Of a stretch of DNA of 64,000 nucleotides, positions 1 to 64,000 are shown piece by piece. Every line of letters begins with the position of its first letter. Within the stretch, counting starts at the first letter, position 1. Source of the stretch: Mucidula mucida (lineage: Eukaryota > Basidiomycota > Agaricomycetes > Agaricales > Physalacriaceae). The stretch is taken from assembly GCA_015501055.1 (NCBI GenBank), contig JADNYV010000079.1:1-64000 (forward strand), in the 5' to 3' direction. A model generated the notes under the pieces. That model saw only the letters and a list, made by a program, of their open reading frames with translations, was not told where the DNA came from and did no database searches. The translations under genes were made by a program, and so were the position numbers.

Positions 1-1697
1 TATTCGCGGCTCGTTTGGTCGACGCGATCAAGAACGCGAGTATACATTCCGAGGACTTCAAGAACTTTGATGAAGGGATGACATCTCTCTTCACAGGGGA
101 GACCCTTGATGGTTGGCTCCAGCAGGTCACAGAGTGGGAAACGGACTTCTCAAAACCGTGCCCATACGAGCCGACTGTGCGGAGTAAACTGACCTTGAAT
201 GAAGTGAAGCTTCAGTTGCAGAAGGAGGAGCAGCTTGAGCTGTCAAAAACTCCGGAGTCTGTGGTTCCGGAATCCAGTGCAAGTGCATTCATCAGCTTGG
301 CACTTCAGATCGAAGAGTTACAGTAAGTCAGCCGGTCATTGCATGGTCACAACATACTGATTGATACTGATTGATTTGGTTAGGCGTGCCCTAGCTTGGG
401 AAGTCCAGGCCCGGAGCTCGGGCGCCACCTATCAGGAGTTGAATATACAGAAGCAACAAACAGGTATGTGTTCTTCATCTTCTTGTATTGGGTTATATTT
501 TCTCAAACCACTAGTTATCACGCGACGCATTCGGAAGCTTCGCGGACTGCAGCACGTCTACATGCCACATCTTCGGGAATACCTCGCCACAGATCAACTC
601 AAACATCTGGACGCCCCTGCTGACGTGATTTTCCCTGAGAACGTGAAACTGTTCCTCCCATCACATCTCTCCCGGGAGAACCAAACATTACCCCGTGCTT
701 GCAAGGAAGGTCTGCCTGATGTTGAGACCCGACTGCGGGAGGCGGAGTGCTACAATGCGTTGGACGATTTGCGTCGTGCCCTTCGTACTCGGTCCGCCGG
801 GCTACTCTTTCAAGTGCGTAACGTCTCGGGACAAACATCGACGACGAGGGCAGAGGGACATCAACGCCGGTAAGTGCTTTCCTTATTCTATACTTGGAAA
901 CCTTCTGACATTCTCTTTAGGGTTCTGATTAATGTCAACCTCGCTAAACTACGCTACCGATGGTCCCGGAACGCGTTATTCTTGCTGAAAGGACACGGTG
1001 ACTGGGAGCGCCAACTCAAGATCCTGAGGACAAGCATGTGTCCGGAATCAACGAGCGTATGCTTTCAGCCCGCGAGGAGGCAGAAGCCGCCGATATTTGT
1101 GAGCGAGGACTCATTTACGTCGGCGCGACAGGTCCATCATCACGCGATGCACTCACTTCTCAGGGCGAAGGACGACGCGAGATTTCTTGGATTTGGTATA
1201 GCTTCCCAGCGGATGTTGATGCCAGGAGTCAGACTTCGGATGCGGCCTTCAACGAAAGTGCGTGTCCATGCCGTCTTCATTTATTATCCTAACATGTTTT
1301 TCATAGCTCTGAAAATTGAGTGGTGCAAGTCACGAGCCGAATGCTGCGCTGGCGGGAGGAGGTTGAACTCCTGCTCGAGGAGATGCACCGTGTCGTTGCC
1401 TTTGCCCAATGGAAGTCCGCTTGGTGGAGGCAACGAGTCGATTCCCTCCCTAATGCATCACCGCACCTTCAGGAAGGTGTTTCGGCGCGTGCTCTCGCAT
1501 GCTCGGACCGAGAACTCTCTCTCGCGGAACGGCTAGGCAGCGTGTGGGCGGGGTTGATGACACTCGGTCAGGAGATACTCGCGGATGTTCCTGCCGCACA
1601 TCTCACCGCAGTTGAGGTGGAAATTGATGCCACCGCGGAGCAGGGTTATGATGACAAGCGCGAGGACGACGACACTCTGCCCGACGATGAAATCTAA
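1..1697 (+). pseudogene. KDZ-type DNA transposase, 3' half (decayed)
   Basis: Joining the frames over several short introns gives the C-terminal half of a KDZ (Kyakuja/Dileera/Zisupton) transposase. Recognisable pieces in order are CPYEPTVRSKL near 165-200, VKLFLPSHLSREN near 645-690, GEGRREISWIW near 1165-1195 and VELLLEEMHRVVAF near 1362-1403, then an acidic tail that stops at 1695-1697. The N-terminal and catalytic part lies left of the window. The frame is broken near 1335-1345: EWCKSRA is read in one phase and MLRWREEV in the next, so a single-base indel is likely and the copy is probably dead. The same family is present complete at 40.1-46.2 kb. A 142-bp tandem array follows 150 bp downstream and may belong to the same element. 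Confidence 0.8.
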
Positions 1698-1852
1698 GTA
1701 GAGATAATTTTTTTGTACTACTTCTATCTATAAACATCATGTCTACCATAAGTACTTCTCTGTGTGAAATGGAGAGAAACACGGCACCTTCCGCCGCTGT
1801 GGCAGTGTCATGCCGCCTCATGCCGACCTGTACCGCATTGGAGAGCGATTAC

Positions 1853-2290
1853 GGCGGGCGGGATAGGCGGGATGGAAGCGAAAACATGGAAGAGACATCC
1901 CTGATGATGTCTGAGGTGACTGGAGTGCCATAGAGGCGCGCAGTCCGCCGCTATGGGCGCTGCATCCCGCTCATTTCGCATTGTAGCCTGTTTTGGCGGG
2001 CGGGATGGGCGGGATTGGAGCGAAAATGTATAAGAGACATCCCTGATGATGTCTGAGGTGACTGGAGTGCCATAGAGGCGCGCAGTCCGCCGCTATGGGC
2101 GCTGCATCCCGCTCATTTCGCATTGTAGCCTGTTTTGGCGGGCGGGATGGGCGGGATTGGAGCGAAAATGTATAAGAGACATCCCTGATGATGTCTGAGG
2201 TGACTGGAGCGCCATAGAGGCGCGCAGTCCGCCGCTATGGGCGCTGCATCCCGCTCATTTCGAATTGTAGCCTGTTTTGGAAGGGCGGGG
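1853..2290. repeat. 142-bp tandem repeat, three copies
   Basis: The unit starts GGCGGGCGGGAT at 1853, 1995 and 2137, an exact spacing of 142 bp. Each unit contains GAGACATCCCTGATGATG and then GCGCGCAGTCCGCCGCTATG. Copies two and three are almost identical; copy one differs at several positions near its start. The array has no convincing coding content. It follows a KDZ transposase fragment, so it could be the subterminal region of that element, but the element's end is not identified. Confidence 0.9.
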
Positions 2291-2974
2291 GCGGTAAAAA
2301 TAGCACTAAAATTCATTAAATAAATCTAAATAAATATCTAAGTCCCAATAAGCCATCCCGCCATGCTGAGGAAGTGCCAATTTGCACCCCGGGAATGTAA
2401 CGGGTATGTGGCGCAGTAAGCGTCACGGGACGGGTGCCGAATCCGGATATGGGCCCGCTCGTATTGAGAGCAACCGGCAATACAGCTGCAATCAATAGCC
2501 GGACCCCCCCCTGACCTACCCGGCAACTGCGCCACGCATCCACGCATCCCTACCCGGCTACTACCCCATCTCGGGGTTCCCCGAGCTCCTGCCACCATGC
2601 CATGGTGCCGAGAACCCGCCGAGTACACCCCAGCACCCGCCGCACCAGCCAGGATAAGCCCAGGTAGGCAACAGGAAACAACAGGTTATCATGCCCTGTA
2701 GGAACAGTAGGATAACATGTTATCCTTACTGCATAGGGTGATGGATTTACGAGATGTGATAACAATGAATAGAGCGAAGAGGTGATGAGCAAAAGAGATG
2801 GATATTCGAGGTGGATTCAGTTATGGCCGGGGCCCATAACCTATTAAGACTTATAGATGTCGGACGACGTGGGGGAACAGGACAATCATATTGGTGAAAT
2901 AATTGAGCTATTTAAATAAAAACCGACGTGTAACTGAGTGAGATGAGAACGGAAAGTAAGTAAGTATAATATGG
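2291..2974. other. Intergenic stretch with LTR-element leader relic
   Basis: No gene is seen. The block 2829-2842 (GGGGCCCATAACCT) matches the base-for-base block at 56033-56046, where it is the primer-binding region beside a real LTR. Here the following bases are TATTAAG instead of TGTT, so this looks like the mutated edge of a minus-strand LTR with its leader at 2700-2841. GC-rich sequence at 2360-2640 shows nothing recognisable. Confidence 0.4.
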
Positions 2975-4460
2975 CTAAACGGAGAGAACAGTAAGTAACA
3001 ATGGAGTCGGATGCTCGGATTGAGTTGTTCCGAGTCTGTAGAATTGTGGCGTCTGTTGGAGACGATGGTAGCGAGTCGGTGAAGATGGATGCGGGTTGGT
3101 GAATATAGGTGCGGGTCCGTCGTGACCGGCTTGTATTCCAACAACGTAGGGCCCTGAATAGGTCCATTCTCCTTTACCTCCTTTGATCTCGTCAAGTCTA
3201 GACTCCCCGAGCCATACATACATTCCTTCCTCATAGTCGAAGAAGTTGAATTGGAAGTGATGTCGCTTGGCTAGATTCTCGATTGCCAACCGTCTGGACT
3301 CTTTCAGCTTTGCATTGGCCTGCTCCATCTTTTCATTGCGCTCGGTGATCTGCGCTGCCCTGATTGCGATGAGCTCCTCGTGGGTATGTACCTGGTCCCA
3401 ATTCAGTGTCTGCCATGTGATTTCCTCTAGATTGAAAGAAAAGACGGGTTGCTGGCCGTACAGAAGATAGTAGGTAGAAAATCCTGTGGCCGGGATACTG
3501 TGACGCGCATAGCGAATAGCACCGCGTAGAGAAAGCGTGGCCACCATCCTTTCTGATCTCCTGTTAATTTGAACAATGCATTGACCAAGACTTGATGGTG
3601 CCGTTCTACTGGTGCGTTTCCTTCGGGATGATACGCCGTGGAAATAATCACCGTACAATTGTATAGTGTTTGCAAAAGATAAAGGACTTCGCCCTTGAAC
3701 TCCAATCCTCCATCAACGGTAATAACCGGTATGCAGCTAAACCTGCAAACTATATCCTCATAAATGAACTTGGCCACCGTAGCCGCGTTAGCTGCTTTGA
3801 CTGCATGCGCTTCCGGCCATAGTATTGTCCTCTCTATTGCTTGGAGAATATAACCAACACCTCTGACTCCTAATGGCATCTTGATAGTGTTGAGATCAAA
3901 ATGACGCAGCAGCGGGGCTTGCCACGACTCGTGATACGGGAGGACTGGGATCTTGGTGATGGACTTCTGGCATTTGATGCACGAACACACGAAATAGGAG
4001 ACATCGTTGTACATGTTTGGCCAATAGAAACAATTGCGGAGGGTAATGTATGTCACATCGCGTCCTCAATGGCCCGTGGTGATATGAGCTTGTGCCATCA
4101 GTTCGCGTCTCTTAGTGATGTCTTCCACGACCAAGCGCGGCAGGATTCCTCGTCCCTTCTTTGCTATAAGCCATAGCTTATTGTCTTGGAGAAGGTATCT
4201 TCGCGCTCGCTTTGCAAAGTTGAGTTTCTGGTGATCCTGCTTGAGCCGAAGCGGGAAGAGCTTGTCCGTAAAGAATGCTCGTAGCTCAATCCAATAAAGA
4301 CCGTCGTCCTTATCCTTCGTTCTAAACTTATGTCCTTTTGTAGAAGATAACAGTTCCGCAGACATGGCATAAACGGGGCTGGTAGCGTACATGTAGGTGT
4401 CCAGCGTGACCTGGTGACCAGCGTGCGTATATGCAATTGGTACTCGTAGGATTTTCTTGT
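2975..4460 (-). pseudogene. Retrotransposon integrase and C-terminal tail (decayed)
   Basis: The frame shows an HHCC zinc-binding module (AHITTGH, then CSCIKCQKS) and a DDE integrase core. The catalytic residues are the D in HFDLN, the D in TVDGGLEF, and the E in GNAPVERHH exactly 35 residues later, which is the D,D35E spacing of retroviral-type integrases. The tail after the core reads YYLLYGQQPVF, then a basic region and a GPYVVG segment, as in Ty3/gypsy integrases. A TGA interrupts the frame just after TTGH (about 4063-4065), and near 3490 the frame shifts between VLFAMRVTVSR and ATGFSTYYLLYG. It is a fossil of a mobile-element gene and has no expected host role. Confidence 0.8.
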
Positions 4461-4491
4461 GTCTGTGAAATTCCGGCAGATATTGAGAGTT

Positions 4492-5613
4492 CTAAGGCTG
4501 GACATTACCAAGTGAAGCAGTACATAGAAGAGAATAAGGGGCCGCATGCGCGTACACCATGTAGCCTTGTGGGTGCGTGTTGTCGAGCATGTCCTGTTCA
4601 TCCAGGGTCATCGTGTTTGAAATATGGTATGAAAATCCGGGGAATGATGTGGTCGTCTGAAATGGGTTGGAGTATTTGATTTGGAGCATCTGGAGGCAAA
4701 ACCTGTAGAAGGTCGTTGGTGTAACGTCCATGGATATGCACTCTGCTCTGCCGTACGCGATCTCGTATGCGTCAAGAAACTCTTCTACATCATCTGCAGC
4801 ATTTGGGTAATCAGATGGTATCTGGGGGGAACGAGAGAGAGCATTATGGGAAGGGGTGATGGTAACAATGGGCGCATCTGTGCCGTTCCCGTAGTCGTCA
4901 AATCTGACTCTTTGAGCCGCGGATGGCTCTGGCTTGGTGAGCAATGTCCTGTTCAAGATGCTATCTGTCTTGAACCTCGTCTCGAGCAGGTCATAAGCTA
5001 CCGTGATTGTGACAGAATCTTTCCTAGTCCGGTTGGCTTCGGGGATCCCGTTGTTGAACCACTCAATCATTGAGGAGGGAATCCTGTCGACAAAATACGC
5101 CCAGATCTCCTGCTCTGTGAGAAGAGTGTTCTTCTTCAAAGGCGCGGCTAGCTCAATGAAGCTGCCGTAGTAGGTGGACAGGTCCTTCTGGGACGTGAAT
5201 GCTGGCTTCTCTGCTGATGCAAGTACAAAATCTCTGAGATCTTCGACTGTCGTGGGGATGGGTTTATCATTGAGGCTGTAGAGGCACTCTAAGATGGTCT
5301 TTGCCGCGGCCCACATACGGTTGGGCTCATCTTCGTTGAACTCGGGGAGGAATCAAATGCGGCTCTTAACCTCGTCGGAGCAGTACATCAGGATCCAATC
5401 GACAAGATCATCCTTGTTATTGATTCCAGCACGCTTCCCGTGATGTACAATAGTCTTCAGGAAATCCTTAAGGTGGTGGCCGTTGTATCGCGGCGCGCCA
5501 ACATCACCGGCTATGGACATAGGAATGATGATCTGGGTAAAGGCGGCTGCATGGCCACCTTGTGTAGCAGTGGTTCCAGGAGTAGGCTGCTGGGTTGTAG
5601 TGCCCGGAGCCAT
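4492..5613 (-). pseudogene. Retrotransposon gag-like region (decayed)
   Basis: The frame opens at the ATG at 5613 and runs to about 4492, with an in-frame TGA at 5353-5355 that splits it. The N-terminal part contains a segment PRYNGHHLKDFLKTI, typical of the start of the capsid-like domain in fungal gypsy gag proteins. The middle part (WAYFVDRIPSSMIEWF) fits the helical capsid region. No CCHC zinc knuckle was seen. It lies directly upstream of the integrase relic in the same phase, which supports one damaged gag-pol. Confidence 0.65.
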
Positions 5614-5640
5614 CTAGCTTATTGATGAATCAAAGGGATG

Positions 5641-6528
5641 CAAAAAGGGGTATGGACAACGTCCAGTGGGTATTGGTACTCAGCAAGTGCTTCTGGTCCA
5701 ACTTGTCCCTCGCGGTGGGCTCCACTGTCTGAGGGGATGTTGATCCACTTGTGAGATGATGTGATGAGGGTGTCGGATAGGTACGGAGACCGTACGGGAA
5801 ACAGTTGTCAAGTCGGGTTGTGGAGATTATAGGAGTACACGTAGCGTAGAGTTTGGAGAGTACGAGGTATCGAATCGAGAGTACTGTTGGACCTTTTAAC
5901 AACAATAGCTCACAGTCAAATCCTTCTTGATCTGGGGAACAAAGGTAAGGTATATTTTCCTAGCTAGAGCTTAAGTACTCGACTATAGCTGTCGAGACGA
6001 AACACAAGTGTAGACAGATAGGAAGGTAATGTAAGTAATGATACTGTAGATGGTTATAGTAAGGAGGCTACATAGGTCATATGGACCTGTAAAGTGTCTG
6101 TTGAGGCATAAAGGGGAGGGAGATATAGAAATGAATGTAAAAGATAGGGAAACACAAAGAAGCGTACATGCCCAAGTCCGGATCGAATCTACCAGTGCGT
6201 CGATCCGTACTTCCACACCGTAACAAGCACTGCGTTTTATTGTACAGCAAGAGATTTCAAAACGCGTTGAAGCCCTGAGATCTCCGTGGAAGTCTGCCAG
6301 CTCGGCCCGTAGCGGCCATCATGCATTTTCAAGCTCCGAGGAAAGGCTACGACTATTCATATGTAAGGCCTGTTATTCCAACTCATTGTACTGACCACCA
6401 CCATAACGTATTGAGGTATCCTTGTGTGTATCTGATATCCTACCCCACCGGGCGTAACAACTCTTGATAGCCGATTACTTGTTGTTCCCATGATGTAGAC
6501 TGCCCACGTAAACGGCGCCTTCTTCCCC
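5641..6528. other. Probable gypsy 5' leader/LTR remains and AACS upstream region
   Basis: No gene is recognised. 5641-5930 is probably the leader and LTR side of the minus-strand gypsy remnant. 5940-6240 is AT-rich with no clear signal. The 290 bp before 6529 is the upstream region of the acetoacetyl-CoA synthetase gene; no TATA box stands out. Confidence 0.4.
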
Positions 6529-9181
6529 ATGACCATCATGACCAACTACTTCGACCAATCTCGGCTCCTACGGAAAGCAACGCCTTCCAATGCTACTGCT
6601 GTTGATGCTTTCCGGCGCTACATTAATCGTAAACACGACCGACACCTTGGTACGTCTTTCTATCCATCTGTCCCCTGACAGTGTGGGGTAATATGGGGTA
6701 CTAGAGAACTACCACGACCTGCACGCCTACTCCGTCTCGGACTATGCCTTCTGGATCGACCTATGGGAGTTTCTCCAAGTTATATCTTCGGTTCCGCCCA
6801 ATCCCAGACAGGTAACACTCTTACTAGTACTTACCTTCGTTCCTTCTGACGCGAGTGGCAAAGGTGATAGCGGAGGGACATATCTCGGAAGTCCCCATTT
6901 GGTTTCCCGGAGCGCGATTGAACTACGCAGAGAACCTTCTCGCGAGGAGAGACGACGGGATCGCTGTGACGACCACGGGCGAGTCCGGTGTCGTGGTGGA
7001 TTATAGCTTTAGAACGCTGCGGGAGATGGTCAGGGAGATGGCCGCTGCACTGCGTGTAAATGGCCTTCGTGTTGGGGATCGAGTTGCTGGTAAATTTAGG
7101 TTTTCCGTCTGGAGTTTTACTCAACTTTCATAAAGCAATTGTCAGAAACTCAATAACGGCCATCGTCATCGCGCTCGCTACCGCGAGTCTGGGTGGGATA
7201 TTCTCGTCTACGGCTACAGATATGGGAACTCAGGTCATTGCATCCACCCTATGTTCTTCCACGGAGGCTCATGTGAGATCAGGGAATTCTCGACCGATAC
7301 GAACAAATATCTCCCAAATTCGTGTTTGCAGAAACCGAAGTGCTTTATGCGGGCAAGGTCATAGACCTCGTTCCCAAGGTCCTTGACGTGTTTGCGAAGC
7401 TCAAGCGCCACGGAATGGAACATGGGATCGTTCTTCCCAGCGCCATCTCGGGGAAAGACCCCACTGAGGTGACTGGAGGGTAAAATAAACATTGTCTTGT
7501 GAGTTTGTTACATACTGATGTGTTCGTGTAGAGTATCGCTATCGAGCTTCCTAGCGTCTGGAGACGGCCGGGAATTAGCGTTCGAGCAGCTGCCTTTCAG
7601 CCAGCCGCTGTTCATTCTATACAGCTCTGGGACTTCCGGTCCGCCGAAGTGTATTGTTCACTGTGCTGGGGTGCGCATCTCATTACTCTTTGCCACACAT
7701 GCCGGAATCTGAGGGCACCCTCAGGGTGCGTTGTTGACGTGTAAGAAGGACGTTCAGTTAGGCTTCGACCTCCGACAGGGCGATACCTTACTTCAATATA
7801 CTTCCGTACGTATTCTGTCCCCGCGCTTCATGGTACCTTACCCCACATTGCAGACGGGGTGGATAATGTGGGTGCTCCACCTCACGACACTATCCATAGG
7901 CGCTAGAGTCATATGCTACGACGGCTCTCCACTGCATCCGACCCCGCAAAGCTTCCTCAAGCTGATTAGCGACCAGAATGTGACGCTCCTGGGAACGAGT
8001 CCGCGGTGGATGACAGAGTTGCAGGGGAGGGGCGTACATCCGTGTATGTTTATATTTATCCTTACGCCACAATCCTGACGCGTTGCGGACGTAGTGAAAG
8101 TAGGGAAATTCGAGGCTCTACGCGCAATCTTGTGCACCGGCTCGGTCCTGACACCACCCATGTTCACATGGGCGCACAACGCGTTCGGCGGCGAAAGGGT
8201 ACACCTGTTGTCCACATCCGGCGGCACGGATATATGCGGCTCTTGTGCGTTCCTTTCTTCCCCGCACGCAAATTAATTAATGCCTACGTGCTATAGTTGT
8301 CACAGGCTCCCCAAGCCTTCCTTCGTACGCCGGAGGTACGTTCCTCCTCCTTGACCAGTGATTTGAATAAACTCCCGGCCCGATTACTTAGAAATTCAAG
8401 CCAAAGGACTCGGCATGAAGATCGAGATATTCTCTCCCTCAGGCGAGAACATCGAGGAGACGGGCGAGCCGGGGGAGCTCGTGTGCACGCGGCCGCATCC
8501 GACGGTGCCGTTGTGCTTTTGGGGCGATACACCCGATGGTAAGAAGCTCAGAGAGACGTATTATAGCACGTTCCCTGAGGTGTGGAGGCAGGGTGATTTC
8601 ATGGTAAAGAATCCCAAAACGAGGGGGCTTATGATTCTTGGGAGGAGGTAATAATGAGTGCTTTCATTTCGCGTATTGTGTTGAGTACTAACGATTGGTG
8701 TAGTGATGGCGTGTTGAATCCCTCCGGGGTAAGGTTCGGATCAGCGGAGATCTACACCGCGTTGGAGGCGTTTACGGGTGTGGTGGAGGATTCGTTGTGT
8801 GTTGGACAGCGCAGGAAGGAGGATAACGATGAGAGGGTGTTGTTGTTCGTCAAGATGCGGCCGGGGAATGCGTTCACAAAGGAACTTGTCAAGGATATCA
8901 AGCAGACTATTCGGCAGAAGATGAGTCCGAGGCATGTCCCGAGCTTTGTTTTTGAGGTGGAGGATATACCGGTGAGTGCTAGTTCTATCCCACCTTTCGT
9001 TCTTGACAATGTTTAGTACACCGTGAACGGGAAGAAGATTGAGATTGCGGTGAAGCAGATAGTCTCGGGGTCTTCGTTGAAGCCCAGTGGTACGGTCGCC
9101 AACCCAGAGTCGTTGAAGTTGTACTACAAGTATGCCAACCTCGAGGAAGTGGTGAAGAGCGAGAGAACAGCAAAATTGTAA
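6529..9181 (+). CDS. Acetoacetyl-CoA synthetase
   Basis: ANL-superfamily enzyme that activates acetoacetate with ATP and CoA in the cytosol, feeding ketone-body carbon into sterol and lipid synthesis. About twelve short introns must be removed. Conserved blocks appear in order: [13 protein letters not shown] near 6577, [11 protein letters not shown] near 6704, [14 protein letters not shown] near 6900, the P-loop [16 protein letters not shown] near 7616-7665, TGWIMWVLH near 7856, [11 protein letters not shown] near 8215, the hinge/core block [19 protein letters not shown] near 8646-8753 and the catalytic-lysine block [15 protein letters not shown] near 9018. Splices such as GAG|AAATTCAAG at 8336/8392 restore [11 protein letters not shown] exactly. 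The start is either ATG 6529 or the in-frame ATG 6538. Stop TAA at 9179-9181. All key blocks are present and no frameshift was found, so the gene is likely functional. Confidence 0.9.
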
Positions 9182-10367
9182 CAGAGGTTGGCTGTCATTA
9201 CATTGTACACAGATGCCAGCTGCTAGATGAAGGTTCAGGCTCGACAGCCTTGGCCCTTTGGCGCTTGATCTGAAAAGAATCATGTCAGTATGCGCACAAG
9301 TCCAATTCTTCTTCTTGAATTTATATTTGAAAAAAAGCGTCCTGGACATTATAGTAAAGAAATTGAATTTGGAATACCGGAAGATTGTTCATCATGCCAG
9401 AACGCTTGTGCGACCAGGAGCTCAATGGCGCGCGCGTGCAATGAACGGACACCTAGAGTGATTCCAACTCGGCGGGCGGTCCTTCGTTCTAGTAAGAACA
9501 CGATAATAACAATCAGCTGTCGGTAATCCCTTTCCTCACCTTCGGAAGACGCAACACGCTTGTGTAAGATACGGCTCGACGACACTATGCCAGCGCCGGA
9601 GGATTGCCTTGTCGAGATTCACGAATCCTTGCTGGGCGCGCTGTTCAGCTTCACAAAGCTCATACATCCTCAATGAGTATTGCAGAGGAATATGTTCATC
9701 GGAAGGGACTATAGTTCTCAGAAGAGGAATGTGATTTCTTGGAAGGGGATAAGATTATTCCTCGGGAATACATACATTGGTACAAGATATAAAGCTGATC
9801 GAGTCTGCCTAGGGGAGACTAGATATAAGGTCTGAAATGCTATATATTCTTTTGACACTTTTTGTGATGACACACCCCCGACTTCAATCTTGATATGGAC
9901 AACCCCGACGCTGCGAAGACCACCCGCTCCTCGATCTCTGCAGCTCGAGGCAACTCCAGTTGCCTCCCTGAGTCGTCTCTGCCGAGAAGAAGCTGACCAC
10001 TCGCGAGTTGGTGTCTGGCGTCCCAACTTCCCTAGTATCTAGATGGACAACCGACTGAAACTACTGAAATGTCAGTCCAGATGCACCTTACGTCCAGTCA
10101 GCGTGTTCCAACGTATAGCGAGTTCCTGAAGTGCAACGTTGAACATTCAACATGATTCCTAGCGCAATCACTCAAGGTTCAAGAGGTACAATAAAGTAAG
10201 ATATACCCAATTATCCCAAAGATGTTCAAAGATACAACAAACGAGTCTACATATAGTAAATGTACATGTACAGTGGTAACATTGCAAGAGGAGTGAAATA
10301 ATTTATGGTTAGCGTTCATATACAGCAGGTAAGATCATCACAAAGCAAAGCGCGGCGTTAGTCGAAA
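9182..10367. other. Intergenic, nothing recognised
   Basis: About 1.2 kb between two converging genes. Only short frames occur on both strands, with no family motif and no clear splice-consistent exon chain. It holds the 3' untranslated regions of acetoacetyl-CoA synthetase and the PLP enzyme. Confidence 0.5.
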
Positions 10368-12131
10368 TCATGGTGAGGACTTTTTCTCCGCTTCGACAGC
10401 GTCTTTTAGGAGTGTCTGCTTGACCTCGATACAGAGGGCAGTCAAGGCAGAGCCGAGTTTTTCAAAGTCGGAAAGCTGTTCGCACGAAATGAGTACGTTA
10501 AACCGAGATAGAGAAATATATAAAGTACTCACGTCGTTGAACACCTGCGAACTACACCGCACCCACCACGCATTGTTGTGGTAGAATGTAACCGCAAACA
10601 CGTTATACTCCCTCAGCAAGCTGATCTCCAAGAAATCGTTCACCTCCGTCTTCTTCTCATTCGGCACATTCGTCGGCAGCGGCAGTTTGACATTGCTCTG
10701 CGGACACGAACCATTATTAGCCCTCGCATATACACACAAAGCCATGCGAAACCGCACCATATTCAGCGTCAATTCCGAATCCGGTGTCTCGTCCATCACC
10801 CGCGTCTGCAGAATCTCTGCAAGGCGCTTGCTCCCCTGGATAGACAGATTTCGACAGTACGCATTGATCTTCTCCTCGCCCCCAAGCCAGGCGCGGAACT
10901 CGAGCGACGTGGGGATGCACAGATAGGACGAAAAGTCGATGGCACCGGGCCCTGCGACATCGGATCAGACTCAGAGTAATCACTAGTTATGGAAGACCTA
11001 CACTCGTGCTGCATCACAAAGTTGGGGGCCTCGGGGCCGCCGAGTCCGTCCCGCGGAGAGACGTAGTGCGTAGACGTGGGTATTGAAGTCTTGATCAGGT
11101 GCTGATTCCTACAGGATGTCAGAACTCTTTCTCCGTGGAATCTTGGAAACAATGTACCGGAAGGGGACATATAGAACAGCAGACCCGCGGCGCGAGTAGA
11201 GCCACTTGTGGCAGTTCTGCGAATGAATGAGTTATCTCCTCGCGGAAGAAGAGAGGGGAAAAAGCTTACGGATATCCAAAAATCGGGCCTGACTTCTGAG
11301 AGATTGATACCAGTTTCCTGTCCGAGGGCGTGGGCACCGTCTATGAGCGACATAACGCCCTCTTCGCGGCAAATCGCGACCATCTCCTTCCACGGCATAT
11401 AGGAAGCCGGGTTAGCCACAATGGCGTCGATGACGGCTACTATCTTTGCCTTGGTGGCGTATGGCTGTTCCTTGACGGAGCTCATATTGTTCTTGAGTGC
11501 CTTGATGTGTGCGCGGAATGCTTCTAGTATTGCGGCATGTGTAGTCGGGAAGGTCAGTTTGAAGGTGGAAAGCATGGGGTATGGACGAATGTCGGAAACG
11601 TAGTGTAGTACTCGGCTAGTCGAACGCCAGGTAGTGGTTGCTACGGGTTGTTTAATGAGTATGCCGCATAGGTAGACAATGTAAACGGGTACGCACTCTG
11701 GATGATTATATCGTTTGCATTCCATTCCAGGTTGCGCATGATCGTGTTGATCGCGGCCGTGGCATTGGAGACAAACACGCATTCGTCCGTGTGAGCACCC
11801 ACAAGCTGCGCAATACGTTCGCGGGAATCAACAAGCAGCGGCTTGAAGCTGAAGCGATGATAGCGGTCCGGGTTCGCCTCCACCTTGTTCGTCAGCTCAT
11901 TGCAGAAGCGCTGCACTGGCCGCGGGACTGCGCCAAACGAGCCTGGGGATCCCCAGCAGGTGAGCACCACCGTTGCCCAACTCCAGATTTCTGTTTCTCA
12001 CCGTTGTTCAGGTTGACATAACCAGGCTCCAGGGAAAAGTACTTGAGCATGGCATGGCCAAAGTCGGGTGCTGGGTGGGTGCTGTCGTAGAACCCAGCGC
12101 GGTAGTCCATCGACCAGGATTTGTGCACCAT
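10368..12131 (-). CDS. Class V aminotransferase-fold PLP enzyme (isopenicillin N epimerase / C-S lyase-like)
   Basis: Pyridoxal-phosphate enzyme of aminotransferase class V. Exon 1 starts at ATG 12131 and ends in YVNLNNG; splicing gives LNNGSFGAVPRPVQRFCNEL, the N-terminal signature of isopenicillin N epimerase-like proteins. Further on come FVSNATAAINTI, the PLP-aspartate block MSLIDGAHALGQ and, after an intron ending at about 11214, NCHKWLYSRRGSAVLY, whose Lys codon (11205-11207) should form the Schiff base. The C-terminal domain runs through FLEISLLREYN and NAWWVRCSSQVFND to the stop at 10368-10370. Members act as epimerases, cysteine desulfurases or hercynylcysteine-type C-S lyases (Egt2); the substrate cannot be told from sequence alone. 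No cephalosporin or ergothioneine neighbour gene is present. Structure looks intact. Confidence 0.85.
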
Positions 12132-13718
12132 CTTGGAATGCGGACGAGGGGAAGCAGAGGTAAAGTTGGGCGTCCGGGAATGAGCCCGGTTCTGATATAT
12201 ACATTACATATTCCACGCCCGGGCCATCAAGGGGCACCACACCCTCACGTGCCGCCACACTTTTCCTCGGATTCCTTGGACTCCGCGTTTCTTCATGTTG
12301 CCGGCCCATCATTTCTGGCTTCAAGGAGTTATTTTCGGCCGCTCCCCAACATGGCCCCCCTCCGTCCAGGGGCCCGGTAAATCTGCCAATCCAAGTGGTA
12401 TTTGGGTGGCAATAACAATTTCGGAATTCTCATCAAAAAATAGGTTTCTTCTTCGGCAGGTCGCAGGCTCCTCTTGGTGTGCCTATTTCCTTCTGCAGAG
12501 CCAAGCACGCGCCGCAATCAGACAGAACGTAAACCCTTAACGCCACATCACCCATCCGGGCCCGTTTGGTTCTTGAGAAACGAGGACACTCGGACCGGAT
12601 ACTCTAGACTTGGAATTCCTATTCTTCGCGGCGCGGAATATGCCTTGTTTACATTAACTCAACTCTGGGCTTCGATGCATGAAATAATTCCGCATGTCGT
12701 CCTCCCCTGCTCCAATTTCACCGTGATTCGCTGAGAAGAGGACGTTCGTCGTCGGACTACTCAAATTCAACCTCCGCCCACACAGCAGTTTTTGTCCATA
12801 GTCCCCGGACCTATCACAGTTCTACCTCGCTTAGATCGTAGGCTTCGAACACAACGACATGAGCGTCCAGTAAACTATATGCCTCGCTTACGCCGGTCAT
12901 CAAAAGCTCGCCGCAAGCACGCCCTTGTTTCCAATCTACGAGGCAGTCGCTCTTGTCGGCCTCTCATGATTGCACCGTCTGCAACCACAGAAACACCGGT
13001 AAACTTCATTTCCTCGTCCTCCTCGCATAAGAGTTCAAATGAAATCATAAAGGGTCAACTTGGTATTCTAGGTCCTGCACCTGTGACTTCAAACTCCAAA
13101 ACCAAACCTCGTAGACTCGTTATATGACGTTCGCCATGGTCAAATAGCATGATTAAACTTTACGCCACCATCACACACGGAGACAAAAAGTTATACGCGG
13201 GCCCGCTTGCGACCGACGAGGAATACGCTGTCCTATTGGTTCGCCGCAAATAACAGAGATTCATTCCACCTGATTCCTACAGGCGGGCGGCTTTCAGAAT
13301 CGTGTACACACTCATTCTTTCGCACGAGACTATGAAAGTTCCGTGAGGATCTCGGAATCGCTGACATACGACCCAAGGTAGGTTGTGAGATCTGTCTGCA
13401 GATCATCTACGCGAGATAAAACGAATTCATTCATGCTCGACAATTTGAAAGCATTAATCTGAATCTGCCACGCGCATTCTAGAATTGGAGTAAGATCGTA
13501 ACGACGAGCTTAAAGCTCTGTGCGCCACCTGAGTCGCATGAGGTTACCTCTGCTCCAGTCCCCTGCCCAAATATATTGCAACAAGGCGAACAAGTCGCGT
13601 TGATGACCGAGATGAGACGGGCACCAATATGAAGACAGATCACGACAGTTCCCTGGACCAAACCAATGATGACACGAACGAATGAATAACGTCGGGAACT
13701 CCTGGTGACGCTCTTTGA
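12132..13718. other. Intergenic, upstream region of the PLP enzyme
   Basis: About 1.6 kb. A basic open frame of 82 codons (ATG 12879 to stop 13127) is the only candidate and matches no family known to me. The rest holds the promoter of the PLP enzyme and the 3' flank of the DUF6535 gene. No repeat or element boundary was found. Confidence 0.4.
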
Positions 13719-16200
13719 TTACCGTGTAACACGCATTCGTGATGATGCTGTACCACACTGGCACAGATGTACCATAACATCCAAATGCGCGAGCGTTTCA
13801 GCGCACCCATCCTCACCAACGTTCCTCTCTGCGAAATCCCGAAACACCTTGATCACATTCCGCCACACGTCCTCTTCCGGGCGCACACGGCACAGCTTGA
13901 CAAGCGCCGGCATCCAATGCCCGCTCACCTCAAAAACCCACCATCGCCGCTCGGCCACTACAGAAATAAGCGTGTCGAAAACGCCGACTTGAAGATGAGG
14001 TCGAAATCCTGAGACGTGTCGAGGGCTTTCGCATTCGTCAACGATGCTGCCTCCAGCGTCGTCTGTGAAACGCTGCCAATAAAGGCGCACAATGTGCGCA
14101 GACTGTCGATCTGAAGTCGCCGCCCATCGACTAGACCGGCTTTAGTGGCGCGAAGAACCGCATTGATACCGTTGTTCTCTGCAAAAGCATTGGCTACCTC
14201 TACTGAGCACGATGTCAATAGGATCTCGAGAAGCCGAATAGACCAGTGCATGATGTCTGGATGTGATGATATCTCCAAAGTCTCGCACAAGGTGGTCACA
14301 AATATGGGTCGCTGCTGTTCTGGGACGCGAAGAGGTGGGTATAACAGATGAAGCACGTCTGATAGTACAGCATCAGATACCAAACCCACCCCAACTCGCC
14401 CATCTACATAGAGTTTAGAAAGGCTGGACCGCGCCACCTGCCGAAGTTGCTGAGGAAATCTTTCAGACTGAACCACGATCGACGCGGCTAAGCGACATAA
14501 CTCGTGCGCTGTGATCTTCATCAACGCCTCCTGAACCACGAAGCGCTCGGGATTGTCCACAAGCACGGAGAGTGATTCCATCGCGAGCTCGCAGTAATCG
14601 GCCCTGCGCGACTCTTCATTCCGGTAGTCTACCAGATTCACCGGACCCCGAACAACGGCGTAAAGCGCGAGCGCGGCCGAACTGCGCAGGTTCGACATGG
14701 GCAGATCCCCCGTCAGATTCAGAATCCTCAATAGTGTTGGTATAGCTCGCAGCCTGGTTTCCTCGATCACTGCGGCAGGCATCTCCCACAACACTAGGCA
14801 TTCAATAACGCTATCGAGCAGACAGCACTGAGTCGTACTTGACAGCTGGATCTCGCCTGCAGTGCATTTCGCGAGATAGGCTAGGAGCTCCCATTGAGAA
14901 ACATGTGATTCGAAAGATGAGAGTGCAACAGCACAGGACGCCACCGCCGCTGCATCAGGGAAGTCTCTTGTACAGTCCTGCAGGACCCAGAGAGGTTCAA
15001 TTAGTTCAAGAGGCCATTGTTCCATCGTCCCCCGCGTCAAATTTATCCATGCGCGGCAATACAGCTCTGCTCCGTCCGGATCCAGAATATGCCACTGCAG
15101 ATCGACGGTGGTGTCCTTGTAAAAGCAGTCTTAGAAAGCTTGTTCAACCATCGATATCGTGTCTTCGTCTCTGAGCACGTCCATGGCACAGAAGTCGCGT
15201 GGCAGTCCTGCAAGGCTCTGCAATGCAGCCGAAACGACATCATCATCCGTCGATTTTCTGAGTAGCCAGATAAGGGCGGCTGCATCCAGGGCATCCTCTG
15301 ATAAGGCCTCCGCGGATTTGATTGTACGATGACTAGGGCCGTGGTTAAATACAACATAGGACGAAAACACAGGATACGGAATACCTAGAGTTGCGAGCTC
15401 CGGCCATTGGATCCTTTCTCGCATGATAGAGTGTCTTCCGAGGGCGAACGTAGGTCTGTGCCACGCTCCAGGTCTTTCGGAGATACTCAGTGAGAGGATG
15501 ATAGTAAGGACAATCCTTATAGAAAAAGGCAGCCAAAAGGACATGGAGTAGAACAGGTTCGCGACTGCCACGATCGTCCATGTCGCGAGCGTGATGAACA
15601 AGTCGGCTGGCCAGAGTAAGACGATTAAGCCAGCGAAGAAGAGGAGCAACGAGAAGTGGACGAGAATAGGTAGCATGTTGATGATGACGGGGATATGCCA
15701 CGCGTGTAGTTGCATGTATCTGGACTGCCGTATGCGCGCCTTCTGACGGGCAGCACCGGATATGTGGGGTATGTAGCCTTGGATCCATTGTTTCGCGAGC
15801 ATGGAGATCAAAGCGGTTGATAAACTATAAGCCAAAGCAGCGAACCAGAGCCCATTGACCCAGTGGGTAGCCGGAGCCAAGGAAGACTGCGAAGATGGTG
15901 AAGATGTTCTTGACGCGGAATCGTTTTGAAAATCGGTGACGAGTTGGCTGAGAAGGGTATCGGTTTCGTCTGGAATCATCATTTGGTAAGTTTGGATGAT
16001 GAAAGTGGTCAATACAGCCGAGAAGAGCCCAGTCTGAGGCCGAGTCAAGTGAATAAGAATGTCGACAAGAGCGCATGTCAGTGTACTCACAAACACCAGA
16101 AGAACGTCCATGCTACGATTCCAGCCTTCCATCATTCTGGCATCATGCTTTCTCGACTCCGCATTGTAGATGTGCCAGATACGAGTTTGAATCCAGTTCG
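13719..16200 (-). CDS. DUF6535 multi-pass membrane protein with long helical C-terminal region
   Basis: Function unknown. DUF6535 is an expanded family in Agaricomycetes. The N-terminal part reads IWHIYNAESRKHDARMMEGW and then, across an intron (about 16093-16037), LLVFTGLFSAVLTTFIIQTY, the first membrane helix and family hallmark. Further hydrophobic segments follow: WFAALAYSLSTALISMLAKQ, an INMLPILVHFSLLLFFAGLI stretch and an ITLATWTIVAVANLFY stretch. After another intron the protein continues for about 500 residues of alpha-helical, repeat-like sequence (15400 to 13720). At about 13980-13990 the open frame shifts: one phase ends at 13958, while the next phase carries the more family-like FDTLISVVAERRWW and runs to 13719. 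Either one base is lost or the C-terminus is truncated. The first exon upstream of 16200 is not certain. Confidence 0.7.
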
Positions 16201-16736
16201 TGTCCCCGCGGATCCTTTAGGTTGACGTAGTATTCCGCGTCATCTTTCGATGTGTGTACGGCTTTTCGAATGTAAATCTTCGGGTAAAATGATCTACTAC
16301 GATTGGACACACTTTCAGAGTTATGTCGCTCAGACCGAGAGTGAACGCGGCTCGGCGTGGCCGATGCAAATCTCTAGAACGATTCAGGAAGGAATTCTAG
16401 ATGAAGGAGAAAACGGCGACTGACTGCAGCAAATCGACTAGGAGAATGCGCCCTACTTGGTATGGAGACCCTCTCGCCTTTCACATCAAGTGAGAAATGC
16501 CGATGAGGTCGTGCCCTCGACTGCGAGCGTGATTGGAAGCCATCGAGATGAGCGTGTTCAGCAAGTGATGATCGGGACTGCATCCTGACGTCCCTGACCA
16601 AGTGCATTGAGCTCGACAATCAGTGACTAGTGGATAAAGAATGGAACAGAGGCCCAAGAGGTCTTCTTCGTCTAACGTCGATTGATGCTTAACAATAGAT
16701 GGCATCATTACACCCATCATCTACTAAACAGCTACA
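16201..16736. other. Intergenic; may hold the first exon of the DUF6535 gene
   Basis: Between the DUF6535 gene and the end of the gamma-tubulin complex gene. A TAA in the DUF6535 phase near 16215 means any further 5' exon must be joined by an intron, but no convincing exon could be fixed. Nothing else recognised. Confidence 0.35.
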
Positions 16737-19700
16737 CTATTCATCAGTCTTCAGAGGCGAAATCCACCAGTCAGATATATCCCACCGAGTGAGAAGATGG
16801 GATAGGGCTTCGGTCCCTCCAGGCGGCCGTCGTATATACCCATGTCCCTCCTTAAAGTTGACTGGCGTAGAAATCAATGAATCCGATCCCACATTCTTAT
16901 CGACCATCGCTCTTAACGTCTTCACCTAAAAGGTCGGAGAGTTTAGTTTCTTTCTTGAATCGTATATCGCCAACATACCAGCTCCGCCACCTTCAGCCTG
17001 AACTTCAAATGAAGATTCTCCAACAAAGGCGCAGCTTCATACTCCTCCAACTGTTGCCTCTTCAATCGGCCAACCAGAACAGCAAAGTCCAGCACCAACT
17101 GCAGCACGTCCCGAAGCATATCGCCTGCTGCCCTCTGCGTCGAACGCATCAAACACGCACTCAGGATGTCGTCGAGTAACTCAGAATGAGCCTTCGCCAA
17201 CTCAAATACATCAGTGAACCCAGACGGTCGACCGTCCCACAACAAAGGGGGAGCAGTCAAGGATAATCGCAGCAGAAATACATCAAAGTTACCCCCAACT
17301 GCAGTGACGAAAGTATACTGCGAGAGCGACGACACTAAGGATTGTGTTATGAACTTGAGATGGAGTAGTAAATTTCTTGAAGGAGACAAAGTCGGGAAGA
17401 CCGGTGTGTCAGACGGACGCGTCATTCGATGGACAGCAGCAATGGCATTTTCGACTAAAAGGTACACTTAGTGAAGAACCTAGAGTGAAACGAAACGGCG
17501 TCACCTCTCGTTAACCTGAGCAAGAACGTAAAGATCCTCTGGTATTTGGCTAGAATTTCCGGTGTTATCAGCACCTCCAAGGGATGCGGAGGCTTGTAAT
17601 CCATGTACAAGAAATCAAGAGCTCTATCAAACATTAGTTCACAAAGATTCCCATATTCCCGGCGTATGAGGCTCACTCGATCGCTGAAACCGGTTCAGTG
17701 AATGGCATTAGGTGAAAGAAAGTCGCACATACACAATGGACTCAACCACCTATCTCTTCCCCTCCCAACAGGCAGATCACGTATCGCGAAGCCCAATCTG
17801 CTGTCCAAATCCTCCAAGGCACCCTGTTTCGCCGATCCATCCATCTTGTTTCCAACCACAGCTTCAAACGTGTCGACGATGACGGTTCGCAAGAAGAAGC
17901 TCAGGTCCGTACCAACAGGCGGCCAGGCATCACGATCTAAAAGTGAAGCCGCCAACCCCACAGCCCAGATTGTATTGGGATTCTGCTCCCGAGCACGGCG
18001 GCGGCGCAGTGCGTACAGAGACAGAGGATTTCGCGTCTGTTCATCATAGTCCGTATCCTCACGATCGGAGAAAAGCGCTGCATTGATGCGCGCCTTGAAT
18101 TCGGGAGACGAGAAGAGGAGGTAGGATTGCAGAAGGGCCATGTGTGCGTGAAGGTTGAGATGGGTGGAGGGAGAGAGGAAGAGTGAGATGAGGGCAGAGG
18201 AGAGCATAGCGGCATGATTAAGAAGCGGACGGAAGACGAGGTCGGTGAGGTGAGAAAGTGTCGGAGTAATCAAGGGCAACTTGTTGGGAAATGCGTCGAT
18301 GAACGTTTGTAGGTGGTCGGCGGAGGAAGCGGAGAATGCGTGATCAAAGCACGAAGTCCCTATGTGTACGCCAGGTTCCAGGTCGAAAACCTTAAACTGC
18401 GCGAATGGATTGTCGTCTCCAGATCGGTCCTCTTCAGCAGCTTGATGCGGGATCACAAAGGGTCGTTGAACTTGCTCGTTCGTTATTTCCTCTTCTTTCC
18501 AGAACCAACAAATATCCTTCTGTTCTGAATGAGTTACAAGAAGCTCATGATCTGGCTGCGCCGCACGAAGCAAAATCAGTGATTTTCTTGCCGCTGGTAG
18601 CGCCTCAATGAGATTCTCCGGGAAAAAGGAAGGAAATTGGTCCTCTTCGGCTGATTCAATCAGGTCAAAGATGTTGTCCTGTTTCACCTCGTCTTCTTCG
18701 TAAAGGTTCGGGTTTTCTCCAACCACGTGGGTAGTTTTCGGGAGAGGATGTCCACCAAAGCCCACTGACCGTGACACATGAACGAAGTATTCCTGAGAGG
18801 TGTTCGTTAAGAGATAGGCTATCACGGCCACGACACTTTTATCCGACTGGCGTTCAATGTGCATATGAAGATGATCATATATTCGAGATAGTAGAGGTTG
18901 AGGTTGGGACTCTAGAACCTCATATGAAGATGGGTGTCTGTCATCGCCCTGCAGGTAGGTCAGATCAATCGTGGAATAGTGGTATAAGCATTTACAACGC
19001 CACACATGTCGGTCAAGGAGATCAGAATATCGTCATAACGGGCGTAGTGAGTCGTGAATTTGGTCGACAAAATGTCAATATTGGATGCTTGACCCAGAGG
19101 ACTACGAGTTAACGAGTCGCGCAAAAATGTAAGTGTAGTCGACAAGGCGTGAGCGAACGCGTGTATAGTTGGGCCTTCTTTCGCAGCCCTACAAAACGGT
19201 CAGTCAAACAAATTGACTTGAATTCATAAATATACCGCGATCGTAGCTCCGTCAGTAGAGTTTCCAGTCTGCGTACCATGTTTCCTATGCGCAAAAAAGG
19301 ACGCAAAACACTAGATTCTTAGACCAAACAGACAACGTCGGGACATCGAGTCTTACCTACTGCTGATTATTTCGTCCTTACCATCCACAAGAATTCTGCC
19401 TTTTCGACCATCTTTCAGGCCTACCTGGACGAATCGCTCCATTCTCGTGTCCCACGTATGCAGCTGAGAGGACGCTCCGCATATAGTCACCTTCAAGTTC
19501 TGCCAGAGTACGAGCGGTGAGACATGTAGAACGTCTGTGTTTAGGTCATGCAAACGAGGTTGAAGATGATGTCTGACGGAAGCAAAAACATCGCTGTTCT
19601 GCTCCGATAGAAATGATGTCGAAGACGCTGCCTTTGATTTCATAGGATGAAGATTATCCCAAGAGAGGACCTGACTCTATCATTGATGAATTCATGTGTG

Positions 19701-20027
19701 CGATAGCATATGGCTGCGAATACATACTCGAACTCCAGTCTTCCGTGTCAAAGCCTCGAGCCATATCGAGTCTAGAGACTCAACGTTAGGAGGCGGAATA
19801 GCGGGATCCACGAGATCCTGGGTCAATTCCAGGATTTCAGGGGGCAAATGAGCCAATGAGGGAGGTCGGTATCGTTTCAAGGTGTCCATGATGGGATTCT
19901 GCGGTTTCTCATCCATCCTCGGAACAAAGAACTGGGAATAAATTGGAGGGAGAGCGTTCCTTGAAGATTGAACAATGAATTCATCCTCAAGGCCTGGCAA
20001 GTACGGCATGGGGAAGAAGTTGGACAT
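16737..20027 (-). CDS. Gamma-tubulin complex component (Spc97/Spc98 family, GCP5/GCP6-like)
   Basis: Subunit of the gamma-tubulin ring complex that nucleates microtubules at spindle pole bodies and other organising centres. ATG at 20025-20027 opens MSNFFPMPYLPGLEDEF; stop at 16737-16739. GRIP1 region: FLRDSLTRSPLGQASNIDIL (about 19130-19070) and LVFRPLLNHAAMLSSALISL with LNLHAHMALLQSYLLFSSPE (about 18230-18090). GRIP2 region: PHPLEVLITPEILAKYQRIF near 17590, TQSLVSSLSQYTFVTAV near 17340, HSELLDDILSACLMRSTQRA near 17170, and the terminal ALSHLLTRWDISDWW near 16800, which corresponds to the LLLRLDFN-type end of GCPs. About seven introns. The large acidic insert between the domains favours the divergent GCP5/6 group rather than GCP2/3. 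Its start faces the SPT small-subunit gene 98 bp away. Confidence 0.82.
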
Positions 20028-20125
20028 GGTGGTAAGACGCGAGACGCGAGCGTTACAGGGGTCACCCGTGACTACATTGCTACCCGGCGCTCCGGAGTAC
20101 TTTGCCAACGACGAGCACTACGACA
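20028..20125. promoter_or_regulatory. Short divergent promoter region
   Basis: Only 98 bp separate the start codons of the gamma-tubulin complex gene (-) and the SPT small-subunit gene (+). Both transcripts must start inside or very near this space, so a shared bidirectional promoter is likely. No TATA box is visible. Confidence 0.6.
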
Positions 20126-20476
20126 ATGGCCACCCAGACACAGACCAAATTACCGCCTCCCAGGCCTGACCTCAGCTTTGCACGGCCACCCAAATCACCG
20201 GTCGCGCTCTTCTTCTGGCGCTGGCGCATGTGGTTTGAATCCACATTCGTGTTGTCCATGCTCGAGCCCTGGGAGAAGATTCTCCTGCTCACCATCCTCT
20301 CTATCAGCATCACGCTGTTCATGACCGGCGCCCTCAAATATATGCCCCAGCACCTCGAGCGCATGCAGCACAGGGCAGTTTATTATCTCTCGGGTCAGGA
20401 AGGAGAGAAGAACTTGTCCAGCATCTGGCAATGGCTCAACAGGAGTGCAGACGTGCTTGGAAAGAAGGAGCTATAG
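20126..20476 (+). CDS. Small subunit of serine palmitoyltransferase (SPTSSA/Tsc3-like)
   Basis: Single-exon gene of 116 residues. It should be an ER membrane protein that activates serine palmitoyltransferase, the first enzyme of sphingolipid synthesis. The core matches the SPT small-subunit family: an aromatic-rich stretch FFWRWRMWFESTF, the signature LSMLEPWEKILL, one membrane helix (LLLTILSISITLFMTGALKY) and MPQHLERM directly after the helix, which corresponds to the MPQH block of animal SPTSS proteins. The start at ATG 20126 follows only out-of-phase sequence. The extra 40 N-terminal residues (Pro/Thr-rich) and about 30 C-terminal residues are longer than in animals. Confidence rests on the LEPWE and MPQH blocks. 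Confidence 0.85.
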   Translation: MATQTQTKLPPPRPDLSFARPPKSPVALFFWRWRMWFESTFVLSMLEPWEKILLLTILSISITLFMTGALKYMPQHLERMQHRAVYYLSGQEGEKNLSSIWQWLNRSADVLGKKEL

Positions 20477-21300
20477 ATTCACGTTACTTGGTAAGCGGCT
20501 TGTTGTCTCGTCAGCCCCTTCTTGATTGTACTTCAAGCATTCTCTCGTTGATTCTATAGATATCTTTTCGGGTTCTTAGATTGACATTACCCCATCACTA
20601 CCCTCCGAATCGTATTCCTCCTTTCCATTTAATCACAATATGTTCCACATGTTCCACTACTCGTGTTCTCTCTCTGCTGTCGCCCTTGTCGGCCGACCCG
20701 AATCACATCAGCTCTCCTTTTGAGAGTTCAAGGCCTCGTTCCATATCTACCGTCGTAGCGGCACTGCACGCTGTCCTTTTATCGGTTCGTGCTATCGGTC
20801 AAATCGTGTTTGTATACAATTAGCATCTGTCTGCTCTTGTCCTCTAAGTTCAGACGCGCAGGATACCAAGGACGCATGTTGCACTTCTTTGTTCTGTCTT
20901 CAAGGCCCAGTGTCTCTGTCATTGAATCTGTATCGCAGGAGACAGACATTGTTCTCTGGGTAGACTGGTTGGTGCCATTCTGTAGTACGAGTACGTGACG
21001 CCTGGTCCAAGCCTAGACCGCAAGGCGACCTCCCGCTTGCACTTGGTCGATTTTGTCAATTTGCGAGGTAAGAGGTACTTTTCAATCAATAGCAGACCAA
21101 GCCTACGAATGAGGAATGAGTTGGAAAAAATCCGACGTGGGTAGGCAGCGACGATGACAATGGTAATATCAACAAAGAGGTCTAATAACGAGCACATACC
21201 TTCAAGTTTACCGATCTTGCTAGGCCTGTAGCGCACATTTGTGAGACATGATGGTGGTCGTGAGAAAGTCGGAGTGCTAGTCAAGTTAGGACGCAATACT
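20477..21300. other. Intergenic, nothing recognised
   Basis: 3' flank of the SPT small-subunit gene followed by about 700 bp without a supported exon or element edge. Confidence 0.5.
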
Positions 21301-21318
21301 TCTAGTCCATCGACCATC

Positions 21319-22020
21319 ATGTCTCAAAACCGTTCACCCGCCACTGCACACAATGATGGCGATATCGTCGAGCAAGAAGGTATCACACATTCTCTCTGTT
21401 GGACCCCAACAGGCGATCAGGCTGAGCTATTGAACTCCAGAAATGGACACGGAAACGGAGACGTACAACCCACTGTTCTTAACGCTCATCCTAACGTGCT
21501 TATTGGGATTGGACCGCGAGCGTCAAGTCTGAGAAGTACGAGCTCGGGCGTAGCTTTTCTGTCCCATTCTTCCTGGGTGAGGTTCCCGAGGACCCAAGGT
21601 TTGGCTCTTATGCGATACCTTTGCAGGCGCACCTGCCGTCTACGTTGATCGCCGTGCATCAAATACTAGTTTCATCGTACAGGGCTTCGTCAAACTAAAC
21701 CACTCAATTGCGCAGCACTCCGGTCACAGCTCTTTAGAGCCAAGTGTTGTTGAGCCCTATCTTGCACAAACACTCCAGTGGCGTGTTGTAAAGGTGAGGC
21801 AAGGATGCCAATTTGTCGGGATAGTTGATTAACCCTGTTCTTATCAGACAAACGGAACTCCCGTCGAGCTCAATCGCTTCAGGTGTCTGTTTTTTGCAGG
21901 TCTCTGAGTTACCCGCCCAGTGCTATTAGTATGTTCCCTGTTCGTAGCGAACCTCGCTTTTATGATAGTATTACACATGGGGGTGCTGAGGTTGATTTTG
22001 CTGGGTTTGAAGCGTTCTAA
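21319..22020 (+). pseudogene. Tyrosinase C-terminal relic
   Basis: Pieces of a fungal tyrosinase (copper polyphenol oxidase) 3' half are readable: [20 protein letters not shown] near 21505, [11 protein letters not shown] up to about 21597, [20 protein letters not shown] from about 21619, LEPSVVEPYLAQTLQWRVVK to about 21795, then after an intron (about 21796-21840) TNGTPVELNRF and finally EPRFYDSITHGGAEVDFAGF, stop 22018-22020. The phase changes between EDP and DTFAG (near 21593-21600), so a one-base indel is likely. The N-terminal copper-binding domains with their histidines are missing; the 200 bp upstream read as unrelated sequence with stops in the tyrosinase phase. The assignment rests on the motif order of the tyrosinase post-copper region and is moderately sure. 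Confidence 0.55.
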
Positions 22021-22718
22021 TGCGATGGCTTCTTCAAGTTGCACCGAAACATTGTATATTTGACTCTCACTAAGTACTTTTGTATTTCAAAAATCCCAAC
22101 TTACTGAAGATGAACGGTGTAGTAAGTTAAAAGCGAAAGGGGAAAAAAGAAAGGAAGGGTTCATAACTGCAGCGTGACAGTGGCGGTGGTGTACGGCTGG
22201 CGGGGAGGCGTGTTGGAGACTACTCAGCCATTCAACAAGGCAGAGGCATACGCCCGGTTGAATAGCCAGGTAACCTAGCCGTACTGTAATGAGCAAGTGT
22301 TGATACTGTATCAACACGCTAACGGGCCGAGCTCGTCGTTTCACCTGGTGTTCAGTGTTGTCATTGCACAACAGATTTCCATTTCTCTCTCAACGGAGGA
22401 TGGTTCTCTACTTGCTTCTGCTCCATTACAATCGACTTACCGTATAGCCATGGGGAAAGCTACAGACTGTGATGAAGCATGTAGAACGGCTAGAGTCGCA
22501 CTCCAGCGCACGTTGTGATATCAACACTGAATGTTAGTTGGACATGCTATCACAAATTTGAGTCAGAATTCATTCCTATGAGCATTGCGCCACAATTCCT
22601 TGGTGGCTGTCCAGGCGGTCTAATCCGAAACGGGTGCTTACATACGCGACATTGATCGATCTTTTGATGGCGCCGTTTTTTCCATCTCCTACCTTCATCA
22701 GTTTCCCCATTCCTCATC
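22021..22718. other. Intergenic, upstream of the arginine methyltransferase
   Basis: No supported gene. The last 200 bp before 22719 are the likely promoter and leader; a pyrimidine-rich stretch lies at 22670-22715. No TATA box is evident. Confidence 0.4.
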
Positions 22719-24145
<1,427 letters not shown>

Positions 24146-24962
24146 GTCTTTCCTCCCTCGCACCTCCCATCGGCCTTGATGGCACTACCAGGTCATGATC
24201 ACCTCATGCTCACGCGACGTTGGCAGGTATTAATACTGTTGTCGTGTGTTATCTGTACAATGTGATCTTTGAGCTGCTATCCTTGTAGATTTATCGTTAC
24301 TGTTTTGACTACGTATTTGTTGCAAGTATATGCACCCTGCTAAGCAAGATGGACGCCACGTACGTACTGTATGGCTCGTATCTCTCTAACCGACTGTAAG
24401 TTCAACCATGATCACGTGTTGAAACGCGTCTTGTTCTGAAACTTGAATGTGGCGTCCGTAGTTCATCTCATCAATCTCTACGTTTCAACGAAAGGCAAGT
24501 CAAACATACCGCACTCTTCACGATAACCGTGACCAGAGACCCCCGCCTCATCGACCCACCGAGGGCGAAGACAATTGCTAAATGTGCGAATACTCTCGAC
24601 AAGGTTCGACGTGGATCGGTATCGGATATGTATCTGGTTGGTACGACATTTTGGACCTGTTTTTCACACAGATGAAGGACTGATTGCTCGTCGTTATTGT
24701 CAAAAGCACAGCAAGACGCAATCCTTCACACAATGTGGTCCAGGCGGCGTTGCTCGAGATCACTTTTATTTTTTATTTTTGTTTTGAAACAGGCTTCGAC
24801 AAAAGTCTCCAGAATACGCTTGCGTGGTCGGTCGGCAGAGGCCAGAGTAATTTGAAAGCGTGGAATCTTCCAGCCGCCACAGCCTTGCACAGCCACTTGG
24901 GTGCTGCGCCGTCATCTGGGCGCCTCTTATGCCGAAAGGCAACACCTTTCCTTCATTCTATC
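24146..24962. other. Intergenic, nothing recognised
   Basis: 3' flank of the methyltransferase and 5' flank of the BRI3-like gene. A T-rich run lies at 24765-24790. No exon chain or repeat boundary is supported. Confidence 0.4.
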
Positions 24963-25558
24963 ATGGTGAGCCTTCGACTGCATTCGTCCTGCCGATGAAG
25001 CTAACTACAAGTTGCGCAGACCCACTCTTCAAACGATCCTCCTGCCTATGATGACCTTCCGGAGCAGGCTCCCGGTGAGTGTTATTGATCCGAGCATTGC
25101 AGTTGAATGCTCAAGTCGTTCCACAGCATTCAACGATGCGAAAGTGCGACCTACAGCATTCGACGAATCGCCGCCCAAGGGCGACAAAGCCCCGCCTGCG
25201 CCTGCATATATGATGGTCCCAGGACCGTCTTCGTACCACACACAACCGGTGCATGACGGGCAGACACCTATCGTTTACCGATACGTTCATCCTGAGACTG
25301 GGGAACAGATAGCCTCGTTGTTGCCCCCGAATCATCCTGAGATGATGTGTTTGCAGTCGGGGCATGTACCCCACACGAGCTACGGTATACTCGGTATGTG
25401 GCTCCTCGGCATCTTGAATAGTTTCATTGACAAGCTTTGTATTAGGTATACTTGCTGCGGTATTCTGGTTCCCTCTTGGCGTTGGCGTGTGTCTCTTGGA
25501 TCGACACGTCAAGTGCACCCGCTGCGGCGCTGCTATTGACTCGGGCCTCTGCGCTTGA
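24963..25558 (+). CDS. BRI3-like small membrane protein
   Basis: The C-terminal part resembles the Brain protein I3 family, small endosome/lysosome-associated membrane proteins of unclear activity. The first exon would be only the ATG (24963-24965), followed at once by a GTGAGC..GCGCAG intron; exon 2 then opens THSSNDPPAYDDLPEQAPG, whose PPAY motif could bind WW-domain ubiquitin ligases. A second intron (about 25074-25101) and a third (about 25394-25445) follow. The tail reads SYGILGILAAVFWFPLGVGV, a single membrane helix, then CLLDRHVKCTRCGAAI with a CxxC pair, as in BRI3 proteins, and TGA at 25556-25558. The middle is Pro-rich (PPKGDKAPPAPAYM). The start-codon exon is inferred from phase and splice sites. 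Confidence 0.65.
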
Positions 25559-26832
25559 AGCCTTTCGGCTTTTTCATTTGGCGGATAACGGACTGCCCAT
25601 GGTTATATAACGTACTGGTTTAGTTATCTCTATACCTACATTCTGTATATGCGTCTCTCGTGGACGGTAAGTAAACCATTCTTTGCAACCTCCAATGGAA
25701 GTCCGTACCTTCACTGTTTCGATGCCCCAATAGCGTGACTCAGAGCTTGAAGCTAGAACTTAAGTCCCTACTATCGCCCTTGGAATTACATCAATCCCAA
25801 GAATACTTACACCGGCAAGTGTTATTGTAAGGATCTATCCCATTGGCAGTATCATACTACTACCTGTGCCCCAGCCTCCAGGGTGTCATGGTCTTGTTGC
25901 TGTCCGGAGAGCGCGAGCTGTTGTCGTGCTTCATTGCTGGGCTTCATCACATCATATCAAAGGATGTACGCGTCCGATAAGGAGTTTCTCAATCTGTTGT
26001 TACCTTCCGTCGGCGAGCTTCATATAGAGGGTATTGCGGGGTACCTGCTAAAAGCTTTACGCTGATAGATGGAGCGTCCTCGAACAAAGGTATCAGAGGT
26101 CTTTTTCTGCTCTCGCTGGACTTAAAGCTTGTGGAATGTGATGCTTGGCTATTTGCATTCCAACTGGTGGAAGGAGGCCGAACGTTTCCCCAGGTCCGTC
26201 TTTGCCCGCATGCGTCATGGTTCCTAATCAGATTTAGAGTACTCAATAGGTTGTGAAGTGCGTTGTCATCTGTGTTCAAATTTGATGAAAGATTGGAGCG
26301 TCGATGCGAAAGTCTGCTCCTTTGATGTAGGTCACTAGTGGCGCGGCAAAATGACTAGTTATTCTTGGCTGCTTGGTCGTGAAATCTCAGCGGTGAGTAG
26401 GTGTTATCAGCCACAAACTTGCCTCAAACCACCTTGAGTTGATTTATGATGTTGAGGATAGCTAACATCACCAGAATAACCTCTGGTGGAACAATGAAAA
26501 CCCTCCTTGCTATTGACTGCTTATCGTTGGCTGTTCACTCGAAGCTTGCGAGGCTTGGCTATGCGCCGACGGTACTCGAGTCTAAACGACAGCCTGTGTG
26601 AGCCTGTGGCCATCTATGCAAGCTCAAGCTCCCGATCAATGATTAGTGCGACAATCTTTTTTGATCCCGGTCGTCGTGATATCATCTACACATTCCGACT
26701 CATTCGGCACTGGCCGTGACCGCATTATGTGGCGTCTCCCGCGTCGAGCTATATTCTTGGTGAAACCGTAGACTTGACGCCAGTGTCAGGGTACAGGTAG
26801 GCCTATGACACAGCCAGTGTACCGTGCAATGG
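25559..26832. other. Intergenic, nothing recognised
   Basis: About 1.3 kb with short frames only. No family motif, repeat or element end was found. Confidence 0.5.
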
Positions 26833-26838
26833 TATAAA
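26833..26838 (+). promoter_or_regulatory. TATA box (TATAAA)
   Basis: TATAAA 111 bp upstream of the start codon of the secreted kinase-like gene, in a plausible position for a core promoter. Confidence 0.5.
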
Positions 26839-26948
26839 GAGGGCTGAGATTGACAAGGAAATGCATCGAGCTGGACTCTTTCCCATCCTACCACTTTATA
26901 CCATCACCCGGAGCAGGCCTCTCAAACTCTATACCATTTTCTCTCATC

Positions 26949-28133
26949 ATGTTCAGCTTCCGCCGTAGTCATATACTCATTGCCATCGGTTTGGCATGCT
27001 GCTTGCTCATTGGTGTACAGTCCCGGTACGTTCAAAGTGTTGCAATCGTCGCGCATCATTGACACTATGTGACTGTAGGCCAATGAAATTGGCGGACAGA
27101 GCTCCCACAGAAATCAAAAAGACGATCAAGGGCAAAGAGTACACCTTGAGACCTCTCTCCGCCAACGAACAAGGAGAGAACTCCGAGACGTACCGACTCG
27201 TTGGCGGCTGGAAGGGCAACGCGGAACAGCCCGCAATTGTCAAGATTATCAAGGCCGCAGATAAAGTCAAGGTCGGATACGCCAAATCTGAACGAAAAAT
27301 TCTCGAGAAGGTAAGTTTCTGGTTTTCTTGGAGTGTGCGCGCCAGCTGACGGTCGTTCTTCAGAAAAACATTGATCAGTTATACGCTTACGACAAGGAGA
27401 AGCTTGGTTCCGATGGATTCACGTATACCTTCGTGTTGAAAGACCTCCACGAGAACTACCCATCGAAGGGATCTCCCGAACTCGCCCCGCTTTTCCAAAT
27501 TCTCGAAGAGAACCCTAATCTCGATGTTGCTGAATCCGTCTCCAAAGTAAAGAGATTGGCCATCAAGAAGGCGGAGGATCTGGCAGAAAGCGACAAATTC
27601 GTGTAAGCATTTTCCATCTCATTCCCGCCGCGGACCTTCCTTCTCACACTGAACCATTCAGATACCGGGACATTCAGCCTCTCAACGTCTGGACGAACAA
27701 GGAACTTTCAGTGGTGTATTTCATCGACTTTGGTTTCCCGAGTATCGTGGACGTCAGCTCCGGTCTCTTCAAAAGCAGTGGACAGGCAGCAATTAAGAAG
27801 GCCAATGCGATTAAGCAGATGAAGGAGAATGCGGACAACCATTTCACTTATGGCAAGATTAAGGCGAAGATGACAAAGACGACCACCGAGGGTGGGGACG
27901 GCGGGGAGCAGTCCGAGCAGGGGGGACAGGACGACGGTGGGAAGGGTAAGGGCAAGGACGACGGTAAGGGCAAGGACGACAGTAAGGGCAAGGACGACGG
28001 TAAGGGAAAAGACGACGGTAAGGGCAAAGACGACGGTAAGGGCAAGGACGACGGTAAGGGCGAAGGGAAAGACGATGGAGACGACAAAACGAAGGGCACA
28101 GATAAGGGAGACAAATCAACTACCAATGCTTAA
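26949..28133 (+). CDS. Predicted secreted protein with kinase-like core and KGKDD repeat tail
   Basis: Four exons (introns near 27025-27078, 27310-27363 and 27605-27660) encode about 339 residues. Residues 1-26 form a signal peptide: a basic start (MFSFRRSH) and the hydrophobic core ILIAIGLACCLLIGV. The middle has protein-kinase motifs in order: a beta3-type lysine in AIVKIIK (about K81), a possible helix-C glutamate in SERKILEK, a catalytic loop VYRDIQPLNVW (D186 and N191, with Tyr in place of the His of HRD) and FIDFG (D205). The chain lacks the usual C-lobe after DFG. From about residue 250 it becomes Gly/Gln/Asp-rich, then about seven KGKDD(G/S) units. The enzyme activity and target are unknown; it could be an active minimal kinase, a pseudokinase, or unrelated with chance motifs. 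Confidence 0.6.
27940..28080 (+). repeat. In-frame 18-bp coding tandem repeat
   Basis: The unit GGTAAGGGCAAGGACGAC recurs about seven times with small changes and encodes KGKDDG. It ends in shorter variants (GEGKDDGDD). It lies wholly in the last exon of the secreted kinase-like gene. Confidence 0.9.
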
Positions 28134-29163
28134 TATCTTTCATAATGCAATCTTGACTTTACTATCTCCTGAATAAGTTACCACCCGATAACGAGCAAAG
28201 AGCGACACGCGAACCTCAAAGGGAGAATAGTGGTGTTTCAAACCAGCAAGTATCTTGCATTGCTGCCATACCCAAACACCCCGAGACATTGGATACAGGA
28301 AGATGTATGCATGGAGAGCACATGCATCAAGATAAGAAAATTGGCCCTTCTTCCGTGCGCTAGGGTTGGAACGTTGGACATAAAACAACGCGTTACGCGG
28401 GGAGGACAACATACTCAAAGTCGCGTGCCACCGAGCCCTTCCATATAGCTACTACTCCGTATTGGTCCATGTCTTTGTCAACTATCAGATGGTGGATAAT
28501 GAGGTACAGTTCGAGCGGCGCCCATATCGGACGGTGGTGGCAGAAAGGAAGTCGTGAGGTCACCTGACCGTGTCAACTTACCTTGGATCCTCGATGTCCT
28601 CTCCTCTGTCAGATGCACACACTCGCTCGATACTGCGGTCTATCTAGGCCGGACGTCTCTACCTCTACATACGCGTCTTGTCAATTAGGCGGGATCAAGT
28701 AAGGCGCTAGAGATCCGGTCGGACCAGCCTCTTGCTCGCTATTCTTGGCACGCTGAAGAGTGTCTACTTAGAAAACCGAAAGTTCATTCAGCTACAAAGC
28801 TATCGAGCTTTTGAACCTAGGACAGTTGAATAGAAAAGGTGTGCCGTTTGCGCCGGAGACGAACAAAGCTCATTTAGTTTCTCTCACCGTCGGAAGTGGT
28901 TCAACGAACGAGGTTACGAGAACCCGTCCTACTATGGGAACTTTTGCATGACATGAATCTCTGCGCCCCGCCTATCGAATCACGAAAGAGCATGCTGACT
29001 TGCTACACACGTACGCACGAGAATACCGCAGTTGGTGTAGTACTTCGGGCTTGAACCAACCCGCACATTTTCATTATGTTCTTAACCGAGAGGCAATCCA
29101 TGGCATGTGTGTCACCTAAATGCCCGCCTCTGGATGGCGTAAGAAAAGTATAATGTTCGAGCA
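28134..29163. other. Intergenic, nothing recognised
   Basis: About 1 kb between converging genes. Short frames only; no element edge or repeat seen. Confidence 0.5.
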
Positions 29164-32100
29164 TTATTGTCGCCCCTCCGCCATGGCATACAAGGCAGCC
29201 TTATCGTTGGATTCGTCGACCAAAGCCCGAAGGAATCCCTTCTCATTTTTGAGTAGTTGCGCGGGCGAGTCGAATTCCACAAGGTTTCCGGCGTCAAGTA
29301 CCATCTGTGAGGCCAGTTAATAACCAATTTAATAGCGTTTTAGGACACCCACAATTTTATCCGCATCCATGATTGTTTGGAGCCGGTGTGCAACAGTTAT
29401 TAATGTAACATCACCCTTCAACTCATGTCGAAGAGATGACTGGATGATCGAATCGGTCTTGTAGTCTATAGCAGAGGTGGCTGGAAAGTTGGAAACACAT
29501 TAAGCTCGTATCTCGCAAGAGAAATAGAACTCCCAACCTTCATCCAAGATTAGAAGTTTACTGCCCCGAACAATCGCTCTAGCAAGAGCGATGATCTGGC
29601 GTTGTCCTACTGAGAGATTACCTCCACCACTTGAGATCGTACTGTCGAGGGTAACACGGCCCTCCTCGGTTTCGTCCTGAAGAGAGAATAGACCGGCGGC
29701 TCGGAGTGCGTCATTAAGTGAGGCATCGTCGTATTGATCGAACGGATCCAGGTTTTGGCGCAGAGAGCCGCTCAACAATTCCGGCTGTAGAGCTATTACG
29801 ACGTGCAACAGGGAGCATTTACATGTGACTCACCATCTGAGGTATGATAGTGATGCTTGTGCGAAGAGCATCCAGATTGATTGACGAGGTAGGTAGACCG
29901 TCATAGTAAACGTTGCCCTCAGTGAAGATGCATCTCAAGAGAGACAACGTCAAGGAACTTTTTCCAGACCCGGTTCTGCCAACTGAGAGGATAGATTCAC
30001 ATAAGCCGACGTTCATTGTAGGTTATAAGATCGCTCACCGACGCCGACGCGCTCCCCAGACTTGACATGCAACGAAATGTCATGCAAAACTTTCGGTCCG
30101 TCAAGCGAATACCTCGCAGACAGATTTTCAACCCGTAGATCACCGCTGGCGGGCCAGTACGCAGGTGGCTCGCCCTGCTTTGTCGCCTTGGGTTCTTGTT
30201 CGATTTCAACGTACTGCTGAATGCGCTCCAGGCTGTTTCCTGCGTTCGGTTAGACTTGATAAAAAAAACAGGAGAGGCAGAATGCGAGCGTACCTTGCAC
30301 CTCGAACATGTTCAGAATTCGAACCCACCAGATGATCAGACCGCTGAACCCAACTACACGCCACGTTGAGCACTTCGGCGAGAACGAGAAAAATTATACA
30401 TACTGGCCAGGTTCAGAGAAAAGCCAGTTGAGCCTGCTTCTTGGTCTTTGAAATAGACCAGATAGGTAGCCAAGGCAGCTGCAAATATACCCCCAAGGGA
30501 ATCAATACGAATAGATATCCAGCGATTCAGGTCGTAGAAAACTCTTGTAGCCCGCGTGTACTTGTCGATACGGCGTAGGGACTCGTTGATGAATGCCTCT
30601 TGGGCTCCATAGGCGCGCACGGACGCTATGAAAGAATGAGCGCCGTCGAAAGAACGATTGACAATGTAGCTTACTCAGTCCGGCAATAGCCGCACCGAAG
30701 CTGTCTCGAGTGATGAGGGAAATATGAGGACGACTCGGTTATAAACGTACTGTGCAAGTACTGGCGCTTTCGCGTTCGCCATTTGTCGCTTTACACCCAG
30801 TTGCGCTTTAATGTAAACCTGTCCGCAGATGCCACCGGCGATGGCAACTGCGGCCGAAGGTACCAAGAAGACAGGTGTGACAATGACGATCGCGCAGAAC
30901 TTGACGATCAAAGTCATTGAAATATCAAGCACATGCTGGAACCACATTGCCAAGGGCCCGTCAACTGGAAGAATCGTCAGCTGTGGCATTTTCAGCGCGG
31001 ACAGATACTGACCTGCTCGGATATCTTGGGTACATCTCGCGATTACTCTTGATGTAGGAGTTGTATCTAACCATCTACGCGACGTTAGCAATACGTGCGT
31101 AGACAAAACACAGGTTACTAACCGCAGAGTTGTACCAAGAATGGACTGTATGAGTTGATAATGAAGGGATCTAGACGCTCGCAGAATCCCGTACACGAAT
31201 ATTCCGACCGTCAAAGTATAGCAAGTGGCTGCACCGACTGTGAAGGAGCCTAGAGGTGGGACTTGGTGAGCGACATCATGGAAACTGAATCTACAGTGAG
31301 CTTACTGTAGATGCCAAGATAACTAACAAAAGAGCTTGTTCAAAACGCAATTTCTAGACACTAGAGTTTCACTTACTAGAAGACCGATATCTCCGCCGCA
31401 TCGCCGTTCTGCTCGTACTGCGAAGCCCAGTACCCAATCCACCACGTCTGGGAGACGTTGAACATCTCCACGAGGGTAAAGCCACCAATAACCGACAAAA
31501 AGAACATCCAGACATGATTTCCACCCATGGCGTTGAAATAGAGTGTGACTGACGGGAAAATGAGACCGAGAACCCAAATGCAAGACTACACGTACGAGCG
31601 GGCCAACCAACATGGCCTTCCTCCATCTCTTCCGCGACAATAAGCTTTCCGGAAGACTTCCTATCTGCAGGATCGTCTATCTCTTGAGCACCATTCTTTA
31701 GAGTTTGCTCGTCCTTTGTAGCTTCGCCCTTCAAACTCTCGGTTTTACCCAGGACATCACATGCGGAACCTTGCGCACTGATACGACCATCCTTAACGGA
31801 TACTACAAAGTCCGCCACGGGTTGCGTAAGGGCCACGTTATGTGTCTAGAGGGGAGGTATAAGAGTTAACTGCGACTACCAACGTGCGAAACTGACCACT
31901 AGGATTATCGTCCTCCCTTTCACAAGATCTCCGGCAAAGCATTTTTCAACTATCCACTTCGCAGTATGAACACTGAGGGAGTCAGCGACGGGATCGAACT
32001 CTGAAAGTTATCGACTCACTCGAGAGCAGCCAGGACGTCGTCTAGCAGAATGATGTCTGCAGTCGAGTAGATCGCCCTACAACAAAGAGGTTAGCAGATC

Positions 32101-35100
32101 GTGACAAGGGAACAACTGTCACAACATGCCTTGCCAAGGTGACGCGAGCCTTCTGCCCTCCACTCAATGTTAGTCCTTTCTCACCGACCTCAGTCTCATC
32201 ACCAGCATCGAACAGTGAGATGTCTCGTTCGAGCCCACACTGATAGATGACTTGTTTGTAGCGATCTTCGTCAAAAGGAGCACCGAATATGATATTTGCC
32301 TGAACAAGAGTCAATCAACAGGACCTCATTCCGAGACCGACCTACCTTGATCGTTTCGTTTTGAACCCAGGACTCCTGCGCGGCATACGCGATGCCATTT
32401 GTACGAGGAAGGTTATACCAAGGTTCTGGCCCGATCGGGATAAAGTGCATCTCACCTATTGGGAACGTTGTGAGTTGCGAGAGGGATGGAGAGAAAGGCG
32501 TCGTTATTCACCAAGCAAAGCCATTAACAAACTCGTCTTTCCGGAGCCCGTGGGACCCACAATGAGGTTCAAACGTCCGGGCTTGAGAATTAGGCGGTCA
32601 TCAATCCTCAACAAAAACTTGCGCTTGGACGGTGTAAGCGAGCCATCGACGTCACTCGACCATGTAAAAGATGCGTTTTGGAAGCCAATGAGCGTGGATG
32701 TATCTTCCTCGTCTGCAGGTATATACAGATCACCACCAGTAGTGGCGTCGCCAGCGAAAGCATCAATGAGCTCTGTCTAAAGAAGTGAAGAGATTTATCA
32801 GCGCGATGGCTATGAATTATCGGTGCTGCACTCACGTTCTTCAGGAATTCGTTTATACGATCAACAGACACTTTGCCGGCAATAGAAGTCGTGATAAAGT
32901 TGAAAATCTCGTGAAGCTGCTGTTGCAGCATCTCGAAAACTGCCATACTTGAGAAGACAATGGAAGCCGTGAGCTCTCCTTTCATTACGATGGTCTTGAA
33001 AGCGTGGTCAGAGGCCGTAACAATCAGTGGAGAGGACGAAAACAAGTACACTGGAGAAAGAGTTAGACTACATAGCGCTGCTAGCAATGACAAGACACTC
33101 ACTAGACAGCATATGTGGTGATCATGGTAATGACCGGTATGATGAAGCTAATGTTACAGGTTAGAACAAATCTGAATATCAGGAAGAGCGTTCCGTACTT
33201 GACAACACCGTTCAGGAGATCAAGTAGCTGTCGATACTTGATCCAGACCATTTCGTCCTCGCGCTTGGAGGTGATACGCTCGTCCATACGAGTCTCCCAA
33301 CCGAAAAGTTTGACCATGCGAAGGACGTTCATAACTGGATAGGTGTTTGCTTAACGAAGCGAGCCTGACAGAGGAACCGCGACAAACTTTCTGTAACGCT
33401 TTGGACTCGGGCGTCCGTCTTCTTCAGTCGATTTTCTTGCACAGTGTGAGTAAGTTTGGCGATTAGTCCCGGAATGGGAAGCATGGCTATTAAGATAGCC
33501 AGGCCCACGAAGGCACTGCAAGGATACTCAGTATGGCGGACGTCCCGCAGCGACAGTCATGACAAATCGAGCACATACCTCCATCCAAGAATGGTGTGCA
33601 GGAACACGATACAGAGCGCAATTTGCACGGGAACATAAGCGACGATCAAGAAGAAATCTCTCGCCTCCACCACATTCTCTAGATCCGTCGAAACGAGATT
33701 GTTGATTTTGCCGACCAGATTACTGGTGGCGGAGTCAGGGTGGGGTGCATTCTTAGCGCTCTCCTTCTCAGCCTTGATCTTCGACGAGTTCGTGTTCGTG
33801 CTAGAGTTACTAGCTTGAACTGTAGAATCGTCACCATTGCTGGTGGAAGCACCTCCATCAAGTGTCGACTCTGCCTCAGACAAAGATGCGTCGTCTGGCG
33901 TTGAAGGTGTAGCGGATCCTTTACTGCCTTCACCCTCCGAAACGGATGCTTTCATACGAATACGAAGCGAGTGTTCAAACACGAGCTCGGTCAGAAGCGC
34001 CTGTAATCGGGAGATCATTTTGGCCTGGATAAGGGCATGAGATGGTGGACAAAGAAGTATACTGATCTGCTTACCGCAGTAAACAAATACCACTGTATAG
34101 CGATGGATGCCAGCACGGGACCAAATAATAAGAACAAGATCCAAACGTAAGGGCGGATAAAAGCATCTTCTCCTCGTGTTTCAACGTATCTGTGATCAGG
34201 AGATGATGTCGTCGAATACAGAACATAACAAGTAAACTTACGCTAGAAGCCTGTTGAGGCCGATAGGGCTCGCAAACGTGAAAACAACATGTAGTTCTAT
34301 CATGAGAATGAGGACGGCGTACTCCCAACGGAAAGCCAGAAGCAATCCCCAGAACAAATGACGCTTTGGTGCACCAGAGAAGACGTCCATATGCTCCACA
34401 TCGCATAAGTAAACGGGGTTTCACTAAAGTCTAGAACTCACAGGGAAACTTGTCCTCTTCAAATAGTGACCATGATCGAAATCAGCCAAAGGCGGTAACT
34501 GTTCAAACGCCAGTTGAGGTACTCGATACGCAAGAATTACCAAGGGGTCGAGATAGAAGAATGTAACCAAAGAGAAAATTGACGAGGTTTGTTCCAGTGA
34601 TGGAGATGGAGAAGGATTCTACAGCGGGTATGAGCGCACGTATGAGGACAAGGATGGAGCCGCACATTGGGATCAATCGGAACGTATGCGCGAGGTATGC
34701 CCAAAGGCAACACAACGCCGATGAATCCAAGCAAGGCAATCTTGGCCCAGAGGAGCTTGCCTTCAGCGGGATCCTGTATGGACAACGTGAACGTCAGGAG
34801 AGGAAAGACATCCCGGTACAAGTAGACACAGAACGTGACTAAAGCTGTCAAATTGTAGTGCCGCGTTACGACTCTACTCCATCCAGGCTGGATACACAGC
34901 GCGCTAAGCGCCAACGCGGATGCATAAAACTGAAATGTACGTGAAGACGCGTCGACAACCAGCATACGAAGAAATTCACCAGTGTTATAGGAACGCCAAC
35001 CATGACCAAAATATCATACGATCCACTCGCGCTATTCCGAGGACGTTCCAGTAAGAGTGTCACCACTGACAGGATGAAAACGGCGATAGAGCAAACGGCT

Positions 35101-35450
35101 CTCAAGACCATATGGAAGAAAATAACGCGTCCTCCAAGGCTATCAATATGGTCCGTCACTTTTGACTGCGTCGTGTCTGGGGCATCCAACGGTTCGGTCG
35201 TCGCTCTGGCGCGAATGCGTGAAAGAAAGTGCTTCACAGGACGGGAAACGACGGATCCATGGAGTAGAAGGACCAGCGCAGATACGACGGCGACACCGAA
35301 AGGAACGATGAGTGTGTTCACGTCGCTCCTTTCTAATTTTCAATAACGATAAGACAAGCATGAATTGAAAACGTACGGGCTGGAGGAACTGTTGAACCAG
35401 GTATTAGAGCCTGTCCAGGTCAACTGAACTTGCCCAAAGTCTGTGTACAT
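29164..35450 (-). CDS. ABCC-type (MRP/multidrug-resistance-associated) ABC transporter
   Basis: ATP-driven membrane exporter, full-length type with an extra N-terminal membrane domain. The start is ATG 35448-35450 (MYTDFGQVQLTW); stop TAA at 29164-29166. The N-terminal domain has several helices between 35320 and 34300. The first transporter domain spans about 34140-32800. NBD1 has Walker A GPTGSGKTSLLMALLG near 32550-32505, signature LTLSGGQKARVTLAR near 32170-32130 and Walker B IILLDD near 32050. A long acidic linker (EEMEEGH) follows, then the second transporter domain (31640-30350). NBD2 has Walker A GRTGSGKSSLTLSLL near 29990-29935, signature LSVGQRQIIALARAIV near 29620-29570, Walker B LLILDE and a C-terminal VLDAGNLVEFDSP block. 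At least 15 introns. All ATPase motifs are intact. Vacuolar or plasma-membrane export of conjugates is typical, but the substrate is unknown. Confidence 0.9.
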
Positions 35451-36435
35451 GGCTGTCCAAGATCAAGCTGAACCGGAACTGAACTCTGATTTAATAATAG
35501 CTCGGCACCGTAACCCAGCTTTTCCCTATCGACTCGGACTCAGAGTCATTCAGACGCCCCAGGGACACGCGTGATTGTAATGCCGATACACGAATTGCAT
35601 GGTGGCATTGATGGATCGTATGCGTTATCGCCAAGTTATCGCCGGTAAGGTGAAATACGCAACGAGGAAGCCGTTGCGCTGCGACACGTATCAGCTGTTT
35701 GGCGCTCAGGAGTGGTTCTGGCATCGATTCGCGAGCGCCAGCGACAACACGAAGGACAGCGCGAGCAGTAAAAGCGTGAGTTTTGAGAACCGTCAGGTCA
35801 GGGGTCTCCGGGTACACTTCCGCCAGAAGCCGTTGCCAAACACACCCAAATCAGATGCTGAGTTCAATAGCACCCTACTACCAGGATACACTTATAATAT
35901 CTGGGGAGTTCTGTAGGTGCTACTTTCTGGATCCCTACGGTGTATGCTCAGACAGTGATGTAGCAGACATTGTGCGCCATCCCAGTTTATGGAATCTCTC
36001 CAGTAATGAGAGATTACTGCCTCTGTCTCTTTGATCTTGAAAAATCTCAGCATTTTTCGATACTTCCGGACCATCTTGAGACTAGTAGCCTTCAGCTGTG
36101 AGAAACGCTGTCCGCATCGCTTGCTCGTGTTCATTAACATGTACTAGAATGAATGGGATCAAGATACGGATGCATGTCATGCCCCTTCGCGTTCGGGCGT
36201 GCAGCAGCTATACGTTGCTGAGCGTTAGCGCGTCAGCCATGATTGTGCTCAATAAATTCATGTCGTCACATACCCAGTTACTTCAAGTCAGGAACGTGGT
36301 CATACACTTCCTTGCGCTGGGCCATAGAGTGAACGTACTTACGCGTCTTCTATCTAGGTCGATTTCCCATCTCGATCTGGATTCAGAGTCGTCATCGACG
36401 ATCCCCGCTTTTCCCCAACGTGAACACTAACCACG
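35451..36435. other. Divergent intergenic region, transporter and Ohr copy A
   Basis: About 1 kb between divergently transcribed genes. The last about 60 bp before 36436 (GACGATCCCCGC..TTTCCCCAACGT) are closely similar to the upstream region of the second Ohr gene at 49721-49790, so the duplicated unit includes the proximal promoter. Nothing else recognised. Confidence 0.5.
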
Positions 36436-37091
36436 ATGAGCATGTCTTTCCTGAACACTGCGCGCCTCAGTACCCGTACTCTTGGCCGCGGACTGGCTCT
36501 TCGTACCACCTCGAGAGTTCCTGTCCGGTCATTCATGTCTCTCAAGACGAGCAAGGTACATTTCATCCGTTGCGTCCGAGATGTATTTGATCCTTTCTGT
36601 GCCAGTATGATGTCACTGCTACTGCCCAAGGTTCTCCACGCGACGGAAGCACGAGCTGCAATGGTCTCACCTTGAACCTCGCGCCTCCGAAAGAGATGGG
36701 CGGCGCTGGAAACGGAGAGAACCCGGAGCAGCTCTTCGCTATGGGTTATTCCGGTGCGCGTCTTATTCCATATTCTCATCGCGTCTCACAGTACGCAGCT
36801 TGTCTGCTCGAGGCGATCCACCTGGTTGCACGCCAAATGAACAAGACCGACATGGCCCAGCACGCGAAAGTACATGTTACTGTCCACCTTGGCGAGCCCA
36901 ATGACCTGCCAGGTTTCGGAATTGGAGTCAACGTGAAGGTAGAAGGTATCGATGACGAGCTCCTGCAAGCTGGACATGAGGTACGTCGTTATATCCTGGG
37001 AAGCTTCGTGTCTAACCAACTTGAACCATAGGCATGCCCATACAATCGTATGTTAAAGTACGGAGTGGATGTTCAAGCAACTGTTGCCTAA
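36436..37091 (+). CDS. Organic hydroperoxide resistance protein (Ohr/OsmC family), copy A
   Basis: Thiol peroxidase that reduces organic hydroperoxides. ATG 36436 opens an Arg/Ser/Thr-rich leader ([20 protein letters not shown]) that looks like a mitochondrial presequence. Three introns: after SLKTSK (about 36555-36605), inside GYS|ACLLEAI (about 36752-36799), and GHE|ACPYNR (about 36981-37031). The mature part reads [27 protein letters not shown] with the peroxidatic Cys, then GFGIGVNVKVEG and ACPYNRMLKYGVDVQATVA with the resolving Cys, stop 37089-37091. Both cysteines are present and no disruption was seen. The family is mainly bacterial, so fungal copies are thought to derive from transfer. 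A near-identical inverted copy lies at 49085-49720. Confidence 0.88.
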
Positions 37092-37561
37092 TCATGTACT
37101 CCAACCGAACAAATGTACTTTTACCACTGTACCACCACCAGTATTGAAACTGCAATCCTAATACTAATAGTATTCTTTCCAGTACTCCTGAACATTTCCG
37201 CAACTTCTTTGACGCGTCTTTCCCCTAGCTGACTTTCAGTAGACTTGTTGGTCTCACCGTTGGGCGTGTACCGGGGGTACAGTACGTCGAATCCCGATTC
37301 TGAACATTCAATGCTGAGCTGCGTTCTTATATGTAGGGAATAAATGCTCATGGCGTTGATGAGTATCACGTACGACGTTCCCACCCAACGCCAACGACGT
37401 ACGTACACGAACTTAACCCGCACAATCACTCAGGTGATACCTTCTCTCGTACGGTACTCACTCACGAACATAGTCTTTGCCGAGGATTTGACTAGTACCG
37501 CCTCCTCTAGATTAAAAGTTTCGTCATTCCATTCACCTACTGAAATATTCAGCATCTAGAC
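37092..37561. other. Intergenic, nothing recognised
   Basis: 3' flank of Ohr copy A and 5' flank of the F-box pseudogene. No feature supported. Confidence 0.4.
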
Positions 37562-38930
37562 ATGACACCCTCTCCGCGTGAATTCCCATTACCTGTAGAG
37601 CTCATCGAGCTCGTTGTTGCCAATATCTCCCGCGACATAGCGAGCTTGCGAATTGCCATCCTTGTCTCTCGCGCCTTCGTCCACGTCTGCCGAAAATATC
37701 TCTACGAGAGAATCATTCTTCTAGACGATACAGACGACCTCCAGCTTCGCTACCCGACTCGCTACCCGCTCGCCGAGCCGAGCATTCACCCATTTTCACT
37801 GAAAAGTCTTTCTCGGTTCTTCTGAAAGAGGTGCCCTTCATCGGCCATCTGGTTAAGGATCTCAGGATTTGCGCAAGCAATACATTACCCACCCAGAAGC
37901 TCCACGTGAAATCGAAGCACTTGCCTATCATTCCTTCCTTACCTTTCCTCCCTCGTGTCAATCTCCTTCCAACGAATTAAACCGACTATTCGGGTACCAG
38001 AGCGTCCTTCCTACAGATTAGAGTGCCCGTTCCTGCTCATGACCTCCCAATTGGCCAAGGTTATTCCACCTAGTGTTCAGTCAATGGAACTCCGACACGT
38101 CAAGTTTCAGTACGCCACTGTTGTCAATGTGCTTTTCAGCGCTTGCCGTCATTTAACCCATCTGGCATTATGCCATGTCAGCATTCTGCCAGAGAAGCAG
38201 TCTCTGAAGCACCTAAAAGCTTCTGGAACACTATTTTTCCTACACCGGCACCCGAGGCGCCATCCGTCGAGTTGCAATCTCTCATCATGGGAAAACAGGT
38301 CTGGCTTCACCCTCTTTTTGACATGGCAGAACATCGCCTGCCTTTCCCCTTCGAACTGTCATCCGTTACCTCGTTGAAGCTGTACGGTGACATGTACTGG
38401 GAAGCAGCTGGCCATATCTAAAGCCCGGAAGCCATAATGATCGAAACCGTGTCTACACTTCAAGAGTTGGTCATAGGGATAGATTTTTGTACGTGCTTTC
38501 CCCTAGGCTCTCATCCTATTCTGCTCACCGATGATCTTGCAGCCATTTTTGTACGCTTTCAGCGTTGCGTCCTCCGGGACCTCTCACGCCACACGCGGGC
38601 ACGCTCCCTTTCTTTGATTTTGATGAATGCCCAGACTCTGTCTGGAATAACTCTTCCCCCGCAGCTCGAGAAGCTGACCATCTTCGTCTCTCGGTATGAT
38701 CTCGACGCCTACATCGGCAACCATCCAGTATCTGCATCACTTTCTCTGGTCGAAATCCTTCTTCATCCGCATCATAATCGGTGTCGCACCTTCATCTGCT
38801 AATATGGATGGGACGATGATGTAGAATTTGAGGAACGAAAGGCAGAAGTTATTACGGGCATGCCCGTCCTTCGTGGTCGTGGTGTGCTGAGTGTGCGGCA
38901 ACTCAAAGGAGAGAGGAACGATGAACCATT
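37562..38930 (+). pseudogene. F-box-like protein gene, frameshifted
   Basis: The frame starts at ATG 37562 with FPLPVELIELVVANISRDIA and SLRIAILVSRAFVHVCRKYL, the F-box-like N-terminus common in Agaricomycetes. The phase then shifts at the T-run near 37795: the meaningful continuation EKSFSVLLKEVPFIGHLVKD is in the next frame. It shifts again near 37958 (VSISFQRIKPTIRVPER) and again near 38150-38250, and a stop at 38419-38421 separates the last block (STLQELVIGIDF onward, to about 38800). At least three indels and a stop show the gene is dead. Such proteins normally recruit substrates to SCF ubiquitin ligases. Confidence 0.7.
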
Positions 38931-39356
38931 ACCGTAACTTCAGACTTTCCAAAAGTGTTGCTCGAGTGTAAACTGTCGTGCAAATCAACGAAAATGGCTT
39001 GTCAGAGTGTTCAGTGCTGTGGTAATGGGTCGTATCATTAGGCAGAATATATGTTCATATTTCGGGAACAGTGAGAATGGGTTTCATGTCCGGTGGGGTT
39101 CCGAGGCGCTACATGGGGGGAATATTCTCGTCGGTGACTCGTACTTCGATAGTAGAACGCTATGGTCCAATTTGCGGGCGATCAAGGGCATGCGCCAGAA
39201 TTCCGCCACAATTCATCTCGAGATCCTTGAATTTATGAGCTAGGCGGGGCCGCGCAGGGCCACTCAATGAAGTTGATAGTATATGTATTCGCCGTTCTTT
39301 ATGGTGGGGTTTCATCTCCATTGCACTCGAAGGCGGAATTATTTGATTGAGTAGGT
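38931..39356. other. Intergenic, nothing recognised
   Basis: An open frame of 79 codons (39007-39243, +) has no known motif. It may be the tail of the neighbouring F-box pseudogene. Confidence 0.35.
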
Positions 39357-39957
39357 TTACACTGAGTTAGCATTAACACTGATAGGACCAAGGCAGACTG
39401 ACAACTCACTATCTAAATAATCGGCGGCAAGCAGCCTACACAGATAATCTTTAGTAGGAACACGGAAAGCGAGTGAGACGCACAGCTCCAACACAATCTC
39501 TGGCGGTATCCGCTCTATGAATTCATGGATAGGAACCTCTTCTTTCTTTGAATGTTGGTAATGTGCTTTGAAGCACATGTATTCAATGAGCTTTTGAACA
39601 ATAAGGCCTCTAGCAAGATCGTTGATGAGAAGGAAAGTAAATTTAAAAGAGAGCGCACCGGTCAGTCGCAGTATACGTCTTGGCGCTAGCTTCTGCAAAA
39701 CCGCCTACGTTGAACGCGTCACATGAACATCTAATCGACGCGAAGCAACTGAAATGAACATACTCTCCATGTCGAGCGAGTTCCTGATCGTTCCGCTGAT
39801 GTTCGCAATACTCCTCTTCACGACAAAGGCGAAACCATCGCTGCTGATGATGCGCACCCAGTCATTGGCAGAGTCTGCCGATCCCTGAGATGAGACTGAG
39901 TAGAGATTGTCGTGTTTTGGGCGGCGCACATACGCTCATTTCCACGTCTTCGGTCAT
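39357..39957 (-). CDS. ELC1: Elongin C (BTB/Skp1-fold adaptor)
   Basis: Adaptor of Skp1/BTB fold that links elongin A or other BC-box proteins to cullin ubiquitin ligases. ATG is at 39955-39957 (MTEDVEMS). Introns follow at about 39933-39885, 39773-39706, 39655-39609 and 39472-39429. The joined protein reads DWVRIISSDGFAFVVKRSIA, SGTIRNSLDMES, GFAEASAKTYTATDRGLIVQ, KLIEYMCFKAHYQHSK, then HEFIERIPPEIVLELL and LAADYLD, which is elongin C along its whole length. The end is ambiguous: read-through gives 16 more codons to the TAA at 39357-39359, whereas a GTGAGT..TGCTAACTCAG intron would end the protein at YLDM. A KDZ transposon sits 176 bp upstream of the start codon. Confidence 0.9.
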
Positions 39958-40124
39958 CTTCGCGTAGACAGAGATTGAGATGGTGGGAGACAGTGGCGAA
40001 CGAGCCTCACAATGGAAAGAAGATGATTGTTCACAAGCAGTCTTAAATAGCGCCGAAAAAGGTAATCCCCTGACGAAACTGTTTTCGGAGAAGTCGGACA
40101 CAATTCCTCGGCGTATTTTACTGA

Positions 40125-40132
40125 GGACAATT
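40125..40132. repeat. 8-bp target-site duplication of the KDZ element, left
   Basis: GGACAATT directly before the left tip; the identical GGACAATT is at 46246-46253 directly after the right tip. Confidence 0.95.
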
Positions 40133-40405
40133 CACCAAGGGTTCCCACTTAACCCACCTACTTAGGTCCCCATCCCTACCCAGGATGGGGACCTAACTAG
40201 GTCGGTTAAGTGTTTATTTACCACTGGCTGTAATACACGATAATTAAAGGGACTTATAGCCATCTGAGAGCACGGGTTCGGAGCCGATCCGCCCGCCTGA
40301 CATCACTGCGTGATCGGACCGGCATCTTAGGTCCCGCTCATCATCCCGCCGTTGCCGCAACTGTCTTCACCGCCGTCCCCCGTATCCCCGCCAAAAATAA
40401 ATCCA
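40133..40405. repeat. KDZ terminal inverted repeat, left
   Basis: Matches the reverse complement of 45975-46245 from CACCAAGGGTTCCC to TATCCCCGCCA with only scattered differences. It contains a hairpin: 40146-40175 pairs with 40183-40212 (30-bp stem, two mismatches, 7-nt loop). Confidence 0.93.
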
Positions 40406-40505
40406 AAAAATTGCGATAAATTGTATAAAAAAAATATGGGCGGCACAATGCCGCAATTGTCACGTAAATATGATAAGTCCATGCCCTATACTAACTCAAC
40501 CCGCC

Positions 40506-42108
40506 CTACTCGGAGTCATTATTGGCGCTGTCGACGACCTTGGAGGATACCGCGCGGCGCTTCGTGACGCGACACTTCTGCTGCACAGGCGCCTCATCGT
40601 CATCCTTACTGCCACTCTCTCCCACTGCGGCGGCATCAGGCGCAGACCATTTGCGCTTTGTCGTCTGCCTGGGCATGGGGCGCGGGCACCGCTCGACTTC
40701 GTGCTCCTCGTATGCTCCTCCGTCATTGTTGTCGTCCTCATTGCTGGCGTTGCGACCGACGGGATCGTCGTCATCCTCCTCCTCCTCAGTCTCATCGAAC
40801 TTCTTTCTCTTCTTCTTCTGCTTCCTCCCTTTTGCCTTCTGCTCCTTCTCCTTCTGCTTCCCCTTCTCCTTGGTTGCTCTCTCTCTCTGCAACGGCGATT
40901 GGTCCTCCTTGGACATCCGAACCCACCGACACTTATTGTCAAGTACCGCAGCATAGACGCAAATGAGCTGATTCTTGCGGAGCTCCGCAGGCCGCTTGAA
41001 AGGCGCCTCCTTCGGCCAACCAACCAACTTCGCGCCGTGTTCTGCGGCGATGGCGTTGGGGTCCGAGAAGTTCATGCTGACCTTAACGTTAATGAGGGTC
41101 TCTGTAAAACGGTCAATGCGATCAGTGAGCAGACATTAACGGTAGCGCACCGAGGGAATGGGTGAGGGAGAACTTGATCTTTGCAGCAAGCTGCGCAACT
41201 GTCAATGGCTTCACAATCTCTATGGCATTGTCAGTCCAGGCTTTGAGCGGGACCAGTTAATCAGCTCACCGCTGCCCTTCATCAAGCTCCACGCCTCGAA
41301 TAGCACGGCAACATCGCGCACCGTCTTTCCGAGCTGCTCCAAGCAGAACTCTTCAGCGCCTCCACTCGTGAGGCCCGGATTGCAGCCCGGCAGCCTCAAG
41401 CTCAGCAAGCATAGCTGCATGAGCGTCCTTGCAATCATTGTCCCAACTTTCATTGTTGCGAGGCTTGTCAACGAAGCAGCCACCGACGCGACCTTCTGAG
41501 TCAACAATAGGCCGGATGACGCTGTGAAGACTGATTACAGAAGGACGGGTGAATAAACATGGTGCTCACCCCGGTTTGTATTCAACCTTGCGAAGCCCCA
41601 TGGCGTCTAGCTGCTCCGGGGTGTATTGGGTGCGGACACCCAAAGTCTGTGTCTCCCGTTTAGCGGTGTACATGTTCTTCGCGGCTGGAAAATCGGCGGC
41701 GGTGGCCGTGGTCGCGAGTTTCTCGGCTCGCTCAAAGATTTTGGCGTTAAGCCGGTCATCAGCATGGTGACCTTCCTTGTCCTTCACAGTGTCACATTTT
41801 CTTTGGTGTTTGGCGTGGCGGAACAAGTTCTTGCCAGATGATGGACTGGGACGCAGGCGCTTAACGCCAATAATGGGTTCAGCGTTGCAGGTAAAGGAAA
41901 CCAAGGGCATGCGGTTGATGTCATCCGCATCAGTCTCCTCCTCGTCCTCGTCGCGGCTGTTGTCCTCATCAAGACTATCGTCTAATTCAGCACTTGTGGA
42001 GGCTTGCAGGAGAGCAGCAAAGTCTGCATCGACCTGAACGGGGAGCACCCAGGGCAAGAAGATGTGATTCGAGCGAGTAAGTCGCATTCCAAGAAAGAAG
42101 GTGGCCAT
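40506..42108 (-). CDS. Accessory protein of the KDZ element, function unknown
   Basis: ATG at 42106-42108 opens MATFFLGMRLTRSNHIFLPW; then comes an acidic stretch (DEDNSRDEDEEETDADD) and a basic region (FRHAKHQRKCDTVKDKEGHH). After an intron at about 41569-41521 the frame reads GVIRPIVDSEGRVGGC, a motif I associate with transposon-linked fungal proteins. The phase then changes near 41345-41360, either by an indel or an unrecognised intron. Later blocks are SLMKGSEIVKPLTVAQLAAK (across a probable 50-nt intron), MNFSDPNAIAAEHGAKLVGW and a Lys/Glu-rich coiled tail (KEKGKQKEKEQKAKGRKQKK) ending at 40506. No enzyme motif is visible; in particular no dioxygenase HxD..H core, although TET/JBP genes are known companions of KDZ elements. 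Conserved position opposite the transposase argues for a role in transposition or its control. Confidence 0.55.
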
Positions 42109-42397
42109 TGCCTAAAGGACAGAGCATCAGAACCGGTTTGAAAGTCGCTTGATGATGGCAAACCCAACGGATTTGGCTGAAAAGTGTGTTTTTCCTGCTG
42201 ATCTGCTGGACCCAGGATTGAGTCCGTCCAGATAAGCAAAAAAAACACGCTTTGGAGCCAAATCAGTGGGGAAGAGGAAAGGAACTAGACAGAGACTTAC
42301 TTTAGGTGTTGGGAGGGAGAAGAGAAAGTGATTGTACCATGTGACTTTGTTTGCTTTATTTGGCTGTAGGCTGTTGTTGTACTTCGACCATTCACCC

Positions 42398-45300
42398 ATG
42401 CCAAAAGGATCCTCCAGAAAAGTCGTCGAGCGTACAAGGGGGATAGGACATCAGCTGCGGGGTCCAGACGCTCGTGCGCACCAGACACAGCAAGATCTGA
42501 AGGTCGCGTTCCGGCGGAACCAAGGTGGGATTGAACGCAACCTTCTATACCCTTTAACCTTGTCTTATAGATAAAAGCAGGAGGGAGCAGCGGAAAGATG
42601 CACACACCCTGAAAACTTATGTCGTCCAGGTGTTGAGCCAAACTGACGCCTCGGGATCCTCTGAGGATGTGCCGATGGACGTCGACCAGGACTCAGACTA
42701 TCATGATGTCGAAGAGTCTGAGGCATATCAGGATGTTGTTACCGGGAAGACACGTTTGGAGATCAGTTACGCTGGAGACGAGTCCGGACTAGTCATTAGC
42801 AGGCTGGCTACAGGGATCTCCGACACGTTGTCAGAAGGAAGGCGATTCAGGCGCGATACGTGTTTGCGTAGCTCTTGGACTGAAGCACGAACACTAGCCT
42901 TTGCGGGTCAGATTGGAGAGATGATCACTGTGTATGGGCACTTCATGGCCACGCACGGGACAGAGGGTTTCAATAACACGGCGCCAGAGGCTCCGCCTAC
43001 TGAAGCGCAGGCCACGCAGGAGGTGACAGTAGTCAATGTGTTTGGTGAGTAAGAAATAAAACCTACGCGACGCCGCGGTGGCTGACTTCAAGATAGGCAG
43101 ATTTACTAAAGGGTTGATCACAAAGTACGCGTGCAACAAGTTCACCGCTAGTGCGTTCGTCCGAGAGGGCTTAATACAGAGTGCACCTTTTAAACCTGGG
43201 GTGGCAGTCACCGTCTGCACAATGGAGCTGTTCAGGCGCCTCCGTAATCGTTCTCCTTGCCTTTTAGTGCAGGCATTCAGCACCGCTCTTTGCGATATGG
43301 ATCTCCAACCCAGTTGCCACCACTTCGAGAAACAATTAACTATATGCTACGATGTCTTCATTTCATTGGTGGAAGGCCTTGAGAAATGCGTCAAGCGCGC
43401 ACTTAATCGCAATTCGCCTGACTGGAGGCTTGCAAATGCTTGTGCTTCCTGTCTTTATGTCGTTCAGAACAAGCCGCTGCAAGACACGTCACTATTACTC
43501 ACGGGGGATGGGAACAATTCCATCATGCAGATGAAGAACTTCCATGTGATGCCGGTCAACCTGGACAAGGCCAAGGGAGACGAGATGGATGGTAAGGCCG
43601 AGACCAACGACGGTGATGAAGGGAGCAGCAGGAGTAAATGCGGTAAGCCTGGCAGGAAGGGAAAAGGAGGGAAGGATCGGACGGGATACAATGCGCCGGA
43701 CGTTTGTTTGACGGAATTGTTGGACACGCGAGACGGGCAAGGGGACTACTTCATTCAACCAGTCAAGGTGGAGAAGTTTAAGAAGAATTCTATGAAAAAT
43801 AGCTGGGTGAGTACTACACAAGCCAGAGGAGGATTTACTGACGATGATTTAGAAAAGCACTACGGGCAAGCCTGACCGCGCCGCCTGTGAGGATAGGTGG
43901 CATAATATGGTAAACAATGTGGCTTCAAAGGCATGAGGGATCTACAAGGAAACGGGAATATTTGTCCTGCTGTGCCGACATGACATGATGTTCATGGTCG
44001 CAGACATGATTGAAAGCGGGGAGCTGTACGTGGTTGTTCTATTTGTTAACCATGATACTCACTCATGGAATAGAGCAGTGTATCCACTGGCACTGATTGA
44101 GCGCCTACTGGAGGTCATTAAACTCCACAAGATCGTTATCGGTTACGACTGCGGCTGCAAGTTTAAGAAAACCCTCGCGCGTTCAATGCTGGGCCCAGTC
44201 ACAAAGGATCAGGTCGTCAAATTTGTAGTCGGATTATTCCACGGGCACGCCCATAACCGCAAATGCCAACTGTACAATCTACCGACATATTGAGAAGGAG
44301 TTGGCCTCAATGCTTTAGAGAACTGTGAGTCCTACTTTTCCAAGTCGAACACTCTCGCCCCGGTTGTCCGTCACTCCTTGACTTTCCACCAATATCAGAC
44401 TGTTTGGACGTACATGCAGCACATGGATGAAGTGGAGACATTCCAACGTTGGAGTACGTATTCTCCCGTCATGCATTCTGTGAGCTAACATTGCTATTCA
44501 GCCATTACTCTGTACAACAATATCAAGCACACATTGGAGATCATAGCCAACCGCCCCGTGCTATTAACAATGATGCAGCACTTGGGTGTCAAGGACACGA
44601 ACAAGTTTTATGAATGGCTTGATGACGAACGGCAATATCTGCGAATGTTGCACGCGGAGCTAGAAGAAGACAGCCTTCGGGTCGAGTACTACAAGGCACT
44701 GACTGCTTGGCACAATGCTACGTAAGTTATTTATTTGTTGAAGGTTCAGTCACTGATTGCCAACAGAGAGAAGCTCAGCAAAGCGCGACGGGACACGCTG
44801 ATGATTCCGCTGGGCGACAAGTGTAACCCAGAGGTTCTTGCAGTGGAACAGGAACACCAAAAACTGCTGCATCGGGTAGTATGGTCTCTGGAACAAGTCG
44901 AGTACCTTGAGCAGCGCCTGAACATCTTTGAGCGCTGGGAAAAGGACTCCCTTGAGTTCCAGTCCACCGCCCAGCTAGCAATGACCAGGGAGTATCGCCT
45001 GGCGTTTGATGAGCTTGAGCGACTGGTTGTTTCTCGCATATTTGAGCTTACCAAGATGAACATGTCTGGTACAGGTAAGCTTTGAATTTGGTGGTCAATA
45101 ACCGTTCTAATATGTGTGCGGCAGGTTATAAACTGCGGAAACACATCACAAAGGCCCTCCAAGCGCGCTCGAAGGCGGTTAGAGCCGCTCTAACTCGGTT
45201 CAATGCTGCCGCCGCTCGTCTGAAACGAGACAAACTTAGCTGGGAAGAAGTGGTCGCGTACAGCTTCTTAGCCGAGTTTGACCTTTTGCGTGACTCTCGG

Positions 45301-45906
45301 GAGGAGGTACAGAGGAAGAAGTGGTCAACGCCAGCCGCCAGAGAGGTGCTCAATGCGTTCTTCAAGAACCTTCGCGCAGAGGAGACATTAACCCGCTGCA
45401 TAATAGAGGGCACACAACTGCTCACCTATATGAGGGACGAGGAGCAATATCTCAAGCTCGCGGTGGAGCTATACACCATGTCAAGGCCAGAAATTGCGCA
45501 GCAAATTCGACACAAAGCACTGTTCAAGAAGCGCGTTCATGATGAGCATCGCAAGCGGCTGAAGCGCATCGAGAAATTGGACGGGTACGCGGAGGCAGTG
45601 GGCGCGGTGAAGCAGCTGGACGGATTCCAGGCAATTACACTGATGACGGGTGAGAGGAAAGGCCGGCGCGAAGGGTTCGAGATTGAGGAGTTGAGGGCGA
45701 CGGCAGCATTGGCGAGAGACGCCACTGATGCGCCGACGGCGACCGACATCAACAAACCAGGCCCGCATTCAGACGGCGATGATGATGATGATGATGACGA
45801 CTCGGACTGGGAAGACGTCGGCTATGAACACGAGGGTGGGCGTGATGACGATGAGGCAGCAATTGACCTGGCTGTGCAACTTACCACCCTGTCAGTCAGT
45901 TCCTAG
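42398..45906 (+). pseudogene. KDZ transposase with two premature stops
   Basis: ATG 42398 opens MPKGSSRKVVERTRGIGHQL, the usual N-terminus. Introns at about 42526-42571 and 43050-43090 follow, then the cysteine-containing block NACASCLYVVQ, a GDYFIQPVKVEKF block, RAACEDRWHNMVNNV, YKETGIFVLLCRHDMMFMVA, YPLALIERLLEV, GYDCGCKFKKTL, GLFHGHAHNRKCQLYNLP, NALENCESYFSKSN and HQYQTVWTYMQHMD, all in the KDZ order. The end is acidic with a run of eight aspartates, stop at 45904-45906. A TGA at 43934-43936 stands where this family has Trp (SKA-stop-GIYKETG), and a second TGA at 44291-44293 interrupts PTY-stop-EGVG. Apart from these the frame is well preserved, so inactivation is recent. Confidence 0.88.
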
Positions 45907-45974
45907 CTCGGTGATTCCCTGTTATGTATTTCCAATGGTTGTTTATATTATTGTACAATTTATGGTATTTTTTT

Positions 45975-46245
45975 CCGATTTATTTGGCGGGGATAGGGGG
46001 GACGGCGGTGAAGACAGCTGCGGCAACGGCGGGATGATGAGCGGGACCTAAGATGCCGGTCCGATCACGCAGTGATGTCAGGCGGGCGGATCGGCTCCGA
46101 ACCCGTGCTCTCAGATGGCTATAAGTCCCTTTAATTATCGTGTATTACAGCCAGTGGTAAATAAACACTTAACCGACCTAGTTAGGTCCCCATCCTGGGT
46201 AGGGATGGGGACCTAAGTAGGTGGGTTAAGTGGGAACCCTTGGTG
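45975..46245. repeat. KDZ terminal inverted repeat, right
   Basis: Inverted partner of 40133-40405, ending GGGAACCCTTGGTG. It carries the same hairpin. Confidence 0.93.
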
Positions 46246-46253
46246 GGACAATT
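46246..46253. repeat. 8-bp target-site duplication of the KDZ element, right
   Basis: GGACAATT, identical to 40125-40132. Confidence 0.95.
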
Positions 46254-46695
46254 GGACTCGTATTGTTCGAGCAAGGCTTTGTTGGATCTAGATTCAACAA
46301 GTCCAACGGCAGTCCAAGGGCCCGTGTAGCCAAAAGACCAGCCAAAGTGTAGCTGGACGGAAAAGGCAAGTCGTCGATCACCGATGATCATACCTACAAC
46401 CAGTTTACGAATTCCTAGGACCTTTCTCTCGTTCACGTACAAGAGCAGCTACTGCGTGTATCGTCTATCTAGGCGCTGCTGCAGCAGCCCATCAAAATGA
46501 CCCTTCGAGAATGACTTAGAATGCGGTCCCGCGCGCGTGGTACCGTGACCTGGAGCCTTTGCTTTTCCCATCATCTCATTGTCGCAGTCATGGCCTCAAT
46601 TTAGTGCGCATTATCTTTGCCTTGACCGAATGAGAGCGGCCTCTTGGGCAAGACATTGACCACTATCCCAAGGACCAGTTTGACTTATTGTTTCC
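46254..46695. other. Intergenic, former elongin C upstream region
   Basis: Before the KDZ insertion this sequence would have begun 176 bp upstream of elongin C. It now forms the space between the right KDZ tip and the F-box gene. No other feature seen. Confidence 0.5.
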
Positions 46696-46701
46696 TATAT
46701 A
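46696..46701 (+). promoter_or_regulatory. TATA-like box (TATATA)
   Basis: TATATA 61 bp before the start codon of the intact F-box gene. Confidence 0.35.
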
Positions 46702-46761
46702 GGTCCCGTCTGCTTGGCGTTGCAGTCGTTCTTATCCCCAGCCATTCCTTCGCTTCTTACC

Positions 46762-48303
46762 ATGTCCTATCCATTTCAGCATCTCCTGGACGACGCCACG
46801 CAATATGCCCTGCAAAGCCCGCCTGCAGCAGAGCGTCTCACCCAGGTTGTTTTCCAATTCACGTCCGACGTTAAGCATCTACTCTCCACCCGCACAATCG
46901 CCCTTCTCCCCACGGAGTTGTTGTGCGAAATATTCATCTTCGCATGCGCCGTAGATCCTCATACAGACCCGCCGCTTGAACCGAACAGCATCATGCGGAT
47001 TACGCCGATGCTCATTGCCGCCGTCAATAAACGGTGGCGAACCATCATCCTCGATCTGCCTGCAGCCTGGTCTTGTATCGACATCAACTTTCACGTCGGA
47101 ATTGAAGTGCGCCGCAACAAGTACGGTCTAATCCTCGCGCACCTCATTCAGCTGCATTTGGATCGTTCTCTTCCTTGTCCGCTTTCCATCCGCCTCCGCA
47201 TCCCACCGCGTTCTCCCGATCGCGTCCTCCATGTCCTACTCATGAAACCACTTACGTTCTACTTCATCCAATCTCTACTAGTCCCTCATTGCGCCCGTTG
47301 GCGTCATGTCTCTATCGACGTTTGCGGCAAGAAAGTCAATTCTTTATACTTGCCGTTCCAGCTCATGCCGTCTCTCCGCCTCCCAATGCTCGAGGCGCTC
47401 ACGATTGAGAATGCAGAGCCAGACCCGCCTCAAGTGCCTTTCTGTGAAGCACTGGCGGAGGCGACGTCTCTCAAGCATATCCAGTTCAAGGGCGGCAGGG
47501 TCCTTCTGCCTCTCCTGGAACAGCTGCAACCCCGCCTCCTACGTAGTCAACAAATACAGACTGTCGTTCTTGATGGCTTTCGATACGACACTCTCCTTTG
47601 GCACCTTGCAATCTTGTACAAAGTTCATAGAGTCATTTGCAGGGATATGGAGCTTTCACCTGGTCAATTCGGTGTTCAATTGGAGCTCCCGCCGACGGCG
47701 AGCAGCGTTAGAAATCTCACCGTGGTCTTTGGATGGCAAATCAATTTACGTTGGTTCAAATTCCTTACCGCTTCCAAACTGCAGGGCATTGAGTTCATCC
47801 ATATCCATCCTACCTCGTTGGCAACGGACGGCCTTTCATCCGCCATCATCGAATTTTGTAATCGTTCGCAGATAACTCTTTCGCTTAGACGTCTTGTCCT
47901 TAAAGGCGTCGTCATGTGGTCTAGCGACGTCGTGAGCATTCTCCGCACCGCACCCCAGCTGGAGGAGCTCGTCCTTCACGAACCGGTTGGACAATCTACT
48001 ACGCAGTTCCCTAATTATCTCTTTGAGATGGACGACATACAAGAGGAGCCGCATATGATCTCGGAGACGTTTTGTTTACGTCTTTCCTGCGACGAAAGCC
48101 TTGGTGCAAAGTTGCACACGATGGAGTTGGTCTGGTCGTGTGATTTGAGCGTTGATGCGGTTTTGGATATGCTTGACGAGCGGAAAAAGATTGTAAACGT
48201 TGGACTGGGGACCCGTCCGTTCAACCGGTTCGGGCCATCTGATATGGAGCGCGTGATGACGCTTCGGGAGGAAGGGCGAACGTGTTGTCTTGTACCAAAT
48301 TGA
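46762..48303 (+). CDS. F-box-like protein
   Basis: Intron-free frame of 513 residues from ATG 46762 (MSYPFQHLLDDATQ) to TGA 48301-48303. The F-box-like segment is LLPTELLCEIFIFACAVDPH, followed by ITPMLIAAVNKRWRTIILDL and AAWSCIDINF, the arrangement seen in the very large Agaricomycete F-box family. The rest is a leucine-rich, beta/alpha-like body (LEALTIENAEPD, SLRRLVLKGVVMW, LEELVLHEP) that likely binds the substrate. It should act in an SCF ubiquitin ligase. An earlier in-phase codon (46714) is not ATG, so 46762 is preferred. Unlike the two F-box pseudogenes in this window, no disruption is seen. Confidence 0.85.
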   Translation: MSYPFQHLLDDATQYALQSPPAAERLTQVVFQFTSDVKHLLSTRTIALLPTELLCEIFIFACAVDPHTDPPLEPNSIMRITPMLIAAVNKRWRTIILDLPAAWSCIDINFHVGIEVRRNKYGLILAHLIQLHLDRSLPCPLSIRLRIPPRSPDRVLHVLLMKPLTFYFIQSLLVPHCARWRHVSIDVCGKKVNSLYLPFQLMPSLRLPMLEALTIENAEPDPPQVPFCEALAEATSLKHIQFKGGRVLLPLLEQLQPRLLRSQQIQTVVLDGFRYDTLLWHLAILYKVHRVICRDMELSPGQFGVQLELPPTASSVRNLTVVFGWQINLRWFKFLTASKLQGIEFIHIHPTSLATDGLSSAIIEFCNRSQITLSLRRLVLKGVVMWSSDVVSILRTAPQLEELVLHEPVGQSTTQFPNYLFEMDDIQEEPHMISETFCLRLSCDESLGAKLHTMELVWSCDLSVDAVLDMLDERKKIVNVGLGTRPFNRFGPSDMERVMTLREEGRTCCLVPN

Positions 48304-48513
48304 CCAATGATCCAGCTACTTACTTATGTGTACTTCTTATGATGATCGTTTCAATGGACGCGTACATATGTTGCTGTACTTGTTATTTGGTCTCGCCAAC
48401 GCGTATTTTGACCTTGTGGTTTCACCTCTATCGTTGTTATTCGCGTCCGTAGCCTAGAAGCGCGTCGTTGGATATTGCGCCACGTGAATATGTATTTTCA
48501 CAATCCGACCGCG
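48304..48513. other. Intergenic
   Basis: 3' flank of the F-box gene and upstream region of the small protein gene; nothing else seen. Confidence 0.4.
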
Positions 48514-48520
48514 TATAAAA
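48514..48520 (+). promoter_or_regulatory. TATA box (TATAAAA)
   Basis: TATAAAA 76 bp before the start codon of the small Ser/Tyr/Gly-rich protein gene; good match and spacing. Confidence 0.6.
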
Positions 48521-48589
48521 GCCGACGACGACTGTTTCGCCTCTTTCCCAACGACCACCATCTCGAAGCCTTTCCTTTGAATCGTAAAG

Positions 48590-48892
48590 ATGCCCATGAA
48601 CTCTTCCTCTTCCTCGAACAACACCGTCACCACTGGGAGTGGCACCAATTCTCAAGTGAGCTACCTTTCATCGATTTTCTTACCGCCACGCTCATCGCGC
48701 TCAAAGGGAAATCACTACTGTAACCGAGCGGACTCATGCTCTGGCGCGACGGGCTACCATTATTCAAATACGTATGTTGAGTCTATCCCTCCGTCTCTCC
48801 GAAAGTACTTACTTGTTTGCAGCAATGGTAGCTACTACTACAGCAACACCAATGGCTCGACGTACTACAACTCGGGTAGTGGATATTCCTAA
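48590..48892 (+). CDS. Small Ser/Tyr/Gly-rich protein
   Basis: Three exons. Exon 1 begins at ATG 48590 (MPMNSSSSSNNTVTTGSGTN). Intron 1 (about 48654-48707) joins NSQ to GNHYCNRADSC, and intron 2 (about 48769-48823) joins YHYSNT to NGSYYYSNTNGSTYYNSGSG, stop TAA 48890-48892. The protein has about 65 residues with repeated Y-x-N/S-x-G units, a composition I associate with small conserved fungal proteins of unknown function. Reading without splicing gives an intron-derived break of the pattern, which supports the introns. No signal peptide or membrane helix. A strong TATA box suggests high or inducible expression. Confidence 0.6.
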   Translation: MPMNSSSSSNNTVTTGSGTNSQVSYLSSIFLPPRSSRSKGNHYCNRADSCSGATGYHYSNTYVESIPPSLRKYLLVCSNGSYYYSNTNGSTYYNSGSGYS

Positions 48893-49084
48893 TACACGTC
48901 GCCCAATGGCCAGAGCTACAAGTCTTCTGGGAAGTAGTAGTAGTGGAAGTGGATTGCAGACGTGTTTCGAAGTACAATATGGAAATGAATGCCTTTTCTG
49001 ATTGGCAGTGCAAAGGATGACATTTGCAAGGCTGGGCAGTATAATGGTAGCAATACATTTATTTGATGTGATTATCTTTTGTTT

Positions 49085-49720
49085 TTAGGCAGCAGTTGCC
49101 TGAACATCCACTCCATGCTTCAACATACGACTGTACGGGCACGCCTATGGTGCAGATTGGTTAGACAAGAAGCTTCCCAGGATATAACGACGTACCGCAT
49201 GTCCAGCTTGCAGGAGCTCGTCATCGATGCCTTCCACTTTCACGTCGACGCCGATTCCGAAGCCTGGCATACCTTTCGGCTCGCCAAGGTGGACACTAAC
49301 GTGTACTTTGGCGTGCTGTGCCATGTCGGACTTGTTCATTTGGCGTGCAGCCAGCTGGATCGCCCCAAGAAGACAAGCTGCGTACCGTGAGACGCGATAA
49401 AAAATATGGAATAAGACGCGTACCGGAATAACCCATAGCGAAGAGCTGCTCGGGATTTTCTCCATTTCCAGCGCCGCCCAGCTCTTTCGGGGTCGCGAGG
49501 TTCAAGGTGAGACCGTTGCAGCTCGTGCTGCCGTTGCGTCCGGCGCCTTGGGCGATAGCAGTGGCGGTGTACTGGCAAAGAAAGGATCGAATTCATATCG
49601 GACTCGACGAGTGAAATTTACCTTGGTAGTCTCAAGAGACATGAATGACCGAGCCGGAAGAAGGGCCAGCCCACGGCCAAGAGTACGGGTACTGAGGCGC
49701 GCAGTGTTGAGGAAAGACAT
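49085..49720 (-). CDS. Organic hydroperoxide resistance protein (Ohr/OsmC family), copy B
   Basis: Paralog of the gene at 36436-37091, in opposite orientation. ATG at 49718-49720 opens [20 protein letters not shown], the same putative mitochondrial leader, shortened by about seven residues before RSFMSL. Three introns lie at the same positions as in copy A, and their sequences are also clearly similar. The peroxidatic Cys (GYSACLLGAI) and resolving Cys ([10 protein letters not shown]) are present; stop TAA at 49085-49087. In the segment from ACLL to AGH about ten of some 61 residues differ from copy A, mostly conservative changes. Both copies look functional, so they may be specialised in expression or substrate. 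Confidence 0.88.
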
Positions 49721-50177
49721 GCTAGTGTTTACGTTGGGGAAACGCTTGGGAAACGCGGGGATCGTCGATGACGACAGTCCGGTGTTCAAAGAGATAACCA
49801 AGTTTTATTCTCGGTGGGGCATATCATTAATACCGCCTTCCATTCTATCATACTCTGCATCTACAACATGACCTTTAGCACGCTCAAGGACTTTGACAAG
49901 CAAGTTCAGTAACGACCTCTCATTGACTAGATTCAACGCGATCCAAGGATTTTAGCCTTCTTCAGATCCAAAATTCTGTCAGATACCAGTCTGCGTTCGA
50001 CAATTGGAGTTTTTCATGGGGACCAAGATCTCGCGACGCGTCGTATGGTATAATCGACAGGCATCGAAGAATCAAGATACGGAGCTGAGTCGAAATTGGG
50101 AGATTCTGCGTGTACAACCAGTTACAAGAAGACGGGGAGCAGTGATACATGATACATGTGAGAGAGCGATACACCTA
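49721..50177. other. Intergenic; promoter of Ohr copy B and 3' end of pICln
   Basis: The first 70 bp (49721-49790) resemble the upstream region of Ohr copy A in reverse. Nothing else recognised. Confidence 0.45.
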
Positions 50178-50928
50178 TTATTTGTCTTGTGCCTTCGCCG
50201 TTGCTTTGGCGTCGCCGTAATCAATGATGGACTCGAGATGATCGAGGGTAGCCTATGAAGGCGAACAGAAAGCAGTCAATATGGCTGGTATCGGTTGTCG
50301 TTAATAAAATCGCTGCGCACTTTACCGACTTCGCTCAGTTCCTCCCCTTCATCATCGTCGTACGCGTCAAAGTCGTCGGCATCGACAAAGGCATCGTCTT
50401 CATCGTCGGACGGAGATGGCTCGTCGGGATGTAGTGATGCGCAGAGCGATAGCGCCTCAAATATAGCGTCGACTACAATTGCGTATCAGTGGATTTTGCC
50501 TGAGTATTGCGCGACTACATACGTGAAGTGGGATCGCTTGGCGTGATTATGAGCTCTCTCATTTGCTCATCCTCACCATCCAGCACCTCCAGGTTCCCAA
50601 AAGCGTCATCCAACTGGCAGTAGATATTCGGCACCTCGCCTTCTGCCCGCGATATCGCGTGGAGCGTGATTGCAGGATACTCGATTTGGAATCCTTTCCC
50701 GCTCTCGGCCTGTATGAAGACCAAGAACGAGTCTATCACGTAGAGGGTGCCGGTGCCCCATTCGGGCTGACCGTCGATGGCGGGATCGAAAGAGACGCGA
50801 ACGTTGTCTTGTTTGTGCCGCAGGACGGCGGGAATGTCGGCTAGGTTTTCGGGTGTGGATGAGACGAGGGCGCGATGGTCGTCGGGAGTGTTGAAAGGCG
50901 GGATCGTGGATGTGAGAACGACAGCCAT
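50178..50928 (-). CDS. pICln (methylosome subunit, nucleotide-sensitive chloride conductance regulator family)
   Basis: Acidic PH-like-fold chaperone that delivers Sm proteins to the PRMT5 methylosome during spliceosomal snRNP assembly. ATG at 50926-50928 opens MAVVLTSTIPPFNTP. The PH-like part contains DNVRVSFDPAIDG, WGTGTLYVIDSFLVFI, YPAITLHAISRAEGEVPNIY and CQLDD, then MRELIITPSDPTS. After introns near 50520-50470 and 50330-50260 comes an acidic tail rich in Asp/Glu (DADDFDAYDDDEGEEL), then LDHLESIIDY, stop TAA 50178-50180. Domain order and length fit pICln well. Its usual partner PRMT5 is not in the window; the PRMT1-type gene at 22.7 kb is a different enzyme. Confidence 0.85.
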
Positions 50929-53563
50929 GATGGTCGCCAAATTAGAGGCTCAACTGAAAAGGGTCGAGAGGATCGGGATATCGGCCCGACAGCTTCTTCA
51001 CTGCCAGTCGTGCGACGATTCTCTTGTGATGGACGTAGTTGAAGGACTGCTATATATCAGCTTTTTGGTTGCTTCTGACAATGCATGTAGTGGCGGTCTC
51101 GATTCGTCCTTGCACAGATTTTTGATTTCGCTTCAAGGTATGTAATACCAGCGCAACCTCTTTACTGTTATGCGTTTCTTTGAACGCCTCTTAATGAGCA
51201 TCGAGCGGGCGGGCGGTTTAGCTTATCGTCAACTTGTCACATTATCAGGCATGAGAACGCGACGCGGAAATGGGATGTCAATTGAGGTACGCGTCCAGCT
51301 CCACGTATCCCGCTTCCCGCAGACGACAAGGATCAGCCGCTCAAGCGCTCAAGGTGCTCCGGGAGCGCCGTTATTTCAAGGAGCGGTCCACCAAATCAAT
51401 CTAAGTGGCGCCGAGTACAATCTCTTGTGTTTGGAAAGGCCTAAGGTGTCACTGAAATCTCTCTATTTTCTGTCACATGCTTGGAAAGCGCATAAATGTG
51501 AGTCCTACCTCAAGACGATCCGAGAGTATGCCGACAAACTTTGATGTTGAGACATGTCAATGTGATGGCATTGAAGGAAAAACAAAAAGAGCAGCAACAG
51601 AACAGGATAACGATAGAGCACGACAGAGCAGGGCAAAAACAAGATGCGGCAAAGTAAGTTTGGGTGCACGGTAGAGAGCTGACTTCGAAGGAGCTAGGAG
51701 CCGTTACGATACCACCTGAGTTCGGACGCTTGGTCGTCAGAAAGTCGGAGGACCTCAATCGCAGCTTGAATGATTGTTTGTTCCGATTGCTTGAACGTCT
51801 TCATATGCGGAGGGAAATTGATCGTGATCTGGTAGAGAGCATCTCCATTGCGCATGAAATGTAGCATTGGACGGTGGTAATGACTACAATAATAAATGAG
51901 TACCAGTCTACAGTAAGTATAATAGAGACGCACGGGAGCTCCTTGGCGTATGGCCTCCACCTCGGGTTGGCCCACGCCGTCTGCGAGTCGGACATGGGAC
52001 TCATCGTCTGGTCCCATTCACTCTGCGCATCGAAGTGACATTCAAGTTCGCGCTCGGAGAACCTCCAGCCCAATGCATAAAAGGGCGCGATATGATTCTC
52101 CACAATGGTGTTGTGAACTGGTGGCGTGGCGGATGCCGGAAGGGTGTCGGGGAATACTTCTTTGCTAAGGACTCGTTAAGTAGGATATCTTGCATACATG
52201 TGCGTGCCAGACGTACAAAGTCTTTCTGGGAGTTTGGGAGGCCATTGGCAACACAAGTAGTGGTGGTGGTGTGGTGAAGAGTGATCGGAATCGACCGATT
52301 TTCACACGGCGAACCTGTAATCAGTTGAAACGACGCTGTGCGCACGACTACGAAGGATGTTAACAAGAGTATTTGCGCCAATACGCTGTTGTGTGCTACA
52401 AACTTCGTCACACCCTCATCCTCCGCTGCGGAATGGTGCGCTTTCCTTTGCAAACGATTGACTGACAGCTTGTTGCTTTTTTCGTTCTTTTGTCACCGGC
52501 TTTCTCTGTAGCCATGAATTCTTGGTGACTCTCAATTCGAAGGTCTCTTCCTGGTTCTGGAGAGGATGAAATCGTCGCCTGCTTTCATTTTGTTAACGGC
52601 GTGATTGCTGTTGGGGCTTCCTTTTCACAGCTCCTGTGCATGTCAATGTCGAGCTCTTCTGTTCATTTGCTGCTTTTGTTTTCATGTTCGGACCAAAAAA
52701 GGCCTCAATGGTCTAGGACTAGCTGCGGACTTCGCTCGCTTTTGGTGTCCACAGCATTCATACGTGGATCCATGAGGTGTGTACTTCTCATATCAAGGTT
52801 CAGCTCAGCATCACAACAAGCTTTCTTTAGGCATCGCATGCGTTCGATGGCGCGAACGCTATAACGTCAGAGACGGGCGATGGAGTGTTTTCGGCGGCCG
52901 TCGACGCAGATACCGATTCCTACGCAGTCACAAGTTTAGGCTAGTTCGTCTTTAACGAGTTCCATTCAATACCTCAACTCTCCACTCGTAGGATTTTGCT
53001 CAGCTCAGCGTCATCATCATTTATGCACTCGCAAACAATTATACCCTTCCTCCCAGTTACGAAGTTGATTGCATGGCCCATCAGATATATCACATCCTTG
53101 GACTCTCCACATACTACCCGACAACTTTGTTCGGAAACGATTGAGGTCGGAACGATGACATTAGCATACACTAATGTGGCGATCTTTCATTGACAGATGC
53201 CATCCAGGCTCGTGATTCTCCATTTTCCCGGGCTCATTGACATTGACATTATGTGGAAATGCGCCGAATACATTTGAAGAAGAACAGGTATGAATACAAG
53301 TTCTGTCAACGAAACGTTGACGTGGGTAGTATTTGTAAGTTGACATTCAATGTCGCCTCTTCGTGAGAGACCTTTTACCCGAAGGATGACCCATCTTGCC
53401 CGAACTATTCGTGTCAGTCTATTCTTAGGTTCCGGATGGGAGTGTCCAATTGGAGCCTGTGTTCCAAACTCTTAAAGACGCTCTTGCTTCTAAGGATGTT
53501 CAACATTGACTCCTCAATTACTGATACGCTATTTGCTCGTCGACTTACTCTAGATACACCACA
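50929..53563. other. 2.6-kb stretch with only unrecognised short frames
   Basis: Frames of 100-150 codons occur at 51170-51544 (+), 51694-52103 (-) and 52001-52453 (-). A minus-strand piece (NHIAPFYALGWRFSERELEC near 52090) has protein-like composition but could not be joined to a sensible gene or assigned a family. No repeat, element end or RNA gene was found. A small orphan gene on the minus strand at about 51690-52300 is possible. Confidence 0.3.
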
Positions 53564-54601
53564 ATGCGTGTTCTCGTTCTTGGGTATGACTTAAACTTCT
53601 TTGCACTCAGTACATGACTGACTGGCTACTACAGAGCTACTGGTACGATCGGGTTTCCCGTTGCTCAAGCCTTGGTTCGTGCTGGCCATCAGGTCTATGG
53701 CATGACGCGGTCTGAACCAAAGGCCAAGAAACTCGCTGCTGAGGAAAGTAAGTGGCACTCATACTCAAGTCTCACAATCTCTCCTCAATGTTTCCCCCCC
53801 CAGTATCTCCCATTATCGGTGAAGTCGGTGTCCCGGATCCATGGATAAGCATCGTGAGAGACCTCGACTGTGTCGTTGACACAGTCGGGGGCGATGCTGG
53901 AGGCCTCATCATAGCTCTCGCTAACGCATGTACCAGCTTGAGGCCCCCCTCCCCAAAGCTGTCTTACATCTATACATCTGGAACCTGGGTACATGGCGAA
54001 AATCGTGAAAGCATCGTCACCGACACGACCCCCATCACTCGCCCCGCCGAGATCGTCTCCTGGCGTCCGGCGGTAGAGCAAGTCGCCGTGGCAAATCCGA
54101 CGTTGAATGGGATAGTCATTCGACCAGCGCTTCTATACGGGCGTGGCGCGTCGCTACTTGCCGCTCTCTTTGAGGCCGCGAGCAAGGGCGGCGAGATTGA
54201 ATGGCCCGGCACACCTGGCGTGCGATACGCGGTTATCCACATGGACGACCTTGCTGATCTTTACTTGCGAGTCGCTGAGTCGGCACCCATCTTGGGAGGA
54301 AGGATATTTGATGCTGCCAACGATACTACCGAGTCTGAAGAAGATGTCTTGGCAAAACTTGTAAAGATATCGGGTGCATCAGGGTACCGCTTAAAAGAAC
54401 CAGAGACTGGTGAGTGCTAGATATTTCTGTCTGACCTTTACATATTGACCTTCTTGACATTCAGTTTTTGAGCGCGCATTGTGCCAGACCTCTTTGGTGC
54501 GGCCATACTTGGGGAGGGCACTTTTGGGATGGCAGCCAAAGAAGATCGGTTTAGTTGATGGTTTAGCGACGTATTATGCTTCTTGGAAGGCTAGTTGTTG
54601 A
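53564..54601 (+). CDS. NAD(P)-binding Rossmann-fold epimerase/dehydratase-like protein
   Basis: ATG 53564 opens MRVLVLG and, across an intron (about 53583-53636), gives VLVLGATGTIGFPVAQALVR, the glycine-rich dinucleotide-binding motif of extended or atypical short-chain dehydrogenases. Further blocks: DLDCVVDTVGGDAGG, YIYTSGTWVHGENRE, IVIRPALLYGRGASL, then VRYAVIHMDDLADLYLRVAE. Introns near 53750-53804 and 54411-54465. The protein ends WKASC. The stop TGA (54599-54601) and the final Cys codon belong to an inserted LTR: the host bases on the far side of the element (56188-56196) would have given Ala-Ser-Leu and TAG. Apart from this one changed residue the protein is complete. The substrate is unknown. 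Confidence 0.85.
54591..54595. repeat. 5-bp target-site duplication of the LTR element, left
   Basis: CTAGT, identical to 56188-56192. Confidence 0.9.
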
Positions 54602-54737
54602 ACGGGGACACGACTCTGAGATGGTGATGGCGGGAAAATCCCCGTAACATTCCGCGACGATCGAGTCATAGCTACTGTATGTACATATTTACTAGCAGCT
54701 CTTGGAAGCCGAGCAGCCGAACATTCCAATGCCAACA
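54596..54737 (-). repeat. LTR (3' LTR of the minus-strand element)
   Basis: 142 bp, TG..CA ends; differs from the other copy at about two positions (AAAATCCCC against AAAAGCCCC, GATCGAG against GATCAAG). Confidence 0.93.
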
Positions 54738-54784
54738 CTCCCCCTCTGCGAGACTGAAAAGAGCTCCCCCTGTTGACAACTTCC

Positions 54785-55904
54785 TCATCCACTGAAGTCT
54801 GTCGCAAATCCATCATCGTCACTGTCGTAGGCGTCCATGGCGTCAGCTTGAAAGTAGACTTTGTCCTGAGCGAAATGTGTAGTGTCGTGAGCGATATGTG
54901 CCGTGTCATATGTCCGATTGAGACACCAGTCCTTGACTTCCTGCGGCATATCCTTCACACAGCAGGCAGCCTTGTGCGACATCCCTCCACAGTGATGACA
55001 CCCGTCCATGGACATATCACCCCACCGGTTCCCTCGGCTGTCCGTAAACCCTTGACCGTCACCATGACCTCCCCCTCTTCCCCAATCATCTCCCCCTCTT
55101 CCTCTATCATCTCCTCCATAACCTCCCCCTCTAGAGGCAGAACCGTATCCAGCCCCACCGCTGCCTCTAGCTCCTTCTCTACCCCTTCCCTTCCCTGCAT
55201 ACCCCGACCGACGTACACGAGCAGTCAGCGCAATAGATGCAGACTGACGCTCCTCCTGATTCTCCGCCTCCTCATCAGCATCAAAGTTATCAGGAATGGC
55301 CGCATTCAGAACCTCCTTGCAGGTTTTGAGATCGGGTTCCCCTCCGGGCTGAGCCAGCAGTGTGCTCCGAGTTGAACCAAATGACTTGTCCAAGTTCTGG
55401 AGGAGCACATCCTTGATGTAGCTCTCGGCGAGCACCTCCTTCTCCGGAAGCAATGACTGAAGACGCTTAGCTGCAGCAGTAATTGCCTGGACATAGATGG
55501 AGATTGGTTTCGATGTATCATGGACGACACGGTGGAATACAGCGCGGGCGGATGAACGTGTGCCGAAGGATGATTTTTTTGAAGTGGGCGACGAGGGCGG
55601 CAAAGACTGCACGACCACCGACTGCATTGGCGTGAAGATCGCGACAGTTGGGATGTGACATGTTGCGGAGAATGGACTCAGCTTGAGTATTGAGCTGGTC
55701 CCAGGTAGCAGCATCCTCCGCCTTGGTTGGGCGAGCAGTCGTGCCATCGACGATGTGAATGGAGACGCCGTCGGCAGCAAGAACAGTCTGGAGTGCCTCG
55801 CTTTTCCAAGTGCTCCATCCCTCTGGCTTATCGGCATCGAGTTTGTCCACATTTCTGGCAAGTGCAAGGAAAGTGCTCATGTTGTACATGTTGCTGGACA
55901 TCAT
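54785..55904 (-). CDS. Gag polyprotein of the LTR element, frameshift at an A7 run
   Basis: The first part opens at ATG 55904 (MSTFLALARNVDKLDADKPE, then a LNTQAESILRNM segment) as in copia-type gag (UBN2-like) proteins and reaches VAHFKK near 55570. Here a run of seven adenines on the coding strand occurs, and the continuation (SSARAVFHRVVHDTSKPISI, LLPEKEVLAESYIKDVLL) is in another phase down to TGA 54785-54787. The second part has an RGG-rich region and a CCHC zinc knuckle (CHHCGGMSHKAACC), then an acidic end. The frame change may be a disabling indel or a slippery site used for frameshifting. The protein should package element RNA. Confidence 0.8.
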
Positions 55905-56023
55905 GGTGAAGTGGAAGTGGAATGATGATGGTGTGAATGTGTGTGTGTTTTTGTGTTAATGGAACGAAAGTGGGAACTCCAAGATATGGCTCTAAGATGG
56001 TGTGTAGACTCTAAGATTGGTTA

Positions 56024-56045
56024 GGCGCAAGCGGGGCCCATAACC
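56024..56045 (-). promoter_or_regulatory. Primer-binding region of the LTR element
   Basis: Directly beside the 5' LTR, reading GGTTATGGGCCCCGCTTG on the minus strand. The position fits a tRNA primer site; the tRNA is not identified. The 14-base core recurs at 2829-2842. Confidence 0.6.
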
Positions 56046-56187
56046 TGTTGAACGGGGACACGACTCTGAGATGGTGATGGCGGGAAAAGCCCCGTAACAT
56101 TCCGCGACGATCAAGTCATAGCTACTGTATGTACATATTTACTAGCAGCTCTTGGAAGCCGAGCAGCCGAACATTCCAATGCCAACA
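56046..56187 (-). repeat. LTR (5' LTR of the minus-strand element)
   Basis: 142 bp, partner of 54596-54737; followed by the target duplication CTAGT at 56188-56192. Confidence 0.93.
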
Positions 56188-57467
56188 CTAGTCTGTAGAT
56201 ACAGAGAAAAGCTGGATTCTGTCGTGCTATTGCAACCTTGTCCCGACCGCATTGTCCGGCATGCCTTTTCGGTATCAATCGTAACATTCTCTTACTCTGG
56301 CTTCTTTTTGATATTGACTATCACTGCACCTATTGAGTGTCCCGATATCGCATCCAGATTCTCCCGCGAAGAGGAAGTGCACGTACTGCATTATGTATCC
56401 TACGTGGACACGCAAACATATTCGGACAAGGTCTCTTGCGTTTGAAGTATTTCTTACACTTGGAGAAGATGATGCAGGAGCGGAGGCTTGCCAAAAAGTT
56501 GTACCTTTGCCTTGTATCAGGTAGAAACAATGAAGGAGGATCTTACCATCTTGATGAATGACATTCTTAGTATGCTGAGAGATAAATTGGGTAAATGGGT
56601 TGAACATCCCTTGTATGAGATGCGCGCTTGAAGTGATTGATAGAAGTTTTCTCTCATTCAATGATTGATTTTCTCTGTATGCAGCATCTTCTGGCACACA
56701 AGTTCACACTTTATCCGCCTGGAAGGCTTGGAAACCTGAAGCGAACCCCCAAGTTTGACGTCTGACGCATTGCCTGCAAAAGTGCGGATTTCTTCGCTTT
56801 ACTTTCAGATAGGCTAGACTGGACCAGTACATGTTTGCTGTCTTTAACATAATACTGGTGATTGCGCCACATATAGAGACATTATCTGTATTCAGAGGCA
56901 GACACTGTCATCGTCTTTGAGAGACAAATACTGTTATGTCTTCTATTTCTCACGCTCACAAAGCGGTCAGTCTTGTCTACACTGATGAAAATTGCAATTC
57001 AAACACTTTGTACAACCACTCCGCTTGCCTACCTACCAGTAGATCTCTAAAGTACATATATCCAATTCATACGTAGTCAAGACTCCTCTAGCTCCATTTT
57101 TATCCTTTTGGCATTAGGCTCCGGCTTTGAATTGTCTTCTGCGGTTGCGAATTAAACAGATGCGCACCCATGCCCAACAAAACACGGCTCAAGTGGAATG
57201 AGCTGAGGCTTTGTATCTTCTTTGTGCCATCCTCCACCCTTGATGAACATATTATATTTTGGTAAAAGTCGTATATGGTGGCCGGAGAACTCTCTTTCCG
57301 TTTTATGTTATGACAAGAAGAAGACTTTGCACCTTCCGTCAATGAAGGAGAGGGTTGGGTAGGAAGCAGAATGAGGTTGGTGTGATGGTGCAAAGTCTTG
57401 TATAGCCATTTTGGATTGGCGAGGTGTTCCTGGTTAGATCTGTAAATTACCACAGAATTACACTTTC
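56188..57467. other. Former 3' flank of the epimerase; otherwise nothing recognised
   Basis: 56188-56196 holds the displaced original last codon and TAG stop of the epimerase. The remaining 1.2 kb contains only short frames. Confidence 0.5.
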
Positions 57468-59598
57468 ACTCTCCAAAATGTGCCACATGTTCTTCATACT
57501 TGGCAACTTCTTCCTTGTCAGGTGGGGTCCGGTAGCGAACATTCAAAACTTGAGCAAGCTTGGTCAGCAATGTGTTGAATTCTGGGACCTCAAATTTCGC
57601 TAGGCAACATGAGTGTTAGCGACTGACTATAGCCACAAGACTAAACCAGGTACCACAGAGAGACTTCAAGAGAAGAAAGTGTTTGCGTTCGTAGAACTAG
57701 GCTAGACCAGGTGTATAAACAAGATTGAAACTAAAGTACAATGATGCTACACTACTGTTTATATACTAGTAAGTCTGTGATTGGAACTCCTTGTCTATAC
57801 GTGTTTCCGCTAGGGTTAACTCCACGCCCTTGACCCAGTGTTGTATGCTACTAGTCCGTGAAACCATTAAATACGAGTGATAACTGCATGTAAGTAATAA
57901 TACTGAAACAACCATGTGTGCTACGAATGTTGGGGGTGTGTATCCAATAGGAAGTCCATGAGGTATCGGCATGTATAATGTCATCCATGTGTTGGGCGTG
58001 TGTCTGACATGAGTACGGCTTTGGTAATAAAAAGGAGTATAATCGGTGACAAAACAGATGATAAAACAGTCCGTTGGTTGATAAGACAAGGCCCCCGATA
58101 AGATATGATAAGATGTGAAAATGTGAAAATATGGTGATTCATAACAATGAGTTTATGGCGCAATGGAGCAACTCCAGGTTCTTCTGTTCTCCGCCTATTG
58201 GTTGGCCAAAGTCATTGTTGAGGTGGTCATTAAATAACGAGAGAAGCTTTTTATACAGCTTACTGGTTGATATGTCATGCTTCAGGTAGCGCAGTGCAAT
58301 ATAGACCAGAACCCAAAAGGCAGACTCCCTATCGTTGTTGAGAGTATAAACAACAGATTGTTTTTTCTTCCCATCCTGGAGGAGGTTGATGGACATGAAT
58401 TGTCAAGTGCCCTAGGACATATATTAGAGGCACAGCAGAAATAGACATATTCTGGACATACCGTACGTCCGACGTGATCAGTAGAAACTCCAGAGTCTAA
58501 AACTAGATAGAGGTCCCAATCAATAAGAATTCCCTTATGTGTAGGAGTAATCATGATATTTCCGCTGTTGATATCTTGATGCAGTATACAAGCGAGATTA
58601 AAAGCACATTGAGCAGCTGAGATGTATTATTAGCATCAAGAAAGTAAGAGGGTGATGACCAACATACCTTCCATGGCGTCGACAATACAATTGACCAAGA
58701 TTTTACCATTCCTAAAAACACTGAGATTGCGGGCTATGCTATTAAGAAAGAGACAATGGCATTAAAGAGGATTGTCAAGGCAGAAGTAGGTGCAACCGAC
58801 GCCAAGAGGATACACCAATTCCTTGAAACATGCTTCCTGCGTCTTTGTTCGCATGCCCTCAATATCACTACCAACTATTATTGTAGCAACATGCAGGACC
58901 TTTTTCTCAGCAAGAATATTCTAAATCTCCGCCTCAGGTTGCATGCGGGAAGACTCCTCTCGCCAATAATCCTTCATAAAAAGCAGACTGCCATGCTTGG
59001 CTTTCTTCAACTGCTTGTGTTCTTTGCCAGGGGTTGGGGTAAAAGAACAATCATACGCCAAAGAGCGCCGCGTCAAGCGCAAGAATGGGGAGATGCATGT
59101 ATCCTCAAAAATGGGTGCAGGAACAATAAAGAAACACTTGGCGCTATTGTCAAATTTGACAGTCATCCGCAAAACACACTCTTCTGGCACCTTTATGCCT
59201 ATAAAGGGCTCCATTTTGTTATTGTGTGGCTTCATCTGCGCGTTGCAGTGCCACATATCTCTGTCATACTTCCGGAACTGCACTAAGGCAGCTTTGGCAT
59301 CCAAAATGTTGTTGAGTACCACGGTCACTATGGGATTGTGGCCACACTGTTTAGCAGTGAGTTGCGAGAAGCAAAGGTAAAACTTGAACAGGGTTTTATC
59401 TTCATCGCCCTCCTGATAATTGAAGTGGCTAGAGACAACAGCACTACAACGGTCCCAGAAAATTAACTTTGCAGATTTGCTGAAGACCACCACACTCATA
59501 AAGTGCTTGCGGTAGGACAAGAACATGGTAATGCTGGCGTACATGGCAATCTGACCGTGGGTTTGCTTGCCAACGTCTGACTTGCGCTTACCACGCCA

Positions 59599-59606
59599 AT
59601 CTTTTG
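59599..59606. repeat. 8-bp target-site duplication of the hAT-like element, left
   Basis: ATCTTTTG, identical to 60235-60242. Confidence 0.85.
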
Positions 59607-60234
59607 TAGAGCCGAGTACTTGAGGCCGAAAGGGCATACTCGTAATCCGGAACTTACTCAATCCGCGCTGACTCGCAGGTCAAACGAGTCGAGTACTCGA
59701 AGACGATCCGGATCAGTAACAAGTCACAAATACTTGCGGATCAAGCTACATAATATTGTAATAAAACTGTACATAAACAACCACTTTGTAATAACTACTC
59801 ATCAGATTTACCTTTCTGTGCGGCTTTTTTGTTGAAAATCCGAATTACTTGCTCAATAGGCACAAGGCCTGACTTGAACCAATCCTTCCACATAGGTGAT
59901 GACAAGTGGCTACCGAGGGCGGCTTGTTTCTTGACTGTTGAGTAGGCGCGGGCTATGGGACATTTTGTATTGTATATCGTTAGGCCAGCAGACCTTATAT
60001 TCAAAAAAATTTATGTATCAGAATGTATTTTTTTTTGGTCACAGATACTACAATTAGGTGCGAGTAAGTGCGAGTACTTGTAACAAGTACTCACCGCTCA
60101 GATGCCCTACTCGCGATCTGTTTATGACCCAACTCGCTATTGATCTGCGGATCAAACGAGTTGAGTAGCTGAGATCCCCGGCCAGATCAAGTACTTGAGT
60201 TTCTGTGTGACCCGGAAACTCATTGAGGTCTCTA
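59607..60234. mobile_element. hAT-like non-autonomous element inside FunK1, 628 bp
   Basis: Flanked by the exact 8-bp duplication ATCTTTTG (59599-59606 and 60235-60242). Both tips begin TAGAG when read inward (TAGAGCC left, TAGAGAC right), and both subterminal zones are full of ACTCG/CGAGT and AGTACTTG motifs. Removing the element plus one duplication restores an uninterrupted kinase frame (MAKDWRGKRKSD). 8-bp duplications and short TAGAG tips fit the hAT superfamily. A 70-codon frame inside (59795-60004, -) is not recognised as a transposase. Confidence 0.8.
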
Positions 60235-61032
60235 ATCTTTTGCCATGATGGGAACATTGAGAGCGGCAGGTTGACTAAGTGAAGGGTCATTGGCAGCGCC
60301 CTCCACATCACCAACTGTATCGCTGTTTCCTGTTGACTTTGTTAGAGCCTTGGGTTTGACAAACTGGCCGAGGCAAGAATCTTGAATGGCATTGGTTTCC
60401 ATTAAGCAATGGACAGTGACATCATTAGTGGGTAAGTTATCTACTGTATAGTGTCCCATGTCAACAGCCAGGCCTTAGCACTCCGCGTCGGGTTTGCGAT
60501 ATTTGGCAAACTTGGTCAAAATAAAATTGCCTTTAGCCTCCATCTTCTACTGAATCGGCCAACCTTGCAGTGCAGCTGTCTACAATGCAGTTAGTACATC
60601 ATCAATGGCAGGCAAAAGACAAAGAAAAACATATAAATGCACTGTACATGTCAATCTCTGTCTCTGCAGCAGCCATACTGCGTAGAGCTTGTCTGCTGCT
60701 TCTTGGAAATGGAGTCCAATTTCTTTTGGTAAGTGTCTGGAGTGTCGACGTTCCATGGCATAAATATTTCCATGAATTCCTTTGGGCTCATTCCAACAAG
60801 GTAGTGGCCTTTAGTCTTCTCGGTAAACTCTAAAATACTATTTCTCTATGTTGCACCTTTGATTGTTGACGAAGAAGCAATCTTAACCAGCAATTTTCTT
60901 CACAACAGGTGTTTGGTTCTGGGTGTTGGTATTGTTCCAGATATGGGGCCAGGGTGGTGTTCTTGGATTGGAGGACAAAGAAGCAGTGTTGGGAGTTTGC
61001 GACGCAGTATTGCTATCAATGGTGTCTGCCAT

Positions 61033-61889
61033 TGTGAAAGTGAGAATTGAGAAGCAGTAGAGGGGAAAAGTGAATGCAAGTCCCTACCATGAGACAGCCT
61101 TTATAGCACTAAGCATCCATTGTTTTATGACTCACCAAACAAAGAATGTGGACTGAATTCCCAAAATGGCAATAGAGAAGTGGCAAACAATAAGATGGGT
61201 GGACAATGTGGTGGTTCTTTGTCAAGAGGTAATGAGTAACATGATTGAGTTGCATTGCCAAAATGCTGCTATCTTGGCCACAGTGGATGATTCACACTAC
61301 AGTCACTATTAGTGCTGTATTTAACATTGTGCCCAGGATTGCATACATCACCCCAATTATGACCGAGTCTGTTGTTTTCAGCAACCAGGTTCCACCTTCA
61401 TGGCACTTACTTTCTTCCTCTGAGTCAGATTGGCGGTTAAGTCTGCACCTTTGGTGTTAGCTGTGATCAGAACTTTGAGATCTATGTTAATAGTAGTGTA
61501 TGTTAAAGCTCTACATATATTAGAGTACATATTTGAATTGTTAGCCCTCTCTACCTAGCCGGTGTACAAAAGGGCTTCCAACTACTAAATGCTACGGTAA
61601 GCAGAAAGAGCACTCTGCCCTTCCTGTCCTGTATTTGTGAGAATATACTGTAGACAGTAAAGCACTTAAAAAGTCTGGGTTCATTGCTTGGCTGTCTATC
61701 CATACTGCAGTCCAATTGCAGCTGTGATAGGATCTAATGATTGTATAAGTAAACGGCCATGTATTGAAATTGCCTTGTTTTCAGTGACCACCACCTAGTA
61801 GTAGCTTACCGTGAGCACAATGCTACCTCGAATGGGAGTTACTTTGGGCACACTGAGAAGTTCCTCTATGTTGTACTCTCTCTTTATTC
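61033..61889. other. Intergenic, nothing recognised
   Basis: Between the divergent FunK1 and F-box pseudogenes. Short frames only. Confidence 0.4.
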
Positions 61890-63083
61890 ATGAAATTGAA
61901 ACAGACATTAGTCCTATCCACACTTTCTTCTGCATTACAATTTGTGCTCCCAACACAACCTCTACCACCACCACCCCTGCAGTCTTCTGCACAGCTCTGT
62001 AATGAGGATGTTTTTTCTGTTATATTCAAGGTTCTTGCATCGAAAGACCTATACACTGTTGCGCTGACATGTAAAGGATGGTGTCCAGACGCCTACAGAG
62101 CATTGTATGCCTCTGTAGATTTTCAACCATCTTATTGAAAGGGCACACAAACAATAGACCTCTTGTCTTGTACGCTCATAGCAAGTAAGGATATATGGGG
62201 GCTTATCAAAGATCTATTGCTACAATCAATGTCTGGTGCTAAACAACCTGAGCCAGCTACACTATATGACTGGCTCCCTCTCCTCCCGGACAACACTATC
62301 GCTTCACTTTATATCTTCTCCTCAGACATCAAAGTGTTTCTTTTGATTCTTATCTGTTCTCCAATGCTGCAGTCCGTTCAATATCTCAGCCTTTCTGCTG
62401 TCAAGTCATGTTTTATCGGGAGGAAGAGAATGTCAGAGTTATTGAACTCTTCCCCAAATGTATCCCATGTAGCGGTATACCTTCCGATGTTTGAGGGATT
62501 CAATCTACCCCAACCCAACTTTTATGCACCTTTTTTTTCCATACACCCCCGTATACGCCACATGGCCATTGAGATGTGGGCTTTCACGCCTTTGTTTGCT
62601 GACCTTCTTTGAGTGGCGCACACATCACTGGAAAATCTCCACTGTACGACTAGCAGTTCACAGCATTTCCATTTCAAACTCTGTCATGCTTTGGAAATCA
62701 TGTATTCATTACCTCTTCATATGTTGCATGTCTATACCATCTGGTTTGCGTGAAATATTTTTTACCGGTTATATAATCCCTTGGCTCTCTTTCCATTCCT
62801 ACCTATATTACCGGAGATACTGGTGCTTGGTTTCTATTCCTATGACCTATTTCCTTTCAATGGTGTTGAGAAATTTGTAAACTCAGCTGCACAGTCACAT
62901 GAACTGTTTCCTCAGCTTATCATTCTTGGAGTTGATCATCCACAAGACCTAATGGACTTACCACAAGTCTGTTTAAATTGCAGGATTTCTCTTTATGCAT
63001 ATAACTCTTTAATCAAGTGCAAGTCATTTACAAAAGTTAATGATTGGAAACTGCGAACCATGCTAGTATGTCTTTGTCATACA

Positions 63084-63091
63084 ATTATGTC
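63084..63091. repeat. 8-bp target-site duplication of the MITE, left
   Basis: ATTATGTC; the right copy at 63759-63766 is TTTATGTC, seven of eight identical. Confidence 0.75.
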
Positions 63092-63758
63092 TAGGGATGT
63101 GCGCCGTACCGTTACGGGTACGGCCGTAAGTTGCCCACCCGTATTTGGTTTACGGCCGTAAGATACGGTCCGTAACGGCTGGAACACGGCCGTAGTGTGG
63201 CGTTCAGTTATAAATATCGAGAGTTATTGACCTGTCAGTATGTAGTTAGTTTTTCTTGATGTGTGGATAAGTTAACAAGTCACCTTTGGGCCCGAAAGGA
63301 GCCTACTTCAGCCATTACCACTGAAAGACAGTCATTCAGGCAGCTTCAATGCTCAAACACTGCACCAGAAAAGTTGATTCATGTCCTTTGATGTTTTCCG
63401 GACAGTAAATGGGTGGTCCGGGAGGCCAAATGCACTGAGAACGTTGTTGTTCATCAACAAGATGGTCCACGTGGTAGGTGTCCCGATTGGGACAAGCCAT
63501 CGCTGGCAAGGTCTTCAAGCAACATCCACGACACATTTTAGCCAGCATCAGATTGTGTTTGTCCTTGGTACTCTACATAAGGGGTCTGCTACTGGATGAA
63601 TAGTGATTTGAAGACGATCTGACCCCACCAGGTGAGTGACCGTATCACAGCCGTATGACCGATCTGTTGACCGTACTTCAAGATTGCTCACGGTACGGGT
63701 ACCGTAACCCGTATGCCGTACCATATGCACCGTACATATGGTACGGCGCACATCCCTA
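63092..63758. mobile_element. hAT-like MITE, 667 bp
   Basis: Tips are perfect inverted repeats TAGGGATGTGCGCCGTACC (63092-63110 against 63740-63758). Subterminal zones are packed with short GTACGG/CCGTAC repeats in both directions. No coding capacity. An 8-bp flanking duplication with one mismatch fits the hAT superfamily. It lies in the F-box pseudogene. Confidence 0.85.
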
Positions 63759-63766
63759 TTTATGTC

Positions 63767-64000
63767 TGCAAACACTTACAGAAAGTTGTATAGAAATATG
63801 TCTCCCATGACGATTGCATAGTTTGGTTGTCCTTTCTACCAAGATGAGCTATCTTCAGATTAATGTTGGTGCTAAGAATGGACTTTCAATGCCTATGTGG
63901 AACGGCAATGGTTGAACAAGATGTGTATAAATAAAAAGTATTGGGAAGTTAAGCATGATCTACCACACACCACCTTTGCTGTGCTCGCCCTTAGATTTCT
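63767..64000. other. Right edge, tail of the F-box pseudogene
   Basis: Short remnant after the MITE; nothing else recognised before the window ends. Confidence 0.35.

Follow-up and report, generated by a model that had tools for sequence, protein, structure and literature searches.

Upstream of the elongin C gene of Mucidula mucida (Physalacriaceae), in the interval that elongin C shares with a divergent F-box-like neighbour, lies a KDZ-type transposon whose tips are intact and whose interior is reduced. The window referred to below is the whole stretch of DNA analysed, 64,000 nucleotides long, and positions are those of the window unless a contig (C239 and the like) is named; the assembly searched for related sequence holds 59.9 Mb in 1,047 contigs. 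The features of the locus, from left to right, are these.

39357..39957, minus strand: elongin C gene, starting at the ATG at 39957; introns taken out by script (three) and by eye (one), 3' end uncertain
40125..40132, plus strand: left copy of the target-site duplication, 8 bp, GGACAATT
40133..46245, no strand: KDZ-type transposon, an internally deleted derivative of 6,113 bp, missing from the colinear contig C239
40133..40411, plus strand: left terminal inverted repeat (TIR), 279 nt, 97%
40146..40212, no strand: imperfect palindrome in the left TIR, 67 bp with 30-nt arms, 93%; DNA fold z −5.68
40506..41135, minus strand: accessory-gene open frame, rich in lysine and acidic residues, pointing toward elongin C
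41369..41371, no strand: deletion junction with TGA microhomology, 5.27 kb missing relative to C616, C185 and C152
41370..42111, minus strand: TET-like gene, N-terminal part, cut ahead of the catalytic core (from homologues and the predicted fold of a homologue)
42399..45906, plus strand: transposase gene remnant of several exons (open reading frames and Pfam; exon model by eye)
43874..44428, plus strand: KDZ transposase domain PF18758, 171 bits when read through two TGA
45967..46245, minus strand: right TIR, 279 nt, 97% complementary to the left
46166..46232, no strand: imperfect palindrome in the right TIR, the same as in the left
46246..46253, plus strand: right copy of the target-site duplication, 8 bp, GGACAATT
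46762..48303, plus strand: F-box-like protein, divergent neighbour; a weak match (E 0.011, 15.9 of 24.3 bits) below the Pfam cut-off

The element and its ends

The two copies of GGACAATT are the only ones on the plus strand of the 64-kb window, where base composition leads one to expect about one, and the minus strand has none. The 8 bp do not belong to some longer repeat that arose by chance, as identity between the two copies extends for 0 bases beyond the 8-mer on either side. The element itself ends in CA..TG, and its inverted repeats are identical over their outermost 227 bases. The original prediction of an exact 8-bp duplication at both tips (40125-40132 and 46246-46253), of near-identical inverted repeats, put at about 270 bp and here measured as 279 nt at 97%, and of a 6,113-bp boundary exact to the base (40133-46245) is borne out, as is the placing of the insertion 176 bp from where translation of elongin C starts, the distance from the minus strand ATG at 39957 to the first base of the element. 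The palindromes begin 13 bases inward of each tip, and folding of the left one as a 100-nt strand gave the z of −5.68 with 0 of 200 shuffles as good; they may constitute a pair of candidate transposase binding sites. Tips of a related family (on C928, C103, C882, C160 and C1044) have the same palindrome start at about 75% identity.

Assignment to the KDZ class follows from the transposase, for which the frame at 43937-44290 scores 107 bits with Pfam KDZ (PF18758), where the cut-off is 26.6 (E 1.2e-30). The element had been called a complete KDZ transposon, and of that description the class and the intact tips stand, but the interior has lost 5.27 kb and the KDZ domain has two in-frame stops, at 43934-43936 and 44291-44293. 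Comparison of three copies makes the stop at 43934 private to the window copy and finds small length changes in the vicinity of the second stop at 44291; C616 has a 41-bp deletion elsewhere in the transposase, and none of the three copies read across the transposase has an intact one. A protein of M. mucida at NCBI (P0048) matches the transposase query at 89% identity over 66%, and at least 89 KDZ match pieces, counted exon by exon, occur in the assembly. As regards a CxC domain, no Pfam family was found at E ≤1 in the two long upstream open reading frames, and the accessory frame at 40506..41135 is also without a Pfam match at E ≤1.

On the elongin C side the protein, with four introns out, has 23 distinct PDB matches of which 22 are named elongin C/TCEB1 (best E 1.6e-11), and the identification rests on these matches since Pfam Skp1_POZ is below its cut-off (17.8 of 21.9 bits).

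The empty site and the sequence ahead of elongin C

The 1,125 bp left flank and the 1,047 bp right flank of the element each have exactly one other match in the assembly, at C239:13822-14950 and C239:14959-16005 respectively, both at 99% identity. The 8 bases that separate these matches are a single GGACAATT, which occurs once in the 10-kb stretch of C239. The prediction that an empty site would hold one GGACAATT therefore passed its check, with C239 joining both flanks via that one copy, and the two copies in the window are accordingly a duplication.

Beyond the immediate flanks C239 runs colinear with window 26000-30000 (99%), in pieces with 33781-50261 (92-97% per piece) and with a large part of 56188-60000 (90-92%). 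Where C239 has nothing to match the window, the window sequence resembles further insertions. Window 55000-56187 is a repeat for which C239 shows no match, and at about 57613-58146 a repeat of some 533 bp, again without a C239 match and with more than 30 copies among the matches listed, is probably a solo LTR. At about 40098, toward elongin C and some 25 bases away from the insertion point, the window and C239 differ in length by 5 bases.

We infer that C239 is the other haplotype of the same mushroom and hence that the insertion is haplotype-specific. Elongin C is intact on both, with an identical protein (three introns removed). Between the haplotypes, 33 of 1,682 positions differ in the left flank and 104 of 2,712 in the right. 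This is about the same order as the non-CpG private changes of the window copy, and so a recent date for the insertion is not required.

Between the elongin C ATG and the target duplication the filled copy retains 167 bp of the old upstream sequence, and a further 508 bp, up to the F-box-like ATG at 46762, are now on the far side of the element. On C239 the two start codons are separated by 687 bp without interruption. The claim that distal promoter sequence had been displaced is thus upheld for the window copy but fails for C239, which keeps its 687 bp. Whether by minus strand readthrough or by silencing that spreads into the remaining 167 bp, an alteration of elongin C expression by the insertion seems unlikely. 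The original suggestion that a TIR or the accessory gene may drive or dampen elongin C stays a conjecture. The accessory frame does lie on the strand of elongin C and stops at 40506, 549 bp short of that gene's ATG, the decay of the element (below) fits methylation, and for Tricholoma matsutake 83.2% of 702 TE-surrounded genes are given as untranscribed in the account of PMC6980582. However the element borders elongin C on just one side, the upstream region of the other allele is uninterrupted, and up to 500 bp from the tips the filled side shows no more CpG loss than the empty one (left flank 0 on the filled and 1 on the empty allele, right flank 1 on each, few events in all). A spreading of methylation into the elongin C flank, considered by itself, is unsupported, the flanks being without a substitution imprint on these few events. 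Consequences for elongin C expression would probably be small or buffered by the other allele.

The haplotype reading of C239 has its own competitor, namely that the contig is a diverged segmental duplicate and the empty site a paralogous locus. Identity that ranges from 90 to 99% along the contig could be taken that way, but C239 is colinear over window 26000-60000, barring insertions in one of the two, and a single other match for each flank in 59.9 Mb of assembly speaks against it, so that a paralogue appears quite improbable; the empty-site joint is in any case proved even if C239 is paralogous.

Sister copies, the missing 5.27 kb and the TET-like gene

Family copies on C616, C152 and C185/C81 were compared with the window. 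From these sister copies, few of which are complete, the fuller form of the family is about 11.3 kb with inverted repeats of about 280 bp; the transposase occupies one strand, and the opposite strand carries further genes that include a TET-like one. The window copy is without 5.27 kb that are present in all three of the other copies covering the place (C616, C185 and C152), and the deleted part includes the catalytic half of the TET-like gene. Neither the TET-like piece nor seven other open reading frames of the 5.27-kb segment gave anything above a Pfam cut-off. No second copy bearing the same deletion was seen in the assembly comparison, and so the deletion and the stops may have arisen in place, after insertion at the elongin C site.

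The converse history would make the 6.1-kb form ancestral and have the other copies carry a 5.27-kb nested insertion; it draws on the 3-bp direct repeat TGA that flanks the extra segment, as would a 3-bp target duplication. Against this the segment ends without a terminal inverted repeat (by eye) and sits at the same place in three copies, the diverged relatives on C138 and C928 are contiguous over the left junction into the 5.27-kb segment, and single proteins from other mushrooms run across the right junction, P0002 covering 98% and P0004 100% of a two-sided query. On all these grounds a nested insertion in the sister copies was rejected as very improbable, and a deletion in the window copy is preferred. 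Scarcely credible is an assembly artefact in which a repeat was mis-joined at the elongin C locus, for which the splitting of the assembly into 1,047 contigs and the sister copies on C185 and C81 that stop within the element might be cited, but the empty allele has only one copy of the 8 bp that are exactly duplicated here, and a deletion and substitutions of its own set the window copy apart.

Clean empty sites were found for two of the four insertions sought, on C239 and on C727. The latter is the empty allele of the C185/C81 site, whose halves lie on two contigs with TCAAAGAG on both sides as an exact 8-bp target-site duplication; one TCAAAGAG joins both flanks on C727. For the C152 insertion, set against C1044/C996/C86, the 8-mers agree (TACTGGTT), the halves being on different contigs and presumably a pair, and there is no second copy of its flank in the assembly. 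The right tip of the C616 copy is missing. The flank of this insertion matches C635 and C898 at 96%, which are not clean empty sites since 61 bases lie between two copies of GTCCGCTT. On both contigs (L057, from C635, 1203-1279; L058, from C898, 1249-1325) an element tip sequence, CCTTGGTG, overlaps the second GTCCGCTT by one base; the 61-base site is a possible excision footprint or relic. In the related family with 75% similar tips, exact 8-bp duplications flank five of the five elements examined by eye, out of at least ten tip pairs. Within the C152 copy (C152:34319-54676; L011, L045 and L046) an insertion of about 9.8 kb is nested at element position 1008-1015, with an 8-base overlap, and this holds another KDZ domain match; a repeat of about 533 bp lies at the place where the right part of the copy breaks off.

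The TET-like gene can be placed at L009 7733-8113, minus strand (C616:12232-12612). Forty-seven homologues of the gene were found, mostly in mushrooms, and one of these is predicted to fold as the TET-like double-stranded beta-helix. The iron ligands, an HxD and a distal H, are well kept among 41 homologues, with H349 invariant and D351 and H402 at least 90% conserved, and the region from HxD to H is open in C152 and C185. The gene is thereby predicted to belong to a TET-fold dioxygenase family, with mushroom relatives that would fold like CcTet of Coprinopsis cinerea, at 14% identity. The family profile (A1), run against PDB sequences at E ≤10, returned 11 rows with no TET among them, and the assignment rests on the predicted fold of the homologue. 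Pfam Tet_JBP reached 13.7 bits for P0002 against a cut-off of 34.9, and there was no Tet_JBP row for P0001, for P0004 or for the C616 piece. Set against the published types by their descriptions, the gene may be a further type of TET: the PE type in PMC12730594 has HxE by definition and the gene here HxD, and the AG type is said in that account to be close to CcTet.

CpG decay, kinship and proposed history

The transposase region was aligned over 3,371 columns, in which 51 CpG-to-TpG/CpA changes are private to the window copy, on 253 CpG as counted on the majority sequence with gapped columns included. Its other private changes comprise 22 more of the C-to-T type, 7 gains of CpG and 3 transversions. 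With 22 changes on 1,383 non-CpG C/G bases, the rate of change per base at CpG is 6.3 times that at other C/G (Fisher p 5e-15). Private CpG changes number 70 in C152, 51 in the window copy and 16 in C616. This decay fits the deamination of methylated, silenced copies, where the methylation itself is something we infer from the substitutions. A protection in cis by TET is unsupported, for C152, with its open TET-like catalytic region, has the most CpG changes of the three copies. In the TIRs 0 of 61 CpG bases are changed, compared with 60 of 641 in the interior (Fisher p 0.007) and 9 of 135 in the adjoining interior (p 0.06), these two interior counts following slightly different rules, and a sparing of the TIRs from CpG decay is only a lead. 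According to one 2025 paper, itself citing another, hypermutation is undetected in Agaricomycotina (PMC12730594), and Tricholoma matsutake is reported with a CpG bias in the account of PMC6980582.

The PF18758 domain, together with an 8-bp target-site duplication and TIRs, has the element share the traits of the KDZ superfamily. KDZ1 of Cryptococcus neoformans, as PMC12810828 describes it, is alike in its KDZ transposase, its length of about 11 kb, its 241-bp TIRs and its 8-bp target duplications. It is unlike in being mobile and almost unmethylated, and in the CxC1 domain with which it is described and which is not seen here in the two long upstream open reading frames; the window copy is moreover about half the length of KDZ1, and broken. 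Zisupton elements, in the description of PMC12730594, also have a KDZ domain, TIRs and 8-bp target duplications, a likeness drawn by terminal features, and some of them in Auriculariales and Agaricales are said there to carry TET/JBP genes. TET-positive Kyakuja of Agaricomycetes, in the same source, resemble the present family in uniting a KDZ transposase with a TET-like gene in mushrooms. However Kyakuja-1_LB and Kyakuja-2_LB are described there with 7-bp duplications and no TIRs, whereas here the duplication is 8 bp and the TIRs are 279 nt, the CA..TG ends being common to both. In its termini, then, the element goes with Zisupton and not with Kyakuja. A literature search on KDZ names, dikaryon insertions, Zisupton, TET with KDZ and Mucidula mucida found no paper on this KDZ family in Mucidula. 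The element is a decayed, deleted and apparently haplotype-specific member of a known KDZ kind.

Overall we regard it as highly probable that the locus records a KDZ-family insertion on one haplotype by a copy that shows a 5.27-kb deletion, a broken transposase and CpG decay of the kind expected of methylated DNA. In this history a fungal KDZ cut-and-paste element inserted into the upstream region common to elongin C and the F-box-like gene and duplicated 8 bp there. The window copy lost its 5.27 kb by deletion between TGA microhomologies, and bears two stops in the transposase and a CpG decay like that of methylated, silenced DNA. Given the deletion, the two stops and the CpG decay, the window copy could presumably move only with transposase supplied from another copy, and the best reading of the window element is a non-autonomous, formerly methylated deletion derivative. 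A further proposal is possible, if on balance doubtful, in which the full form is a TIR-bearing, 8-bp-duplicating KDZ element with a TET lineage outside PU, AG and PE, and the window copy a cheater that shed its TET gene in the 5.27-kb deletion. If that were true, copies with and without the TET gene at known haplotype-specific sites would provide a natural test of DNA protection by TET.

For the organism, the filled and the empty allele of the upstream region of an adaptor gene are available within one assembly and to the exact base, and a wood-decay mushroom becomes the host of a well-documented KDZ insertion. CpG-type decay is seen in transposon copies of a species of Agaricomycotina. For the family, a gene family of predicted TET fold, which the Pfam Tet_JBP model misses above its cut-off, is linked to a KDZ element of mushrooms.
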